DNA of 64,000 nt from positions 2,418,001 to 2,482,000 of the forward strand of contig NZ_CP031598.1 of the NCBI RefSeq assembly GCF_008728195.1. The letters are read 5' to 3'. Of the stretch, positions 1 to 64,000 are shown piece by piece. Origin of the DNA: Roseovarius indicus. GTDB taxonomy: Bacteria > Pseudomonadota > Alphaproteobacteria > Rhodobacterales > Rhodobacteraceae. The position numbers were made by a program, and so were the translations under genes. Numbering within the stretch: position 1 is the first letter of the stretch; each line of letters opens with the position of its first letter. The notes beneath the pieces are model-generated. The model saw only the letters and a program-made list of their open reading frames with translations, made no database searches and was not told the origin of the DNA.

Positions 1-737
1 ATTTCGGCGATTACCTGCGCTATCAGATCGACCAGCAGATGTATCCGTTCCTGTTGCAGCTCAATGCCGTGATGAAGGGCGATCTGACCGAGGATGCGAT
101 TTCGTCCTACAAGCACTGGATGGCGGACGAGGAACAGGCGTCGGTCTATTCGGAAAGCCAGCATGCGGGCTCGCTCGGGCCGGGGCGGACGCTGGCGCGG
201 AAGGTCGATCTGAGCGCGGCGCGGACCTTGCTGGACGTGGGCGGCGGCACGGGGGCCATGACGATCAGCCTGTGCAAGGCCTACGAGAACCTGCACGCGA
301 CGATCATCGATTTCCCGAACGTGTCGGAGATCGGCTGGCGGTTCATTTCCGAGGCCGGGCTGGTGGACCGGGTGCGGTACATTCCGGGCAACGCGGTCGA
401 GGTGCAGTGGCCGGGCAACCAGGATGCCATCCTGATGTCCTACCTGATGAGCGGCGTGCCGGGCGACGATGTGAGCGCGCTGTTGCAGAACGCCTATGAC
501 TCGCTGGCGCCGGGCGGCAAGCTTCTGGTGCATGACTTCATGGTCGAGGAAGACCGGCGGGGGCCGGCGCTGGCCGCGCTCTGGCAGTTGCAGCACATGG
601 CGTTCACGCCGGATGCGCGCTCGCTGTCGGTGGGCTGGCTGACCGAGGCGGGGAAGAAACTGGGCTTCGAGGTGGAGCTGGCCGACAACCTCATTCCGGC
701 GATGACCAAGCTTGTCGTCTTTTCCAAGCCTGCGTGA
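1..737 (+). CDS. SAM-dependent O-methyltransferase (class 2), 5' end outside window
   Basis: The reading frame is open from base 3 at the window edge to the TGA at 735-737, so only the C-terminal ~244 residues are visible. They contain the glycine-rich SAM-binding motif I (LLDVGGGTGA, about 65 residues after the first visible Met) and a later HDFM segment, the layout of plant/bacterial class-2 O-methyltransferases (PF00891) such as acetylserotonin or demethylspheroidene methyltransferases. The dimerisation domain would lie upstream. The next gene, a betainyl-CoA-type thioesterase, overlaps or abuts it, suggesting one transcript. The DMSP-synthesis methyltransferase DsyB belongs to this fold and occurs in roseobacters, so it is one candidate; the substrate cannot be fixed from sequence. 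Confidence 0.8.
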   Translation, partial: FGDYLRYQIDQQMYPFLLQLNAVMKGDLTEDAISSYKHWMADEEQASVYSESQHAGSLGPGRTLARKVDLSAARTLLDVGGGTGAMTISLCKAYENLHATIIDFPNVSEIGWRFISEAGLVDRVRYIPGNAVEVQWPGNQDAILMSYLMSGVPGDDVSALLQNAYDSLAPGGKLLVHDFMVEEDRRGPALAALWQLQHMAFTPDARSLSVGWLTEAGKKLGFEVELADNLIPAMTKLVVFSKPA

Positions 738-745
738 GGCGCTCG

Positions 746-1198
746 ATGACCAGACTGAAGCTACATGGCGAGCCGTTGCAGGAAGCGTGGCTGGATGCCT
801 ACGGGCATCTGAACGAGGCCTATTACCTTGTGCCGTTCAGCAATGCCTCCTGGGCGTTGCAGGATCATTTCGAGGTGGGCACGGCCTATTTCGACGAGAC
901 GGGCTGTGCGCTTTACACGCTGGAGACGCATCTGCGCTATCTCGACGAGGTGCGGGCGCCGGCGGATCTGTCGATCGAGTCGGCGGTTCTGGGCGTTGAT
1001 GGCAAGCGGCTGCATATCGGGCACTGGATGATGGTGGGCGACAAGGAATGCGCGACCTTCGAGTGCATGCTTCTGCATTTCGACACGCGGGAAGGGGGCG
1101 TGGCGGCGTTTCCGGATGCGATCCGCGAGAGGCTGGAGGCGGCGGTGCTGGAGCCCAAGCCGGATTGGGCCGGACGGGCGGTGAAGCAGTTGGGGTGA
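746..1198 (+). CDS. Thioesterase, 4HBT/betainyl-CoA thioesterase (CdhB) type
   Basis: A protein of 150 residues with a single hot-dog thioesterase domain. The segments AYGHLNEAYY near the N-terminus, TLETHLRYLDEV in the middle and a GKRLHI strand match the betainyl-CoA thioesterase (CdhB) that releases glycine betaine in carnitine breakdown, known as a separate protein or fused to carnitine dehydrogenase. I chose ATG 746 because GTGAGG at 734-739 gives a ribosome binding site 6 bases upstream; an in-frame GTG at 734 overlapping the previous stop is possible. It probably shares an operon with the upstream methyltransferase. No carnitine dehydrogenase lies in the window, so the acyl-CoA substrate is inferred. 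Confidence 0.75.
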   Translation: MTRLKLHGEPLQEAWLDAYGHLNEAYYLVPFSNASWALQDHFEVGTAYFDETGCALYTLETHLRYLDEVRAPADLSIESAVLGVDGKRLHIGHWMMVGDKECATFECMLLHFDTREGGVAAFPDAIRERLEAAVLEPKPDWAGRAVKQLG

Positions 1199-1220
1199 CG
1201 TGGTCACCAAGGGATGACGG

Positions 1221-1253
1221 AAAGGGCCGTGCCGTGGGGTGCGGCCCTTTTTT
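1221..1253 (+). terminator. Rho-independent terminator after the thioesterase gene
   Basis: A 9-bp perfect stem (AAAGGGCCG at 1221-1229 with CGGCCCTTT at 1242-1250) and a 12-base loop, followed by more T residues. It closes the methyltransferase-thioesterase transcript. Confidence 0.75.
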
Positions 1254-1280
1254 CTCGACAGGTATGTGCGCGGCCAATGA

Positions 1281-1706
1281 TTAACGGGCGTGAGCGGAGG
1301 GGGCGCTGCGCGAGAGGAAGTCTACGAGTGCGACGGAAGGGCAGGTGCCGTCAGGTTGGCGATCCAGGTATTCAACCTTTTCGAACACGACTTCTACCGT
1401 CACGTCGTTGAACGACACCGTCCAGAACCGGGGTTGGAGCGACTCCCATTTTTCTGTTCGGTCGGCGCCGGAAATTTCTGTGAATTCCCAGTGCCTTGTC
1501 GGGTATTTCGCGTCTGCCAGCCCTTTTGTGTTGGTTGGATTCTGTTCGAAGTGGATGACCGAGGAGAACCTGAGAATGGCTATGCCACCGCCTGCGACTG
1601 GCGCAATCTCGTAACTCAATAGAAGGTCGTCTCCGTCGCTGAAGAGGGCGGGATTTTGCACCGTGCCAATGGAGGGAAAGGCCTCTGTCGGGGTTTTGGC
1701 TTCCAT
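1281..1706 (-). CDS. Hypothetical protein, 141 aa
   Basis: The start ATG at 1706 has a good ribosome binding site (GAGGAGAAG directly before it); the frame runs further upstream, but through arginine/proline-rich sequence overlapping the rplI terminator. The protein has no signal peptide or membrane segment and looks mostly beta-stranded, with an alternating hydrophobic centre (LLLSYEIAP, IAILRFSSVIHFE) and a tail ending near FDVT-like strands. I do not recognise a family. Its base and codon use is clearly less GC-biased than the genes on both sides, suggesting recent acquisition. It is oriented like the ribosomal operon upstream but is separated from it by a terminator. Confidence 0.7.
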   Translation of the reverse strand: MEAKTPTEAFPSIGTVQNPALFSDGDDLLLSYEIAPVAGGGIAILRFSSVIHFEQNPTNTKGLADAKYPTRHWEFTEISGADRTEKWESLQPRFWTVSFNDVTVEVVFEKVEYLDRQPDGTCPSVALVDFLSRSAPSAHAR

Positions 1707-1802
1707 CTTCTCCTCGCAAGGCCACCTGGCCAAAGTGCGGATCAGCGTAGAGCCAGGTGCAATTTGCGGCAAGGTCGCAGTGCCGGGCCGCGATGGCCAA
1801 CG

Positions 1803-1831
1803 AAAAAGGCCGCGCCTGTGCAGCGCGGCCC
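1803..1831 (-). terminator. Terminator of the rpsF-rpsR-rplI operon
   Basis: On the minus strand an 8-bp stem (GGCCGCGC at 1808-1815 pairing with GCGCGGCC at 1823-1830) with a 7-base loop is followed by five T residues (plus-strand A run 1803-1807). It sits 27 bases after the rplI stop. Confidence 0.8.
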
Positions 1832-1857
1832 TTGATCTTTCGGGAAGGCGGGAGGGC

Positions 1858-2493
1858 CTACTTGTCCTCGTCTTCGCCTTCTTCCTCTTCGGGAAGCACG
1901 TCTTCGACCGCGTCGGCGAGATCTTCATCGTCGGAGGCGGCGGAGCCGATATCGTCGAAGAGTTCCGCGATTTCGTAATCGGCGGCTTCCTCTTCCTCGG
2001 CGGCGACTTCCTGGATGGTCTTGCCGGACGCCTGCAGCTCGGCCTCTTCGGGCGAGCGGGCGACGTTGACCTTGATGATGACCTCGACCTCGGGGTGCAG
2101 GGTCACGTGGACCTCGTGCAGGCCCAGATCCTTGATCGGGCCGCCCATCGCGACCTGTTTGCGGTCGATGGAGAAGCCTTCCTCGGAGACGGCGTCGGCG
2201 GCGTCACGGGTGGTGACGGAGCCGTAGAGCGCGCCCGAGTCGGAGGCCTGGCGAATCACGACGAACTGTTTGCCGTCGAGGGTTTCGGCCAGTTTCTCGG
2301 CTTCCTTGCGGGTTTCGAGGTTGCGGGCTTCGAGCTGTGCCTTCTGGTCCTGGAACTGGGCGATGTTGGCTTCCGAAGCCGTCAGCGCCTTTTTCTGGGG
2401 CAGGAGGTAGTTGCGGGCGAAACCCGGTTTCACGTCGACGACTTCGCCCATCTGGCCAAGCTTGGCGACACGTTCGAGAAGGATGACTTGCAT
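1858..2493 (-). CDS. rplI: 50S ribosomal protein L9
   Basis: L9 binds 23S rRNA domain V and bridges to the stalk side of the large subunit. The N-terminal rRNA-binding signature is clear: starting [16 protein letters not shown], then [15 protein letters not shown] at about residues 18-32. It is followed by the long central helix and the C-terminal globular domain. At 211 residues it is longer than the ~150-residue E. coli protein because of a strongly acidic tail (about residues 165-211, rich in E and D) of the kind seen in Rhodobacterales L9. It is the last gene of the rpsF-rpsR-rplI operon, 12 bases after rpsR, and ends before a terminator. Confidence 0.97.
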
Positions 2494-2505
2494 TGATATT
2501 CCTCC

Positions 2506-2733
2506 TTACTTCACGGCGTAGGGCAGAAGGGCGAGGAAGCGGGCGCGCTTGATGGCGCGGGCCAGTTCACGCTGCTTCTTCGCCGAGACGGCGGTGATGC
2601 GCGAGGGGACGATCTTGCCGCGCTCGGAAATGTAGCGCTGCAGGAGCTTGGTGTCCTTGTAGTCGATCTTGGGTGCATTCTCGCCCGAGAAGGGGCAGAC
2701 CTTGCGGCGGCGGAAAAACGGTTTTGCAGCCAT
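2506..2733 (-). CDS. rpsR: 30S ribosomal protein S18
   Basis: A 75-residue basic protein with the S18 core: [20 protein letters not shown], then [20 protein letters not shown] and the terminal arginine/lysine-rich helix [21 protein letters not shown]18 forms a heterodimer with S6 on the 30S platform, and here its gene lies directly between rpsF and rplI in the standard bacterial order. Length is normal for the family. It carries a cysteine in the CPF motif but no full zinc-binding set. Confidence 0.97.
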
Positions 2734-2761
2734 GGTTTAGTGTCCTTTCTTCAAGCTGGGA

Positions 2762-3115
2762 TCAACGACGCTCGCGACGGTCGCCGCGTTCTTCTTTCTT
2801 CTGCATCTGGACCGACGGGCCATCTTCGTGGCTGTCGACCTTGATGGTCAGAACGCGCATCACGTCGTCATGCAGCCGCATCAGGCGTTCCATTTCGTGA
2901 ACGGCCGGTGCCGGGGCATCGGTCTTCAGAAAGGCGTAGTGGCCCTTGCGGTTCTTGTTGATCTTGTAGGCCATCGTCTTGACGCCCCAGTACTCGCTGT
3001 CGACGACTTTGCCGCCATTGTCCGCGAGAACGGTGCCGAAATGTTCGACGAGGCCTTCGGCTTGCGCGTTGGACAGGTCCTGGCGCGAGATGAATACATG
3101 CTCATAGAGCGGCAT
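2762..3115 (-). CDS. rpsF: 30S ribosomal protein S6
   Basis: A protein of 117 residues beginning MPLYEHVFISRQDLS, with the S6 beta-alpha-beta fold segments YWGVKTMAYKINKNRKGHY and the C-terminal charged tail (EKKEERGDRRERR region). ATG 3115 was chosen because GGAG lies 7 bases upstream; an in-frame ATG at 3163 would add 16 atypical residues. S6 pairs with S18, the next gene. It is first in the operon, and the 241-base gap to the divergent gene at 3357 must hold its promoter. Confidence 0.96.
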   Translation of the reverse strand: MPLYEHVFISRQDLSNAQAEGLVEHFGTVLADNGGKVVDSEYWGVKTMAYKINKNRKGHYAFLKTDAPAPAVHEMERLMRLHDDVMRVLTIKVDSHEDGPSVQMQKKEERGDRRERR

Positions 3116-3356
3116 GTTTGCTCCACTTCTATCTAGGCGCATTTCAAAGGCGGGCCTTTTCATCCTTTCGCGGCCCGTCCACGAGAGACTGCGCGGTTCA
3201 TGCGTGATGCGAAAGGAATGCGGCCTATACGACGGATCGGCGGGCTTGGCAAGCGCCGAACAGGTGCCGGAGTTTTGCCCACGCGCCGCCCTATTGCTGG
3301 CGCGATTGCGGGGCAGGGTGCGGCCCTGACCAGACCAGACAGCGTGGACCGATCCG

Positions 3357-3857
3357 ATGACTGCATTGCCCGATTTCGCCGACCAGTTTCAAGCCCATGA
3401 CCGCCGTTCCGCGCTGCGTGAACCGGTGGACGCGGTCGACGGGCCGGGCGGGATGGCCGGGCGGTTCGCGATGTTCTGCGCGGCCACGGCGCTGATGATG
3501 GCGGCGGCGGGCATCTGGATGTTCCCGGCGCCGGATCACGCGGTGATGCTGGTCAAGCTGGGCGCCTCGCTGGGCATGTTCGGGGCGGGCGCGGTTCTGC
3601 TGTCGGGGCTGAATGCGACGCAGGAGATGGCCCGGGTCGAGATCGACGCCGGCCGCGACGAGATCCGGACCTATGACCGCGAGCTGCGGGGGCGCGTTTT
3701 CCTGACCGGGCGCTACCGGATGTCGGAGTTTGCCGAGATCCGGCTGTGCAACCGCACGTTTTTTGCGCGCGACACCGCCGGGCAGCTTGTCGTCTCGGTG
3801 CCGGTGCGGAGCCGGTCGCAGGAGCGGGCGATCCGCTCGGCGTTGTCGCTGGCCTGA
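3357..3857 (+). CDS. Hypothetical membrane protein, 166 aa
   Basis: There is no signal peptide. Two hydrophobic helices are visible, about residues 33-52 (RFAMFCAATALMMAAAGIWM) and 64-85, separated by a short polar turn with a proline. A hydrophilic C-terminal domain of about 80 residues follows (VEIDAGRDEIRTYDRELRG, then SVPVRSRSQERAI). The layout suggests a small inner-membrane protein with a cytoplasmic PH-like beta domain. I do not recognise a named family. It is divergent from rpsF and convergent with the LysR gene, so it is probably monocistronic. Confidence 0.7.
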   Translation: MTALPDFADQFQAHDRRSALREPVDAVDGPGGMAGRFAMFCAATALMMAAAGIWMFPAPDHAVMLVKLGASLGMFGAGAVLLSGLNATQEMARVEIDAGRDEIRTYDRELRGRVFLTGRYRMSEFAEIRLCNRTFFARDTAGQLVVSVPVRSRSQERAIRSALSLA

Positions 3858-3867
3858 GGGGCGGTTT

Positions 3868-4758
3868 TCACTTCACCTGCCGGGCGGCCGTCACGACCAT
3901 TTCGCTGGCACGGGTCAGCCGCGCCGGGCGGGCGCGGCCGCGGCGCGTGACGAGCCAGAGTTCGTGCCAGCGGCGTTCCGGCAATTGCACGATGGAGAGA
4001 CGATCCTTGCGGTCGAAGGCCTCGACCCCGCTGCGGGGCAGGAGAGTGTAGCCGATGCCCCGCGCCACGGGCGCCGGGATCTGGCCGATCTGGTTCACGT
4101 AGCCGCGGACATGGATGCGGTCGGCGCCGGGATAGGCGCCGGGGAAATTCCGGTAAAGCAGGTCGTCGGCCAGCGCGTAGCCGTCGGGATGGGCGATGAA
4201 GCCGCGCGCGTCGAGCTCGTCGAAGCTGGCGATCGTCTCGGGGGCGCCGGCGGGCAGGATCAGGCAAAGCTCTTCGCGCCCGAGCTGCCGGGCCTCGAGC
4301 CGGGGATGATCGGGGTCTGCTCCCAGCACGCCGAGGTCGAACCGGCCGTCGAGCAGGCCCGAGAGGATGTCGGGCTGGGGGGCGGCCTCGAGGTGGATCG
4401 AGAGGGCCGGCGCCGCGTTCATCCAGGGCATGAGGATCGGGTAGAGCAGCATGGCGAAGCTGCCGGAACAGGCGATGCGGAGCTCGCCGATATCGGGGTC
4501 ATCGGTTTCTATCGTCTCGCGCAGGCGCTTTTCCTCGGTCCGGCGGGAGAGGCCGAGTTGAAAGACGGCCTCGCCCGCCGCCGTGAGGGCAAAACTCTTG
4601 CCCTGCTGGGTGACCAGCTCGTGGCCGACCTGGTCTTCGAGTTTGCGCAGGTGCTGGGAGACGCCCGGCTGGGTCATGTTCAGGCGCCGGGCGGCGCGAG
4701 TGAAGTGCCCGGTTTCGCAGAGCGTGGTGAAGGTATTGAGCCAGGTGGCATTGAGCAT
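3868..4758 (-). CDS. LysR-family transcriptional regulator
   Basis: A typical LysR protein of 296 residues: an N-terminal winged helix-turn-helix (LNTFTTLCETGHFTRAARRL, then MTQPGVSQHLRKLEDQVG, residues 8-48) and a C-terminal type-2 periplasmic-binding-protein effector domain (about 90-290). It is divergent from the VOC enzyme gene at 4862, and LysR genes commonly control the divergent neighbour. The 103-base shared gap contains AT-rich sequence and an 8-bp dyad. The effector is unknown. Confidence 0.92.
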   Translation of the reverse strand: MLNATWLNTFTTLCETGHFTRAARRLNMTQPGVSQHLRKLEDQVGHELVTQQGKSFALTAAGEAVFQLGLSRRTEEKRLRETIETDDPDIGELRIACSGSFAMLLYPILMPWMNAAPALSIHLEAAPQPDILSGLLDGRFDLGVLGADPDHPRLEARQLGREELCLILPAGAPETIASFDELDARGFIAHPDGYALADDLLYRNFPGAYPGADRIHVRGYVNQIGQIPAPVARGIGYTLLPRSGVEAFDRKDRLSIVQLPERRWHELWLVTRRGRARPARLTRASEMVVTAARQVK

Positions 4759-4805
4759 TGGTGCGCAAACGTTTTGTTATGATTTTTATTTGAAATGATA
4801 ATTTC

Positions 4806-4824
4806 ACACCGGAGGGTCCGGTGT
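4806..4824. promoter_or_regulatory. Dyad in the LysR/VOC intergenic region
   Basis: An 8-bp perfect inverted repeat, ACACCGGA (4806-4813) and TCCGGTGT (4817-4824) with a 3-base centre, lies between the divergent lysR-type gene and the VOC gene. Just before it the sequence is unusually AT-rich (about 4770-4803), with TTAT and ATAA-type ends as in LysR T-N11-A boxes. It may be part of the operator or a leader hairpin; only the repeat itself is seen. Confidence 0.4.
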
Positions 4825-4861
4825 CTACCTCCGCGGTATCGCTCATTGAATGGAGATGGAG

Positions 4862-5362
4862 ATGACCCAGACGACCCCCCGTACATTTTCCCATATCGGC
4901 CTGTCCGTGCCCGACCTCGAGGCGGCGGTTAAGTTCTATTCCGAGGTGCTTGGCTTTTACGTGGTCATGGAGCCATCCGAAGCCGTGGAAGACGAGAGCG
5001 CCATCGGCGTGATGTGCACCGACGTGTTCGGCCCCGGCTGGGGTTCGTTGCGGATTGCGCATCTGTCGACGGCGGATGGTATCGGCATCGAGATCTTCGA
5101 ATTCCCCGGCAATTACGCGCCGGAGGAGAAGCTCGAGCACAAGCGGCACGGCACGTTTCACTTCGCGCTGCAGGACCCGGACGTGGAAGGGCTGGCGCGG
5201 CGGATCGTGGAGGCCGGCGGGCGGCAGCGGATGCCGGTGCGGGAGTATTTCCCGGGCGAGAAGCCCTATCGGATGGTCTATGTCGAGGACCCGTTCGGAA
5301 TCGTCTTCGAGCTTTACAGCCACAGCTACGAGCTGACCTATTCGGCCGGGGCCTATGCGTGA
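4862..5362 (+). CDS. VOC-superfamily (glyoxalase/dioxygenase fold) protein
   Basis: A protein of 166 residues with one vicinal-oxygen-chelate unit of two beta-alpha-beta-beta-beta modules. The first begins FSHIGLSVPDLEAAVKFYSEVLGF; the second has HFALQDPDVEGLARRI and ends VYVEDPFGIVFELYSH. Candidate metal ligands are His at the HIGLSV strand, His in HFAL and the final Glu in FELY. ATG 4862 is preferred over the in-frame ATGs at 4850 and 4856 because GGAG lies just before it. Its substrate is unknown; the divergent LysR gene probably controls it. Confidence 0.82.
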   Translation: MTQTTPRTFSHIGLSVPDLEAAVKFYSEVLGFYVVMEPSEAVEDESAIGVMCTDVFGPGWGSLRIAHLSTADGIGIEIFEFPGNYAPEEKLEHKRHGTFHFALQDPDVEGLARRIVEAGGRQRMPVREYFPGEKPYRMVYVEDPFGIVFELYSHSYELTYSAGAYA

Positions 5363-5553
5363 TGGCCGGGGTCGGCGCGATTGCGCCGGTTTTCCGGGCA
5401 GATGCGCGGGATTTTGCGGCATGTGCGGGCAGGCCGCGCCGTCTGTGTGTTTGTCCACACATCCTGTTGATTTCCACCGGATTGAAGGCGGCTGACCGCG
5501 CGTTAGCTTCTGCACCACGACGATACTGTCGCATTTGAAACAGGAGTTACGCG

Positions 5554-6126
5554 ATGAAAACGACACTGATGGCCGCAGCTCTGGCCTTCGCGGCCACCGG
5601 CGCCGTTGCCGCCCCCGTGCAATACGACCTCGATTCGAGCCACAGCCAGGTGGTGTTCACCTACGAGCACCTCGGCTATTCGACGACCTACGGCATGTTC
5701 TCGGGCTTCGAGGGCGAGATCATGTTCGACCAGGAAGACCCGGCGAATTCGTCGGTGGAAGTGTCGATGCCCGTGCGCTCGATGCTGACCGGCTGGGAAG
5801 AGCGTTTTCAGCACTTCATGTCGGATGACTTCTTCGGCGCGGAAGAGGGCGACATGATCACCTTCGTGTCGACCGGCATCGAGGTGACGGGCGAGGACAC
5901 CGCGAACATCACCGGCGACCTGACCATCGGCGACACCACGCAGGAAGTCGTTCTGGACGCCACGCTGAACCAGGCGGGCACGCACCCGATGGCCAACAAG
6001 GAGTGGGTCGGCTTCGACGCCACGACCACGGTTCTGCGCTCGGATTTCGGGCTGGACAAGTTCGCGCCTGCGATCAGCGACGAGGTTCAGGTGATGATCT
6101 CGATCGAGGCCGGGAAGGCTGAGTAA
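5554..6126 (+). CDS. YceI family periplasmic protein
   Basis: A protein of 190 residues with a cleavable signal peptide (MKTTLMAAALAFAATGAVAA, cleavage probably after AVAA). The mature part is the YceI lipocalin-like barrel that binds polyisoprenoid or amide lipids: it starts YDLDSSHSQVVFTYEHLGYS and includes the DFFGAEEGD loop and a C-terminal VMISIEA strand. An AGGAG site lies 6 bases before ATG. A second YceI domain is fused to cytochrome b561 at 7320-8546, so the region encodes two. A strong terminator follows. Confidence 0.92.
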   Translation: MKTTLMAAALAFAATGAVAAPVQYDLDSSHSQVVFTYEHLGYSTTYGMFSGFEGEIMFDQEDPANSSVEVSMPVRSMLTGWEERFQHFMSDDFFGAEEGDMITFVSTGIEVTGEDTANITGDLTIGDTTQEVVLDATLNQAGTHPMANKEWVGFDATTTVLRSDFGLDKFAPAISDEVQVMISIEAGKAE

Positions 6127-6151
6127 GCTTTTCGGATTTCAGAGTTGATGG

Positions 6152-6181
6152 GGCCGCCGGGGACACCCGGCGGCCTTTTTG
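6152..6181 (+). terminator. Rho-independent terminator after yceI
   Basis: A 10-bp GC-rich stem (GGCCGCCGGG 6152-6161 with CCCGGCGGCC 6166-6175), a 4-base loop and a T run. It is a textbook terminator 26 bases after the stop codon. Confidence 0.88.
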
Positions 6182-6190
6182 TTCGGGTGG

Positions 6191-6258
6191 ACGGAATTTT
6201 TCAAAATTCCGTCTCGGAAAATTGGAATTTTCCGGACCGTTTTCTTCGAAGAAAACGG
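6191..6258. repeat. Triple-palindrome intergenic element, copy 1
   Basis: Three palindromes sit head to tail: 6191-6212 (core GGAATTTT-TC-AAAATTCC), 6215-6234 (CGGAAAATT-GG-AATTTTCCG) and 6237-6258 (a perfect 22-bp palindrome centred on TTCGAA). A near-identical unit is at 52908-52976. It lies between the yceI terminator and the end of the convergent DUF389 gene. It is REP-like in position, but its AT-rich core contrasts with the GC-rich genome. Confidence 0.85.
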
Positions 6259-6266
6259 GGGCGTCG

Positions 6267-7286
6267 CTAGCCTGTCACCGGCGTGCGCACCCAGAGCAGC
6301 ACCGCCAAGGCGATCAGCAGGCCCAGCCAGATCCCGCCGTTGATGAGGGAAGATCGGCGGGCCTGTTTCTTTTCGAACCAGGTGCGGGGGGTGATGCCGC
6401 GCGACAGCATCACGACCTGGGCCGCGAGGTTGACGCAGGCGACGTTGACGCAGAGGAGGAGCGCCGCGCCGAGGGCGAATTCGGGGTGCCCTGCGCCGAG
6501 GAAGAGGCCGATGGCGGCGGTGGGGGGCAGCAGCGCCACGGCGACCATCACGCCGACAAGCGCCGAGGAGAGGCCGGTGACGAGGGAAAGCGCCGCGGCG
6601 GCGCCGGAGGCCAAGGCGATGGCCATGCCGTCGAAGCCCACCTGCGTGCGGGACATGAGTTCCTTCGACGCCGCATCGACGGGCCAGACCGCGCCGATGA
6701 GCAGGCTGAGCCCGAGGGCCACGGCGATGCCGGCGGCGTTGGTGGTGATGGCGCGGCCCATGAGCTTGCCGTCGCCCAGGGCCACGCCCACCGCCAGCGC
6801 GAGGTTGGGGCCGAGAAGGGGGGCGATGACCATGGCGCCCACCACGACCGCGACGTTGTCGGCGATCATGCCGAAGGCCGCGACGACCGTGGAGAGCACC
6901 ACGAAGACCAGGTAGTTGCGGTCGGTCTGGGCCTGTTTCCAGACGTTGTTGTAGATCTCCTCGCGCGACTGGCCGCCGCGGTTCTTGCGGGCGTCTTTTG
7001 TGGCGTCGTCTTCCTCTTCCTCCTTTTCTTTCTCGGGGAAGGGAATGGTGGTTTCCACGGGCAGGAGGGTGATGCGCCAGTCGTCGCGTGTGCCCATCAG
7101 GGATTGCAGGCGGTCGAGCAGGGCCTGGCGGTGGTCCTGCGTGGCGAGGATGTGGACGCAGACATGGTCGGTATTGTGGAGGTCGGCTGTTGCCGTGGTG
7201 CTCAGGGCCTCGTGCTCCTCCGCCTGCCGGAGGATATCCGGCAGGGCGTCTTTCGGGGCGGAGACGATGATCTGGCGCAGGCTCAT
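6267..7286 (-). CDS. DUF389 (TIGR00341-type) integral membrane protein
   Basis: A protein of 339 residues. Residues 1-80 form a soluble ferredoxin-like N-terminal domain, followed by a highly charged linker (EKEKEEEEDDATKD, about 88-101) and then the DUF389 membrane domain with about eight helices. The latter contains the conserved stretches ADNVAVVVGAMVIAPLLGPN and VMVAVALLPPTAAIGLFLG. Members of this family are inner-membrane proteins of uncertain function, often discussed as transporters. It lies between two oppositely ending units and starts 34 bases upstream of the cytochrome b561-YceI stop, so it may be downstream in the same transcript. Confidence 0.88.
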   Translation of the reverse strand: MSLRQIIVSAPKDALPDILRQAEEHEALSTTATADLHNTDHVCVHILATQDHRQALLDRLQSLMGTRDDWRITLLPVETTIPFPEKEKEEEEDDATKDARKNRGGQSREEIYNNVWKQAQTDRNYLVFVVLSTVVAAFGMIADNVAVVVGAMVIAPLLGPNLALAVGVALGDGKLMGRAITTNAAGIAVALGLSLLIGAVWPVDAASKELMSRTQVGFDGMAIALASGAAAALSLVTGLSSALVGVMVAVALLPPTAAIGLFLGAGHPEFALGAALLLCVNVACVNLAAQVVMLSRGITPRTWFEKKQARRSSLINGGIWLGLLIALAVLLWVRTPVTG

Positions 7287-7319
7287 GGCGCAAAGTGTTA
7301 GCGCATGGCTGCGCCGGGG

Positions 7320-8546
7320 TCACTGGCGTTTGGCGGTCAGGTCGAAGGATATGTCGACGGTGAAGCCGAGGGTGCCTTCGTCCTTTGTGCCGAGGCCGAT
7401 GTTGAAGTCGCGCCGGTCGACGGTGAGGGCGCCGTTGGCGGTGGCGGTGTCGCCGTCGATGGTGAGGGTGAAGGGGAGCGTGACGGGGACAGATTGGTCC
7501 TTGATCGTCAGCGTGCCGTCGGCGACGTGGCCGTCTTCCTGCGCCATGATATCGGCGTTGAACGTTGCGGTTGGGTGGGTTTCGGCGGCGAAATAGTCGG
7601 GGCCCATGGCCTGATCGGTGACGGAGCCGAGGGTGAGGGAGGGGATGGAGACGGTGACGGTGACGTCGCCGTGCATGCCGTCGGCATCCGGGTCTTCGGA
7701 ATAGGCGATCTCGGCGGTCCAGTCGGAGAAGGAGCCGGAGACGTCGGAGCCCATTTGCGAAACGGTGATGTCGAGGGAGCCGTTTTGCACCTGCCAGTCG
7801 CTTTCGACGGCTTCGAGGGCGGCGGTTTGGGTGGGTTCAGAACCGGCTTGGGGGAAGAGGCCCGCCGCGGCGCCGCCGCCGATGGCCAGTGCCCAGACCG
7901 CGAGGGCGGTGAGGACCGGCAGGGCGTGACCGGGCTGGCGTGGTGTGGGTTCGGCGCGGGTGCGGCCGGGGAGCATGCGGCGGAGGGTGGCGTCGCGGTC
8001 GATGCTGTGGTGCTTGATGGCGCCGAGGATGTGGAGGGTGATGGCGCCGATCAGCACCCATTGCAGGATGTAGTGCAGGGTGCCGGTGACCTGGGCCACG
8101 GTTTCGTCCTTGGGGACGAAGGGGAGCGACTGGCCGAAGGGCCACCAGATGGGTGCGAAGCCGGAGGTGGCGGCGTGGTGGATCCAGCCGGTGAGGGGGA
8201 CGATGACGAGGGAGCCGTAGAGCAGCCAGTGGATGGTGTGGGCGAGCCAGGCCTCGGCGGGTTTGTCGCCGTTGAGGAGGCCTGTGCGGGGCTGGCCGAG
8301 GGCCCAGAGGATGCGCAGGAGGGCCGTGAAGAAGATGGTGACGCCGATGGTCTTGTGCAGCGAGAAGAGGAGCGCGGCGCGGGCGGTGTCGGCGTCGGTC
8401 GTGGCGATGTCGGGGTTCCGGACCGCATGGGCCAGGTCGCTGGCGATGAGGCCGAGCGGAATGACGGTGAGGATCAGCAGGGCGGTGAGCCAGTGGAAGG
8501 CCTTGGTGACGGCGCCGTAGCTGTCGTGGGAATTGGCGTAGGGCAT
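7320..8546 (-). CDS. Cytochrome b561-YceI fusion protein
   Basis: A protein of 408 residues. The first ~185 residues are a four-helix cytochrome b561 domain with candidate haem histidines in FHWLTAL, LHKTIG, HWLLYG, LHYILQ and HILGAIKHH. A short fifth hydrophobic segment (VLTALAVWALAIGGGAAAGL) leads to a C-terminal YceI barrel (about 225-408) that would face the periplasm. The fusion suggests electron transfer to, or from, a lipid-soluble quinone or isoprenoid held by the YceI domain. ATG 8546 was chosen because upstream sequence in frame is low-complexity and the b561 domain starts here (MPYANSHDSYGAVTKAFHW); its ribosome binding site is weak. It is divergent from fabD. Confidence 0.88.
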   Translation of the reverse strand: MPYANSHDSYGAVTKAFHWLTALLILTVIPLGLIASDLAHAVRNPDIATTDADTARAALLFSLHKTIGVTIFFTALLRILWALGQPRTGLLNGDKPAEAWLAHTIHWLLYGSLVIVPLTGWIHHAATSGFAPIWWPFGQSLPFVPKDETVAQVTGTLHYILQWVLIGAITLHILGAIKHHSIDRDATLRRMLPGRTRAEPTPRQPGHALPVLTALAVWALAIGGGAAAGLFPQAGSEPTQTAALEAVESDWQVQNGSLDITVSQMGSDVSGSFSDWTAEIAYSEDPDADGMHGDVTVTVSIPSLTLGSVTDQAMGPDYFAAETHPTATFNADIMAQEDGHVADGTLTIKDQSVPVTLPFTLTIDGDTATANGALTVDRRDFNIGLGTKDEGTLGFTVDISFDLTAKRQ

Positions 8547-8706
8547 GGGGTATCCGGTGAGCGAAAATATGTTGTGGGGGAGAGTAGGGGCCGCGGCGGC
8601 GGGAGCAACTGCAATCGGCGCACATTTCCGGTGCGCCGGGTGAGAGGCGTTGCCTCTGGACGGCGGGCAAGGTATCGGGGGGCACGATTTGGAGGGGATT
8701 GAGCAT

Positions 8707-9648
8707 ATGAGCCGAGCATTCGTATTTCCCGGGCAGGGCGCGCAGAGCATTGGCATGGGCCGCGACCTGGCCGAGGCCTATCCGGCGGCGAAGGCCGTGT
8801 TCGACGAGGTCGACGAGGCCCTGGGCGAGAAGCTGAGCGCGCTGATCTGGGAGGGGGAGGCCGACGAGCTGACCCTGACGCAGAACGCGCAGCCGGCGCT
8901 GATGGCGACGTCGCTGGCGGCGATGCGGGCGCTGGAGGCCGAGGGCGTGGGCGTGGAGGCCGCGGGCATGGTGGCCGGGCATTCGCTGGGCGAGTATTCG
9001 GCTTTGGCCGCGGCGGGCGCGCTGAGCGTGGCGGATACGGCGCGGTTGTTGCGGACAAGGGGCCGCGCGATGCAGGAGGCGGTGCCGGTGGGCGTGGGTG
9101 CGATGGCGGCCTTGCTGGGCATGGACCTGGAGGGTGCCAAGGCGCTGGCGGCGGATGCGGCAGGCGACCAGGTGCTGCAGGCCGCGAATGACAACGACCC
9201 CAGCCAGGTGGTGATTTCCGGGCACAAGGAGGCCGTGGAACGGGCCGTCGAGATGGCCAAGGAGCGGGGTGCCAAGCGCGCCATGCTGCTGCCGGTGAGC
9301 GCGCCGTTCCATTGCGCGCTGATGGAGCCCGCCGCGAAGGTGATGGAAGAGGCGCTGGCCGCGGTGGAGATTGCCGCACCGAAGGTGCCGCTGGTCGCCA
9401 ATGTGCGGGCCGGGGCGGTGAGCGATCCGGCCGAGATCAGGGCGTTGCTGGTGGAGCAGGTCACGGGCTCGGTGCGGTGGCGCGAGTCGGTGGAGTTCAT
9501 GAGCCGCGAGGGTGTGACCGAGGTCTGGGAGATTGGCGCCGGGAAAGCGTTGAGTGGCATGATCCGGCGGATCGACAAGGCGATTGCCTGCCGGGCCGTG
9601 GGCGCGCCGGCGGATGTGACCGCCGCGGCGGAGAGTTTGAAAGGTTAA
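8707..9648 (+). CDS. fabD: Malonyl-CoA:ACP transacylase
   Basis: FabD loads malonate onto acyl carrier protein for fatty acid synthesis. The 313-residue protein starts MSRAFVFPGQGAQSIGMG, has the QNAQPALMA motif, the nucleophile Ser93 in GHSLGEY and the catalytic His in VSAPFHCALM. ATG 8707 is supported by GGAGGGG about 10 bases upstream; the longer frame from 8650 is non-coding. It opens the fabD-fabG-acpP-fabF cluster on the plus strand. Confidence 0.97.
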   Translation: MSRAFVFPGQGAQSIGMGRDLAEAYPAAKAVFDEVDEALGEKLSALIWEGEADELTLTQNAQPALMATSLAAMRALEAEGVGVEAAGMVAGHSLGEYSALAAAGALSVADTARLLRTRGRAMQEAVPVGVGAMAALLGMDLEGAKALAADAAGDQVLQAANDNDPSQVVISGHKEAVERAVEMAKERGAKRAMLLPVSAPFHCALMEPAAKVMEEALAAVEIAAPKVPLVANVRAGAVSDPAEIRALLVEQVTGSVRWRESVEFMSREGVTEVWEIGAGKALSGMIRRIDKAIACRAVGAPADVTAAAESLKG

Positions 9649-9659
9649 GGCCGTAGGCC

Positions 9660-9676
9660 CCGGGGGATGCCCCCGG
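9660..9676 (+). other. Hairpin between fabD and fabG
   Basis: CCGGGGG (9660-9666) and CCCCCGG (9670-9676) form a 7-bp stem with a 3-base loop. No T run follows, so it is more likely an mRNA stability or processing hairpin than a terminator. Confidence 0.5.
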
Positions 9677-9701
9677 AGACAGGATGAACAGGGAGACCTA
9701 G

Positions 9702-10439
9702 ATGTTTGATCTGACGGGAAAATATGCGCTGGTCACGGGTGCCTCGGGCGGCATCGGCGGCGCGATTGCCAAGGCGCTGCACGCGGCGGGCGCGACGGTG
9801 GGCCTGAGCGGCACGCGGGTCGAGCCGCTGGAGGCGCTGGCCAAGGAGCTGGGCGAGCGGGCGCATGTGCTGCCCTGCAACCTGGGCGATCCGGAGGCCG
9901 TCGATTCGCTGCCCAAGCAGGCGATCGAGGCGATGGGCGGCCTCGATATCCTTGTGAACAACGCGGGCGTGACGCGCGACCAGCTGTTCATGCGGATGTC
10001 GGACGAGGACTGGCAGACGGTTCTGGACGTGAACCTGACCGCGACGATGCGGCTGTGCCGGGCCGTGGTGCGGCCGATGATGAAGGCGCGCTGGGGCCGG
10101 ATCATCAATATCAGCTCGGTCGTGGGCACCACCGGCAATGCGGGGCAGGTGAACTATGCCGCCTCGAAGGCCGGGATGGTGGGGATGACCAAGTCGATCG
10201 CCCACGAGGTGGCGAGCCGGGGCATCACCGCGAATGCCGTGGCACCCGGTTTCATCGCCACCGCGATGACCGAAAAGCTGTCGGATGCGCAGAAAGACGC
10301 GATCAATACGCAAATTCCCGCCGCGCGCATGGGCACGCCCGAGGAAATCGCCGCGGCGGTGCTTTACCTGGCCAGTCCGGAGGCCGGATATGTCACTGGC
10401 GCGACCTTGCATGTGAATGGCGGCATGGCCATGATTTAG
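9702..10439 (+). CDS. fabG: 3-oxoacyl-ACP reductase
   Basis: A 245-residue short-chain dehydrogenase that reduces 3-oxoacyl-ACP with NADPH in fatty acid elongation. Visible are the Rossmann motif TGASGGIGGAIA near the N-terminus, NNAGVTRDQLFMRM, the catalytic Ser in NISSVVG, and Tyr/Lys in YAASKAG. The ending GGMAMI is typical for FabG. It follows fabD by 53 bases and precedes acpP. Confidence 0.96.
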   Translation: MFDLTGKYALVTGASGGIGGAIAKALHAAGATVGLSGTRVEPLEALAKELGERAHVLPCNLGDPEAVDSLPKQAIEAMGGLDILVNNAGVTRDQLFMRMSDEDWQTVLDVNLTATMRLCRAVVRPMMKARWGRIINISSVVGTTGNAGQVNYAASKAGMVGMTKSIAHEVASRGITANAVAPGFIATAMTEKLSDAQKDAINTQIPAARMGTPEEIAAAVLYLASPEAGYVTGATLHVNGGMAMI

Positions 10440-10488
10440 GGCGTGACGCCTTGTAAATGCGCCGGTAAACCACAGGTTGGGAAAACAT

Positions 10489-10516
10489 TTGCCAATCGCG
10501 CGCCATGTGCTATAGG
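10489..10516 (+). promoter_or_regulatory. Candidate sigma-70 promoter of acpP
   Basis: TTGCCA at 10489-10494 and TATAGG at 10511-10516 are separated by 16 bases, 165 bases before the acpP start. It would allow acpP to be made in excess over fabD and fabG. Confidence 0.55.
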
Positions 10517-10680
10517 CGGCGCAGTTTCGAACCGGGGGCGGGTGAATGTCTTGCCCGCCGACGCCCGCAGTGAACGGGCCGAATGAACCGCCCAGAGGGG
10601 CATAACCGAAGGCCGCTTCCCGGTGCGGGCAGGGGCGGAAAACGGGCCAGAGCGCCCGAGACAGAATGAGGAACAAAAAC

Positions 10681-10914
10681 ATGAGCGATATCGCAGACCG
10701 CGTGAAGAAGATCGTTGTCGAGCACCTTGGCGTGGAAGAGGACAAGGTGACGGAGAACGCTTCGTTCATCGACGATCTGGGCGCAGACAGCCTCGACACG
10801 GTCGAATTGGTCATGGCCTTTGAAGAAGAATTCGGCATCGAAATTCCCGATGACGCCGCCGAAACCATCCAGACCTTCGGCGACGCGGTCAAGTTCATCA
10901 GCGAAGCCCAGTAA
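10681..10914 (+). CDS. acpP: Acyl carrier protein
   Basis: A 77-residue acidic four-helix carrier protein. The phosphopantetheine attachment site is Ser37 in [12 protein letters not shown] 10681 follows GAGGAAC by 7 bases; an in-frame ATG at 10666 lacks this support. It delivers acyl chains to FabD, FabG and FabF encoded on both sides, has its own likely promoter in the 241-base upstream gap, and is closed by a strong terminator. Confidence 0.98.
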
Positions 10915-10943
10915 GCCACGCGAGAACGACCGCAGGATTGCAG

Positions 10944-10972
10944 GCCCCCGCTTGAAAAGGCGGGGGCTTTTT
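10944..10972 (+). terminator. Rho-independent terminator after acpP
   Basis: An 8-bp stem (GCCCCCGC 10944-10951 with GCGGGGGC 10960-10967), an 8-base loop and five T residues. Confidence 0.9.
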
Positions 10973-11155
10973 GCATGCGCAGGTTGTGGCCGGGAAAGGC
11001 TGGACGGGGGCGGGTGGCGTTCTATTTGAGGCTGTGAGGCCGTTTACGGCGCTCATCATGCCGATTTGGAGATATACCCGAAATCGCATAGACTTCATTT
11101 TCCCCGCCGACCGCTGTGCTGGGCGGGGACAAGCCGAATCAAAAGGGCTATTTAC

Positions 11156-11899
11156 ATGATTATCTATCCCACCCTCGAACTTTATAACGGCAAGGTCGTG
11201 TCGCTGACGCGCGGACGGCTGGAGGAGCCGGTCATCTGGCATGTCGACCCGATCGAGACGGTCAAGAAATTCGCCGCCGACGGGGCGTCGTGGCTGCATG
11301 TCACCGATATCAACGCGCTGGCCGGCGACGGCGACAACAACGAGCTGCTGGAACAGATCATCCGCGCGGCGGGCATTCCGGTGCAGCTGGGCGGCGGGTT
11401 CCGGTCGCGCGACGGCGTGATGCGCTGGATCGACAAGGGCGCGGGCCGGGTCGTGATCGGCACGATGGCGGCGCATGACCCCGATGCGGTGAAGGAGCTG
11501 GCGAAATACTATCCCGACCAGATCGTTCTGGCGGTCGATATCTTCGACGGCTCGGTGATGACCGAAGGCTGGCGCACGCGCAGCGCCTTCGTGCCCGAGA
11601 CCTATGTGGCCGCCTTCGAGGAAGCGCCGCTGGCGGGGATCATCGTGACCGATATCGACGCCGATATCGAGGATACCGATGGCAGCCTTGGCGTGATTTC
11701 CGGGCTGGCCAAGCAGACGCGGCATAACGTGATCGCCCGGGGCACCGTGCGCACCGCCGATGACGTGGCGCGGCTCAAATACATCCCCAATATCGAAGGG
11801 ACGCTCATTGGCCGGGCGCTGCTTTCGAAGGACATCGACCTGAAGGAAGCGCTGGAAATCGCCGCCGCCGAGGGCGAGCCGATTGCGGAATTCCAGTAA
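11156..11899 (+). CDS. HisA-like isomerase-family protein (divergent paralogue)
   Basis: A 247-residue TIM barrel of the HisA/HisF superfamily; HisA interconverts ProFAR and PRFAR in histidine synthesis. Phosphate-binding and barrel strands are recognisable (WLHVTDINAL, VQLGGGFRSRD, RVVIGTMAA, IVLAVDIFDG, GIIVTDIDAD). It departs from canonical HisA at key places: the N-terminal catalytic Asp of the usual ALDL/AIDL strand reads LEL here (Glu8), while the second Asp (VDIFDG) is kept, and the usual DGTLSG loop is altered. It sits between acpP and fabF, away from any his operon. Its role is uncertain; it may be a second HisA or have another sugar-phosphate substrate. Confidence 0.8.
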   Translation: MIIYPTLELYNGKVVSLTRGRLEEPVIWHVDPIETVKKFAADGASWLHVTDINALAGDGDNNELLEQIIRAAGIPVQLGGGFRSRDGVMRWIDKGAGRVVIGTMAAHDPDAVKELAKYYPDQIVLAVDIFDGSVMTEGWRTRSAFVPETYVAAFEEAPLAGIIVTDIDADIEDTDGSLGVISGLAKQTRHNVIARGTVRTADDVARLKYIPNIEGTLIGRALLSKDIDLKEALEIAAAEGEPIAEFQ

Positions 11900-11922
11900 T
11901 CTCCGCAGGATGTGAACGAGCG

Positions 11923-11949
11923 GGGGCGCCGATGCGGGCGCCCCTTTTT
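11923..11949 (+). terminator. Rho-independent terminator after the hisA-like gene
   Basis: GGGGCGCC (11923-11930) pairs with GGCGCCCC (11937-11944) around a 6-base loop, followed by five T residues. Confidence 0.85.
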
Positions 11950-12016
11950 CGTTGGGCTTGCCCCTTGGGGGCAAGGCACGGTATGAGCAGCGAACAGAGT
12001 TGAGAAAGGGCATATT

Positions 12017-13276
12017 ATGCGTCGTGTCGTCGTCACAGGTCTGGGACTGGTTACGCCTCTGGCGGATGGGGTCGAGGAAACCTGGAAGCGCCTTCTGGAG
12101 GGAAAGTCCGGGGCGGGGCCGATCCAGAAATTCGATGCCAGCCGGGTGATCACCAAGTATGCCTGCGAAGTGCCCTATGGCGATGGCAGTGACGGGACGT
12201 TCAACCCCGACACCTACATGGAGCCGAAGGAGCAGCGGAAGGTCGATGATTTCATCCTTTACGGGATGGCCGCGGCCGACCAGGCGGTGAAGGATGCCGG
12301 CTGGACGCCCGAGGACGAGGAAAGCCTGCTGCGCACCGGCGTGATGATCGGGTCTGGCATCGGCGGCTTGCGCTCGATCGAGCAGACGACGCTTCTGATG
12401 CATGAGAAGGGCCCCAAGCGGGTGTCGCCCTTCTTCATTCCGGGCGCGCTGATCAACCTGGTCAGCGGGCAGGTGGGCATTCGGTACGGGTTCAAGGGGC
12501 CGAACCACGCGGTTGTGACGGCCTGTTCGACCGGCGCGCACGCGATCGGGGATGCGGCAAGGCTGATTCAGCATGGCGATGCCGAGGTGATGGTGGCCGG
12601 AGGCGCGGAATCGGCCATCTGCGAGATCGGGATTGCCGGGTTCAACGCCTGCAAGGCGCTGTCGACCAAGCGCGAGGACAACCCGCAGGCGGCAAGCCGC
12701 CCCTATGACGTGGACCGCGACGGGTTCGTCATGGGCGAGGGCGCGGGCGTGGTGGTGCTGGAGGAGTACGAGCACGCCGTGGCGCGGGGCGCGAAGATTT
12801 ACGCGGAAATCCTTGGCTATGGCCTGTCGGGCGATGCCTATCACATCACCGCGCCGAGCGAGGATGGCGATGGCGGGTTCCGGGCCATGCAGGCGGCGCT
12901 GCGCAACGGGGGGCTCGACGCCTCTGAGGTGGATTACATCAACGCGCACGGTACCTCGACCATGGCCGACACGATCGAGCTGAAGGCGGTGGAGCGGATC
13001 CTGGGCAATGCGGCGAGCAAGGCGACGATGAGCTCGACCAAGTCGTCGACCGGGCACCTTCTGGGGGCCGCGGGGGCGATCGAGGCGATCTTCTCGATCC
13101 TGGCCATTCGCGACCAGGTGGCGCCGCCGACGATCAACCTCGACAACCCGGCGGTGGAGACGCCGCTTGATCTTGCGCCGAACGCGAAAGTCGAACGGAG
13201 TATCAGCGTGGTGATGTCGAACAGCTTCGGCTTTGGCGGCACCAACGCGTCGGTCGTCATGGGGGCGCCGCGCTGA
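12017..13276 (+). CDS. fabF: 3-oxoacyl-ACP synthase II
   Basis: FabF condenses malonyl-ACP with acyl-ACP and makes cis-vaccenate precursors. This 419-residue thiolase-fold protein shows the nucleophile Cys in TACSTGAHAIG, the two catalytic His in NAHGTSTMADTIE and STGHLLGAAGAIEAIF, and the ending FGFGGTNASVV. AGAAAGG precedes the ATG. Its stop overlaps the mltG start (ATGA), so the two are translationally coupled, as often seen in Rhodobacterales. Confidence 0.97.
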   Translation: MRRVVVTGLGLVTPLADGVEETWKRLLEGKSGAGPIQKFDASRVITKYACEVPYGDGSDGTFNPDTYMEPKEQRKVDDFILYGMAAADQAVKDAGWTPEDEESLLRTGVMIGSGIGGLRSIEQTTLLMHEKGPKRVSPFFIPGALINLVSGQVGIRYGFKGPNHAVVTACSTGAHAIGDAARLIQHGDAEVMVAGGAESAICEIGIAGFNACKALSTKREDNPQAASRPYDVDRDGFVMGEGAGVVVLEEYEHAVARGAKIYAEILGYGLSGDAYHITAPSEDGDGGFRAMQAALRNGGLDASEVDYINAHGTSTMADTIELKAVERILGNAASKATMSSTKSSTGHLLGAAGAIEAIFSILAIRDQVAPPTINLDNPAVETPLDLAPNAKVERSISVVMSNSFGFGGTNASVVMGAPR

Positions 13277-14433
13277 TGTGGCGGAACATTGCGTCGAATT
13301 TCCTGACGTTCCTGGTGGTCGTGGTGTTCCTGGTCGCCGGGGTGATCCTTTGGGGACAGAACGAATATAACGCGACCGGGCCGCTTGAGGGCTCGATCTG
13401 CCTGCGGGTGGAACGGGGCAGCAACATGCGGCGCGTGTCGGAGGACCTCGAGGCGCGGGGCGCGGTGAGCAGCAGCACGATCTTCCGGATCGGTGCGGAT
13501 TACACCGGCAAGGACAGCCAGCTGAAAGCCGGAAGCTGGCTTATTCCCGAGGGCGCCACCATGGCGGAAGTGACCGATCTCGTCACCCGCGGCGGGGCCA
13601 GCACCTGTGGGACGGAGGTCGTCTATCGGATCGGGGTGACGCAGGTTCAGGCGCAGGTGCGCGAGCTGGACCCGGATACGGAGACCTACGAGGAGGTCGC
13701 GGAGTTCGACCTGCTGGGCGAGGAGGCCGCGCCGGCGGAGTATACCGACGTGGTGGCGCAGGCCGACACGCGGTTCCGGATCAACATTGCCGAGGGCGTG
13801 ACCAGCTGGCAGATCGTCACTGCGCTGAACGCGGTGGACGTGATGGAAGGCGAGGTCGACGGCGTGCCCCCGGAAGGCAGCCTTGCGCCCACCAGCTACG
13901 AGGTGGAGCGCGGCGACGGGCGCGTGGCGCTGCTGGACCGGATGAAGGAGATCCAGAAGACGCGGCTGGCCGCGGCCTGGGAGGCGCGGGACGAGGACCT
14001 GCCGCTGGAAAGCCCGGCCGACGTGCTGATTCTGGCCTCGATCATCGAGAAGGAGACAGGCCTGCCGGACGAGCGCGGGCAGGTGGCCAGCGTGTTCGTG
14101 AACCGGCTGCGGCGGGGCATGCGGCTTCAGACCGACCCGACGGTGATCTACGGGATCACCAATGGCGAGGGCACGCTGGGGCGGGGTCTGCGGCAGAGTG
14201 AACTTCGGCAGGCAACGCCTTACAACACTTACGTGATTGCCGGTTTGCCGCCCACGCCGATTGCCAACCCGGGCGAGGCCAGCCTGATGGCTGCCGTGCA
14301 GCCCGCCGAGACGGATTACGTGTTCTTCGTGGCCGATGGCTCGGGCGGGCATGCCTTTGCCGAGACGCTGGACGAGCACAACCGGAACGTGGCCCGCTGG
14401 CGCGAGATCGAGGCGCAGCAGCAGAACCAGTAG
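13276..14433 (+). CDS. mltG: Endolytic murein transglycosylase MltG
   Basis: MltG cuts nascent peptidoglycan strands and so limits glycan length. This 385-residue protein has one N-terminal membrane anchor (about residues 5-28, FLTFLVVVVFLVAGVILW) and a YceG domain. The latter contains the catalytic Glu region ILASIIEKETGLPDERG and the conserved NRLRRGMRLQTDPTVIYG. It overlaps fabF by one base at the ATGA junction. It lies immediately before the GTA locus. Confidence 0.95.
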   Translation: MWRNIASNFLTFLVVVVFLVAGVILWGQNEYNATGPLEGSICLRVERGSNMRRVSEDLEARGAVSSSTIFRIGADYTGKDSQLKAGSWLIPEGATMAEVTDLVTRGGASTCGTEVVYRIGVTQVQAQVRELDPDTETYEEVAEFDLLGEEAAPAEYTDVVAQADTRFRINIAEGVTSWQIVTALNAVDVMEGEVDGVPPEGSLAPTSYEVERGDGRVALLDRMKEIQKTRLAAAWEARDEDLPLESPADVLILASIIEKETGLPDERGQVASVFVNRLRRGMRLQTDPTVIYGITNGEGTLGRGLRQSELRQATPYNTYVIAGLPPTPIANPGEASLMAAVQPAETDYVFFVADGSGGHAFAETLDEHNRNVARWREIEAQQQNQ

Positions 14434-14521
14434 GCCGGGGCGCGGGCGCGCCGGCCCTTGGCATGTTTAACAAAACGTAATCATTACGGGCGCTTAGCTG
14501 GCAAGGCTCGGGCGCAACAGA

Positions 14522-14550
14522 TTGACTTTTGGTCAAGTTGCACGTATAGG
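14522..14550 (+). promoter_or_regulatory. Candidate GTA promoter with overlapping inverted repeat
   Basis: TTGACT (14522-14527) and TATAGG (14545-14550) are separated by exactly 17 bases. The -35 box lies inside an inverted repeat TTGAC-N5-GTCAA (14522-14536), a likely regulator site. A second palindrome, CGTAAT-C-ATTACG, is at 14476-14488. The untranslated leader to the small terminase start (14656) is about 100 bases and contains an 8-bp hairpin (14577-14603). Confidence 0.6.
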
Positions 14551-14655
14551 TTGTGCTTGCGTGCCGGTGGGTTGGGGTGACCGGAACAGAAGCTGCCGGT
14601 CACAGGCGGTGAGCGTCGCCCGCCCCGGATGGGCGCGCCTCACGAGCGGTGACAC

Positions 14656-14973
14656 ATGATTCTCATAACACGGGACGACGGGCCTTCGGGCCTGGCGGCA
14701 TCTGTCGGCCTGATCGAACGCCAGCTGGCGGAGATGCGGGCCGAGATGGAGGCCATTCACGGGCGGATCAGGAAGGGTGAGCTGGAGGGTATCAAGGATG
14801 CCGCCCGGGTCACCGCCGATATTCGCCATTGGTTCAAACTTGCGCTGGAAGCGGAGGTGCAATTTGCAAAATACACATCAGAGGAAAAGGGAATCGTGCG
14901 CGATTACGCCCTCGATTTCTCGGAAGCAAGAGAGTCTATCCGGGGCCGCCTGGCTCGTCTCGGAAGGGGCTGA
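14656..14973 (+). CDS. GTA small terminase-like protein (orfg1 homologue)
   Basis: A 105-residue, mostly helical protein (GLAASVGLIERQLAEMRAEM, then IKDAARVTADIRHWFKLALE) with the size and position of RcGTA gp1, the small terminase that recognises DNA for packaging. It lies directly upstream of, and overlaps, the large-terminase frame and behind a good promoter. It appears intact, although the downstream packaging and capsid genes have been lost. The GTA assignment comes from context and resemblance and not from a diagnostic motif. Confidence 0.65.
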   Translation: MILITRDDGPSGLAASVGLIERQLAEMRAEMEAIHGRIRKGELEGIKDAARVTADIRHWFKLALEAEVQFAKYTSEEKGIVRDYALDFSEARESIRGRLARLGRG

Positions 14974-17368
14974 GGTTCAGGCCGAGTTTCTCGACAGCCT
15001 GAGCGACGGGGAGATCCTGGCGCTGCCTTACCTGTTCGAGTTCTGGGCGATGGCGCACCAGATGCCGCCCGAGGGCGACTGGCGGGCCTGGGTGGCCATG
15101 GGCGGGCGCGGCGCGGGCAAGACACGCGCCGGGGCGGAATGGGTGCGGGCGCAGGTCGAGGGGGCCAAGCCGCTCGACAAGGGGCGGTGCCGGACGGTGG
15201 CTTTGGTGGCCGAGACGGTGGACCAGGCGCGCGACGTGATGGTGTTCGGGGAGAGCGGGATCCTGGCGTGTTCGCCGCCCGACCGGCGGCCCGAGTGGCA
15301 GGCGACGCGGCGGCGGCTGGTCTGGCCGAACGGGGCCACGGCGCAGGTTTTTTCGGCCAGTGAGCCGGAAAGTTTGCGGGGGCCGCAGTTCGATTGCGCC
15401 TGGGTGGATGAATATGGGTGCGCGGCGATTGACAAGGGGACGAACCAGCCCAACAAGTTCCTCGATCCGAAGTCGTCGGAAAGTGCGGTGCCGCATTATT
15501 CGAATGGCCAGCAGGACGAGCTGATCCAGTTCCAGTACCTTCGGGCGATGGCGGGGTATTGGGGCGATCCGGCGCACAACCCGGTGTCGGAGGAATATGG
15601 CGGGCCGATGGTGGATATGGAGCACGCCTATGCCTGGTCGTGGGATGCGCGGCCCTATCCGTTTTTCCCCAACGATTCCGAACGGTGGTCCGAGGGGGAG
15701 AATTACCTGCGCGGGCACTGGATCACCGGCCGGATGACGGCGTGGCGGCTGGCCTCGGTGGTGGAGGAAGTCTGCGGCCGGGCGGGGCTGGACGCCTGCG
15801 ATACGGGCGGGCTGCACGGGCATGTGCGCGGTTACCTGGTGGAGCAGGTGGCCGAGCCGCGGGCGGCGTTGCAGCCGCTGGCGATCCGGTACGGCTTCGA
15901 CGCGGTGGAGCGCGGGGGCGCGTTGGTGTTCCGTCCGCGGGACGGGCTGGCGGATCACGTGGTCGATGTCGACCGCGTTGTGCGCGATGACGAGCGCGAC
16001 GGTGCGATCGAGGAGGTGCGCGGCAGCGACGTGGAACTGGCGGGCCGCGTCAGGCTGCGGTTCATCGAGGCGGGGGCGGATTACGACGTGATCTCGGAAG
16101 AGGCGGTGTTGGGCGTGGATGATGCAAGCGTCTCGACGTCGGAGATTCCGCTGGCGATGACACGGGCCGAGGGGCGGCAGACGGTGGAGCGCTGGTTGTC
16201 GGAGTCGCGGGTGGCGACCGATACGGTGCGGCTGACGTTGCCGCGGTCGCGGCTGGCGGTTGGTGCGGGGGATGTGATCGCGCTGCCGGAAGAGGGCGGG
16301 CAGGGGCATTTCCGGGTCGACCGGGTTGAGATGCTGGCCCATGCGCAGAAGCTCGAGGCGATCCGGATCGAGCCGGCAAGCTACCGGCCGGTGCTGGTGG
16401 AGCCTGAGCTGGGCCCGCTGCGTGGGTTCGACGCGCCGGCGCCGGTGACGCCCTTCTTCCTCGACCTGCCGCTGATGACCGGCGAGGAGGTGCCACAGGC
16501 GCCGCATGTGGCGGTGACGGCGCGGCCCTGGCCCGGGTCGGCGGCGGTCTACGTGGCGGAAGGGGGCGAGGATTTCAGCCTCGACCAGATACTGGAGGCG
16601 CGGACGCCGATCGGGGTTACGGAAAATGCTTTGGCGCCGGCACCGAGCGGTGTGTTCGACCGGGGGGCGGCGCTAAGGGTGCGGATGCGGCATGGCGGGT
16701 TGCAGAGTGTCGGCGCCGACCGGTTTTTGTCGGGTGCGAACCTCTGCGCCATTGGAGATGGCAGCCCGGACGGGTGGGAGCTGTTCCAGTTCCGCGATGC
16801 GGCGCTGGTGGATGTGGACACCTACGAGATCGGGTTCCGGCTGCGGGGGCAGTTGGGGACGGAGGTGGAGGCGATCTGGCCTGCGGGGTCTTATATCGTG
16901 CGGCTGGATGGGACGCCGAAGCAGATCGGATTGACGGAAGGCCAGATCGGGCAGGAGCGGCATTACCGGGTGGGCCCGGCGAGCCGGCCGGTGGATGATC
17001 CGTCTTACGTGCACACGGTGCTGGCGTTCGAGGGGGCGGGGCTGCGGCCGTTGAGCCCGGTGCATTTGTCGGTGAACGGGGCGCCTGGTTCGGATATGGC
17101 ATTCGGCTGGATTCGGCGGACGCGGATCGGCGGGGACCGGTGGGAGACGCCCGAGGTTCCGCTGGGCGAGGAGGCAGAGCGGTATGTCGTGCGGGTCGTG
17201 CAGAGCGAGGCTGTGCTGCGCGAGGAGATGGTGAGCGCACCGGTCTGGACCTACACGGCGGCGGCACAGGGCGCGGACGGGCTGGCGGGGGCGTTCGAGG
17301 TCCGGGTGGCGCAGGTGTCGGCGCTGGTAGGTGCGGGGCGGTTCGCGGCGCTGGGGCTGGTGGCGTAG
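14864..17368 (+). CDS. Chimeric GTA gene: large terminase N-terminus fused in frame to gp15 tail protein C-terminus
   Basis: The first ~180 residues are the ATPase part of a GTA/phage large terminase: Walker A GGRGAGKT (80-87 from the TTG start) and Walker B-like CAWVDE (178-183). Immediately after, the sequence switches to the C-terminal half of RcGTA gp15, the TIM-barrel/tail-host-interaction protein: CAAIDKGTNQPNKFLDPKSS, then GGPMVDM, AWSWDARPYPFFP and a ~500-residue beta-rich phage-tail domain. The switch falls at about 15407-15421. Missing are the terminase nuclease domain, portal, protease, capsid, tail tube, tape measure and the first half of gp15. The frame is open for 834 codons. 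TTG 14864 is chosen because GGAGG lies 6 bases before it; an ATG at 14777 deep inside the small terminase gene is unlikely. Packaging function must be lost. Confidence 0.85.
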   Translation: MQNTHQRKRESCAITPSISRKQESLSGAAWLVSEGAEVQAEFLDSLSDGEILALPYLFEFWAMAHQMPPEGDWRAWVAMGGRGAGKTRAGAEWVRAQVEGAKPLDKGRCRTVALVAETVDQARDVMVFGESGILACSPPDRRPEWQATRRRLVWPNGATAQVFSASEPESLRGPQFDCAWVDEYGCAAIDKGTNQPNKFLDPKSSESAVPHYSNGQQDELIQFQYLRAMAGYWGDPAHNPVSEEYGGPMVDMEHAYAWSWDARPYPFFPNDSERWSEGENYLRGHWITGRMTAWRLASVVEEVCGRAGLDACDTGGLHGHVRGYLVEQVAEPRAALQPLAIRYGFDAVERGGALVFRPRDGLADHVVDVDRVVRDDERDGAIEEVRGSDVELAGRVRLRFIEAGADYDVISEEAVLGVDDASVSTSEIPLAMTRAEGRQTVERWLSESRVATDTVRLTLPRSRLAVGAGDVIALPEEGGQGHFRVDRVEMLAHAQKLEAIRIEPASYRPVLVEPELGPLRGFDAPAPVTPFFLDLPLMTGEEVPQAPHVAVTARPWPGSAAVYVAEGGEDFSLDQILEARTPIGVTENALAPAPSGVFDRGAALRVRMRHGGLQSVGADRFLSGANLCAIGDGSPDGWELFQFRDAALVDVDTYEIGFRLRGQLGTEVEAIWPAGSYIVRLDGTPKQIGLTEGQIGQERHYRVGPASRPVDDPSYVHTVLAFEGAGLRPLSPVHLSVNGAPGSDMAFGWIRRTRIGGDRWETPEVPLGEEAERYVVRVVQSEAVLREEMVSAPVWTYTAAAQGADGLAGAFEVRVAQVSALVGAGRFAALGLVA

Positions 17369-17428
17369 GGTGGGTGCGAACCCACCTTCGCGACGGTGAA
17401 CGGGGTTTGGTGGGTTGGCACCCACCCT
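17367..17428. repeat. Nested inverted repeat downstream of the GTA remnant
   Basis: Two 20-base arms (17367-17386 and 17409-17428) are inverted copies of each other with one mismatch, and each arm is itself a hairpin with the stem GGTGGGT/ACCCACC. The first begins right at the stop codon of the chimeric gene. It may serve as a terminator-like structure or a dispersed palindromic element. Confidence 0.75.
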
Positions 17429-17457
17429 TGTCTCTTTGATCTGTGCGATATTGTGTA

Positions 17458-17595
17458 TCGGCAGGCGAGACCCCGTCCCACCCTTGGTCCTTGAGACCGT
17501 CACGTAGCCCGGGGCTCGTCTGCCGACCGTTGTCAAACCTGAACAGTTGCCAGGGAGGGCTGTGCAACCAGCCGATCCCGCAGATCAAGGACAGG
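17458..17595 (+). ncRNA. Candidate IS110 bridge RNA (structured leader)
   Basis: The non-coding left part of the IS110 element folds strongly. Stem 1 pairs 17458-17475 with 17510-17526 (about 17 pairs, one G-U and one bulge) around a 34-base loop that holds a small hairpin (GGTC 17486-17489 with GACC 17495-17498). A second hairpin pairs GTTGC 17546-17550 with GCAAC 17564-17568 around a 13-base loop. Two large loops upstream of the recombinase gene fit the bridge RNA plan described for IS110 elements, where the loops specify target and donor DNA. RNA extent and guide bases are inferred. Confidence 0.5.
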
Positions 17596-17599
17596 CCCC

Positions 17600-18535
17600 A
17601 TGACTTTGCCACAAGATGTCATCGGCGTCGATATCGCCAAGGACTGGATCGACGTCTTCTTTCTGTCCGCCCGCCGGGCGGAGCGGGTGCCGATGGCGAC
17701 CGCCGAGCTTCGGGCTTTCGCCGCCCGGGCCCGGGGGGCGCTGGTGGTGTTCGAGGCCTCGGGCGGGTACGAGCACCCGCTGGCCGAGGCGCTCGGCGCG
17801 GCGGATGTCACCTACGCCCGGGTCAACCCGCGGCAGGCGCGGGAGTTCGCCCGCGCCACGGGCCGGCTGGCCAAGACCGACCGGGTCGATGCCCGGGTGC
17901 TGGCGGAGATGGGTCGGGCGCTGGCTTTGCGCCCGACGCCGCCGGCCGATCCCGGGCGGGCGCGGCTGGCCGGCCTGATGGGCCGCCGGGACGATCTCGG
18001 CGCGATGCTGCGGGCCGAGATGGCGCGCCTGCGTCAGGCCCGCGATGCCTCTGTCCGCCGCGATATCGGCAGCATGATCGCGCTGCTGCGCCGCCGGATC
18101 GGCAAGCTCGAGGCCGAGATCGCCGCGGTGATCGGGGCGGATGAGGCGCTGTCGGACCGGTCGCGCCTCTTGCGGACGATGCCGGGGGTGGGGCCGCTGC
18201 TGGCGGCAAGCCTGCTGGCCCGGCTGCCCGAGCTGGGCCGTCTCGACCGCCGGGCGATCGCCAGCCTCGCCGGTCTGGCGCCGCATGCCTGCGACAGCGG
18301 CCGGTTCCGGGGGAAGCGGCGGATCTGGGGCGGCCGCGCGGAGGTGCGGCGCACGCTCTGCCTCGCGGGGTTCATCGCCAGCCGGTATGACCCGGCGCTA
18401 AGGGCCTTCCGGCGCAAGCTGCAGGAAGTCGGCAAGCCCGTGAAACTCGCCATCGTCGCCTGCGCCCGCAAGCTGATCACCGTCCTCAACGCAATGCTGC
18501 GGGATCAAAGGGAGCACCGGCCAGGGACGGGATAA
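17600..18535 (+). CDS. IS110 family transposase (DEDD/serine recombinase)
   Basis: A 311-residue protein. The N-terminal RuvC-like DEDD domain has the four acidic residues Asp11 (VIGVDIAKD), Glu52 (VFEASGGYE), Asp94 and Asp97 (KTDRVDAR). A coiled middle follows, then the C-terminal Transposase_20 domain with MPGVGPLLAASLLARLPELG and the candidate nucleophile Ser233 in ACDSGRFRG. All expected catalytic residues are present, so it may be active. It uses ATG 17600. Confidence 0.95.
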   Translation: MTLPQDVIGVDIAKDWIDVFFLSARRAERVPMATAELRAFAARARGALVVFEASGGYEHPLAEALGAADVTYARVNPRQAREFARATGRLAKTDRVDARVLAEMGRALALRPTPPADPGRARLAGLMGRRDDLGAMLRAEMARLRQARDASVRRDIGSMIALLRRRIGKLEAEIAAVIGADEALSDRSRLLRTMPGVGPLLAASLLARLPELGRLDRRAIASLAGLAPHACDSGRFRGKRRIWGGRAEVRRTLCLAGFIASRYDPALRAFRRKLQEVGKPVKLAIVACARKLITVLNAMLRDQREHRPGTG

Positions 18536-18554
18536 GAAAGACAGTTGCTACGGG

Positions 18555-18893
18555 TCAGCCGCTCGCGCAGTCAACGCAGCGGGAGGCGGCCGGGTCGAGG
18601 CGGAGGCGGCCAGGGGCGATGGCGTCGCCGCAATCCTCGCAATAGCCGAACTCACCGTCGTCCATGCGGGACAGGGCCGCCTGGAGCCGGGCGCGTTCGG
18701 TCTTGCGGCGGGCGCTGGTGGCCTTGGCCATGGCCTGGTTCTGGAGGGCGTCCATCCGGCTGAGGCGGCCGACAGCCTGTTGGTCAAGTTCCACCGTCGC
18801 CTGACCGGCCTCGCCCATGTGATCCTCGGCGTCGAGCTCGGCCATGCGCGCGGCGATCAGGTCGCGGAATTCCTGAAGGCTTTCTTCATTCAT
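18555..18893 (-). CDS. DksA/TraR-type C4 zinc-finger protein
   Basis: A 112-residue protein: an N-terminal coiled-coil (about 5-75) and a C-terminal four-cysteine zinc finger, CEDCGDAI then SRCVDCASG. This is the short DksA-like form, which binds the RNA polymerase secondary channel and modulates transcription with ppGpp. Start 18893 (MNEESLQEFRD) was chosen as the family-typical start; ATG 18914 in frame is possible. Divergent from cysE. The IS110 element ends right at its 3' side but leaves the stop intact. Confidence 0.9.
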   Translation of the reverse strand: MNEESLQEFRDLIAARMAELDAEDHMGEAGQATVELDQQAVGRLSRMDALQNQAMAKATSARRKTERARLQAALSRMDDGEFGYCEDCGDAIAPGRLRLDPAASRCVDCASG

Positions 18894-18978
18894 TCTTGTG
18901 AAAGCTCCCATCACGCCTTTGCATTTTACGCGCCGTGCCTAAATGGTATAGTCCGGCATGCCCATGAGGAGCAATGAC

Positions 18979-19785
18979 ATGGCTGAAACCCGTACCAAAC
19001 TGGCCGAGCTCGACCCGGTCTGGGCCCGGATCAAGACCGAGGCCGAAGAATCCGTCGAGCATGAACCGCTTCTGGGCGGGGTCGTGCATTCATCCATTCT
19101 GCACCACAAGACGCTGGAATCGGCCCTGGCCTACAGGGTGTCGATGAAGCTGACCTCGAACGAGATGTCGGAGCAGATCCTGCGGGAAATCTGTGACATG
19201 GCCTATAGCGACGACGACAGCCTGGGCATGGCGGCGCGGGCCGATATCGTGGCGGTCTATGACCGAGACCCGGCCTGCGACCGGTTCCTGCTGCCGATGC
19301 TGTTCTTCAAGGGCTTCCAGGCGATCCAGGCGTATCGCATCGCGCATTGGCTGTGGACGAAGGGCCGCCGCGACATGGCGCGGTTCTTCCAGATGCGCGC
19401 GTCGGAAACCTTCGGGGTGGATATTCACCCGGCGGCGAAGATCGGCAAGGGCATCATGATCGACCATGCTCATTCGATCGTCATCGGCGAGACGGCGGTG
19501 GTGGGCGACAACGTCTCGATGCTGCATTCGGTCACGCTGGGCGGGACCGGCAAGGAAGAGCAGGACCGTCACCCCAAGATCGGCGATGGTGTTCTGATCG
19601 GGGCCGGCGCCAAGGTCCTGGGCAATATCAAGGTCGGGCATTGCAGCCGTATCGCCGCAGGGTCGGTGGTGTTGCAGGAGGTGCCGCCTTGCAAGACGGT
19701 GGCCGGTGTGCCCGCGAAGATCGTGGGCGAGGCGGGCTGCGATCAGCCGTCGGTCAACATGGACCAGCTGCTGGGCGTGCGCTGA
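18979..19785 (+). CDS. cysE: Serine O-acetyltransferase
   Basis: CysE makes O-acetylserine from serine and acetyl-CoA, the first step of cysteine synthesis. The 268-residue protein has an N-terminal helical domain (1-140) and a left-handed beta-helix of hexapeptide repeats (FGVDIHPAAKIGKGIMIDHA, VIGETAVVGDNVSMLHSVTL, GGTGKEEQDRHPKIGDGVLI). The catalytic His/Asp pair lies in the DIHPAAK and MIDHAHS region. ATG 18979 has GGAG 9 bases upstream; the earlier ATG 18958 lacks this. A likely -10 box TATAGT is at 18947-18952. It sits downstream of the GTA locus, a position I recall for other Rhodobacterales. Confidence 0.95.
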   Translation: MAETRTKLAELDPVWARIKTEAEESVEHEPLLGGVVHSSILHHKTLESALAYRVSMKLTSNEMSEQILREICDMAYSDDDSLGMAARADIVAVYDRDPACDRFLLPMLFFKGFQAIQAYRIAHWLWTKGRRDMARFFQMRASETFGVDIHPAAKIGKGIMIDHAHSIVIGETAVVGDNVSMLHSVTLGGTGKEEQDRHPKIGDGVLIGAGAKVLGNIKVGHCSRIAAGSVVLQEVPPCKTVAGVPAKIVGEAGCDQPSVNMDQLLGVR

Positions 19786-19797
19786 AGGAGCCTCGCG

Positions 19798-19820
19798 TCC
19801 CGGGCTTGATCCGGGACCTC
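19798..19820. repeat. Dispersed palindromic repeat, copy 1
   Basis: The sequence TCCCGG-G-CTTGAT-CCGGGA followed by CCTC matches 36443-36465 at nearly every base. Both copies directly follow a coding region and carry a 7-bp stem, the pattern of a short dispersed intergenic repeat. Confidence 0.65.
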
Positions 19821-19843
19821 GTGCTGGCCCTGGCTGAAATGAA

Positions 19844-19870
19844 AAAGCCCCGGATGATGTCCGGGGCTTT
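19844..19870. terminator. Bidirectional terminator between cysE and the lipoprotein gene
   Basis: AAAGCCCCGGA (19844-19854) pairs perfectly with TCCGGGGCTTT (19860-19870) around a 5-base loop. A and T flanks allow function for both convergent transcripts. Confidence 0.85.
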
Positions 19871-19895
19871 CCTGTGTCCGACGGTCTGACGCGGC

Positions 19896-20666
19896 TCAGT
19901 TCACCGAGTCGAGCTCTGCTTTCTTGGCTTCGCGTTGCTTGCGCGCGCGCTTGTAGGCGAAGACCTCCTGGCGCGGGGTCCAGTTGTAGCGGGTGTCCTC
20001 GCGGACGATGTCCCAGTACAGATCGCCGGCGTTGCGCCAGGGGTCGAGCACGATGCTGTCATACATCGAGTCGCCGCGACGGCCGAGGATGGTCGAACTG
20101 TGCTCCAGCCGGATGTTGTTGTAATTGGCGATGGCGCGGTGGATCTCGAGCGTCTTGAACCGCTCCATCTGAAGGCGGATGTCGAGGTCATGCGCCCAGT
20201 GCCAGCAGAGGCCGCGGGGCTTCTGGCCGAAATTGACCTTGGTGTTGTGCGCCAGCGGGCTGCTGTCTTCGATCTGGTACTCGACGACGAGCTGGTCGAC
20301 ATAGGTGTAGACGACGCGGGCGGCGCGGGCCGCTTCCTCGGGGTCGACGCCTGGGCCGAGATTCATGAACGCCTGGCGAAGCTTTTCGATGTCGGCGGCG
20401 TGTTTCTGCGCCGAGGCATCGCGGAACGCCTGGTCGAACAGCTTGGGCGGCGGGACAGTGCGGACCTGACGGGTGCCGTAGGCGGTTTCGACTTCCCGGA
20501 TCGTGCCGTTCGTTGCGGCGCTGCCGGGGGCGAGGGCGTTGGTCGTCACATCCTCGGAGAAGCTGGCCGACGTGACGGGCGCGCGCACATCGTTGGGGGC
20601 CTCCACGCAGCCGGCGGCAAGTAGGATGAGCGGAACGGCGGCGAACCGTCTGACAGTCGATAGCAT
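19896..20666 (-). CDS. Lipoprotein, putative transglutaminase/papain-like fold
   Basis: A 256-residue protein with a lipoprotein signal peptide (LLAAGC, lipidated Cys20). The C-terminal half has GLCWHWAHDL (Cys followed by aromatic residues), a later His in RLEHSSTIL and VLDPWRNAGDLYW. This Cys-His-Asp order is that of transglutaminase-like or NlpC/papain-fold enzymes, which is an inference from motif order only. The last ~25 residues are basic. It faces cysE across a shared terminator. I cannot name a family. Confidence 0.75.
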   Translation of the reverse strand: MLSTVRRFAAVPLILLAAGCVEAPNDVRAPVTSASFSEDVTTNALAPGSAATNGTIREVETAYGTRQVRTVPPPKLFDQAFRDASAQKHAADIEKLRQAFMNLGPGVDPEEAARAARVVYTYVDQLVVEYQIEDSSPLAHNTKVNFGQKPRGLCWHWAHDLDIRLQMERFKTLEIHRAIANYNNIRLEHSSTILGRRGDSMYDSIVLDPWRNAGDLYWDIVREDTRYNWTPRQEVFAYKRARKQREAKKAELDSVN

Positions 20667-20794
20667 ATACTCGGAATCCGATCGTCGTTGGGACTTTCGT
20701 GCAAGCTAGTCTCAGCGGCCCGGGAAGTCGATAGAACGCGATGGATTGTGCGCCCGGGGTGGCGCCGACGCATCAGTTCGCGGTCACGATTTCG

Positions 20795-21127
20795 TCAGCA
20801 GAGCTGATCGTAGGCTTCCATCGCCTTCACGCCGTACATGAAGCCCGGCCCGCCGTTCATCATCACGCAGACATTGATGGTTTCGGCGATCTCGTCGCGC
20901 GTGGCGCCGGCGCGGATGGCGGCCTTGACGTGGAAGCCGATGCAGTCGTTGCACTGCTTGGAAATGCCGATGGCGAGGGCGATCAGTTCCTTCTCCTTCG
21001 TGCCGAGCGCGCCGGGGGCCAGGGCTGCGTTGTGCAGGTCGCGAAAGCCCTTGGCGGCGTCGCTTTGCTCGGCGCGGAAGGGGGTGAGAAGGGAGTTGGT
21101 ATGGTCGAGGGTGGCTTTCCAGTCCAT
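20795..21127 (-). CDS. Carboxymuconolactone decarboxylase/AhpD-like protein
   Basis: A 110-residue all-helical protein with the AhpD-type redox motif KQCNDCIGFHVKAA (CxxC followed by H at +3), and MNGGPGFMYG. Such proteins reduce peroxiredoxins or act as small oxidoreductases; true decarboxylases of the family lack the CxxC. Its ATG is preceded by GGAG. It lies just after the pyruvate dehydrogenase operon terminator, in the same direction, and AhpD partners in mycobacteria are linked to lipoyl E2 enzymes, so a role with the Pdh complex is conceivable but not shown. Confidence 0.88.
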   Translation of the reverse strand: MDWKATLDHTNSLLTPFRAEQSDAAKGFRDLHNAALAPGALGTKEKELIALAIGISKQCNDCIGFHVKAAIRAGATRDEIAETINVCVMMNGGPGFMYGVKAMEAYDQLC

Positions 21128-21203
21128 CGGGTGTCTCCTGTTGCCGGTTGGTTTCGGGATAGCGCCAGATGGACCGGGGCGAATTGAGCCAGATCAAGAT
21201 GTG

Positions 21204-21232
21204 AAAAGGCCCCCGGGGATGCCGGGGGCCTT
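21204..21232 (-). terminator. Terminator of the pdhA-pdhB-pdhC operon
   Basis: On the minus strand an 11-bp stem (AAGGCCCCCGG 21206-21216 with CCGGGGGCCTT 21222-21232) and 5-base loop end in a short T run. Confidence 0.8.
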
Positions 21233-21257
21233 GGGTGTCTGGAAGGGGTGGCCCGGG

Positions 21258-22607
21258 TCAGGCCAGCATCACCATCGGGTTCTCGAGGTTCTGGACGATC
21301 TGCTCCAGAAGCTGTGCGCCGAGCGCCCCGTCGATGACCCGGTGATCGACCGAGAGGGTGACCGACATGACGGTGGCCACGGTGAGTTCGCCATCGTCGC
21401 CTACGACCGGCTTCTTCACGCCCGAACCCACGGCAAGGATGCCGCCATGGGGCGGGTTGATGACGGCGTCGAAATTGTCGATGCCGAACATGCCGAGGTT
21501 GGAGATGGCGAAGCTGCCGCCCTGGTATTCCTGGGGCGCGAGCTTGCGGTCGCGGGCGCGGGTGGCGAGGTCTTTCATCTCGGCCGAGAGGGTCGAGAGC
21601 GATTTCATGTCGGCATCTTTCAGCACCGGTGTGAAGAGCCCGCCTTCGATCGCCACGGCGACGGCCACGTCGGAGGCCTTCATCTTCAGCACCCGGTCGC
21701 CCGCCCAGACGGCGTTGGCATCCGGCACGGCCTGAAGCGCGAGGGCGCTGGCCTTGATGATGAAGTCGTTGACCGACAGTTTGACGCCGCGGCCTTCGAG
21801 CTGCTTGTTGAGTTGGCTGCGGAATTTCAGCAGCGCATCAAGCTTGATATCCCGGCGCAGGTAGAAATGCGGGATGGTCTGCTTGGCCTCGGTCAGGCGG
21901 GCGGCGATGGTCTTGCGCATCCCGTCGAGCTTGATCTCTTCGTACTCGCGGCCCTCGTACATGGCGGCGACGGCGTCGGCCGATGGGCCGGCCGGTGCGG
22001 CGGCAGGGGCTGCTGCGGCGGGTGCGGCTTTTTCCTCGGCCTTGGTCGGGGCCGCCTCGGGCTTGGCGCCTTCCACGTCGGCCTTGACGATGCGGCCATG
22101 GGGGCCGGAGCCCTTGATCTGGCCGAGGTCGAGACCTTTCTGTGCGGCGATCCGGCGGGCGAGGGGGGAGGCGAAGATGCGCTCGCCCTTGTCGTCTTTC
22201 GGGGCGGCCGGGGCAGGGGTGTCAGGCTTGGCCTCGGGCGCGCCGCCACCGCCGCCTTCGGGCGTGGCGGCGGGTTTCTCGGCCTTTTCGTCACCGGCAC
22301 TGCCGCCTCCGGCAGGTTCCGATTTCGGGGCCGAGGCGTCGCTGTCGATGTCGTCGGCGCTTTCGCCTTCTTCCAGAAGCACGGCGATGGGGGTGTTCAC
22401 TTTCACCCCTTCGGTACCTTCCTCGATCAGGATCTTGCCGATCGTGCCTTCGTCGACGGCTTCGAACTCCATCGTCGCCTTGTCGGTCTCGATCTCGGCC
22501 AGAAGGTCGCCGGAATTGACCGTGTCACCTTCCTTGACCAGCCACTTGGCCAGCGTGCCCTCTTCCATGGTCGGAGACAGGGCGGGCATGAGAATTTCGG
22601 TAGGCAT
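21258..22607 (-). CDS. pdhC: Pyruvate dehydrogenase E2, dihydrolipoamide acetyltransferase
   Basis: The 449-residue core of the complex transfers acetyl from lipoate to CoA. Residues 1-80 are a lipoyl domain with the modified Lys in [12 protein letters not shown]. An Ala/Pro-rich linker follows, then the E1/E3-binding domain ([20 protein letters not shown], then [14 protein letters not shown]) and the catalytic domain ending with the active-site [16 protein letters not shown]. It is the third gene of the operon, 12 bases after pdhB. Confidence 0.96.
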
Positions 22608-22619
22608 TCGTTGATCTCC

Positions 22620-24017
<1,398 letters not shown>

Positions 24018-24033
24018 CTTTCTTATCTCCTTC

Positions 24034-25044
24034 TCACGCGTTCTGCGGGGCGACGTCGGCGACGATGTCGGTCCAGAGCTCTTCGGTCGCGGGCTCGGGG
24101 CTGTCCTTGGCGAAATCGGCGGAGGCGTTCACGATGCCCTTGATCTCCTTGTCGATCGCCTTGAGATCTTCCTCGGTGGCGTGGTCGCCGGCCAGCAGCA
24201 GGTCGCGCACGTGTTCGATGGCGTCTTTCTCCTCGCGGATCTTCTGGACCTCCTCGCGGGTGCGGTACTTGGCCGGGTCCGACATGGAGTGGCCGCGATA
24301 GCGGTAGGTCTTGATTTCGAGGATGTAGGGGCCGTCGCCCGAGCGGCAGTGCTTGACTGCCTTTTCGCCGGCTTCCTTGACCGCCAGAACGTCCATCCCG
24401 TCGACCGCCTCGCCGGGGATGCCGAAGGCCTCGCCGCGGGTGTAGATCTCGGGGGTGGAGGTCGAGCGTTTCTGCGAGGTGCCCATGGCGTACTGGTTGT
24501 TCTCGATCACGAAGACGACCGGCAGCTTCCAGAGGGCGGCCATGTTGAAGGTCTCGTAGACTTGGCCTTGGTTGGCGGCGCCGTCACCGAAATAGGTGAA
24601 GGTGACGCGGCCGTTCTCGAGATACTTGTCGGCGAAGGCGAGGCCCGCGCCGAGGGGCACGTTGGCGCCGACGATGCCGTGGCCGCCGTAGAAGTGCTTG
24701 TCGGTCGAGAACATGTGCATGGACCCGCCCTTGCCCTTGGAATAGCCCCCATCGCGGCCGGTGAGCTCGGCCATGACGCCATCGGGGTTCATCCCGCAGG
24801 CCAGCATGTGGCCGTGGTCGCGGTAGGTGGTGACCCGCTTGTCGCCTTCCTCTGCCGCGGCCTCTAGGCCGACGACGACGGCCTCCTGGCCGATATAGAG
24901 GTGGCAGAACCCGCCGATGAGCCCCATACCGTAAAGCTGACCGGCTTTTTCCTCGAATCGCCGGATCAGAAGCATGTCACGGTAGTATTGTTTCAGCTCG
25001 TCGGCAGAAACGTTTGGTTTCTTTGTGGTTTTCCGGGCAGCCAT
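24034..25044 (-). CDS. pdhA: Pyruvate dehydrogenase E1 alpha subunit
   Basis: A 336-residue protein binding thiamine diphosphate: the GDG...NN motif is [19 protein letters not shown] through [10 protein letters not shown]. Also visible are [10 protein letters not shown] and the loop [15 protein letters not shown]. It is first in the pdhA-pdhB-pdhC operon, with 16 bases to pdhB. An AT-rich palindrome 27 bases upstream of the start probably binds a regulator. No E3 (lpd) gene follows in this window. Confidence 0.97.
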
Positions 25045-25070
25045 GGGTGGCGTTCTCCTCCGCTCACAAT

Positions 25071-25090
25071 ATAGTTTAGTGTTAAACTAT
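25071..25090. promoter_or_regulatory. AT-rich palindrome at the pdh operon promoter
   Basis: A perfect 8-bp inverted repeat with a 4-base centre, ATAGTTTA-GTGT-TAAACTAT, lies in the 155-base divergent gap between pdhA and the crotonase gene. Its shape (TAGTTTAN..NTAAACTA) recalls operators of MarR-family regulators. A minus-strand -10 TATATT-like box overlaps its pdhA-proximal side, so binding would block transcription. Confidence 0.6.
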
Positions 25091-25199
25091 TCATACCATG
25101 AGAAGGCCCTTTGTGGCGAGGGCGAATTTGCCGCAGGGTTGTGTGGCAATTCCACGGGGGCGGTGTAGGCTGACGCGGCAGGGCTTCGGAGGTGCGCGC

Positions 25200-25994
25200 A
25201 TGGCTGTGAGGATCGAGAAGAACGGGGCGGTCTGGACGATCGTCAATTCGCGGATCGAGGCGCGCAACGCGGTCGATCCCGAGACTGCACGGGACCTGTA
25301 CGACGCCTTTCTCGGGTTCGAGGCGGATGACAGCGCCGCGGTGGCCGTGTTCTGGGGCGAAGGCGGGGCGTTCTGCGCCGGATGGGATTTGAAACGGGCG
25401 GCGACGCTGTCGGAACCGGACGCCATCGATGCGTATGATTTCGGTGATGGCGACCCGCCGGGCATGGCGCCGATGGGGCCGAGCCGGCTGGACCTGTCGA
25501 AGCCGGTGATCGCGGCGGTGGCCGGGCCCGCGGTGGCGGGCGGCATGGAACTTGCGATGTGGGCGGATATGCGGGTGATGGAGGAGACCGCTTTCATGGG
25601 CGTCTATTGCCGCCGCTGGGGTGTGCCGCTGATCGATGGCGGCACGGTCAGGTTGCCCCGCCTTGTGGGCGAGGGGCGGGCGATGGACCTGATCCTGACC
25701 GGTCGCAAAGTAGATGCGCAGGAGGCCATGCAGATCGGGCTGTGCGAATACGTGGTGCCCGAGGGCGGCGCGCGGGCGAAGGCCGAGGCGCTGGCGCAGG
25801 ATATCGCGCGCTATCCGCAGAGCTGCGTGCGGGCGGATCGCCGTTCGGCCCGGGCGCAGGCGGGGCTGTCGGAGCGTGAGGCGATGCGGGCCGAGTGGCA
25901 GGGCAGCAAGGGCGAGGTTGCGGCAGCAGGTGTCGCCGGCGCCGGGCGATTTGCCTCGGGCAAGGGGCGGGGCGGTGATTTCGGGGATATCTGA
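25200..25994 (+). CDS. Crotonase/enoyl-CoA hydratase family protein
   Basis: A 264-residue crotonase-fold protein. The oxyanion-hole segments are recognisable: GGAFCAGWDLKRAA and AAVAGPAVAGGMELAMWADM, followed by RRWGVPLIDGGTVRLPRL. ATG 25200 has GGAGG 8 bases upstream; the longer frame from 25098 is not supported. Members hydrate enoyl-CoA or carry out related reactions, and the exact substrate is unknown. It is divergent from pdhA and is followed by a hypothetical gene on the same strand 20 bases on. Confidence 0.88.
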   Translation: MAVRIEKNGAVWTIVNSRIEARNAVDPETARDLYDAFLGFEADDSAAVAVFWGEGGAFCAGWDLKRAATLSEPDAIDAYDFGDGDPPGMAPMGPSRLDLSKPVIAAVAGPAVAGGMELAMWADMRVMEETAFMGVYCRRWGVPLIDGGTVRLPRLVGEGRAMDLILTGRKVDAQEAMQIGLCEYVVPEGGARAKAEALAQDIARYPQSCVRADRRSARAQAGLSEREAMRAEWQGSKGEVAAAGVAGAGRFASGKGRGGDFGDI

Positions 25995-26014
25995 GAGGTC
26001 AGGGAGGCGCCGAT

Positions 26015-26839
26015 ATGGTTGAAACCCCCTATTACGCGGCGCTGCGGGACAGCGTGGAGGCGGCCTATGCGGCCGCGCCTGACCGCGTGTCGCCCGGGCT
26101 TGAGGTTTGCGACTGCCCGGTCTGCATGACCGAGGAGGTTCGGCAGAAGATCATTGGCAGCCCGTGTCGCGACCTGAAGGGCTGGCTGATTGCCGAGTAC
26201 AGCAACTCGGCGCATGGCGTGCCGTCGACCCTTGATGACCTGGCGGCGCTGTTGCCGCGGTACCTCGACCTGATGGCCGATGGGGAGGCGACAGATTCGC
26301 TTGGTATCGGGGTGGAGCTGTCGCGCTTTGGCGGGGCGGTGGCGGTGTCGGAGGGGGCGTTTCCGCCTGCGAAACTGCGGGCAGCGTATCACCAATGGGC
26401 CGAGCTGATGCTGCTGCATGGGGGCTGGCTTCGGGCGCGGGCGCTGCGGGGCAAGGGCGTGGGTGAAGACCGGCTGTCAGCTTTCTACCTGTTCCAGGCC
26501 ATCGCGGCGGGCGGCGTGCCGGCGGGGGTGGTGACCGGGGCCCTGGACTCTCTGTTTGCCGATCCGGAGGTCGGCAAGACGGCGCAGGTTCAGTTCTTTT
26601 CCGAGCTTGGCAAGGCGTGGGATCGGAAGGCGTTCGACCTCTACGCGCTGAAACAAATCGACGAGAGCGGGCGCGCCGCTTTGGTGGAATGGCTTCAGAG
26701 GTGGCTGTCGTCCTGGGAATTGGAAGAGCTGATCACGGATCCGGGCATCCTTGGCCCGCCCTTCTGGGCCGAACAGGTGCAGGCGGCGATCACCAATCGG
26801 GATGCCCTGACGCCCAAGGGGATTGCGGAAGAGGGGTAG
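26015..26839 (+). CDS. Hypothetical protein, 274 aa
   Basis: ATG 26015 is preceded by GGGAGG. The soluble protein has no signal peptide; an N-terminal cluster CDCPVCM (about residues 32-38) suggests metal binding or a disulfide, but no second Cys pair completes a zinc finger except a lone Cys in SPCRDLKGW. The remainder is helical with several Trp-rich stretches (YHQWAELMLLHGGW, WLQRWLSSWELEELI). I do not recognise the family. It follows the crotonase gene by 20 bases and probably shares its transcript. Confidence 0.75.
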   Translation: MVETPYYAALRDSVEAAYAAAPDRVSPGLEVCDCPVCMTEEVRQKIIGSPCRDLKGWLIAEYSNSAHGVPSTLDDLAALLPRYLDLMADGEATDSLGIGVELSRFGGAVAVSEGAFPPAKLRAAYHQWAELMLLHGGWLRARALRGKGVGEDRLSAFYLFQAIAAGGVPAGVVTGALDSLFADPEVGKTAQVQFFSELGKAWDRKAFDLYALKQIDESGRAALVEWLQRWLSSWELEELITDPGILGPPFWAEQVQAAITNRDALTPKGIAEEG

Positions 26840-26849
26840 GGGCCGGCCC

Positions 26850-27149
26850 TTAGCGGATCACGATCTCGTCGGCGCGGATCATGCCGAGCACGTCGCGGGC
26901 CTGCTGGTCGAGCAGGTCGAGATCGAGGAAGTCGTCGGACAGGCGCTTGGTGAGGTTTTCCATCCGCGCGACCTGGGTCTCGAGCTGGTCGAGTTGTGCC
27001 TGCAGGGCCTTTTCCTCGGCCACGATCTCGGCACGGCGGAAGAGGCCATAGTCGCCCTGCACGGCGGCGAAGGTGAAATAGCCGCACATGGCGAAAGCGA
27101 TCATGAAGTAGACTAGCGCGCCGAAGGCGGGCCGTTTGCGGGTGGACAT
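26850..27149 (-). CDS. FtsB/DivIC-type septum formation initiator
   Basis: A 99-residue bitopic protein: short basic N-terminus, one transmembrane helix (about 11-30, ALVYFMIAFAMCGYFTF), then a periplasmic coiled coil (EIVAEEKALQAQLDQLETQV) and a conserved tail (LDLLDQQARDVLGMIRADE). FtsB works with FtsL and FtsQ in the divisome. Length and layout fit. The gene is divergent from aidB. Confidence 0.88.
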   Translation of the reverse strand: MSTRKRPAFGALVYFMIAFAMCGYFTFAAVQGDYGLFRRAEIVAEEKALQAQLDQLETQVARMENLTKRLSDDFLDLDLLDQQARDVLGMIRADEIVIR

Positions 27150-27222
27150 AGGGTGTCTGCTCTGCCTTTTGTTGCCGCCTCTTTGCGGGCGGTCGCTTGC
27201 ATCATGACACAGGCGAATCGCT

Positions 27223-27246
27223 TTGTGAATCCCCTTTCGTTCACAA
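27223..27246. promoter_or_regulatory. Inverted repeat in the ftsB/aidB gap
   Basis: TTGTGAA (27223-27229) and TTCACAA (27240-27246) form a perfect 7-bp dyad with a 10-base centre, 40 bases before the aidB start. Spacing of about two helical turns fits a dimeric regulator. Confidence 0.5.
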
Positions 27247-27285
27247 GGGTTTGCGCGCTAGAAATAGGGGCGAGGAGAGTCTTTC

Positions 27286-28908
27286 ATGCCACATCTGCCC
27301 CCCCGAGCCGACCTGTCGACGCACGAGGTCACGAACCAGCCGCCCACGCGCGGCGATATCGACCTCTGGGCGAGTGATCCGGCCTTGCAGACTCATGCCG
27401 GTGCGGCAGGTGCGGATGCGGCGCACCTGGCCAGATATGGCGCGACGATCGGGACGGCGGAGATGCAGGCGGCGGGGCGTACGGCCAACCGGCAGGCGCC
27501 GGAACTGGTTCTGTTCGATGCGGGCGGGCGGCGGCTGGACGAGGTGCGGTTTCATCCCGCTTATCACCAATTGATGAAGGCAGGCGTGGGGGCAGGGTAT
27601 TCCGCCATCGCCTGGGAAGGGGCGAAAGGCGGGCATGCCACCCACGCGGCGATGGTGTACCTCACCAGCCAGATCGAGCCTGGCGTGTGCTGCCCGATGA
27701 CGATGACCTATGCCGCCGTGCCGGCGTTGCGGGCCGATGAGGGCCTGTTCGGCACATGGGTGCCGAAGCTGACCTCGCGGGTCTATGACGGCTCGGCCCT
27801 GCCGCTGGGGCGCAAGCCCGGGGCGACGCTGGGCATGGCCATGACCGAAAAGCAGGGTGGCTCGGACGTGCGGGCCAATGCGACGGTGGCCACGCCGGAT
27901 GGCGAGGCCTATCGGCTGCACGGGCACAAGTGGTTCTGCTCGGCGCCGATGTCGGACGGGTTCCTGACGCTGGCGCAGGCCGACGGGGGGCTGACCTGTT
28001 TTCTCGTGCCTCGGTGGCTGGAGGAGGGGCGCAATGCCATCCGCATCCAGCGGCTGAAGGACAAGCTGGGCAACCGGTCGAACGCTTCGTCGGAGATCGA
28101 GTACGAGGGGGCTTTGGCCTATCGCGTCGGAGAAGAGGGCGCGGGCGTGCGCACGATCATCGAGATGGTCCACCATACAAGGCTGGATACGGCGATGGCG
28201 CCGGCGGGCTTGATGCGGGCGGCGCTGGATCATGCGTGGTATTGGGCAAGGCATCGGACGGCGTTTCAGAAACAGCTGAGCGACCAGCCTTTGATGCGGG
28301 CCGTGCTGGCCGATCTGGCGCTCGACTGGGAGGGCGCCTTGGCGCTGGGGATGCACGTGGCTCGGAGCTTTGACAGCACGGGTGAGGGGCACCGGGCGTT
28401 TGCCCGGCTGGGTGTGGCGCTGGCCAAGTTTCTTGGCAACAAGCTGTGCCCCAACGTGGTGTACGAGGCGATGGAGTGCCTTGGCGGCATGGGCTATGTC
28501 GAGGACACGCCGATGCCGCTGCTCTATCGCGAGGCGCCGCTCAATTCGATCTGGGAAGGGTCGGGCAACGTGATTTGCCTCGATATCCTGCGCACGCTGC
28601 GCAAGGCGCCGGAGGCGGGCGAGGTGCTGGCCGCGGAACTGGGCCGGGCCACGGGGCAGGATGCCCGGTTCGATGCAGGACTGAAGGCGCATATGGAGCG
28701 GTTTCCGAAGCTGCCCGAGGAGGGGCAGGCACGGTGGTACGTGGAAAGCCTTGCGTCGCTGCTGACGGCGGCGGTGCTGATCCGGAACGCGCCGGCGCCG
28801 GTGGCCGAGGCCTATGCCGCCACGCGGCTTGGGGCGCCGCGCGGCCGGGTGGCGGGGGCGATGGAAGGCGTGGATACCGGCGCGGTGCTGGCGCGGCTGG
28901 GGGAATGA
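27286..28908 (+). CDS. aidB: AidB-like acyl-CoA dehydrogenase family protein
   Basis: A 540-residue flavoprotein. The N-terminal extension NRQAPELVLFDAGGRRLDEV and HPAYHQLM, the MTEKQGGSDVRANAT flavin loop, and NSIWEGSGNVICLDIL near residue 420 are AidB features separating it from ordinary acyl-CoA dehydrogenases. AidB is part of the adaptive response to DNA alkylation in E. coli, binding DNA and possibly inactivating alkylating agents. alkA and alkD homologues lie elsewhere in the window, but not adjacent. Its promoter gap holds a 7-bp dyad. Confidence 0.9.
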   Translation: MPHLPPRADLSTHEVTNQPPTRGDIDLWASDPALQTHAGAAGADAAHLARYGATIGTAEMQAAGRTANRQAPELVLFDAGGRRLDEVRFHPAYHQLMKAGVGAGYSAIAWEGAKGGHATHAAMVYLTSQIEPGVCCPMTMTYAAVPALRADEGLFGTWVPKLTSRVYDGSALPLGRKPGATLGMAMTEKQGGSDVRANATVATPDGEAYRLHGHKWFCSAPMSDGFLTLAQADGGLTCFLVPRWLEEGRNAIRIQRLKDKLGNRSNASSEIEYEGALAYRVGEEGAGVRTIIEMVHHTRLDTAMAPAGLMRAALDHAWYWARHRTAFQKQLSDQPLMRAVLADLALDWEGALALGMHVARSFDSTGEGHRAFARLGVALAKFLGNKLCPNVVYEAMECLGGMGYVEDTPMPLLYREAPLNSIWEGSGNVICLDILRTLRKAPEAGEVLAAELGRATGQDARFDAGLKAHMERFPKLPEEGQARWYVESLASLLTAAVLIRNAPAPVAEAYAATRLGAPRGRVAGAMEGVDTGAVLARLGE

Positions 28909-28911
28909 CGG

Positions 28912-29358
28912 CTAATTGATCCCGTTCTCGCGCTGCACGGCGCGCACGTAGGCCACGATATTCTCGATATCGGAATTGGTCAGCCCCTCGACGGGCGGCA
29001 TGTCACCGAATTTCCAGTGATGCGCCCGCACGCCCTGCCGGGCGGCCATCAGGAAAGCCCCGTCGCCGTGGTGGCTGGGTTCGTAGATCTTGTGGATGAG
29101 CGGCGGGCCGTTGCCCACGAGTCCGCCCGCGTTCTCGCCGTGGCAGGTGGCGCAGTTGCCCTCGAAGGCCTGTTTCCCCAAGGATTGTTGCTCTGTGAAC
29201 TCGGCGGGCAGGGTGACATCGACCATCGTCACACCGTCGGATGACGGGTTTGCGGTTTCCGGGGTGTGCTGGCCGCTTTGCGTGAGTAGATAGGTGCCGC
29301 CGGCGAGCAGAACCGCCGCGAGAAGCCAGAGAAGTCGGGAAGTCATGTGTCGTTTCAT
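28912..29358 (-). CDS. Class I c-type cytochrome
   Basis: A 148-residue protein with an N-terminal membrane anchor or signal sequence (LLWLLAAVLLAGGTYLL), one haem c site CATCH (about 69-73) and a likely axial Met in FGDMPPVEGL. The fold resembles small electron carriers near cytochrome c oxidase or copper-export systems. Convergent with aidB with only 3 bases between stops. ATG 29346 is an alternative start that would shorten it by four residues. Confidence 0.9.
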   Translation of the reverse strand: MKRHMTSRLLWLLAAVLLAGGTYLLTQSGQHTPETANPSSDGVTMVDVTLPAEFTEQQSLGKQAFEGNCATCHGENAGGLVGNGPPLIHKIYEPSHHGDGAFLMAARQGVRAHHWKFGDMPPVEGLTNSDIENIVAYVRAVQRENGIN

Positions 29359-29466
29359 CCTTGCCAGTCAGGTCGGCGCGCGCTCGGCGATTGCCGAGTG
29401 CGCGCCGTTGCCGCCTTCTATGCGGGTTCCAGCAGGAGGAAGGTCAAGCGCCGTTTTGCGCCCGTC

Positions 29467-31005
29467 TCACCCGGCGAGGTGGATCTTGAACCGGTCGCGG
29501 ATGGCCCTGTCGGTCAGCGGGTCGAAGCGCGCCAGCGAGGGCTCCGACAGGATCGCCTCCTTCCGCCGGATCGCGCTCTGGTTCAGGTCGGGCTTGTCCT
29601 TTTCGACCCATTCCTTCGGTGACATGCGCTCGCCCGTGGAGGGGTAGACATAGTCGCGCTGCATGCGCGCCAGTGTCTGGCCCATGCCGAGGTAATGGCC
29701 GGGGCCTTGAAGGCAGACCTCGCGGATCTGTTCGACGGCAAGCGTTTCGTCATCCACCTCGATCCCGCGGACACAGCGCAGGGCGTGGCCGATCAGGTCG
29801 TCGCCAAGGATAAGGCTTTCGTGGCAGAAACCCAGGAGGGAGGCATGCATGCCCGCCGCCTCGTAGACCATGTTGAGACCCGAGAGCCCGGCCATGACAT
29901 TCGAGCACATCGATTCCCAGCCGGCCTGCATGTCGGGCAGCTTGGCGTCGGTGATGCCGCCGACCGCGCCGCCGGGCAGGCCGTAGAACTTGTGCATCTG
30001 GGCGCAACCCGCCGAGAGGAGCGCCTGCTCGCCCGAGCCGCCCGTCATGGCGCCGCTGCGCAGGTCGAGGCCGAAGGGCCAGGTGCCGAAGATCGCCGGG
30101 GCGCCGGGGCGCACGGCGTTGACGTAGACCAGCCCGGCCAGGCACTCGGCGACCGACTGCACGATGGCGCCGGCGATGGTCGAAGGGGTGGTCGCGCCCG
30201 CCATGCCGGCCGACAGCAGCAGCACGGGCATGCCGCCCTCGATGCAGAGTTCCATCGTCTGGCAGGCTTCGGTCGCGAATTTCATCGGCGGGACGACGAA
30301 GCAGTTGGAGTTGCTGACGAAGGGGCGCGCGCGCCATTCGGCCTCGCCGCCCGCGATGAGGTGCAGCATCTCGAAGGCGTCGGCCACGTGCGACGGGTCG
30401 GAGAAGGAGACGCCCACGTGTTTCGTCGTGCCCGCGGTACAGGCATAGAGCGTGTTGAGGTCCATCTCGCGGCTGTCGGTGATGTCGCGGGGCACCATGG
30501 GCCGCTGCAGGAAGTGGATATTGTCGAGCCGGTCGGTGATGCGGGCGGCATCGTGCAGGTCCTGCAGGGTGCTGTCGCGGTAATTGCGGCCGTCGACATC
30601 GACCATGTTGACGGCCGCGCCGGCGGTGCCGTAATGCACGCGGTTGCCGGAAAGCTCGAGGTCGCGCTTGCCGTCGCGGCTGTAGAGCATGATCTGCCGG
30701 TTGGCATGCGCCACCGTATCCTCGACCAGCGCACGGGGGAACCGCATGCGGCCGTCGGTGCCGTGGATGGCGCCGGCCCGGGTCATGTGGTCGATCCCGC
30801 TTTGCGGCGCATCGGCGAGGCCGATCTCTTCCAGCACCTGCAAGGCGGCGTTGTGGATCTTCAGGATGTCCGTCTGTGACAGCACCTTGAGGGCGTCACA
30901 TTCCATACCCGGGCGTACGGGGCGGATGGCGTCATCAAGCGGGGCGGCACGGCTCGCACGGCGAGCGGCGCGTCCACCGGTGCGGCGCGGAGGGTTGTCT
31001 TTCAT
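29467..31005 (-). CDS. MttB-family trimethylamine/glycine betaine methyltransferase, non-pyrrolysine
   Basis: A 512-residue member of the MttB superfamily (PF06253): conserved segments include GTAGAAVNMVDVDGR, FVSNSNCFVVPPMKF, GGMPVLLLSAGMAGATTPST and LPGGAVGGITDAKLPDMQAG. There is no in-frame amber codon, so it is a non-pyrrolysine member, the group that includes glycine betaine:corrinoid methyltransferase MtgB. It would pass a methyl group from a quaternary amine to a corrinoid protein; no corrinoid-protein gene is adjacent. ATG 31005 follows AAGGATC; the frame extends to 31170 but those residues are atypical. It is 238 bases downstream of an aminotransferase gene. Confidence 0.88.
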   Translation of the reverse strand: MKDNPPRRTGGRAARRASRAAPLDDAIRPVRPGMECDALKVLSQTDILKIHNAALQVLEEIGLADAPQSGIDHMTRAGAIHGTDGRMRFPRALVEDTVAHANRQIMLYSRDGKRDLELSGNRVHYGTAGAAVNMVDVDGRNYRDSTLQDLHDAARITDRLDNIHFLQRPMVPRDITDSREMDLNTLYACTAGTTKHVGVSFSDPSHVADAFEMLHLIAGGEAEWRARPFVSNSNCFVVPPMKFATEACQTMELCIEGGMPVLLLSAGMAGATTPSTIAGAIVQSVAECLAGLVYVNAVRPGAPAIFGTWPFGLDLRSGAMTGGSGEQALLSAGCAQMHKFYGLPGGAVGGITDAKLPDMQAGWESMCSNVMAGLSGLNMVYEAAGMHASLLGFCHESLILGDDLIGHALRCVRGIEVDDETLAVEQIREVCLQGPGHYLGMGQTLARMQRDYVYPSTGERMSPKEWVEKDKPDLNQSAIRRKEAILSEPSLARFDPLTDRAIRDRFKIHLAG

Positions 31006-31242
31006 GATCTTGATCCTTGTCGTGAAATTGGCCTTGGGGAAGTTCAGAACCTTCCCGGCCTTCCACGTGCGGCGAGCCCGCGCACGGCGCCGATCGTATA
31101 GATCACAAGGGCGATCTTGCAGCTTGGCGACATCGGCCAGCTCCTCCCGAAAGTGGGAGGAGATGACCATGATTCCCTGCGACAGTCTGTCCCAATTGCG
31201 ACTTGTGTCGCTTTCGGACCATGCGGCAGCGTTTGGGGGTGA

Positions 31243-32415
31243 TCAAGCGGCCAGTTCGGTGGCCAGCTCGATCAGCAGGCCGATGGCTCCGGCAAGGCGG
31301 TCGTCGTCGACGGTGAGCGCCACGCGGATGTGCCCCGCGGCCGCCTGACCGAAGCTTTCGCCCGGCATGACGCCGACGAGGTGCTCGGTCAGCAGCCGGT
31401 CTGCGAACTCTTCACCGGAGAGCCCGGTGGCACGAACGTCGAGCATGACGAACATGCCGCCGTCGGCGGGGATGGCACGCACCGCTGTCTGGCCTTCGAG
31501 CATGTCGATCACCAGATCCCGGCGGCGACGGAACGGGTCCGATACCTCGGTTTCGAAGGCCTCGCCCATGCCGAGGGCAAAGGTCGCGGCCTCCTGAACG
31601 AAGCCGGCCACGCCATAGGTGGTGTGGGTCGAGAGGTTGCCGAGATGCTCGATCGCCTCTTCGGGGCCGACGATCCAGCCGATGCGGCTGCCGGTCATGG
31701 CGTGGCTTTTCGACATCGAGCCGACGACGAGCGTGCGCTCGGCCATGCCGGGCAGGGTACGCGGGCTGATGTGTTCGCCTTGCCAGATCATCGACTCGTA
31801 GACCTCGTCGGAGATCAGCCAGAGGTCGTGATCCTGGCAGGCACCGGCGATGCCTTCCATTGTCTCGCGCGTATAGATCACGCCGCTGGGGTTGTTGGGC
31901 GTGTTGATGAGCAGGCTTTTCGCGCCCGGGGCAACGGCGGCAATCTCTGCCGGGTCGGGCTGGAAGTTCCGGTCGGGCCGGGCGAAGACGGGTTGCGCCC
32001 TGGCGCCCACGCCGCGGATCGTGCCGGGGTAGGTGGCATAGTAGGGGTCGATGTAGAGCGCGGTGTCGCCTTCGTCGCAGGCGGCGTGATGGGCGGCGAA
32101 AAGGCCGGCCTGGCCGCCGGGCACCACGAGCACGTTCTCGGGTGTCGTCGGCACGCCGGTGCGCGTGGCGACGCGGGCTGCCACGGCCTCGCGCAGGTTG
32201 AGGTTGCCGTTGAACATGGAATAGCCGACATGGCCTTCAAGCGCGGCGGCATGCATGGCGTCGATGATCTTGCGATCGGTGCCGATGTCGTGTTCGCCGA
32301 TGGTCAGCTGGATCACGGGCTCGCCCGCGGCCAGCATGTCCTTGGCGCGATAATACACATCCCACCCGTCCGAGCCGCCGGCCGTCAGCCCGGTGATCCT
32401 GCGCGACAGTTGCAT
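31243..32415 (-). CDS. PLP-dependent class I/II aminotransferase
   Basis: A 390-residue fold-type I enzyme. Key pieces: substrate motif TIGEHDIGTDRKI, NTPNNPSGVIYTRE, DEVYESMIW, the PLP Lys in VGSMSKSHAMTGSRIGW and the C-terminal Arg in GHIRVALTV. ATG 32415 is supported by GGAGGAGG 8 bases upstream. The family uses aspartate, aromatic or similar amino acids; the substrate is not predictable. It is downstream of soxR on the same strand. Confidence 0.9.
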   Translation of the reverse strand: MQLSRRITGLTAGGSDGWDVYYRAKDMLAAGEPVIQLTIGEHDIGTDRKIIDAMHAAALEGHVGYSMFNGNLNLREAVAARVATRTGVPTTPENVLVVPGGQAGLFAAHHAACDEGDTALYIDPYYATYPGTIRGVGARAQPVFARPDRNFQPDPAEIAAVAPGAKSLLINTPNNPSGVIYTRETMEGIAGACQDHDLWLISDEVYESMIWQGEHISPRTLPGMAERTLVVGSMSKSHAMTGSRIGWIVGPEEAIEHLGNLSTHTTYGVAGFVQEAATFALGMGEAFETEVSDPFRRRRDLVIDMLEGQTAVRAIPADGGMFVMLDVRATGLSGEEFADRLLTEHLVGVMPGESFGQAAAGHIRVALTVDDDRLAGAIGLLIELATELAA

Positions 32416-32510
32416 GGCCTGCCTCCTCCTGTTCAGTGCCCTCTGGAATTGCCGCGCCAGATGGCCCGGGGCGTATGGCCAAGTCAAGCAGGTAGCCAGG
32501 GGCCGGGTGT

Positions 32511-32981
32511 TCAGATGTCGTCGGAGCGATCTCCCATGACGTAGCGAGGCCCCTGGCCCCGCGTGCGGGCCTTGTCTTTCGGGTTGTAGAGCGAGCAGGT
32601 CTTCAGCGACAGGCACCCGCAGCCGATGCACCCGTCGAGCCGCGACCGCAGGGCCTGCATCTGTTCGATCCGGGCGTCGAGCACCTTTCCGAACCGGCGC
32701 GAGATGCGGGACCAGTCGGCCTTGCTGGGCGTGCGGTGCTCGGGCAGGTCGGCCAGCGCCTCGCGGATTTCCGCGATGGTGAAGCCGAGCCCCTGCGAGA
32801 TCATGACGAAGGAGAGCCGCCTGATGTCGGACCGGGCATAGCGGCGGTGGCCGCTGTCGTTGCGGTCGGGCGTCACGAGCCGTTCGTCCTCGTAGTAGCG
32901 AATGGCCGAGGGCGCGAGGCCCGTCCGGCTGGCGATCTGGCCAATTGTCAGGCCGCGATTTCGCAAGGCGTTGGCAGGCAT
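32511..32981 (-). CDS. soxR: Redox-sensitive transcriptional activator SoxR
   Basis: A 156-residue MerR-family protein: N-terminal helix-turn-helix (LTIGQIASRTGLAPSAIRYY), dimer helix, and the [2Fe-2S] motif CIGCGCLSLKTC (C-x2-C-x-C-x5-C, residues about 117-128) that defines SoxR. It senses redox-cycling compounds. The divergent promoter with a SoxR box (33000-33017) drives a VOC protein and an EamA exporter, and the soxS gene of enterobacteria is absent, as expected outside that group. Confidence 0.96.
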   Translation of the reverse strand: MPANALRNRGLTIGQIASRTGLAPSAIRYYEDERLVTPDRNDSGHRRYARSDIRRLSFVMISQGLGFTIAEIREALADLPEHRTPSKADWSRISRRFGKVLDARIEQMQALRSRLDGCIGCGCLSLKTCSLYNPKDKARTRGQGPRYVMGDRSDDI

Positions 32982-32995
32982 GAATATTTTCCGTC

Positions 32996-33026
32996 TTGGC
33001 TTAAAGTTAACTTGAAGAATTAATCT
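32996..33026 (+). promoter_or_regulatory. SoxR-controlled promoter with SoxR box
   Basis: The 18-bp operator CTTAAAGTTAACTTGAAG (33000-33017) closely matches the SoxR consensus. It lies between TTGGCT (32996-33001) and TAATCT (33021-33026), which are 19 bases apart, the over-long spacing typical of MerR/SoxR-activated promoters. Output is toward the VOC-EamA genes at 33064. Confidence 0.88.
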
Positions 33027-33063
33027 GATTTGGCAACGGAATCAACATTCGAAGGAGGACCCC

Positions 33064-33438
33064 ATGCAGATCGAACATGTGAACATCACCGTCCCCGACC
33101 CCAAGGCGAGCGCCGCCAAGCTGTGTGAACTGTTCGGCTGGCACATCCGCTGGCAAGGCGATGCCCTTAACGGAGGGTTTACGGTGCATGTCGGCGACGA
33201 GGACAGCTATCTTGCGCTCTATGCCCCGATACCGCCGCTGGAACCGCGCGGTGTGACCTATGGGCGGGTCGGCGGGCTTAACCATGTGGGCGTGGTGGTC
33301 GACGACCTGCGCGGCACCGAGGCAAAGGTGAAGGCGGCCGGATATACGCCGCATAACCATGCAAATTATGAACCCGGCGAACGGTTCTATTTCGACGGGC
33401 CCGACGGGATCGAATTCGAGGTGGTGCATTATGGCTGA
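33064..33438 (+). CDS. VOC-family protein in the SoxR regulon
   Basis: A 124-residue single VOC unit: begins MQIEHVNITVPDPKASAAKL, has LNHVGVVVDDLRGTEAKVKA in the second module and ends FDGPDGIEFEVVHYG, the usual pattern for glyoxalase/bleomycin-resistance/dioxygenase proteins. Candidate metal ligands are His5, the His of NHVGV and Glu of FEVV. GAAGGAGG precedes ATG. It is the first gene behind the SoxR promoter and overlaps the exporter gene, so it may modify or bind a redox-cycling compound that the exporter removes. Confidence 0.88.
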   Translation: MQIEHVNITVPDPKASAAKLCELFGWHIRWQGDALNGGFTVHVGDEDSYLALYAPIPPLEPRGVTYGRVGGLNHVGVVVDDLRGTEAKVKAAGYTPHNHANYEPGERFYFDGPDGIEFEVVHYG

Positions 33439-34372
33439 GGCCGCGACTACGGGGCGGGCCATAAGTCTGTTGCTTTACACCGGCGCGTTGCTGGGGGTGA
33501 ACTTCCCCCTCGGCAAGCTCGCGGCAGAGGCCGGGATGCCGCCGCTCATGTGGGCGATGGTGGTCTCGGCCGGGGCGGTGGGGCTGATGATCCCGGCGCT
33601 GGTGGTGCAGAAGCGGTTCGTGGTGCCGAGGGGGCAGATGCTGCGCTACACGGCGGTTTCGGGGCTGGTGACCTTCGCCGCCGTCAACGGGCTGGTCTTC
33701 CTGCTGATCCCCCATGTCGGCGCGGGCTATGCCGGGCTGATGTTCGCATTGTCGCCGGTGGCGACGCTGGGGGTGACGGCCTTGGCCGGTCTCAAGACGC
33801 CGCCGCGGTTGGGCGTGATCGGCATCGGGTTCGGGCTGGCCGGGGCCGTGGTTGTGGCGTTGACGCGCAGCGGGACGGGCGGCGCCGAGGGGGTCATCTG
33901 GCCGCTTCTGGCCTTTGCCATCCCGGTGATCCTGGCGCTCGGCAATGTCTATCGCACCCTCGACTGGCCCGAGGGGGCGCATCCGGCGGCGCTGGCGGTG
34001 TGGAGCCATGTCTTCGCTTTGCTGGCTTTGGCCGGGTTTCAGGTGGCGCTGACGGGGGACCTGCCGCTCCACCACCTGCGCGACGCGCCGCTGGCCGTGA
34101 TGGGCCAGGCGCTGGCGGCAGGGCTGACCTTTCCGGCATTCTTCGCTCTGCAGAAGGCGGGTGGGCCGGTGCTGCTCAGTCAGATCGGCTATGTCGCGGC
34201 AGCGGTGGGGCTGGCGACTGGCACGCTGCTTCTGGGCGAAACCTATGCCCCGCTTACATGGGCGGGGGCGGCGGTCATCGCGGTGGGCATCGGGCTCACC
34301 ATCCGTGCACAGGTGGCGCCCCGTCCCGACGTCAGCCGTGCTGAGACGGCCGCAAGTCGCTGCCCCGCCTGA
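33431..34372 (+). CDS. EamA/DMT-family transporter
   Basis: A 313-residue membrane protein with ten predicted helices in two EamA repeats (first about 8-135, second about 150-285), including PLMWAMVVSAGAVGLMIPAL and GPVLLSQIGYVAAAVGLATG. ATG 33431 overlaps the preceding gene by 8 bases, giving translational coupling. Family members export metabolites or drugs. Under SoxR control it probably exports a toxic redox-active molecule; this is inference from context. Confidence 0.9.
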   Translation: MAEAATTGRAISLLLYTGALLGVNFPLGKLAAEAGMPPLMWAMVVSAGAVGLMIPALVVQKRFVVPRGQMLRYTAVSGLVTFAAVNGLVFLLIPHVGAGYAGLMFALSPVATLGVTALAGLKTPPRLGVIGIGFGLAGAVVVALTRSGTGGAEGVIWPLLAFAIPVILALGNVYRTLDWPEGAHPAALAVWSHVFALLALAGFQVALTGDLPLHHLRDAPLAVMGQALAAGLTFPAFFALQKAGGPVLLSQIGYVAAAVGLATGTLLLGETYAPLTWAGAAVIAVGIGLTIRAQVAPRPDVSRAETAASRCPA

Positions 34373-34378
34373 TCCGGG

Positions 34379-34412
34379 GCGCCGCCACCGACACCAGGTG
34401 GCGGCGCTTTTT
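34379..34412 (+). terminator. Rho-independent terminator after the EamA gene
   Basis: An 11-bp perfect stem (GCGCCGCCACC 34379-34389 with GGTGGCGGCGC 34397-34407), a 7-base loop and five T residues. Confidence 0.92.
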
Positions 34413-34438
34413 GGTGGTTTGACGATGAGGAGCTCCCC

Positions 34439-34816
34439 ATGCAGATCGAGAAATTCGGCATCATACTGAACACCGAGCAGTACGCCGCGTGTGTGAGCTT
34501 CTACCGGGACGCGCTTCAGTTGGAGGTGTTGTTCGAGAAGGACACGGAGGAGGAGCGGCTGACCTGTTTCGACCTGGGCGGCGTCTATCTCATGGTGGAG
34601 CCGGGCGGGCGGGCGTCTGCTAGCGGCAAGCCTCCGGCAGACTGCCCGTCCAAGCTGCGTTTCAACGTGGCCGATGTCGAGGCGGCCGTGGCGGAGCTGG
34701 CCCGCCGGGGCGTGCGGGCCGAGCTGCGCCGGCGCCCCTGGGGCATCACGGCGGAGTTCCATGACCCCGACGGAAATCGCTGTGCGCTGCGGGAGGTGGC
34801 GGGTTTCGGGGCATGA
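34439..34816 (+). CDS. VOC-family protein
   Basis: A 125-residue glyoxalase-fold protein (MQIEKFGIILNTEQYAACVS, RFNVADVEAAVAELARRG, FHDPDGNRCALREV). The first metal-ligand His present in the neighbouring VOC protein is replaced here by Phe, so metal binding may be lost or altered. It starts after GAGGAG and lies 27 bases beyond a terminator, so it has its own transcription or relies on read-through from the SoxR unit. No substrate can be assigned. Confidence 0.82.
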   Translation: MQIEKFGIILNTEQYAACVSFYRDALQLEVLFEKDTEEERLTCFDLGGVYLMVEPGGRASASGKPPADCPSKLRFNVADVEAAVAELARRGVRAELRRRPWGITAEFHDPDGNRCALREVAGFGA

Positions 34817-34846
34817 GATGGCTTGACCGGCCGGGGGCGGCCTCAT

Positions 34847-34900
34847 ATGGTCGCCCTCATGACGACCGCACCCATCATCATTTGCTGCATTACCCGTTGA
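34847..34900 (+). CDS. Short leader ORF with Cys-Cys codons before cysS
   Basis: An ORF ending at TGA 34898-34900. From ATG 34859 it reads MTTAPIIICCITR; an in-frame ATG at 34847 adds MVAL. Tandem cysteine codons (TGC TGC at 34883-34888) close to the end of a tiny ORF 91 bases before the gene for cysteinyl-tRNA synthetase are what a cysteine-sensing attenuation leader would look like. The following RNA can pair GGCGGGC (34909-34915) with GCCCGCC (34952-34958), just ahead of the cysS start region. No U-run terminator is evident, so translational control is also possible. Translation is unproven. Confidence 0.5.
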   Translation: MVALMTTAPIIICCITR

Positions 34901-34990
34901 CATAGTCAGGCGGGCCGGTCTTCTATTCCATCTTCCAAACCGAGTTGATAAGCCCGCCGCGGGAAACGCATGCCTGCGCAAGAGGGCCCT

Positions 34991-36415
34991 ATGACCGAGA
35001 TCACGCTCTACAACACGAAGACGCGGAAGAAGGAGCGGTTCGCGCCGCTTAATCCGGAGAATGTGCGCATGTATGTCTGCGGGCCGACGGTCTATGACCG
35101 GGCCCATCTGGGCAACGCGCGGCCCGTCGTGGTGTTCGACGTGCTTTACCGGCTTTTGCGGCATGTCTATGGGCCGGACCACGTAACCTACGTGCGCAAC
35201 TTCACCGACGTGGATGACAAGATCAACGCGCGAGCGAAGGAGAACGTGGGCGAGGGCGGCGACGTCAATGCCGAGATCGCCCGGCTGACGGCGCAGACGA
35301 CGCAGTGGTTCCTTGACGACATGGGGGCGCTGGGGGCGCTGGAGCCGTCGATCAAGGATGATCCGGATCATCAGAAGGCGATGCCGCGGGCGACGCAGTA
35401 TATCCCGCAGATGATCGCGATGATCGAGGGATTGATCGAGAAGGGTCATGCCTACGAGGCCGAAGGGCATGTGCTTTTCGCGGTCGATAGCTGGAAAGAG
35501 CGGTACGGCAACCTGTCGGGTCGGTCGGTCGACGACATGATCGCCGGTGCCCGGGTGGAAGTGGCGCCCTACAAGCGGAATCCGATGGATTTCGTGCTGT
35601 GGAAGCCCTCGTCGGACGACCTGCCGGGGTGGGAAAGCCCCTGGGGACGCGGTCGGCCGGGCTGGCATATCGAGTGCTCGGCCATGTCCTATGAACTGCT
35701 GGGGGACAGCTTTGATATCCACGGGGGCGGCAACGACCTGATGTTCCCGCACCACGAGAACGAGATCGCCCAGTCCTGCTGTGCCCATCCGGAGGGGGAA
35801 TTCGCCCGCGTCTGGATGCATAACGAGATGCTGCAGGTGGAAGGCAAGAAGATGTCCAAGTCGTTGGGCAATTTCTTTACCGTGCATGACCTGCTGGAGA
35901 AGGGCTATCCGGGGGAGGTGATCCGGTTCGTGTTCCTGAGCACGCATTACCGGAAGCCGATGGATTGGACACACGAAAAGGCCATGGAGGCAGAGGCGGA
36001 ACTTCGTCGTTGGAGAGCCTTTGCGGCTGGCATCGAGCCGATGGGATCGCCGCATCAGGACGTGGTGAAGGCGCTGGCGGATGATCTTAACACCCATGGC
36101 GCTATCACGATCCTGCGGGAGCTCTACAAGTCCGGCAATGCACATGACTTCCGTCAATCGGCTGAGTTGTTGGGGTTGCTGACGCCTGAGCTTGGCAGTT
36201 GGGCAGATGGAGACATTGAGCCGGAAGTCGGCGAGCTTATCGATCACGCTCTGAAGATGCGGACTGAAGCGAAGGCAACGAAGGATTTTGCGACCGCCGA
36301 TGCTCTCCGGGATGCATTGGCGGAGGCAGGCGTTCTGGTGAAAGATACCAAGGATGGCGCCTCGTGGGAGTTGGGCCCTAACTTCGACCCTGCCAAACTG
36401 GAGGCCCTGAAATGA
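34991..36415 (+). CDS. cysS: Cysteinyl-tRNA synthetase
   Basis: A 474-residue class I synthetase. Signatures: zinc/active-site [10 protein letters not shown], the HIGH-like motif [26 protein letters not shown] and the KMSKS loop [19 protein letters not shown] 34991 has GAGGG upstream; ATG 34970 in frame would add seven residues. The last ~130 codons (from about 36000) are noticeably less GC-biased at third positions than the rest. Preceded by a Cys-Cys leader ORF. Confidence 0.97.
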
Positions 36416-36442
36416 GCCACCCGGCAACGACGCACCGTCGCT

Positions 36443-36465
36443 TCCCGGGCCTGACCCGGGACCTC
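36443..36465. repeat. Dispersed palindromic repeat, copy 2
   Basis: TCCCGGG-CCTGA-CCCGGGA followed by CCTC matches the copy at 19798-19820 with only a few changes that keep the stem. It lies in the 100-base gap between cysS and cimA, followed by a second GC-rich hairpin (36480-36500). Confidence 0.65.
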
Positions 36466-36515
36466 TGCGCCACCGCGAGGCCCCGGCTCGGGGGCCGGGG
36501 CGGGGAGGTCTGTCG

Positions 36516-38126
36516 ATGACCCGCGAGCGCCTCTACCTCTATGACACGACGCTGCGAGACGGGCAGCAGACGCAGGGGGTGCAGTTCTCCACCCCCGAGA
36601 AGCAGGCCATTGCCGAAACGCTCGACAAGCTGGGGCTCGATTATATCGAGGGGGGCTGGCCGGGCGCGAACCCGACCGATAGTGCGTTTTTCGACGCCGC
36701 GCCGGAGACGCGGGCCACGATGACCGCCTTCGGCATGACCAAGCGGGCCGGGCGGAGTGCGGAGAATGACGATATTCTCGCCGCTGTGCTGAATGCGGGT
36801 ACGAAGGCGGTGTGCCTTGTCGGCAAGACCCATGATTTCCATGTCGAGACCGCGCTTGGCGTCACGCTGGAAGAGAATACCGAGAATATCGCCCGGTCGA
36901 TCGAGCATATCGTCAAGCAGGGCCGCGAGGCGCTGTTCGATGCGGAGCATTTTTTCGACGGGTACAAGTCGAACCCCGACTATGCGTTGGAAACGCTGAA
37001 AGCGGCGTTGGATGCGGGGGCGCGGTGGATCGTGCTGTGCGACACCAATGGCGGCACGCTGCCCACGGAGATTTTCACCATCACCAGCGCGGTGATCGCG
37101 GCCGGTATTCCCGGCGAGCGGCTGGGCATTCACACCCATAACGACACCGAGAACGCGGTGGCGGGGAGCCTTGCCGCTGTCGATGCGGGGGCAAGGCAGA
37201 TCCAAGGCACCCTGAACGGGCTGGGGGAACGGTGCGGGAATGCGAACCTGACCTCGCTCATCCCGACGCTGCTATTGAAGCAGCCCTATGCCTCGCTTTA
37301 CGAGACCGGGATCACGGAAGAGGCGCTGACCACGCTGACCATGGCGAGCCGGCAGCTGGACGAGATCCTCAACCGGGTGCCGATGAAACAGGCGGCCTAT
37401 GTGGGCGCCTCGGCCTTTGCCCACAAGGCGGGGCTGCATGCCTCGGCGATACTGAAGGATCCCAGCACCTACGAGCATATCGACCCGACTGCCGTGGGCA
37501 ATGCCCGCGTCATCCCGATGTCGAACCAGGCCGGACAGTCGAACTTGCGCCGCAGGCTGGCCGAGGCGGGGCTGGAGGTGGAGCCGGGCGACCCGGCGCT
37601 GGCGCGTATTCTCGACGAGATCAAGGAGCGCGAGGATCGCGGCTATACCTACGACAGTGCGCAGGCGAGTTTCGAGCTGCTGGCGCGGCGGGAGCTGGGG
37701 CGGCTGCCGGATTTCTTCGAGGTCAAGCGCTACAAGGTCACGGTCGAGCGGCGGAAGAACAAGTACGACAAGATGGTGTCTCTGTCCGAGGCGGTTGTCG
37801 TGGTGAAGATCGATGGCGAGAAGAAGCTGTCGGTCTCGGAATCGATGGACGAGCTGGGCTCGGACCGGGGGCCGGTCAATGCGCTGGCCAAGGCGCTGGC
37901 CAAGGACCTGGGCAAGTACCAGTCGGCGATCGACGACATGCGGCTGGTGGATTTCAAGGTGCGGATCACGCAAGGGGGCACCGAGGCCGTGACACGGGTG
38001 ATCATCGACAGCGAGGATGGCTCTGGCCGCCGCTGGTCGACCGTGGGGGTGAGCCCGAACATAGTGGATGCGTCTTTCGAGGCGCTGCTTGACGCGATCG
38101 CGTGGAAGCTCTTGCGCGATGCATGA
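36516..38126 (+). CDS. cimA: Citramalate synthase
   Basis: A 536-residue protein of the isopropylmalate/homocitrate synthase family, the long CimA type that joins pyruvate and acetyl-CoA to citramalate for threonine-independent isoleucine synthesis. Features: YDTTLRDGQQTQGVQFS at the N-terminus, metal-binding HTHNDTENAVAGSLAAVDAG, and a C-terminal regulatory LeuA dimer domain (about 400-536, FKVRITQGGTEAVTRV). GGGGAGG precedes ATG. Its end overlaps the next gene by 8 bases. Confidence 0.95.
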   Translation: MTRERLYLYDTTLRDGQQTQGVQFSTPEKQAIAETLDKLGLDYIEGGWPGANPTDSAFFDAAPETRATMTAFGMTKRAGRSAENDDILAAVLNAGTKAVCLVGKTHDFHVETALGVTLEENTENIARSIEHIVKQGREALFDAEHFFDGYKSNPDYALETLKAALDAGARWIVLCDTNGGTLPTEIFTITSAVIAAGIPGERLGIHTHNDTENAVAGSLAAVDAGARQIQGTLNGLGERCGNANLTSLIPTLLLKQPYASLYETGITEEALTTLTMASRQLDEILNRVPMKQAAYVGASAFAHKAGLHASAILKDPSTYEHIDPTAVGNARVIPMSNQAGQSNLRRRLAEAGLEVEPGDPALARILDEIKEREDRGYTYDSAQASFELLARRELGRLPDFFEVKRYKVTVERRKNKYDKMVSLSEAVVVVKIDGEKKLSVSESMDELGSDRGPVNALAKALAKDLGKYQSAIDDMRLVDFKVRITQGGTEAVTRVIIDSEDGSGRRWSTVGVSPNIVDASFEALLDAIAWKLLRDA

Positions 38127-38889
38127 AGACGTCATCGCCTGTGCCGATCTGGTGCGCCGGGGCGATCCTGACCGCTTTCGCGCGGTGATGGCGGCGCCTG
38201 TGCCCGCGCGCGAAAAGCTGTTTCCGGTCTATGCCTTCAACCTCGAGGTGTCGCGGGCGCCGTGGGTGACGGAAGAGCCGATGATTGCCGAGATGCGCCT
38301 GCAATGGTGGCGCGATGCGCTGGAGGAAATCCGCTCGGGCGGGCCGGTGCGGCGGCACGAGGTGGCGAGCCCGCTGAGCGAGACGGTCGATGCCGAAGGT
38401 GCGGAACTGCTGGATCAGCTGGTTGCCGCGCGGCGGTGGGATGTCTACCGGGAGCCCTTCGAGGATCTGGCGCATTTCCGGGAATACCTGGGCAAGACGT
38501 CGTCCAACCTGTTGCTGGCGGCGGCCGGGTCGCTGGCCGAGGTGCCGGAGGATACGGTGCGGGAGGCGGGCTATGCGCTGGGGCTGGCCAACTGGCTGCG
38601 GGCGGTGCCGGCGCTGGAAAAGGCGGGGCGCATTCCGCTGGTCGAAGGCACACACGCGGCGATCCGGTCGCTGGCGGAAGAGGGGCTCGACCACCTGGCC
38701 AGTGCCCGGTCGGCGCGCGGCAGTATCCCGAAACCGGCGCGGCCCGCCTTGCTGGTGATGTGGCAGGTCGGGCCGGTGCTGAAGGCGGCGCGGGACGACC
38801 CGGGGCGCGTGGGTGACGGGCTGCTCGACCCGGCGCCGTTTCGCAGCCGGCTCGAGCTTATGGCGCGGGCGGCCACGGGGATGTGGTAG
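38119..38889 (+). CDS. Squalene/phytoene synthase-like protein
   Basis: A 256-residue, mostly helical protein of the trans-isoprenyl synthase (SQS_PSY) superfamily. Matching stretches are FPVYAFNLEVSRAPWVTEEP, AEMRLQWWRDALEEI and YALGLANWLRAVPAL. The Asp-rich DxxxD motifs needed for diphosphate chemistry are not evident, so it resembles the NDUFAF6-type branch (complex I assembly) more than true phytoene synthases. ATG 38119 overlaps cimA, so they are coupled. Confidence 0.85.
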   Translation: MHEDVIACADLVRRGDPDRFRAVMAAPVPAREKLFPVYAFNLEVSRAPWVTEEPMIAEMRLQWWRDALEEIRSGGPVRRHEVASPLSETVDAEGAELLDQLVAARRWDVYREPFEDLAHFREYLGKTSSNLLLAAAGSLAEVPEDTVREAGYALGLANWLRAVPALEKAGRIPLVEGTHAAIRSLAEEGLDHLASARSARGSIPKPARPALLVMWQVGPVLKAARDDPGRVGDGLLDPAPFRSRLELMARAATGMW

Positions 38890-38896
38890 CCGCGGC

Positions 38897-39706
38897 TCAG
38901 GCGCCCTTCTTCACGGTCCAGCCTTCTGCGCGGGTGACGAAGCGGCGGGTCTGGGCCATGGCGAAACTGTCATCGCCCTCGGCGGCCGCATAACGGGTCA
39001 CGTCGATCAGCCCGTCGTCGATCTCCAGCAGGTTGAAATCGTTGTCCTGCCCGCGCAGGCGGGTCGACAGGCCGGTGCCGGCATGGACCTGCAGGACCGC
39101 GTTGCGCCCCGGTTTCTCGGCAAAGGGATCGGCGCGCCAGCTGTGCAGGTGGCCGGAGAGGACGATGTCGGTGTTGAGGCGTCCGAGTTCCTCCATCGCC
39201 TCGTCGGCGCCGCGCATCAGCTTCTTCTTCTCGCCCGGCAGGTGTTCGAGCGGGTGATGGGCCACGACGATCCGGGCGCGGCGGCCGCGGGTGTTGCAAA
39301 AGGCGTTGCGGACCCTGTCAAGGGCACGGGGCGTGAACCAGCCGCTCTGGTGTGCCATGGGGTTCACGGTATTGACCCCAAGCACGATCATCTCGCTGTC
39401 GTGGAATTCCGGCTCGAGGTCGGGCGATATCCACTTGCGGTACTGCCGCCACGGCCAGAGGAACCGCAGAAACAGGTTATGAAGCGGCACGTCATGATTG
39501 CCCGGGACGGCCAAGACCGGCGCTTCGAGCCGGTCGATGAAATCCCGTGCCGCGCGGAACTGCGAGGGGCGGGCGCGCTGGGTCAGGTCGCCGGAAATGG
39601 CCGCGAGGTCGGGCTCGAGCTCGTTGACCGCCTCGACCAGCGGGTCCAGCAGTTCCGGCCGGTCGCGCCCGAAATGCAGGTCTGACAGGTGGGCGATGCG
39701 CCTCAA
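38897..39706 (-). CDS. Calcineurin-like metallophosphoesterase
   Basis: A 269-residue two-metal phosphoesterase with all core motifs: SDLHFG (9-13), SGDLTQRAR, PGNHDVPLH, AHHPLEH and GHLHSW. Substrates in this family include cyclic nucleotides, UDP-sugars and phospholipids. It overlaps by 4 bases (ATGA) with the lipid-kinase gene upstream on the same strand, so the pair may act on lipid phosphate metabolism. Confidence 0.92.
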   Translation of the reverse strand: MRRIAHLSDLHFGRDRPELLDPLVEAVNELEPDLAAISGDLTQRARPSQFRAARDFIDRLEAPVLAVPGNHDVPLHNLFLRFLWPWRQYRKWISPDLEPEFHDSEMIVLGVNTVNPMAHQSGWFTPRALDRVRNAFCNTRGRRARIVVAHHPLEHLPGEKKKLMRGADEAMEELGRLNTDIVLSGHLHSWRADPFAEKPGRNAVLQVHAGTGLSTRLRGQDNDFNLLEIDDGLIDVTRYAAAEGDDSFAMAQTRRFVTRAEGWTVKKGA

Positions 39707-40650
39707 CGGATATCCCCTTGCCGTGACTCGGGGGCCATGACGTTCAGCTCGTTTTCAATGACCTGAAGGTCGTAAGGCGCCGCCATCCGGTCGCGCTCGC
39801 CATCGCAGGCGATGTCGTGCTTTTTCTTGTGGTCGACGATCTGGATGCGCTTGGCCGCGACGAAGTCGAATTCCTTTTCCCGCTCGGCCAGCCCCAGCGC
39901 CAGCAGCAGCGCGTTGCGCAGCATCCCCCAGCGGTTGGTATCTGGGGCGATGAAGAGGGCGAGCCGCCCCTTGGCAATCTCCTCTTCGCCCTGCAGGCCA
40001 ACCTGGTTCAGCTGAAAGGCGTTGTTGACCGCGAAGATCAGGGGCGTGCGGCGCTCGAGCACTTGGTCGCCCGCCTCGATGCGCACGCGCAGCGGACGGC
40101 GCAGGGTGACCAGCGTCAGGAAGACCGACCAGTAGGCGGCGATGCGGCGGCGGCCCCAGCGGCGATAGACATCCTCGCGCGTCTTGAGGATGGCGGGGTA
40201 GGCGCCGAGGCTGGCGTTGTTGAGGAAGATGCGCTCGTTGATCCGGGCGATGCGGACGGGGCGGGCGGCGCCCTCGCAAAGCAGATCGACCGCCGCCGGT
40301 ATTTCGGTGGGAATGTCGAGCGACCGGGCGAAATAGTTGAACGTGCCGAGTGGCAGGATGCCCATGGTCACGCCGGTGCCGTGCAGGACACTGGCCACGC
40401 CCGACACTGTGCCGTCGCCGCCGGCGGCGACGACCATGTCGAAGCCTTCCTCGACAGCCTTGCGCGTTGCCGGAAGCAATTCCGACCCGCTGTCGAGAAT
40501 GCGCAGCTCGGCGCCCGGCGCATTGGTTTCCAAAGCCTTACGGATCTGCGCAGGAATGTCCTGCGTATCGCGGCGGCCGGATTTCCCGTTCATGATTACG
40601 CAAATGCGCCCGAGATGACTTCGGGTACCTTCAATTGGTTGCATTTTCAT
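39703..40650 (-). CDS. Diacylglycerol kinase-family lipid kinase
   Basis: A 315-residue protein of the DAGK catalytic family: VIMNGKSGRRD near the N-terminus, the nucleotide motif VAAGGDGTVSGVASVL, GTFNYFARSLDIP and the C-terminal beta domain with FDFVAAKRIQIV. Family members phosphorylate diacylglycerol, sphingosine or related lipids. The ATG at 40650 has only a weak ribosome binding site (GGGGACAGA); Met3 or Met20 are alternatives. Coupled to the phosphoesterase downstream. Confidence 0.9.
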   Translation of the reverse strand: MKMQPIEGTRSHLGRICVIMNGKSGRRDTQDIPAQIRKALETNAPGAELRILDSGSELLPATRKAVEEGFDMVVAAGGDGTVSGVASVLHGTGVTMGILPLGTFNYFARSLDIPTEIPAAVDLLCEGAARPVRIARINERIFLNNASLGAYPAILKTREDVYRRWGRRRIAAYWSVFLTLVTLRRPLRVRIEAGDQVLERRTPLIFAVNNAFQLNQVGLQGEEEIAKGRLALFIAPDTNRWGMLRNALLLALGLAEREKEFDFVAAKRIQIVDHKKKHDIACDGERDRMAAPYDLQVIENELNVMAPESRQGDIR

Positions 40651-40746
40651 TCTGTCCCCGCGCGTTGCGCATACACCTGTCCTTCAACGCGACGCAGGCG
40701 GGCGAGTTCCCCGGCTTCACGAAAAGCTGATAGCGGGCGGAGGCGG

Positions 40747-41412
40747 TCAGTATGCGGCCAAGGCCTTGCGGAGCCAGCTTGCGGGCCGTTTGGAAAGATA
40801 TGCGAAGGCATCCTCGGGCGCGATGGCTTTGCGGTGCATGAATTCGGCAAGCGCGACGGCGCGAGATGCCTGTGACATATACCCCGCCCAACCGGCCTGT
40901 TCGGCCGCTTCAAGCTGGATCACGCCAAATCCGGCGATAATGGCGTGGAGGTCGGTGGCCAGTTCATGGGCGGGTTCGCCCCCGGGCAGATCGTCGACCA
41001 CCGGGGACAGACGGGCATGGATCAGCTCGTGTGCGAGCGTGTTAATGAACACGACCGGGCGGCGCATCAGCTTGGGATTGTAGGTGATCAGCGGTGTCTC
41101 GGCGTCATCCCAGTACTGGCCGGCGGTGTCGCTCATCCGGCCATATTCATGCAGCAACTCGTCGGGCAGGTCCGGCAGCGGCTCGAGCTCGATGGGTTGC
41201 GTGGTTCCGAGCAGGCGCTTTATGTCCTCGAAAACCAGCAGGGCGGTTTCGTGATTATGCCCGCCCGGGGCGTGAAAATATTCTTTCGTCGGGCGGATGA
41301 GCTCGGCCATTTGCCACCAGAACGGCCGCTCGCTTTCGACCCAGTCGAAATTTTCGGTGATCCAGTCGTGCAGATCCTCGCCGATCAGGGGCTTCTTCCC
41401 GAACAGGCGCAC
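40747..41412 (-). CDS. Hypothetical protein with HExxH zinc-peptidase motif
   Basis: A 221-residue soluble protein. The motif NTLAHELIHARLSP (about residues 125-138) followed by PAHELATDLHA gives the HExxH plus downstream Glu/Asp of zinc metallopeptidases. No signal peptide is present, so it would act in the cytoplasm. Other stretches (FDWVESERPFWWQMAEL, TKEYFHAP) are not familiar. It is one base away from the MFS gene upstream on the same strand, suggesting one operon. Family unknown; peptidase activity is inferred only from the motif. Confidence 0.75.
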   Translation of the reverse strand: MRLFGKKPLIGEDLHDWITENFDWVESERPFWWQMAELIRPTKEYFHAPGGHNHETALLVFEDIKRLLGTTQPIELEPLPDLPDELLHEYGRMSDTAGQYWDDAETPLITYNPKLMRRPVVFINTLAHELIHARLSPVVDDLPGGEPAHELATDLHAIIAGFGVIQLEAAEQAGWAGYMSQASRAVALAEFMHRKAIAPEDAFAYLSKRPASWLRKALAAY

Positions 41413-41413
41413 C

Positions 41414-42631
41414 TCAGGCCTCTTTCGGCCTCAGCACGAGCCAGATCAGCGCCCCGCCGGCCAGCGTCAGGCAGGGGATCATGGCGAGGTTGACCGAGGC
41501 CCAGCCGGCTTCGGGCGTGCCGCCGGAGCAGTTCATCAGCCCGCCCGAGGACAGCGAGGCCATGGTCACGCCGCCGAAGACGATCAGGTCGTTGAGCCCC
41601 TGCATCCGCCCGCGCTCATGCGGTTCATGCGAGGCGGCGAGCATGGTGGTGGCCCCGATGAAGCCGAAATTCCAGCCGAGGCCCAGCAGGATGAGGGCGA
41701 GGAAGAAGTTCTCCAGCTCGACCCCCTGCAACGCCACGGCGCCGGCGCAGGCCAGGATGAACAGCCCCAGCCCCATGATCTTTTCTGTGCCGAAACGCGC
41801 GATCAGGTGGCCGGTGAAGAAGGATGGCGCGAACATCGCCAGCACGTGGCCGGTGACCACGTCGGCGGCGTTGCTCGTCTCGAACCCGCAGCCCACCACC
41901 GCAAGCGGCGTCGAGGTCATCACGAGGTTCATCAGCGCATAGGAGACGGTGGCGCAGATCACCGCCACGGCGATGCGCGGGGTGGTCAGGAGCTCCATCC
42001 GCGAGCGCCCACGCGGCGCGTCATCCCCCGGCACCGGCGGTTTGGGAATGTCGAGGAAGAGGAACAGGAAGGCGCCCACGAGGTTCACGCCGATCACCGC
42101 GAGGTAGGTGCCGAGGAACGGGATCACCATCGCCTCGGCCGTCATCTTGACCAGCTGCGGCCCGATCACCGCGCTGATCAACCCGCCGGCCAGCACGTAG
42201 GAAATGGCCCGCGGGCGGAATTCGTCGCTGGCCGTGTCGGCCGCGGCGAAGCGGTAGAAGCCCTGTGCCGACATGTACATGCCGGTGAAAAGGCTTCCCA
42301 GCAGGTAGACCGGGAAAGAGCCCAGGTAGAGGCCGTAAGCCCCGATCGTGGCCCCGATGGCCCCGCCGGCGGTGCCGATCACGAAGCCCGCGCGCCGCCC
42401 CCAGCGCTGCATCGCCCAGCTGAGCGGCGTGGCCGACAGCATCGAACCCAGCACGATCAGCGAGATCGGCAGGGTGGCGAAACAGATATTGCTGGCCAGC
42501 GACTGCCCGGCCAGCCCGCCGACCACGAAGATCATCGGCATCTGCGAACCAAGCACCGCCTGCGCCAGCACAAGGACGGCGACGTTGCGCTTGGCGCGGG
42601 TATCGGAGTGGGGCAGAACGGCATCGGTCAT
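41414..42631 (-). CDS. MFS transporter
   Basis: A 405-residue protein with twelve predicted helices. The loop between helices 2 and 3 has SWAMQRWGRRAGFVIGTAGG, the usual MFS motif A position, and the two halves are joined by a loop (DIPKPPVPGDDAPRGRSRME). Substrate unknown. It is directly upstream of the HExxH protein gene. No ribosome binding site stronger than GGCA is seen before ATG 42631. Confidence 0.9.
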   Translation of the reverse strand: MTDAVLPHSDTRAKRNVAVLVLAQAVLGSQMPMIFVVGGLAGQSLASNICFATLPISLIVLGSMLSATPLSWAMQRWGRRAGFVIGTAGGAIGATIGAYGLYLGSFPVYLLGSLFTGMYMSAQGFYRFAAADTASDEFRPRAISYVLAGGLISAVIGPQLVKMTAEAMVIPFLGTYLAVIGVNLVGAFLFLFLDIPKPPVPGDDAPRGRSRMELLTTPRIAVAVICATVSYALMNLVMTSTPLAVVGCGFETSNAADVVTGHVLAMFAPSFFTGHLIARFGTEKIMGLGLFILACAGAVALQGVELENFFLALILLGLGWNFGFIGATTMLAASHEPHERGRMQGLNDLIVFGGVTMASLSSGGLMNCSGGTPEAGWASVNLAMIPCLTLAGGALIWLVLRPKEA

Positions 42632-42673
42632 GCCGCTCTGCTAGCCCCGTTCCCCGGGGGCCGCAAGTGGGTG

Positions 42674-43954
42674 CTAGCGCACAGTCGGACCTGCGTCGAT
42701 GACATGGGCGAAGCTGCCGCTGACCCGGCCGCGGCGCAGGCCCATGTCTGGCAGGCATGTGCCCTCGGCATCGGTGGCGCGAAAGAGCGGGTCGCCGACT
42801 TCCCGCAGGGTCGTGGCATAGTGGAATTCGTGGCCGCTGAGCGGCCCGGTGAAGGGCCCGCCGAGGGGCGCGAGATGGCGATACCCGAGGTGGAGGCGCC
42901 GCGATTCGAACGAGGTCTCGACGCTCAGCAGGCCGGCCATCGCGTGGCGGGTGCCACCGGCATCGACCAGCCCGTCGCCGAGCACCATGTAGCCGCCGCA
43001 TTCTCCATATATGTCGGTGGTTTGTGCCGCTCTCCTCAGGCTTTGAAGGAAGCGTTCCGACGACGCGATGCGGCCGGCATGCAGTTCCGGATATCCGCCC
43101 GGGAGAAAGACGAAGCCGGCCTCGGGGACAGGGTCGTCGGCCAGTGGTGAAAAGGGGCGAATCTCGGCCCCCCTGGCGCGCCAGTCGGCCAGCATATGCG
43201 GGTAGGAGAAGGCAAAAGCCTCGTCGCGGGCCAGGGCGATCACCTGGGCGGGCGGGTCGAGCCTTGGAGAGGGGGGCGCCTCGGGCAGTGGGCGCGCGAG
43301 AGCGCACAAGCCCGCCCGGTCGAGCGTATCCGCCAGCGCGTCGGCCGCCCGGTCGAGAAACGCCTCGAGGTCGGGGCGCTCCTCTGCCTGGACGAGACCG
43401 AGGTGCCGCGACGGCTGGGTGAGGTCTGTATCCCGCCGCAGCGCTGCCAGAATGGGCAGGCCCAGCGGTGCGAGGGCCCGGCGCAGCATCGCCTCGTGCC
43501 GGGCGCTGCCCACGCGGTTCAGGATCACGCCGGCCACCCGCACGGCCGGGTCGAACGCGGCAAAGCCTGCCACCAGCGGCGCGACCGATCCGGCCATTCG
43601 GCCCGCATCCACCACCAGCACGACCGGCAGGTTCAGTTCACGCGCCAGATCGGCCACGGCGCCGCGCCCGTCCGGCGGCGCGCCGTCGAAGAGGCCCATC
43701 GCCCCTTCGATCAGCAGCAGACCATCGCCCGCCGCCAGCGCCCGCAGGCGTTCGGGGCCCATCGCCCAGGCGTCGAGGTTCACGCAGACCTGGCCGCAGG
43801 CGGCCTCGTGAAACTTCGGATCGATGTAATCCGGCCCGGATTTCGCCCCACGCACCGGCATCCCTTCGCGCGCCAGAAGCCGCAACAGCGCCAGCGTGAC
43901 GGTCGTCTTGCCCGCGCCGGAAGAGGGGGCCGCAAGGATCAGGCCCTTTCCCAC
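42674..43954 (-). CDS. cobB: Cobyrinate/hydrogenobyrinate a,c-diamide synthase
   Basis: A 426-residue ATP-dependent amidotransferase in cobalamin synthesis. The N-terminal P-loop is APSSGAGKTTVTLALLRLL, SGPDYIDPKFH follows, and the C-terminal glutamine amidotransferase domain has the nucleophile Cys in GECGGYMVLGDGL. The start is GTG 43954 (GKGLILAAPS). It is in the same direction as cobA, which lies upstream across a 100-base gap containing two hairpins. Confidence 0.95.
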   Translation of the reverse strand: MGKGLILAAPSSGAGKTTVTLALLRLLAREGMPVRGAKSGPDYIDPKFHEAACGQVCVNLDAWAMGPERLRALAAGDGLLLIEGAMGLFDGAPPDGRGAVADLARELNLPVVLVVDAGRMAGSVAPLVAGFAAFDPAVRVAGVILNRVGSARHEAMLRRALAPLGLPILAALRRDTDLTQPSRHLGLVQAEERPDLEAFLDRAADALADTLDRAGLCALARPLPEAPPSPRLDPPAQVIALARDEAFAFSYPHMLADWRARGAEIRPFSPLADDPVPEAGFVFLPGGYPELHAGRIASSERFLQSLRRAAQTTDIYGECGGYMVLGDGLVDAGGTRHAMAGLLSVETSFESRRLHLGYRHLAPLGGPFTGPLSGHEFHYATTLREVGDPLFRATDAEGTCLPDMGLRRGRVSGSFAHVIDAGPTVR

Positions 43955-43961
43955 GCCAGGA

Positions 43962-44036
43962 CTTTCATCTTGCCGGAAATACTCCGGGGGAGGCGTTGAA
44001 ATTCCAAGGGAATTTCAACGTCAGGGGCAGCGCCCC
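43962..44036. repeat. Intergenic palindromes and dispersed element between cobA and cobB
   Basis: Holds a minus-strand copy of a short dispersed motif (43962-43990, reading CCCCCGGAGTATTTCCGGCA on the minus strand, compare 56638-56665), a 12-bp palindrome (CGTTGAAATTCC 43994-44005 with GGAATTTCAACG 44009-44020), and a GGGGC-AGC-GCCCC hairpin (44024-44036). Confidence 0.7.
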
Positions 44037-44054
44037 CCAAGTCCCGTCCACCCT

Positions 44055-44906
44055 TCAAGACGCCTCGGCGGGGCGCCCCCGGCCCAGCGGGTCGAGGTTG
44101 CGCGGGCGTTCGCCCGCCAGCATGCCCTGCCAGTCGAGCACCTGCCGCATCAGAACCGAGCGCCCGACGCAGAGGATGGCGGGCGGCTCGAGCGTGCTGG
44201 CGGCGATGTCTTCGGCCATGCGGCCCAGCGTGGTTTCGAGCACCTGCTGGTCGCCCGTGGTGGCGGCACAGACCACGGCGCAGGGTTCGCTGGCCGGGCG
44301 GCCAGCGTCGATCAGCGCTCCGGTGATCTGTTCGACGTGCTTCATGCCCATGTAGATGACGATGACCTGGCTGCCCTGGGCGATGGCTTTCCAGTTGAGG
44401 GACGAGGGTGTCAGCCCCGACTGGTCGTGGCCGGTGACGAAGGTCACCGACTGGTTCACGTCGCGGTGGGTGACGGGGATGCCGGCATAGGCCAGCCCGC
44501 CGATTCCGGCGCTGATGCCGGGGATGATGCGGATGGGAACGCCATGCTGCACAAGGGTTTGCGCCTCTTCCCCACCGCGGCCGAAGACGAAGGGGTCGCC
44601 GCCCTTGAGGCGCAGGACGCGCTTGCCCGCCGCCGCGAGGTCGACCAGCCGGAGGGAAATGTCGCGCTGTACCGCGGAGGGTTTGCCGCCGCGCTTGCCG
44701 GCGTAGATATGTTCGGCCAGCGGGGCCCAGTCGAGGATGCGGGGCTCGACCAGCGCGTCGTAGATCACGACGTCGGCCTGCCGCAGGGCGTTGAGCGCGT
44801 GCAGCGTCAAAAGCCCCGGGTCGCCGGGGCCGGCGCCGCAAAGCCAGACCCAGCCGGGTTCGAGCGTGGGCCAAGGGCCGTTGGGAAGATCAAGCGAGTC
44901 GGTCAT
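44055..44906 (-). CDS. cobA: Uroporphyrinogen-III C-methyltransferase
   Basis: A 283-residue SUMT that makes precorrin-2 by methylating uroporphyrinogen III at C2 and C7. Motifs: LCGAGPGDPGLLTLHA, LKGGDPFVFGRGGEE, PGISAGIGGLAYAGIPVTHR. There is no CysG-type dehydrogenase/ferrochelatase extension. ATG 44906 gives the family-typical start; the frame upstream is non-coding. Divergent from cbiD. Confidence 0.95.
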   Translation of the reverse strand: MTDSLDLPNGPWPTLEPGWVWLCGAGPGDPGLLTLHALNALRQADVVIYDALVEPRILDWAPLAEHIYAGKRGGKPSAVQRDISLRLVDLAAAGKRVLRLKGGDPFVFGRGGEEAQTLVQHGVPIRIIPGISAGIGGLAYAGIPVTHRDVNQSVTFVTGHDQSGLTPSSLNWKAIAQGSQVIVIYMGMKHVEQITGALIDAGRPASEPCAVVCAATTGDQQVLETTLGRMAEDIAASTLEPPAILCVGRSVLMRQVLDWQGMLAGERPRNLDPLGRGRPAEAS

Positions 44907-44990
44907 GACCCTTGTATGCCCCGACTTTGCCCGTCGGGAAAGGGCGGCAGCGACGCCTGACCCTGCCTGTCGCGACATGTGAATTGCGGA

Positions 44991-45019
44991 TTGGCCTCGA
45001 TTTGCGGCATGCCTATAGT
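44991..45019 (+). promoter_or_regulatory. Candidate sigma-70 promoter of cbiD
   Basis: TTGGCC (44991-44996) and TATAGT (45014-45019) are 17 bases apart, 12 bases before the cbiD start. The 124-base divergent gap has no recognisable cobalamin-riboswitch B12 box. Confidence 0.6.
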
Positions 45020-45030
45020 CCGCCCCTGAG

Positions 45031-46077
45031 ATGGCCCGCAAACCCGACAGACCCCTGCGCCGCGGCTGGACCACGGGCGCCTGTGCCACCGCCGCGACGA
45101 GGGCGGCGTTGCTGGGGTTGTGGGGGGCGGAGCGGCCGGACCGGGTGACCATCACGCTGCCGAAGGGCGAGCAGCCGGAGTTCGGGATTTCCCATTGGGA
45201 TCAGGGCGATGGGTGGTGCGAGGCGGGTGTGGTCAAGGATGCGGGCGACGACCCGGACGTGACGCATGGTGCGCTGGTGAAGGCGCGTGTGTCGGCGTCT
45301 GAGGGGGGCGTGGTGTTTGCCGCAGGAGAAGGGGTTGGGACCGTGACCATGCCGGGCCTGCCCATTCCGCCGGGGGAGCCGGCGATCAACCCGGTGCCGC
45401 GCCGGATGATGGAAGACGCGGTGGGCGAGGTGGCGGCCGAGTTCGGGAAGGCGCCGGATATCCGGATCGAGGTGTCGATCCCCGGGGGCGCGGCCTTGGC
45501 GCAGAAGACGTGGAACCCGAGGCTGGGGGTGAAGGGCGGTTTGTCGATCCTGGGGACGACGGGGATCGTGCGGCCGTATTCCTGTGCCGCCTGGATCGCC
45601 TCGATTCACCGGGGGATTGATGTTGCCTGTGCGCAGGGGCTGGAACATGTGGCGGGCTGTACGGGTGCAAGCAGTGAAAGGGCGGTTCAGGCACTCTACG
45701 GCCTGCCGGATCATGCGATGCTGGACATGGGGGATTTTGCCGGGGGCATGTTGAAATACCTGGCGAAACATCCGGTGCCGCGGGTGACCGTAGGCGGCGG
45801 GATCGGCAAGATGACCAAGTTGGCGCAGGGGGCGCGGGACTTGCATTCGGGGCGCAGTCAGGTGGATTTCCGAAAGCTGGCCGAGGTGCTTGGGGATGAG
45901 GATGTGGCTTACATGAATACGGCCCTTCAGGTGTTTGAAAATACGGGTGAAAAATACGCTGAATGGGTGGCGGAAACGGCCTTGGACCAAGTGCGGGCGA
46001 TGCTGCCGGAGGGGGTTCGGGCCGATACGGTGGTGACCGATCGCCAAGGCGCGATACTGGCGAGGGCCGGGGTATGA
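45031..46077 (+). CDS. cbiD: Cobalt-precorrin-5B (C1)-methyltransferase
   Basis: A 348-residue CbiD, recognised from the start RRGWTTGACATAATRAALLG, GEGVGTVTMPGLPIPPGEPA, GTTGIVRPYSCAAWIASIHR and GGIGKMTKLAQGARDLHS. CbiD carries out C1 methylation in the cobalt-early pathway. It forms an operon with cobK, whose start overlaps its stop. Only 12 bases separate a good -10 box from ATG, so the leader is very short. Confidence 0.95.
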   Translation: MARKPDRPLRRGWTTGACATAATRAALLGLWGAERPDRVTITLPKGEQPEFGISHWDQGDGWCEAGVVKDAGDDPDVTHGALVKARVSASEGGVVFAAGEGVGTVTMPGLPIPPGEPAINPVPRRMMEDAVGEVAAEFGKAPDIRIEVSIPGGAALAQKTWNPRLGVKGGLSILGTTGIVRPYSCAAWIASIHRGIDVACAQGLEHVAGCTGASSERAVQALYGLPDHAMLDMGDFAGGMLKYLAKHPVPRVTVGGGIGKMTKLAQGARDLHSGRSQVDFRKLAEVLGDEDVAYMNTALQVFENTGEKYAEWVAETALDQVRAMLPEGVRADTVVTDRQGAILARAGV

Positions 46078-46802
46078 AACTGTTGCTTCTGGCGGGCACG
46101 GGCGAGGCGCAGCAGGTGGCCAAGGCATTGGTGGAAAGGGATATTCCGGCGGTGGCGTCGCTGGCCGGGGCGACGCGGGCGCCGAAGCCGACGGGGTTGC
46201 CAACCCGGATCGGCGGGTTCGGGGGCGAGGAGGGGTTTGCCGCGTTCCTGGAGGCCGAGGGGATCACGGCGGTGCTGGATGCGACGCACCCCTATGCACA
46301 TCGGATATCGGAACGCACGGCGCGGATTTGCAAAGAAAAATCAGTGCCTTACTGTCAAATCCTCAGACCGGAATGGATCCCGGGGCCAAAGGACCGGTGG
46401 ACACAGGTTCAGCGCGAGGAGGACGTGGCAGCGCTGGTGCCGGAGGGTGCGACTGTATTCCTGGCGACCGGGCGGCAGACGCTGGACCGGTTTGCCAACA
46501 TGGGCCATGCGCAGCTGATCTGTCGCCAGATCGACCCGCCGGACCGCCCATTTCCATTCGTTAACGGAAGGTTTCTTGTGGGGCGTCCGCCTTTTTCGGT
46601 GGAGGAGGAGCGAAATCTGTTTCAAGAGCTCGGTGTCGACTGGCTGGTTGTTAAGAACGCGGGCGGGGCGGCGGCGATGTCGAAGCTGGTGGCGGCGCGG
46701 GAGTTGGGCTTGGACGTGGCGATGATTGTACGGCCGCCGCAGCCCGATGCGCTTAAGGTTGCGAGCGTTGCGGAGGCGCTGGACTGGGTGGAGGGCCTGT
46801 GA
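46074..46802 (+). CDS. cobK: Precorrin-6A reductase
   Basis: A 242-residue NAD(P)H-dependent reductase of the corrin pathway: LLLAGTGEAQQVAKALVERD, DATHPYAHRISERTARICKE and WLVVKNAGGAAAMSKLVAAR. ATG 46074 overlaps the cbiD stop (ATGA). A short stretch around 46330-46420 and 46550-46620 is more AT-rich than the rest. Its end overlaps the alkA start (GTGA). Confidence 0.94.
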   Translation: MKLLLLAGTGEAQQVAKALVERDIPAVASLAGATRAPKPTGLPTRIGGFGGEEGFAAFLEAEGITAVLDATHPYAHRISERTARICKEKSVPYCQILRPEWIPGPKDRWTQVQREEDVAALVPEGATVFLATGRQTLDRFANMGHAQLICRQIDPPDRPFPFVNGRFLVGRPPFSVEEERNLFQELGVDWLVVKNAGGAAAMSKLVAARELGLDVAMIVRPPQPDALKVASVAEALDWVEGL

Positions 46803-47428
46803 CCGGGCGGATCATCGAGACGTCGGCGGATGTCGAGGAGGGTGCGGATTACCTCGAGCGCGTCTGCCCGCGGCTGGCGCATGCGCGGCAGCTGACGGGG
46901 CCGCTGCCGCTCAGGCGGAAGCCGGACGGGTTTGCCCAACTTTTGAGCGCCATCGTCAGCCAGCAGGTGAGCATCGCGTCGGCCGCGGCCATCTGGGGCC
47001 GGATGAAGGCTGCCGGGCTGACCGGGCCGCGCAAGATCATGTGGGCGAGCGACGACGATCTGCGGGCCGTGGGGCTGAGCCGGCAGAAGATCCGCTATGC
47101 CAGGGCGCTGGCGGAGGCGCGGATAGATTTCAAGGGGTTGCGGGGCAAACCTGATGCGGAGGTCGTGGCGACGCTGACCGAGGTGCCGGGCATCGGCGTG
47201 TGGACAGCGGAGATCTACGCGATGTTCAGCCTTGGCCGGGCGGACGTGTTCGCGCCCGGTGACCTGGCCCTGCAGGAGGCGGCGCGGGTGCTTTACGATC
47301 TGCCGGAGCGGCCGAAGGACCGGGAGTTGAGGGCGATGGCCGAGGCGTGGAGCCCGTGGAGATCGGTTGCGGCGCGGCTTTTGTGGGCCTACTACCGGGT
47401 GGACAAACAAAGGGAAGGGATCAGATGA
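46799..47428 (+). CDS. alkA: DNA-3-methyladenine glycosylase II family protein
   Basis: A 209-residue HhH-GPD glycosylase that removes alkylated bases. The helix-hairpin-helix and catalytic Asp are in LTEVPGIGVWTAEIYAMFSL then DVFAPGDLALQEAARVLY; FAQLLSAIVSQQVSIASA precedes. It lacks the N-terminal TATA-like domain of E. coli AlkA. Start is GTG 46799 overlapping cobK, and its stop overlaps the esterase ATG, so it is in a tightly packed four-gene run. Confidence 0.92.
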   Translation: MTGRIIETSADVEEGADYLERVCPRLAHARQLTGPLPLRRKPDGFAQLLSAIVSQQVSIASAAAIWGRMKAAGLTGPRKIMWASDDDLRAVGLSRQKIRYARALAEARIDFKGLRGKPDAEVVATLTEVPGIGVWTAEIYAMFSLGRADVFAPGDLALQEAARVLYDLPERPKDRELRAMAEAWSPWRSVAARLLWAYYRVDKQREGIR

Positions 47429-48090
47429 CGCGCGTTCTGAAAGCGGGCCGGACGGAGCCGCAATCCGGTGAGACACGGTCGATCGTGGTGTTCCTGCACG
47501 GCTATGGTGCGAACGGGGCGGATCTGCTGGGGCTGGCCGACGTGCTGGGCGAGCATCTGCCCGATACGCTGTTCGTGGCGCCGGATGCGCCGGAAGTGAT
47601 CCCGATGATGCCGACGGGGCTGCAATGGTTCCCGATCCCGTGGATCGACGGCTCGTCCGAGGAAGAGGCCGAGCGCGGGCTTATGGCCGCGGCGGAGGAT
47701 CTGAACGCCTTTCTCGATGCGCTGATGGTGGACGAGGATGTTCTGCCGGAACAGGTTGTTTTGTTTGGGTTTTCCCAAGGGACGATGATGGCACTGCATG
47801 TTGCGCCGCGGCGCGAGGATTCGGTGGCGGGCGTGGTGGCCTTTTCGGGGCGGCTGTTGTCGCCGGACCTGTTGAAGGACGAGGTGGTGAGCCGGCCGCC
47901 GGTGCTTCTGGTGCATGGGGACCAGGATGACGTGGTGCCGCCGCAATCGCTTCCCGAGGCCGCCGAGGCGCTTCAGGCGGCGGGGTGGAAGGACGTCTAT
48001 GCCCATGTGATGAAGGGCACGGCGCACGGGATCGCGCCCGATGGGCTGTCGGTGGCGCTGGCCTTCATGCGCGACAAGCTGGGGCTTTAA
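47425..48090 (+). CDS. Alpha/beta hydrolase (phospholipase/carboxylesterase family)
   Basis: A 221-residue serine hydrolase: oxyanion segment VFLHGYGANGADLLGLA, nucleophile Ser in LFGFSQGTMMALH, Asp in LLVHGDQDDVVPPQ and His in GTAHGIAPDG. It belongs to the PF02230 esterase/lysophospholipase group. ATG 47425 overlaps the alkA stop (ATGA). Substrate unknown. Confidence 0.92.
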   Translation: MTRVLKAGRTEPQSGETRSIVVFLHGYGANGADLLGLADVLGEHLPDTLFVAPDAPEVIPMMPTGLQWFPIPWIDGSSEEEAERGLMAAAEDLNAFLDALMVDEDVLPEQVVLFGFSQGTMMALHVAPRREDSVAGVVAFSGRLLSPDLLKDEVVSRPPVLLVHGDQDDVVPPQSLPEAAEALQAAGWKDVYAHVMKGTAHGIAPDGLSVALAFMRDKLGL

Positions 48091-48183
48091 AACCAGGTTA
48101 ATTTCCGGCCGGACAGGGCCCCAAAGGTGTTGCGCGGCCCGGATGAATTAATTTCGGTAAACGGCTGAAATGGCCGGAAATCC

Positions 48184-48227
48184 AACGTCGGTATAACGTC
48201 GGTATTTTGTCGGTATGCCATCGGTGC
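48184..48227. repeat. Four 11-bp direct repeats, possible operator array
   Basis: AACGTCGGTAT occurs at 48184-48194 and again at 48195-48205, followed by TTTGTCGGTAT (48206-48216) and GCCATCGGTGC (48217-48227). The core TCGGT keeps exact 11-base spacing, one helical turn. It lies in the 293-base gap before the L,D-transpeptidase-like gene; otherwise the gap holds only AT-rich TTAATTTC segments (48108-48114, 48149-48155) and no other gene. Confidence 0.65.
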
Positions 48228-48383
48228 GGGGGAATGGCCGATGGGATGCGGGCGGAAGGTTAAGGCGCGGTCTGGCCTTTTCGGCGCGCGCGGTTGGTAC
48301 GCGGCGAACCGTCTTGGCTGTTGACTGTTTTTCGCGGCGGGCCCACGCTCGGAGCAAGGACGCTCTGACAGGAGGATTGCCGT

Positions 48384-49358
48384 TTGCCGATGAAATTGCC
48401 TCGCCTCTTCTTTGTCGCCACGATGGCCGCCGCGATGACGGCCTCGGTGCCTGCCAACGCGGCGGACAGCGCGGATATCCCGGGCTGGCTGCAAAAGCAT
48501 GTCGGGACAGGATATGGCCAGATTGCCCCGGTGGTGCTGGAACGGGCCCGGGCGCTTTACCAGCAGAAGGTCAAGGCGGGTGAGATCAGCAACCCCTGCT
48601 ATTTCGCCAAGGATGTGACCCGGCCAAGCGGGACGAACGGTGTGGCGACGCCGCGCTTCTACGTGATCTGCGAGGAAGAGAAGTCGTTTCAGGCGGTGTC
48701 GTCGGGCTATGGCAACGGGCGGAACCTGAAGAAGGCGGATTTCTCGAACGGGCGGCAATGCGCGCAGAATTTCAGCAATGCGGAAGGGTCGAAGCTGACC
48801 ATGGGCGGGCCCTATGTGACGGCGGAGACGAAGACCTCGTTCAAGGGTTATTACGAGCAGGGGGGCAAGAAGACGCCGTTCTATCGGTCGTTCCTGCAAT
48901 ACGACGGCGAGGGCGAGACCGAGAATGCGCGAGAGCGGGAGATCGGCGGGCACGAGGCGCGGTTCCTGAAGTGGCAATGCCGGTTCACGAAAGAGGACAG
49001 CCCCCATGCCGACGAGGAGGGCTATGTGCCCTTCGGCACGCTGGTGAACTATACCGGCGGGCGGAGCAATGGCTGCACGACATGGTCACCATCCGAGACC
49101 GAGGAGGTTCTGCCGCTGGCGGACGGGAAGCCGACGACGCTGTATGTCTATCCGGAGTCGCGGGATATCGACGCCGTGGCGAATGCGGTGACGGCGGGGA
49201 CGTCGCTGTCGAAGGCGGGTGTTTACTGGAACGCGGAGTGCCTGAAGGCGATTGGCAAGCCGAAGTTCTGGCCCAAGAGCCAGTTGCAGCCGATCATCGA
49301 CGATTGGCGGGAGTCCTTGCCGGAAATGGCGCCCTATGTGCTGCCGATCTGCAAGTGA
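48384..49358 (+). CDS. Secreted murein L,D-transpeptidase-like protein (YkuD_2 type)
   Basis: A 324-residue protein with a signal peptide (LPRLFFVATMAAAMTASVPANA). The second half resembles the PF13645 murein L,D-transpeptidase domain: MGGPYVTAETKTSFKG, ENAREREIGGHEARF (His) and GRSNGCTTWSP, where the Cys would be the nucleophile. It would cross-link or modify peptidoglycan in the periplasm. Start TTG 48384 is favoured because GGAGG (48371-48375) is 8 bases away; ATG 48390 is an alternative. Upstream are 11-bp repeats; a strong terminator follows. Confidence 0.75.
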   Translation: MPMKLPRLFFVATMAAAMTASVPANAADSADIPGWLQKHVGTGYGQIAPVVLERARALYQQKVKAGEISNPCYFAKDVTRPSGTNGVATPRFYVICEEEKSFQAVSSGYGNGRNLKKADFSNGRQCAQNFSNAEGSKLTMGGPYVTAETKTSFKGYYEQGGKKTPFYRSFLQYDGEGETENAREREIGGHEARFLKWQCRFTKEDSPHADEEGYVPFGTLVNYTGGRSNGCTTWSPSETEEVLPLADGKPTTLYVYPESRDIDAVANAVTAGTSLSKAGVYWNAECLKAIGKPKFWPKSQLQPIIDDWRESLPEMAPYVLPICK

Positions 49359-49439
49359 GGGGTGAGGGGGCTGTGGGGCTGAGCGGCGCAGATTGACGGA
49401 GCGCCCACGCAGCGACCCAGGCCGCGGCTGGAAGCGGGG

Positions 49440-49479
49440 CGGGCCGCGCCCACCTGCGGTTGGGCGCGGCCCGGCTTTT
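49440..49479 (+). terminator. Rho-independent terminator after the transpeptidase-like gene
   Basis: A 13-bp stem (49440-49452 with 49461-49473) and an 8-base loop followed by TTTT. It sits between convergent genes. Confidence 0.85.
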
Positions 49480-50350
49480 ACCCCAGCTTGCGGAGCCGCT
49501 TGAAGAGGCTCGAGGTGTCCCAGCGGCCGCCGCCCATCTTCTGGACGTCCTTGTAATACTGGTCGACCAGCGCCGTGACGGGCAGGGATGCGCCGTTTTC
49601 ATTGGCGGTGTCGAGGCAGATGCCGAGATCCTTGCGCATCCAGTCGACCGCGAAGCCGTGGTCGAACTTGTCGTCGAGCATGGTCTCGTAGCGGTTGGCC
49701 ATCTGCCAGGAGCCGGCGGCGCCCTGGCTGATCACCTCGACCACGGAGCGGCCGTCGAGGCCGGCCTTCTCGGCGAAATGGAGGGCTTCGGAGAGGCCCT
49801 GCACGAGGCCGGCGATGGCGATCTGGTTGGCCATCTTGGTCATCTGCCCGGCGCCCGAGCCGCCGATTCGGCGGCAGAGCTTGGCGTAGGTGTTCATGAC
49901 CGGCTCGGCGGCGGCATAGATGTCTTCGTCGCCGCCGCACATGATCGAGAGCTGGCCGTTCTCGGCGCCCGCCTGGCCGCCGGAGATGGGGGCGTCGACA
50001 TAGCCGAGACCCGCCTCTTTCGCGGCGGCGTAGAGTTCCTCGGTGACCTTGGCCGACACGGTGGTGTGGTCGACGAAGGTGGCACCCGTCTTCATGCCGG
50101 CAAAGGCGCCGTCGTCGCCCAGGCAGACGCTGCGCAGGTCGTCATCGTTGCCCACGCAGGACATGACGAAATCGGCGCCGTCGGCGGCCTCGCGAGGGGT
50201 GGGGGCGTGGGTGCCGCCGTGCTGATCCACCCATTTCTCGGCTTTCGCGGTGGTGCGGTTGTAGACACAGACCTCGTGGCCCGCCGCCTGCAGATGCCCC
50301 GCCATCGGGTAGCCCATCACGCCAAGGCCCAGGAATGCCAGTTTTGTCAT
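49478..50350 (-). CDS. 3-hydroxyisobutyrate dehydrogenase-family NAD(P) oxidoreductase
   Basis: A 290-residue beta-hydroxyacid dehydrogenase: Rossmann motif FLGLGVMGYPMAGHLQAAGH, substrate motif YVDAPISGGQAGAENGQLSI and catalytic Lys in GSGAGQMTKMANQIAI. The family covers 3-hydroxyisobutyrate, tartronate semialdehyde and serine dehydrogenases. ATG 50350 has GGGAGG 9 bases upstream. Divergent from the penicillin acylase gene. Confidence 0.92.
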   Translation of the reverse strand: MTKLAFLGLGVMGYPMAGHLQAAGHEVCVYNRTTAKAEKWVDQHGGTHAPTPREAADGADFVMSCVGNDDDLRSVCLGDDGAFAGMKTGATFVDHTTVSAKVTEELYAAAKEAGLGYVDAPISGGQAGAENGQLSIMCGGDEDIYAAAEPVMNTYAKLCRRIGGSGAGQMTKMANQIAIAGLVQGLSEALHFAEKAGLDGRSVVEVISQGAAGSWQMANRYETMLDDKFDHGFAVDWMRKDLGICLDTANENGASLPVTALVDQYYKDVQKMGGGRWDTSSLFKRLRKLG

Positions 50351-50426
50351 CGTCTCTTCACCTCCCATTGTCTCGCCCCGAATTTCTGACTATCCCGGCC
50401 CGAGATGCAAGGAGAAACCGGGCGGC

Positions 50427-52898
50427 ATGGCGCAGGTCTTCAAATGGCTTTTTCGGATTGCCGGGGCGATGGTGGTGCTGGCCGTGCTGGGTGTCACGGT
50501 CGTCTATTTCCTGCTGTCCCGGTCATTGCCGGAGTATGACAAGACGCTGGCGGTGAACGGGCTGTCCAGCAAGGTCGAGATCGTGCGCGACCATTCCAAC
50601 GTGCCGCATGTGTTCGGGGGCACCGACCTCGATACGTTCTTCGGGCTGGGCTATGCCCATGCGCAGGACCGGCTGTGGCAGATGGTGATGCTGCGGCGCA
50701 CGGTGCAGGGGCGGCTGTCGGAGGTGTTCGGCACGCAGACCGTCGAGATCGACAAGGTGCTGCGGCGGTTCGACCTGTACGGGCAGGCGCGGGATTCGGT
50801 TTCGGTGCAGGATGCGTGGACGCAGGAGGCGCTCAGGGCCTATTCGCGGGGGGTCAACGCGCGGCTGAACGAGATCAACGAGGAGGCGCGGGGGCGCGGG
50901 GCGCCGGAGATGTTCCTGTTCGATTTCCCGATTTCGCCGTGGCAGCCCGCCGATTCGATCGCCATCGTGAAGCTTCTGTCGGTGCAGCTGTCGGCGCATC
51001 TGCAGGAGGAGGTGCTTTTTGCGCGGACCTCGATGGCGCTGGGGGATGACGGTCTGATGGAGGATATCATGCCGCTGGCGCCGGGCAGCGGGATCGCGGC
51101 GCTGCCGGATTATGCCTCGCTGTTCCCGGAGCTGAAGGACCACGCGCCGCGCTATGCGAAATCGGATATCACCGCCAATCCGCTGTCGCCGTTCCATGAC
51201 CGGGCCTTTGCGGGGGCGTCGAACGCCTGGGCCGCCGCGCCGTCGCGCTCGGCCGCGGGCGGCACGCTTCTGGCCAATGACCCGCATCTGGAACTGACGG
51301 CGCCGGCGATCTGGTACCTGGCGCGGATCGAGCTGTCGACCGGCGGCGTGATCGGCGGGACGATCCCCGGCGTGCCGGTGGTGATGACGGGCCGGAGCGA
51401 GAAGCTGGGCTGGGGGGTCACGTCATCCTACATGGACGATCAGGACGTCTATATCGAGCGGCTGAACCCCGACAACCCGGGCGAATACCTGACGCCCGAC
51501 GGCTACAAGGATTTCCGCACCGAGAGCACGATCATCGAGATCAAGGACATGGACCCGATCACCCTGACGCTGAGGTGGACGGATAACGGCCCGGTCATGC
51601 CCGGCACCCATTACGACCTGGCCGAGGTGACCCCGCCGGGGCATGTGGCCTCGGTCGCGTGGACGGCGCTGTCGGGGGCGGACACGACGATGACCGCCGC
51701 GATGCGGCTGATGCAGTCGCAGAATGTCGACGAGGCGCTGGAGGCGGGCAGGTTCTACGTCGCGCCGTCGCAGAACCTGATGCTGGCCGATGACGAAACC
51801 ATAGCCATGAAGATGATCGGGGCGATGCCGCGGCGCAATGCCGGGCACGAGACCAAGGGGCGGATGCCGTCGCGCGGCTGGGTGGAGGCGAACCGCTGGC
51901 CGGCGATGACGCCCTATTCGGCGAACCCCGAGTTCGTGGCGCCGATCGGCGGGGTGCTGGGCAACACCAACAACAAGACGGTCGACCGGCCGTTCCCGTC
52001 GCATGTGAGCTTCAAATGGGGGGACACGCAGCGGATCCACCGCTGGCAGCGGCTGATGCAGTCGCGCGAGGTGCATACGCGCGACAGTTTCATCGAGGCG
52101 CAGCTGGATACGGTGAGTTTCACCGCGCGGTCGCTGTTGCCGCTGATCGGGCGGGACCTGTGGTTCACCGGCGAGGCCGCGCCGGACGGCACGCCCGAGC
52201 GGCAGCGGCAGCGGGCGCTGGACCTGCTGTCGAACTGGAACGGCGAGATGAACGAGCATCTGCCGGAGCCGTTGATCTATGCCGCCTGGCTGCGGGCGCT
52301 GATGACCCGGCTGATCCAGGACGAGCTGGGGCCGCTGGCGACCGAGTTCACGCATCCCGACCCGGTGTTCATCGAGCGGGTGTATCGCGATATCGACGGG
52401 GCGTCGGAATGGTGCGACATCAAGCAGTCGACCCAGGAGGAGACTTGCACCGACATCGCGCGGCTGGCGCTGGACGATGCGCTGGTGTGGATCGACGACA
52501 ACTACGGCACCGCGCTGGAAAGCCTGCGCTGGGGGGATGCGCACCAGGCGACCCATGACCACCAGGTCCTGGGCGATGTGCCGTTGCTGCGGTATTTCGT
52601 GAATATCCGGCAATCGACCTCGGGCGGGGACAACACCCTGTTGCGCGGGCGGACGAGCGGCGAGGGGCCGGACCCGTTCCAGAACGTGCATGGCGCGGCG
52701 TTCCGGGGGGTGTATGATTTCGCCGACCCCGACAGCAGCGTGTTCATCATTTCCACCGGCCAGTCGGGGCATTTCCTGAGCCGGCATTACGACGACCTTT
52801 CGCAGCTTTGGCGGCGGGGGGAGTATATTCCGATGTCGCTTGACCCGGCGTTGGCGAGGGCGGCGGCCGTGGGAGTGACGATGCTGGTGCCGCGGTAG
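50427..52898 (+). CDS. Penicillin acylase family protein (Ntn hydrolase)
   Basis: An 823-residue protein with an N-terminal membrane/signal segment (about 9-30), an alpha-chain region (GLGYAHAQDRLWQMVMLRRT) and the autoprocessing site GAS-NAWAAAP with Ser265 as the future N-terminal nucleophile of the beta chain. GNTNNKTVDRPFP and the C-terminal FIISTGQSGHFLS match the family. Such enzymes hydrolyse amides, including acyl-homoserine lactones and beta-lactams. The substrate here is not known. Followed by a triple-palindrome element. Confidence 0.92.
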   Translation: MAQVFKWLFRIAGAMVVLAVLGVTVVYFLLSRSLPEYDKTLAVNGLSSKVEIVRDHSNVPHVFGGTDLDTFFGLGYAHAQDRLWQMVMLRRTVQGRLSEVFGTQTVEIDKVLRRFDLYGQARDSVSVQDAWTQEALRAYSRGVNARLNEINEEARGRGAPEMFLFDFPISPWQPADSIAIVKLLSVQLSAHLQEEVLFARTSMALGDDGLMEDIMPLAPGSGIAALPDYASLFPELKDHAPRYAKSDITANPLSPFHDRAFAGASNAWAAAPSRSAAGGTLLANDPHLELTAPAIWYLARIELSTGGVIGGTIPGVPVVMTGRSEKLGWGVTSSYMDDQDVYIERLNPDNPGEYLTPDGYKDFRTESTIIEIKDMDPITLTLRWTDNGPVMPGTHYDLAEVTPPGHVASVAWTALSGADTTMTAAMRLMQSQNVDEALEAGRFYVAPSQNLMLADDETIAMKMIGAMPRRNAGHETKGRMPSRGWVEANRWPAMTPYSANPEFVAPIGGVLGNTNNKTVDRPFPSHVSFKWGDTQRIHRWQRLMQSREVHTRDSFIEAQLDTVSFTARSLLPLIGRDLWFTGEAAPDGTPERQRQRALDLLSNWNGEMNEHLPEPLIYAAWLRALMTRLIQDELGPLATEFTHPDPVFIERVYRDIDGASEWCDIKQSTQEETCTDIARLALDDALVWIDDNYGTALESLRWGDAHQATHDHQVLGDVPLLRYFVNIRQSTSGGDNTLLRGRTSGEGPDPFQNVHGAAFRGVYDFADPDSSVFIISTGQSGHFLSRHYDDLSQLWRRGEYIPMSLDPALARAAAVGVTMLVPR

Positions 52899-52907
52899 GG
52901 GCGGGTG

Positions 52908-52976
52908 CCGGAATTTTCGAAAATTCCGGGGACGGAAAATTGGAATTTTCCGGGCCGTTTTCTTCGAAGAAAACGG
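52908..52976. repeat. Triple-palindrome intergenic element, copy 2
   Basis: Three palindromes in the same order and orientation as at 6191-6258: 52908-52929 (perfect 22 bp), 52933-52952 and 52955-52976. The second and third are identical to copy 1; in the first the centre and outer bases differ but pairing is kept. It lies 9 bases after the penicillin acylase stop. Confidence 0.85.
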
Positions 52977-53061
52977 GGCGTTGCGGGTGGGCCCAATGTG
53001 GCGACGGGCAGGGACATGGCGGTTGGCCGCCCGAGAGGGCGTTGTTCAGACCACCCTGTCG

Positions 53062-53403
53062 TCAGTATTGCGGCATCCGGGCAAGACAGTTTTTTGCGAG
53101 CATTCGAACACTTTGCCAGTCTTCCGAGTGCCGAAGCGCACCGAATGTCCAAATATGCGCGTTTGTGGTGGCGCTCATGATCCCGAACAAGTCGTCGAGT
53201 TTTCGAAGCTCGTCGAACAGGGCGGCGTGATCCGGTTTGATGGCTTCGATCGCCCTGTACATGTCATCGAATTCGAGTGCGAGTTCGCCAGGACCGACGC
53301 CGCATTGTTCGGGATCGATGTCATCGAGATAGGCGACCTGAGTATCGACCGGGCTTGCCAGGACGCGTAAGGTTTCCTTCAGCATGGAAAGCCGGTTGTC
53401 CAT
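53062..53403 (-). CDS. Hypothetical protein, 113 aa
   Basis: ATG 53403 follows GGGGAGAT. The acidic helical protein begins MDNRLSMLKETLRVLASPVD and includes LALEFDDMYRAIEAIKPDHA and DELRKLDDLFGIMSATTNAH; it has no signal peptide or membrane helix. I do not recognise a family. GC bias is lower than in the flanking genes. It stands alone between the penicillin acylase and the ABC ATPase genes. Confidence 0.7.
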   Translation of the reverse strand: MDNRLSMLKETLRVLASPVDTQVAYLDDIDPEQCGVGPGELALEFDDMYRAIEAIKPDHAALFDELRKLDDLFGIMSATTNAHIWTFGALRHSEDWQSVRMLAKNCLARMPQY

Positions 53404-53592
53404 GACATCTCCCCGTGTCTCATCCTGGTGGAAGGCCGTCCTTCCGCAAATCTTCCAGGGCCGCCGCCGGTGCGGCCGCAATGGCAACGTACCGGGTATT
53501 TCGCTTATGGCGCCAGCCTCTATCGCTCCGTGTTTGACCTTGTGCGGAACCCCCACTAGCTTCATTTCCAACGCTTCCGAACAGGAGACCCC

Positions 53593-55425
53593 ATGCTCGA
53601 CCGCCCTGTCGGCCACCCCGTCGCCCGCATCGAGAACTTGCGGGTGGACTTCCAGACGCGTGATGGACCGGTCACCGGTGTCGAGGACGTGTCGTTCGAG
53701 GTGTTCCCCGGGGAGACGGTTTGTATTGTCGGCGAATCCGGGTCGGGCAAGTCGGTGTCGTCGCTGTCGCTGATGCGGCTGGTGGAGTTCGGGGGTGGCG
53801 AGATTGCCGGGGGCCGGCTGATCTTCGACGAGGGCGAGGGGCACGAGATCGACCTTGCCAAGACGCCGCAGAACCTGATGCGGACGATCCGGGGCAACCA
53901 GATCGGGATGATCTTCCAGGAGCCGATGACGGCGCTGAACCCGGTCTTCACCATCGGGCGGCAGCTGACCGAGGGGTTGCGGCTGCACAAGAACATGGAC
54001 CGGAAGGCGGCGAGGGCGCGGGCGCTGGAGCTGTTGCGGGAGGTTCGGATACCGGAGCCGGAAAGGCGGCTGACGCAGTATCCGCACGAGCTGTCGGGCG
54101 GGATGCGGCAGCGGGTGGTGATTGCGATGGCGCTGGCCTGTCAGCCGAAGCTGCTGATCGCGGATGAGCCGACGACCGCGCTGGATGTGACCATTCAGGC
54201 CGAGATCCTAGCCCTGATGAACCGGCTGAAGCGGGAGACCGGCACGGCGGTGATGTTCATCACGCACGATATGGCCGTGGTGGCGCAGATGGCCGACCGG
54301 GTGGTGGTGATGTTCCGGGGGCGGAAGGTCGAGGACGGGCCGGTGGAGGAGATCTTCGCCAACCCGCAGCATGAGTATACGAAGGCGTTGTTGGCCGCCG
54401 TGCCGCGTTTGGGCGAGATGCGGGGGAAGGCGGCGCCGGAGCCGATGAAGCTTTTCGGGGTCGAGGATCAGGAGATCGCGCCGATCGTCGGGAGCGACGA
54501 GACGCTGTTATCCGTGAAGGGGCTGGTGACGCGGTTTGCGGTGCGCGGCGGGCTGCTGCGGCGGACGGTGGCCAATGTGCATGCGGTGGAGGATCTGTCG
54601 TTCGAGCTGGGCCGGGGCAGGACGCTGTCTCTGGTGGGAGAGTCGGGCTGCGGGAAGTCGACCGCCGGGCGGTCGATCCTGCGGCTGATCGAGCCTTTGC
54701 GGGGCGAGATCACGCTGGATGGCACGGATATCATGGCGCTGGGGGATGGCGCGTTGCGCAAGGCGCGGCAGGACATGCAGATGGTGTTCCAGGACCCGTT
54801 CGCGAGCCTCAACCCGCAGATGAAGTTGGCCGATCAAGTGGCGGAACCCATGAGAAATTTCGGGATCGGCAGCGGGTCGGAGCGGGATGACCGGGTGGCG
54901 ATGCTGTTCGACCGGGTGGAGCTGCCGCGCAGTTTCCTGCGGCGCTATCCGCATGAGTTGTCGGGCGGGCAGCGGCAGCGGGTGGCGATTGCGCGGGCGC
55001 TGGCGCTGAACCCCAAGCTGATCGTGGCGGACGAGGCGGTGAGCGCGCTGGATGTCAGCGTGCAGGCGCAGGTGCTGAACCTGATGATGGAGCTGCAGGC
55101 CGAGCTGGGCGTGTCATTCCTGTTCATCAGTCATGACATGGCGGTGGTGGAGCGGGTGAGCCACGACGTGGGCGTGATGTACCTGGGCCGGATCGTGGAG
55201 CGCGGGCCGCGGGCGAAGGTGTTCGAGAACCCGCAGCACCCCTATACCAAGGCGCTGCTGAAGGCGGTGCCGGTGGCGGACCCGGCGAGGCGCCACAAGG
55301 AAGATGACTTGAAGTTCAAGCCGATCCCGTCGCCCATTCACGATGTGGGATACGAACCGGGCCCGTCTGTTTACGAAGAGGTGGAGCCGGGGCATGTCGT
55401 GCTGGTGTCCGACAGCGGCTATTGA
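53593..55425 (+). CDS. Dipeptide/oligopeptide ABC transporter ATPase, DppD-DppF fusion
   Basis: A 610-residue protein with two complete ABC cassettes. First: Walker A GESGSGKSVSSLSLM, signature LSGGMRQRVVIAMALAC, Walker B LLIADEPTTALD. Second: GESGCGKSTAGRSIL, LSGGQRQRVAIARALAL, LIVADEAVSALD, with the peptide-transporter C-terminal extension (NPQHPYTKALLKAVP). It energises peptide or glutathione-type uptake; permease and binding-protein genes are not in the window. An M20 peptidase gene follows 19 bases on, so imported peptides or amides may be hydrolysed. Confidence 0.94.
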   Translation: MLDRPVGHPVARIENLRVDFQTRDGPVTGVEDVSFEVFPGETVCIVGESGSGKSVSSLSLMRLVEFGGGEIAGGRLIFDEGEGHEIDLAKTPQNLMRTIRGNQIGMIFQEPMTALNPVFTIGRQLTEGLRLHKNMDRKAARARALELLREVRIPEPERRLTQYPHELSGGMRQRVVIAMALACQPKLLIADEPTTALDVTIQAEILALMNRLKRETGTAVMFITHDMAVVAQMADRVVVMFRGRKVEDGPVEEIFANPQHEYTKALLAAVPRLGEMRGKAAPEPMKLFGVEDQEIAPIVGSDETLLSVKGLVTRFAVRGGLLRRTVANVHAVEDLSFELGRGRTLSLVGESGCGKSTAGRSILRLIEPLRGEITLDGTDIMALGDGALRKARQDMQMVFQDPFASLNPQMKLADQVAEPMRNFGIGSGSERDDRVAMLFDRVELPRSFLRRYPHELSGGQRQRVAIARALALNPKLIVADEAVSALDVSVQAQVLNLMMELQAELGVSFLFISHDMAVVERVSHDVGVMYLGRIVERGPRAKVFENPQHPYTKALLKAVPVADPARRHKEDDLKFKPIPSPIHDVGYEPGPSVYEEVEPGHVVLVSDSGY

Positions 55426-55444
55426 GGAAAAAGGAGCGAAAGAG

Positions 55445-56605
55445 ATGCCCGTGAAGAACCGGTTTGCAGAGATGCATGACGAGATCACCGCCTGGCGGCG
55501 GGATATGCACGAACACCCGGAGATCCTGTTCGAGACGCACCGGACGAGTGCGTTGGTGGCCGAGAAGCTAGAGGCGTTCGGCTGTGACGAGGTCGTCACC
55601 GGGTTGGGGCGCACGGGCGTTGTCGGGATCATCAAGGGGCAGAAGGCCGACAGCGGCAAGGTGATCGGGCTGCGGGCCGACATGGATGCGCTGCCCATTC
55701 ATGAGCAGACGGGGGTCGAGTATGCCTCGAAGACGCCCGGGGCGATGCATGCCTGCGGGCATGACGGGCATACGGCGATGCTGCTTGGCGCGGCGCGCTA
55801 CCTTGCGGAGACGCGGAATTTCAATGGCACGGTCGCGGTGATCTTTCAGCCCGCCGAGGAAGGCGGCGGCGGCGGCAAGGAGATGTGCGACGACGGGATG
55901 ATGGAGCGGTTCGGCATCCAGGAGGTCTACGGGATGCATAACTGGCCCGGGGTGCCGATGGGGCAGTTCGCGATCCGGCCGGGCGCGTTCTTTGCCGCGA
56001 CCGACAAGATCGAGATCCTGGTCGAGGGCAAGGGCGGACATGCCGCCAAGCCGCATGAGACGGTGGACCCCTCGGTGATGGCGGCGCATCTGCTGACGGC
56101 GATTCAGTCGATTGCCAGCCGGAACGCCGACCCGACCGAGCAGCTGGTGGTGTCGGTTACGTCGATGGAGACCTCGTCGCATACGTTCAACGTGATCCCC
56201 TCGTCGGTGAAGATGATCGGGACGGTGCGGACGCTGAGCGGCGAGATGCGGGATTTGGCCGAGGAACGGTTGCAGGCGCTGTGCGACAGTATCGGGCCGG
56301 CTTTCGGGGGCAAGATCACGCTCAACTACGAGCGGAACTACCCGGTGATGGTGAACCATCCCGACCAGACCGAGTTTGCGGCGCAGGTGGCGCGATCGGT
56401 CAGCGGGCAATGCGATGACGCGCCGCTGGTGATGGGGGGCGAGGATTTCGCCTTCATGCTGGAGGCGCGGCCGGGGGCGTATATCCTTGTGGGCAACGGC
56501 GACACGGCGGCGGTGCATCACCCGGAGTACAATTTCAACGACGAGGCGATCCCGGCAGGGTGCAGTTGGTGGGCCGGGGTGGCCGAGCAGCGGATGCCTT
56601 TGTGA
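55445..56605 (+). CDS. M20 family amidohydrolase/carboxypeptidase
   Basis: A 386-residue zinc hydrolase of the hippurate/IAA-amino-acid type. Metal ligands lie in HACGHDGHTAMLL, FQPAEEGGGGGKEMCDDG, MHNWPG and GGEDFAFML; the dimerisation domain is about 185-295. GGAG precedes ATG 55445. It follows the fused ABC ATPase directly, suggesting that the transporter feeds it N-acyl amino acids or peptides. Confidence 0.93.
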   Translation: MPVKNRFAEMHDEITAWRRDMHEHPEILFETHRTSALVAEKLEAFGCDEVVTGLGRTGVVGIIKGQKADSGKVIGLRADMDALPIHEQTGVEYASKTPGAMHACGHDGHTAMLLGAARYLAETRNFNGTVAVIFQPAEEGGGGGKEMCDDGMMERFGIQEVYGMHNWPGVPMGQFAIRPGAFFAATDKIEILVEGKGGHAAKPHETVDPSVMAAHLLTAIQSIASRNADPTEQLVVSVTSMETSSHTFNVIPSSVKMIGTVRTLSGEMRDLAEERLQALCDSIGPAFGGKITLNYERNYPVMVNHPDQTEFAAQVARSVSGQCDDAPLVMGGEDFAFMLEARPGAYILVGNGDTAAVHHPEYNFNDEAIPAGCSWWAGVAEQRMPL

Positions 56606-56637
56606 TACGGGTGTAGGAGTGGGGGCCAGCCCCCACG

Positions 56638-56665
56638 CCCCCGGGATATTTTTACCAAGAAGAAG
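56638..56665. repeat. Dispersed short element, copies near 56.6-56.8 kb
   Basis: A CCCCCGGGATATTTTTACCA-type motif; a second related copy is at 56794-56820 and a minus-strand relative is at 43962-43990. A GGGGGC-CA-GCCCCC hairpin lies just before it (56621-56634). Confidence 0.6.
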
Positions 56666-56704
56666 CTGGGGCGGCGTGCTGACCTGCGAATGGTGCTTTG
56701 GCGT

Positions 56705-56752
56705 TAACGGTAGGCGTGGGGGGCGGCCTAACGGTAGGCGTGGGGGGCGGCC
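56705..56752. repeat. Tandem 24-bp direct repeat (two copies)
   Basis: Bases 56705-56728 are repeated exactly at 56729-56752. Each begins TAACGGTAGGCG and ends GGGGGGCGGCC. It lies in the 221-base non-coding gap between the M20 peptidase and the convergent glycosyltransferase gene. Confidence 0.9.
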
Positions 56753-56826
56753 CCGCCGCCGTTGGGCCCGGACGAATGGTGCACGATGGCGGTCTCCGGG
56801 ATGTTTTCGGCCAGAAGAAGAGGGGG

Positions 56827-57861
56827 TTAGCCCTCGGACCAGAGCCGGTCGTAGACGGCGGCGATGGCGGTGGCTTCCTGCTCGATGCTGTAATGGGTTT
56901 GGGCTGCGGCGCGGGCGGCGGTGGACATTGCTTCGAGGCGCGCGGGATCGGAGAGGAGGGTGGCGAGGGTTTGGGCGGCGGTCTCGGGCTCGGTGATGAG
57001 GCCGCAGGTGCCCTGGCCGGAGAAGCTGCGGTAGTAGCCTTGGTCGGTGGCGACGAAGGGGGTGCCGGAGGCCATGCCTTCCAGCGGCGCCATGCCGTAG
57101 CCTTCGTAGCGGGGGAGTTGGACGACCGCCGAGAGGGCGCGCATGAGCGGGGGCAGGTCATCGGGGGGGAGTTCGCCGGGGAAGAGGATGCGGCCCGTGA
57201 GGCCGGCGGCGGCGATGCGCTGTTCGAGGCCGGCGAGGAAGGCGGCGTCGGATTTGGCGGCGCGGCCGATGACGAGGGCAGTGAGGCCGGGGTGGTTCGG
57301 CAGCAGCTTTATCATGGCGTCGACGAAGCGGTCGGTGCCCTTTTCGGGGCGGATGCGGCCGATGGTGGCGATACCTGACGTGCCAGGGTGGCCGGTGGCG
57401 GCCCAGGCGGCGGCGCGATCTGTGGCCGGCGTGAAGCGGGCGGTGTCGACGCCGTGGGTGACGGTGGCGCGGACATGGGGGACGAAACCGGCGGCTTTTT
57501 CGGTGGTGGCGATCACCGCGTCCATGCGCGAGATGAGCCAGCGGGGGAAGGCCGAGTGGCGGCGGATGGCGGCGGAGGTGAAGACGATTTTCACCGGCAG
57601 GCGGAGCACGTCGCGGGCCCACAGGGCGGCGCGCATTTCCGGGTTTCGGCGGACGTGCCAGATGGTGAAGGGGCGGTTTTCGGGTTTGGTGCGGGAGAGG
57701 CGGAGGGCGTCGCGGCGCGTGACAGGCGTCGGGCAGCCCGGCAGGGGGTGGCCGGCGAGGACCATGTCGAACCGAGAGGCCTGCTGGCGGATGACGCCGG
57801 CGGCGGTGGCGGAGACGCCGGTGAAGTTGGGGTTGAAGTTGGTGACGATGAGCTCGGGCAA
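56827..57861 (-). CDS. Glycosyltransferase family 4 protein
   Basis: A 344-residue GT-B enzyme: VTHGVDTARFTPA, the nucleotide-sugar region IGRIRPEKGTDRFVDAM and the E-x7-E-type motif GYGMAPLEGMASGTPFVATD. It lies downstream of waaA in the same direction with a 30-base gap and probably adds a sugar to the lipopolysaccharide core. Acceptor unknown. Confidence 0.92.
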   Translation of the reverse strand: MPELIVTNFNPNFTGVSATAAGVIRQQASRFDMVLAGHPLPGCPTPVTRRDALRLSRTKPENRPFTIWHVRRNPEMRAALWARDVLRLPVKIVFTSAAIRRHSAFPRWLISRMDAVIATTEKAAGFVPHVRATVTHGVDTARFTPATDRAAAWAATGHPGTSGIATIGRIRPEKGTDRFVDAMIKLLPNHPGLTALVIGRAAKSDAAFLAGLEQRIAAAGLTGRILFPGELPPDDLPPLMRALSAVVQLPRYEGYGMAPLEGMASGTPFVATDQGYYRSFSGQGTCGLITEPETAAQTLATLLSDPARLEAMSTAARAAAQTHYSIEQEATAIAAVYDRLWSEG

Positions 57862-57891
57862 GGGAGGTGCCTTGGTTGGGGTGGCGCCTGC

Positions 57892-59175
57892 CTAGCGCAT
57901 GGCGAGGGCCTTGCAAAGGGTGTCGGCGAAGGCGTCGAGCACGTCGTCCTGGGCGGCGGCGAAGCGGCGGGCGTTGTCACGGAGGGTGTCGAGGCGGTCG
58001 GGACTCTTGAGGAGTTTGTCGAGTTCGGTGGCAAGGGCCTTGGCGTCGTCGACTTCGATGCCCGCGCCGGCGGCGTCGAGCTCGGGGTAGGTTTTGGCGA
58101 AATTGGCGTAGAGCGGCCCGTGGAGGATGGCGGAGCCCGCATGGGCAGGCTCGAAGGGATTGTGGCCGCCCACCGGCGTGAAGGAGCCGCAGAGGCAGGT
58201 GAGGGGCGAGAGGGCGTACCAGAGGCCGGTCTCGCCCAGCGTGTCGGCGAGGTAGACCTGGGTCGTGGCGGTGAGAGGGTCGCCTTTGCTGCGCCGGGCC
58301 GGTGTGAGGCCGGCGTCGGTGATCTGTTTCGCGATGGTGTCGGCGCGCTCGGGGTGGCGGGGGACGAGGATCAGCAGGGCGTCGGGGTTGTCTTGCAGGA
58401 CGGATTTGTGGGCGGCGAGCATGACCTCGTCTTCGCCGGGATGGGTGGAGCTGGCGAGCCAGAGGGGGCGGTTGGCGATCGTCTCTTGCAGCCCGGCGAG
58501 GGCGGCGGCGTCGTAGGGGGCGGGGCCGGCGAGGGATTTCAGGTTCTGGCCGGCTTCGGCCTGGGTCAGGCCGAGATCGTGGAGGTGGTCGGCCGTGCGC
58601 TGATCCTGGCAGTGGATCATTCGGAAATGGTTCATCAGGTAGCGCGCCGTTTCCGGGAAGCGCTTCCAGTTGCGGGCCGAGCCCTCGGAGATGCGGGCGT
58701 TGATGAGGGCGAGCGGGATGCCCCTGTCATGGGTGCGGGTGAGCATCTGGGGCCAGAGCTCGCTTTCGACGAAGACCGCCGCGTCGGGGTGCCAGTTGCT
58801 GAGGAACCGGCGGAGCGGGCGGGAGGCGTCGAGGGGGGCGAACTGGTGCTGGGTGCGGGGCGGCAGGCGCTTGGCCACGACCTGGGCCGAGGTGGCGGTG
58901 CCGGAGGTGAGCAGGAAGGAGGTGTCGGGGAGGGCCTGGCCGAGGTGTTCGATGAGGCGCAGGACAGAAAGGCTTTCGCCGACGGAGGCTGCGTGGAACC
59001 AGACGAGGCGGCCCTTGGGGCGCGCGGCGGTGGCGCGGCCCATCCGTTCCTTCTGGCGGGTGGGGGAGATGCCCTGGGCGTCGAGCTTGGCGGCGACGCG
59101 GCGGTAGGCCAGCGGGGCCACGATGTTGGCCGCGGCGCGGTACAGCCAGATGGGCAGGGGCGCGCCCTGCATCAC
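57892..59175 (-). CDS. waaA: 3-deoxy-D-manno-octulosonic acid (Kdo) transferase
   Basis: A 427-residue GT-B transferase that adds Kdo to lipid A precursors at the inner membrane. Markers: [58 protein letters not shown] and [19 protein letters not shown]. The N-terminal hydrophobic stretch serves as membrane anchor. The start overlaps the moaA stop by 4 bases; Met2 (59172) is an alternative. Confidence 0.95.
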
Positions 59176-60179
59176 CCGCCGGTGTGGCTCATGTGGCGGG
59201 ACATCTGGCCGTCGACGGCCTGGCGCGAATAGTCGAAATCGTGGCCCTTGGGCTTATGCGCGATGGCGTCGCGGATGGCCTGTTCGAGGGGCGCATCGTC
59301 GGCGGGGTTGTTGCGGAGCGGCGCGCGCAGGTCGGCCATGTCTTCCTGGCCGAGGCACATGTAGAGCTCACCCGTGCAGGTGAGGCGGACGCGGTTGCAG
59401 CTTTCGCAGAAATTATGGGTGAGCGGCGTGATGAAGCCGATCTTCTGGCCGGTTTCTTCCAATTGCACGTAGCGGGCGGGGCCGCCGGTGCGTTCGGCCA
59501 GGTCGGTGAGGGTGTATTCCTGTGACAGACGGGCGCGGAGGTCGGTCAGTTTCCAGTACTGGTCGAGCCTGTCCTCGTTGCCGATATCGCCCATCGGCAT
59601 GACCTCGATGAAGGTGAGGTCCATGTCGCGCTCGGCGCACCACTGGACGAGGGTGAACAGCTCGTCTTCGTTGAAGCCCTTGAGCGCCACGGTGTTGATC
59701 TTGACCAGGAGGCCGGCCTTCTGGGCAGCGTCGATGCCCTTGAGCACCTGCGGCAGGCGGCCCCAGCGGGTGACGTCGGCGAATTTTTTCTCGTCGAGCG
59801 TGTCGAGGGAGATGTTCACCCGGCGGACGCCCGCGGCGTAGAGATCGTCGGCGAAGCGGGCGAGTTGGGAGCCGTTGGTGGTGAGGGTCAGTTCGCGCAG
59901 ATCGCCGCTTTCGAGGTGGCGGGTCATCGACTGGAAGAAGGTCATGATATCGCGGCGCACCAGCGGTTCGCCGCCGGTGATGCGCAGCTTTTCCACGCCG
60001 AGGCGCACGAAGGTCGAGCACATGCGGTCGAGCTCTTCCAGGGTCAGGAGTTCCTTCTTGGGCAGGAAGGTCATGTTCTCCGACATGCAGTAGACGCAGC
60101 GGAAATCGCAGCGGTCGGTGACGGAGACACGCAGGTAGGAAATGGCGCGCTGGAAGGGGTCGATGAGCGGTGCTGTCAT
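59172..60179 (-). CDS. moaA: GTP 3',8-cyclase
   Basis: A 335-residue radical SAM enzyme of molybdenum cofactor synthesis. The SAM cluster is CDFRCVYC (C-x3-C-x2-C), the C-terminal cluster is [18 protein letters not shown], and the protein ends in the conserved GG dipeptide required for activity. ATG 60179 gives the family-typical start; the frame extends upstream without homology. Its stop overlaps waaA by 4 bases. Confidence 0.97.
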
Positions 60180-60265
60180 GGGGCAGAACCTATGCCGTGG
60201 GGGAACGGGGCACAAGGGCTGTTCTTTGGATTGTCGGGGGCGGCCGGGGGCCCTAGATTGGGGGC

Positions 60266-60745
60266 ATGAAACGGGTTTTCTTGATTTTCGGCGGCTTGAT
60301 GCTGGCCGGGTGCGGCGCCTTCGAGGGAGGGCTGTTCGCGCCGAAGGACCGGGCGCCGGAGACGGCGGAGGCGCAGGCGACGACCACCGCGGCGGCACCG
60401 CCGGCGGGGGCTAATACGGCGGATACGCTGGATACCACGAGCGAGGAAGAGCGGGCGCAGGCCGTGGCCGATGCCGGGGCGGCCGGGGGCGAGACCGATC
60501 TTGGCGTGACCATCGCCTCGCTGGGGGCGGTGGCGGAGCCGGGGATCTGGCTGAAGACGCCGCTGGTGCAGGCCGAGGCGCGGGGCCGGGTGGAGTTTCC
60601 GGAGAAGGGCACCAAGGTGGCTGTCGATCTTATTCCGCTCGATGCGGAGCCCGGTGCGGGGAGCCAGATTTCGCTGGCGGCCATGCGGCTGCTGGAGGCG
60701 GACCTGACCTCGCTGCCGGAGTTGCGCGTATACCGGACGGAGTGA
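60266..60745 (+). CDS. Small lipoprotein, 159 aa
   Basis: A lipoprotein signal peptide ([16 protein letters not shown], lipidated Cys16), an Ala/Thr-rich disordered linker (about 30-65) and a C-terminal domain with [39 protein letters not shown] and LRVYRTE. The pattern fits a Rhodobacterales periplasmic lipoprotein that is often mis-annotated as galactarate dehydratase. Function unknown. It is divergent from moaA. Confidence 0.8.
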
Positions 60746-60754
60746 GGCCCCGCA

Positions 60755-61444
60755 TCAGCCGAAGTTTTCGTCGAGATATTTCGAGGCTTCGCGGCGGGCG
60801 AAGCGTTTCATGTGGCTGGCGTTCGCCTTGAGGAAGGCGCGGACGCGTTCGGCATCGTGTTTCGACAGCTCGCGCAGCCACCATGCCACGGATTTCTGGA
60901 TGAACCAGTCGGGGTCTTGCACATAGGCCTCGGCCCAGCCGAGGACGCGGGTGCGAATCTCGTCTTCATGCGGCTTGGGGTTGTTCTGGTGCGCGAAGGG
61001 CAGGGTGATGACCATCGCGGCGCGGCGAATCCAGTGGGAGTCGGACTCGGTCCAGCTCGCCACCTCCTCGATGCGGGAGGGCTCGGCGGTGAGGCGTTTC
61101 TGCCCCGCCATCATGGCGTGATCGGCGATGGCCCAGCTGTCGAGGTCGGGCAGCCAGCTTTTTATGAGCTCCCAGACCGCGTCATCCGGGCGGATGCGGG
61201 CCTGGGTCAGCAGCTTGGCGGCGGCGAGGCGGGCCTCGAAGATATCGGTGTTCCAGAGATCGCGGGCGAGGGTGACGCGCTCGTCGACCGTGAGGGTCTG
61301 GCGCCATTCCTTGGCAAGCTCGTTGATGGCCGGGTTGGCGACGCCGAGATAGCGGCGGGGCACCTTGTGATAATCGGCCATCCCCTCGGCGCGGCCGGGT
61401 TCGACATGCGTTTCGAGCTGGGCGAGCGCGTCTTCCAGGGTCAT
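60755..61444 (-). CDS. alkD: DNA alkylation repair protein AlkD-like
   Basis: A 229-residue HEAT-repeat glycosylase: YHKVPRRYLGVANPAINELA, DIFEARLAAAKLLTQ, DSWAIADHAMM, WIRRAAMVITL, IQKSVAWWLRELSKHDAERV. AlkD removes positively charged alkylated bases without base flipping. ATG 61444 overlaps the stop of the PNPOx-like gene (ATGA), so they are coupled. Convergent with the lipoprotein. Confidence 0.92.
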   Translation of the reverse strand: MTLEDALAQLETHVEPGRAEGMADYHKVPRRYLGVANPAINELAKEWRQTLTVDERVTLARDLWNTDIFEARLAAAKLLTQARIRPDDAVWELIKSWLPDLDSWAIADHAMMAGQKRLTAEPSRIEEVASWTESDSHWIRRAAMVITLPFAHQNNPKPHEDEIRTRVLGWAEAYVQDPDWFIQKSVAWWLRELSKHDAERVRAFLKANASHMKRFARREASKYLDENFG

Positions 61445-61989
61445 GCCGGGCCCTCGATGCCGGTGGGGGCGCCGTCGACGGTTTTGGCGTTGCGTTCCGT
61501 CCAGTAGGTGCGGATGCCGTCTTCGCCCTTGTCGTCGGTCCAGTGTTTGAGCGTGTCGCGGTCGCCCACATGCTCGAAGAAGGGCACGGCATAGCCGCAG
61601 GATTTCTGCACCATGTCGATGGACATGTCGTAGATCTGGCGCATGCCGGGCTGGGGCGGGAAATGGTCGGCCATCTCGGCCCAGTCGGTATCGTGCGGGT
61701 GGATGGTGCGGGCGGTGCCGTAGGCGCGCAGGATGATCGGCTGACGGGTGAAGGAACACCACATCAGGGTCATCCGGTTGGATTGCGCGAGGTGGCCGGC
61801 GGTTTCGTTGCCGCTGCCGGTGAAGTTGCGCCAGAGGATCCGGTTGGGGGAGAGGACGCGGAGGCTGTCCATCCCCTTGGGCGAGACGTTGACGAACCCG
61901 GTGGGCGCAGCGGTGGCGCAGAAGAAGAGGTGCTGCTTGCCGATGAGCTTTATGTGGGCGTCGGAGAGGGCGTCGTACTGGGTTCCCAT
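61441..61989 (-). CDS. Pyridoxamine 5'-phosphate oxidase-like flavin protein
   Basis: A 182-residue split-barrel protein: QHLFFCATAAPTGFVNVSPK, RILWRNFTGSGNETAGHLAQ and MTLMWCSFTRQPIILRAYGT fit the PF01243 family that binds FMN or F420. The C-terminal tail (RDTLKHWTDDKG) is specific to this subgroup. Start 61989 is 4 bases after the glmS stop. Substrate unknown. Confidence 0.88.
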   Translation of the reverse strand: MGTQYDALSDAHIKLIGKQHLFFCATAAPTGFVNVSPKGMDSLRVLSPNRILWRNFTGSGNETAGHLAQSNRMTLMWCSFTRQPIILRAYGTARTIHPHDTDWAEMADHFPPQPGMRQIYDMSIDMVQKSCGYAVPFFEHVGDRDTLKHWTDDKGEDGIRTYWTERNAKTVDGAPTGIEGPA

Positions 61990-61993
61990 GGGG

Positions 61994-63817
<1,824 letters not shown>

Positions 63818-63818
63818 G

Positions 63819-64000
63819 TCAGCCTGCCTCCGTTTTCGTTTTTTGCGCCTTCTTTTTTCGAAGAAGGTCGAAGAGTTTCCGGGCCATGCCGGGCTTGTTC
63901 ACCTGGGTGGCGCGGGCGATGGCCAGCGCGTCGGCGGGCACGTCCTTGGTGATGACGGAGCCAGAGCCAGTGAGGGCGCCGTTGCCCACGGTGACGGGGG
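63819..64000 (-). CDS. glmU: Bifunctional GlmU, C-terminal end only
   Basis: The frame enters from the right edge and stops at 63819-63821. The last 59 residues visible read [37 protein letters not shown] and a lysine-rich tail, matching the left-handed beta-helix end of GlmU (acetylation and uridylylation of glucosamine-1-phosphate). It is directly upstream of glmS. The tail-coding DNA contains a CCTTCTT/AAGAAGG hairpin (63848-63867). Confidence 0.9.

Follow-up and report, generated by a model that had tools for sequence, protein, structure and literature searches.

A terminase-gp15 fusion with one recurring joint, scattered among intact GTA loci of the Rhodobacterales

The 64,000-nucleotide stretch analysed here (the window), from the genome of the marine bacterium Roseovarius indicus, carries, at the place of the cluster that encodes the virus-like particles of gene-transfer agents (GTAs), a single open frame in which the start of the large terminase gene (TerL) continues into the end of the tail gene gp15. 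The same fusion, joined at the same residue, is scattered beside relatives whose cluster is complete, which points to either an old, shared 'off' version of the cluster or a surprisingly precise deletion that has happened repeatedly. We favour the first of these and give a probability of about one half to a single old GTA-null allele that would have persisted, and moved by homologous recombination, beside the intact allele.

It is an open question why bacteria keep costly GTAs and whether non-producing cheaters coexist with producers. The available part of PMC10883770 considers that pseudogenised and lost clusters might mark (recent) cheaters, and incomplete clusters were discarded from its analysis; the word fusion is absent from the main text of that paper, as are 'fused' and 'fusion' from the main text of PMC9836097. 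A full-text literature search, with most subscription papers outside its reach, likewise returned no report of a TerL-gp15 fusion. If the reading as one allele is true, a GTA-null allele with one joint would be a natural marker by which producers could be told from non-producers and counted, in populations as in metagenomes, and their fate followed; if the deletion instead recurs with single-codon precision, the process making it would be new.

The fusion gene and its locus

The features of the locus are collected in Table 1. The frame of the fusion gene is open upstream as far as 14714, and an alternative upstream GTG start would give a protein of 863 aa; the database entry for this same gene (P0002, 100%) has 856 aa. 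The first-pass annotation of the window had read the gene as an in-frame TerL/gp15 chimera and had proposed that its halves be aligned separately. Pfam, PHROGs and alignment to the intact genes of the sister genome G044 all bear this reading out: residues 1-185 match the intact TerL of G044 and residues 181-834 its intact gp15, both at 89%. Pfam places Terminase_6N on residues 78-184 (profile positions 2-105 of 215, E 4e-15) and GTA_TIM profile positions 204-299 on residues 174-269 (E 2.7e-39), followed by Phage-tail_3 and Rcc01698_C. PHROGs agree, with a terminase at 59-185 and a tail protein at 166-829 on profile positions 623-1304. No nuclease family was found in the fusion protein by Pfam and, despite its Walker motifs, it is not a complete TerL. 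Nor is it a full-length megatron (about 1300 aa, with an N-terminal iris domain), as the C-terminal 650 aa alone are present; residues 144-829 align with residues 613-1299 of RcGTA gp15 (6tba, 6teh), and the megatron domain names used here are those of the available part of PMC7296036.

Table 1. Coordinates of the fusion gene, its parts and its neighbours in the window
Feature	Position	Strand	Remarks
mltG (YceG-like), left marker	13276..14433	+	present in 14/18 other fused loci
small ORF at gp1 (small terminase) position	14656..14973	+	overlaps fusion start in another frame; name gp1 by position
TerL-gp15 fusion gene	14864..17368	+	834 codons from TTG
TerL-derived part, ATPase N-terminal segment to Walker B W-V-D-E	14951..15412 (start approximate)	+	Terminase_6N residues 78-184; 89% to G044 TerL over query 1-185
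Walker A GGRGAGKT	15101..15124	+	kept in 56/57 fused database proteins
junction codon GAA (E183)	15410..15412	+	D182 last TerL-specific residue; Y184 first gp15-specific residue
gp15/megatron-derived part	15413..17365	+	last third of GTA_TIM, then central and fibre-binding domains; GTA_TIM 204-299, Phage-tail_3, Rcc01698_C
DksA/TraR-type zinc finger protein, right marker	18555..18914	-	present in 8/18 other fused loci
cysE (serine acetyltransferase), right marker	18958..19785	+	present in 17/18 other fused loci

Before the joint, the sequence is that of TerL, LRGPQFDCAWVD-E, the W-V-D-E that closes the TerL-derived part lying at 15401-15412; after the joint, it is that of gp15, E-YGCAAIDKGTNQPNKF. 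In G044, where both genes are whole, the two joint sites are 12.5 kb apart, and the loss of interior genes that had been put at roughly 10 kb or more thus amounts to about 12.5 kb relative to this sister.

The locus is that of an RcGTA-like cluster: its end genes are homologous and occupy the conserved place between mltG and cysE, and this holds in several genera; the 18 other fused loci of Table 1 represent 14 distinct genomes (duplicates L051/L056, L042/L055, L045/L086 and L050/L085). An intact small terminase gene had also been proposed upstream of the fusion: an ORF is indeed kept at the gp1 position and has a tblastn match at the same place in 10 of these 18 loci, while its identity as gp1 is assigned by position, no Pfam family having been found in it above cut-off. 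The flanks of the window and of G044 are about 87.5-90% identical in DNA over the compared stretch, and the window has, relative to G044, an extra transposase gene downstream. This IS110 transposase was considered as a source of a recombinase and dropped, because in six other fused loci (L032, L033, L034, L036, L043 and L049) no more than about 40 bases separate the gp15 match from the dksA-like gene that follows it.

Distribution of the fusion

By protein search, the same fusion was found in 16/218 whole genomes (G000, the window's own genome, and G114 being counted once). One frame covers both halves in 6/60 genomes of the genus of the window; 3/48 genomes of a second genus are fused (one of them, G114, split in two frames by a frameshift), as are both genomes (2/2) of a third, small genus, which share 70% gp15-C identity, and 7/110 genomes when one genome per genus was taken across the family. 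A search of the whole genus of the window (84 genomes) with the DNA pattern of the junction gave 8 true fusions and 2 chance matches. In another collection the pattern matched 11 records (Roseovarius, Sulfitobacter, Rhodobacter, Brevirhabdus and Rhodobacteraceae), 11/11 of which are open across the joint. The fused share is similar in the three samples (8/84, 3/48 and 7/110; chi-square p 0.67), these being non-independent, as they share G000 and G114 and the 84-genome set was searched by DNA pattern. A protein database gave 57 fused proteins among the best 120 matches listed, in a ranking that favours fused proteins; one of the 57 is the window's own P0002, and 54 of them differ after the joint. 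Fused database entries are annotated, for instance, as 'megatron', 'terminase-like' or 'host specificity protein', and the fusion bears on this annotation.

The first-pass view of the deletion as a one-off event in this genome does not survive the finding of an identical joint in several genera. Chance or assembly collapse is very unlikely, because the same fusion occurs in 16/218 genomes, including assemblies of 1 to 6 contigs (G114, G003, G163, G000, G034 and G052).

The joint and its register

The joint has a single register, D-E-X-G-C, in 16/16 fused genomes and 57/57 fused database proteins, the fused sequences reading W-[V/A]-D-E-X-G-C, and no variant one residue longer or shorter is present among the 57 proteins. 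The residue before E is D, the TerL residue, in all fused copies read, the intact gp15 residue being T, rarely S or A. X is Y in 12/16 fused genomes and Y or F in 46/57 fused proteins; most intact gp15 likewise have Y or F at this place, and in all 40 intact TerL copies read D-E is followed by L, M or I. Since Y and F are gp15-like, the breakpoint of copies that have them falls in the E codon common to both genes. For the remaining copies, with L, M or I at X, either gene could be the source, and the breakpoint lies within two codons. The X residue matched in 49/62 cases (41 of Y with Y, 8 of L or F); Y is also the commonest residue of intact copies (100/132), and an X of L, M or I could come from TerL. 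The varied breakpoints and decaying frame of random pseudogenes were not found: the joint is one in 16/16 genomes and the frame is open in 15/16.

Loss of the remaining cluster

In the window's own genome (6.17 Mb in 5 contigs, completeness 99.99%), a search with the fusion gene gave a single match and no second copy. Capsid genes elsewhere in the genome, which the first-pass annotation had advised looking for, were not found, nor was the GTA portal, the matches being distant relatives of at most 41% identity; a relocation of the rest of the cluster within the genome is therefore rejected. Portal and capsid are absent from 11/11 fused genomes tested (of the 16) and present in the intact controls G044 and G470, so that the fused loci tested lack the portal and major capsid of a functional RcGTA-like cluster.

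Other GTA losses in the genus leave remnants unlike the fusion. The 60-genome sample contains four such losses, all of them without the portal: in G039 both TerL and gp15 are whole and lie 4 kb apart, in G058 TerL remains together with roughly the final 52 codons of gp15, in G011 there is gp15 with no TerL match, and G016 has no match; G010, at a contig edge, is ambiguous.

What could fix the breakpoint

A microhomology-driven deletion, as first proposed for the window, is not upheld by the intact genomes. The exact run shared at the joint is of 2-4 nt (mean 2.69; 39 intact genomes), and in the four genomes tested 13,323 to 36,938 of 168,000 in-frame codon pairs (8-22%) have microhomology equal to or greater than that of the joint. 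Microhomology was thus rejected as the cause of the exact joint, since 2-4 nt do not single out the spot. Around both breakpoints, intact genomes differ from one another at synonymous positions, and because the codons vary in this way, no DNA recognition site is apparent; no conserved motif or recombinase site of the kind that site-specific recombination would use was seen by eye there.

Selection of the register by the fold of the protein was considered as well. Two AlphaFold runs of the chimera, made from shallow alignments (40 and 91 rows), gave a mean pLDDT of 69.6 and 71.5, with pLDDT <50 around the joint (residues 183-229 and 172-222, respectively) and also over the P-loop and much of the TIM remnant, high confidence being found mainly in the C-terminal baseplate domains. 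As the joint region is modelled at low confidence and neither run gave a folded hybrid domain, a strict fold requirement is unsupported. Searches for a vector were also negative: no viral contig had the exact Y-type junction pattern, 17 phage records gave short matches in a DNA search, none covering more than 5%, and none of 15 listed places in plasmids spans both halves.

Trees and fused/intact pairs

In the gp15-C maximum-likelihood tree (19 fused and 50 intact rows, four fused row pairs being duplicate genomes, with G114 and two short-frame intact rows left out), 10 changes of state between fused and intact are needed, supported branches force every one of them, and the fused rows form one group in 0/200 bootstraps. 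Fused G000 pairs with intact G044, G003 with G025, uncultured Roseovarius 95 with G031 and G008, and Sulfitobacter CW3 with G470, and the intact G006 falls within a set of fused species. The same pairings return in the tree of TerL-N, which has 16 fused and 40 intact rows and needs 11 changes, of which 7 are forced. A 137-row tree needs 25 changes, 19 of them forced, a count that may be up to two too high as the fused P0066 was taken as intact, in a sample enriched for fused proteins by the query. The sequences thus place the fused copies among intact relatives in a scattered manner and not in one lineage.

The gp15-N of intact genomes falls in broadly the same neighbourhoods as gp15-C (for example, G044 with G043). 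From this broad agreement the intact state would seem to be the ancestral one, and a restoration of intact clusters by import is unsupported.

Fused and intact copies are in some cases very close. Their gp15-C identity is 99.7% between fused P0077 and intact G470, 98.8% between P0046 and G472, 97.4% (97-98%) between the window gene and the intact Roseovarius indicus P0005, 96.2% between P0004 and P0006, and 95.4% between P0010 (R. pacificus) and P0049.

Flanks close to the joint

In some fused copies, and in those only, rare features of the native flank can be read close to the joint. Sulfitobacter CW3 has GTT-GAC, as does its intact relative G470; P0004 has WADE, as does intact G044; P0046 and P0075 have GCG, as do G472 and G486; and P0040 and P0044 have F at X, as does G026. 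On the gp15 side, the 9 nt next to the joint differ slightly less between fused copies from different groups of genera (0.163-0.174) than between fused and intact copies (0.181-0.219), a difference given without a significance test. The fused genes may also be richer in TAT/TGC codons, an impression that enters here only through this 9-nt comparison. No excess likeness among fused copies was found beyond these 9 nt or on the TerL side, and no donor tract is visible. Over the first 15 nt, fused-intact divergence is 0.199 versus 0.165 between intact copies, a weak difference drawn from overlapping pairs. The pair ratio for divergence at the joint is 1.01 versus 0.83, not significant by eye, with G508 paired with G013 although G056 is nearer. 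The divergence peak expected at the joint of an old allele is thus absent or weak in the two tests. Taken together, the flanks speak against a long tract having been imported recently and directly from another species.

One old allele or repeated deletion

The course of events that we regard as about an even chance would have begun with a single in-frame deletion of about 12.5 kb, which once joined TerL, past its Walker B aspartate, to the glutamate of FTE-X-GC in the TIM-barrel of gp15. Comparison with intact relatives shows what is gone, namely the rest of TerL, the portal, the capsid, the other interior genes and the N-terminal half of gp15, and cells with the fusion, lacking portal and capsid, would be unable to build GTA particles. 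The same joint would then have persisted in the Rhodobacterales alongside the intact allele, homologous recombination carrying the fused allele between lineages and its flanks being continually swapped with those of resident intact alleles; because of this exchange, little beyond the joint would still show common descent. Such an allele would spread more easily than it reverts, because a long island can be lost through a short donor fragment and is regained only by importing a long one. According to the available part of PMC5850275, transformation deletes genomic islands via short fragments whatever the size of the island, whereas insertion declines with size; for RcGTA DNA, about 4.5 kb long, the available part of PMC9690577 describes integration through allelic replacement.

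Common descent explains the identical joint without further assumption, with one register in all 16 fused genomes and all 57 fused proteins and with neither microhomology nor DNA sites singling out the breakpoint. Also in its favour are the different remnants left by other GTA losses in the genus, the same mltG-cysE locus across several genera, the absence of portal and capsid from 11/11 fused genomes tested, the coexistence of fused and intact copies at 95-99.7% gp15-C identity (five pairs), the similar fused share in three samples, which fits a minority allele although one Roseovarius subclade is mostly fused, the slight mutual likeness of fused copies over 9 nt (no significance test) and the asymmetry of transformation described for genomic islands in PMC5850275, as far as available. 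Against it, no donor tract extends past these 9 nt, the divergence peak is absent or weak, and native flanks very near the joint demand many recombinations there. Native flanks together with common descent would require either long coexistence and recombination with intact alleles, or repeated re-import and erosion, and it is asking a great deal that both alleles should have coexisted for long in many species. We advance more tentatively the fuller picture, in which the ancient fusion would have been kept across many genera as the rarer form (in roughly 6-10% of the species representatives sampled) beside the intact, particle-making allele; producers and non-producers would then make up a trans-species polymorphism, recombination having shuffled the flanks as far as the last codons.

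A real though lesser possibility is that the same 12.5 kb was lost anew in each lineage, at or beside the shared glutamate codon, through a precise process or because only this chimera is favoured. Repeated deletion accounts for the fused copies found beside intact sisters on both trees (10 changes, all forced, for gp15-C; 11, with 7 forced, for TerL-N), for the apparently ancestral intact state of gp15-N and for the several flanks that are native close to the joint. It has, however, no mechanism: between 13,323 and 36,938 in-frame codon pairs have equal or greater microhomology in the four genomes tested, no conserved breakpoint motif was seen, none of the 57 proteins has another register, and the two AlphaFold runs give no folded hybrid that would demand this one.

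That the chimera is conserved as a protein, selected and spread by transfer for another role in place of GTA function, seems to us improbable. The frame is open in 15/16 fused genomes, Walker A is kept in 56/57 fused database proteins, both genomes of the small genus are fused at 70% gp15-C identity, and dN/dS is 0.07-0.13 in four close fused pairs, for both halves. These values lie within the range of nine intact pairs (0.02-0.24), three distant fused pairs give 0.10-0.40 or no value, G114 is frameshifted into two frames, P0066 has an altered Walker A (GGRDAGKT) and the joint is modelled at low confidence. The first-pass suggestion that the fusion may be kept is thus compatible with the low dN/dS, which is no proof of function, given that recombination between the flanks and intact alleles may occur; dN/dS and Walker A data cannot separate selection on the chimera from a recent origin or gene flow with intact alleles. 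The fused protein may or may not act, its C-terminal baseplate domains being predicted to fold and its joint not.

It is very improbable that the fusion is a one-off remnant left by decay of the GTA cluster in this genome, without significance beyond it: the 97-98% identity with the intact R. indicus gp15 suggests that the loss may be young in this species, but this reading is contradicted by the 15 further genomes, and the dozens of database proteins, that have the identical joint. An assembly artefact or a mixed population is hardly credible, as no evidence in its support was found, no run longer than 4 nt is common to both sites in 39 intact genomes, and the fusion occurs in assemblies of 1 to 6 contigs and in records that by their titles belong to different projects.

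Comparison with known systems

The route proposed for the spread of the old allele resembles chromosomal curing by transformation (PMC5850275, as available in part), where a short deletion allele with homologous arms is able to overwrite a long insert; for the fusion allele, curing enters by analogy only, as a proposed route. Like the TerL of GTAs and tailed phages, the fusion has Walker A, Walker B and N-terminal ATPase sequence; unlike it, the fusion stops at Walker B, without the remaining ATPase and the nuclease. With the RcGTA megatron gp15 (Rcc01698) it shares the end of the peripheral domain and the central and fibre-binding domains, but it has a TerL head in place of the iris/penetration and adhesin-like domains and most of the TIM-barrel. 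Finally, the locus is the same as that of the RcGTA-like head-tail cluster of Rhodobacter capsulatus, with the same order of end genes (the gp1 position and TerL start at one end, the gp15 end and cysE at the other); it differs in that about 12.5 kb of interior is missing, the end genes form one open frame, and the joint between them is reused across genera.

Surroundings of the fused gene

In the window, an IS110-family transposase gene is found between the fused TerL-gp15 gene, upstream, and the dksA-like gene, downstream; the corresponding place in the sister genome G044 is too small to accommodate it. At the fused locus of another genome, G033, a stretch of about 7.9 kb that does not align to the window is flanked by mltG and the gp1-fusion pair. 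Elsewhere on the chromosome that carries the fused gene (G000:C1), distant portal/capsid relatives, with 27-41% identity to the GTA proteins, probably correspond to prophages.

Coordinates of the features discussed
Feature	Location	Strand	Remark
IS110-family transposase	window 17600-18535	+	DEDD_Tnp_IS110 and Transposase_20 matches
Unaligned DNA	G033, L035 about 1900-9780
Portal/capsid relatives	G000:C1 about 2665388-2666320, 2867514-2868587, 4909907-4912670
Broken fused copy	L054, G114:C1:1951578-1954017

Decay, loss and rearrangement in other genomes

The fused copy of G114, whose assembly is a single contig, is an example of decay, being broken into two frames of 418 and 440 codons. Locus L175 of G039 is another form of GTA loss: TerL and gp15 are both whole and lie about 4 kb apart, and GTA-type portal and capsid genes are absent. 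In five further genomes (G023, G035, G037, G040, and G048), tens of kb or more separate the GTA TerL and gp15 genes, which are on opposite strands in three of the five; the GTA cluster has thus been rearranged or split in these genomes.
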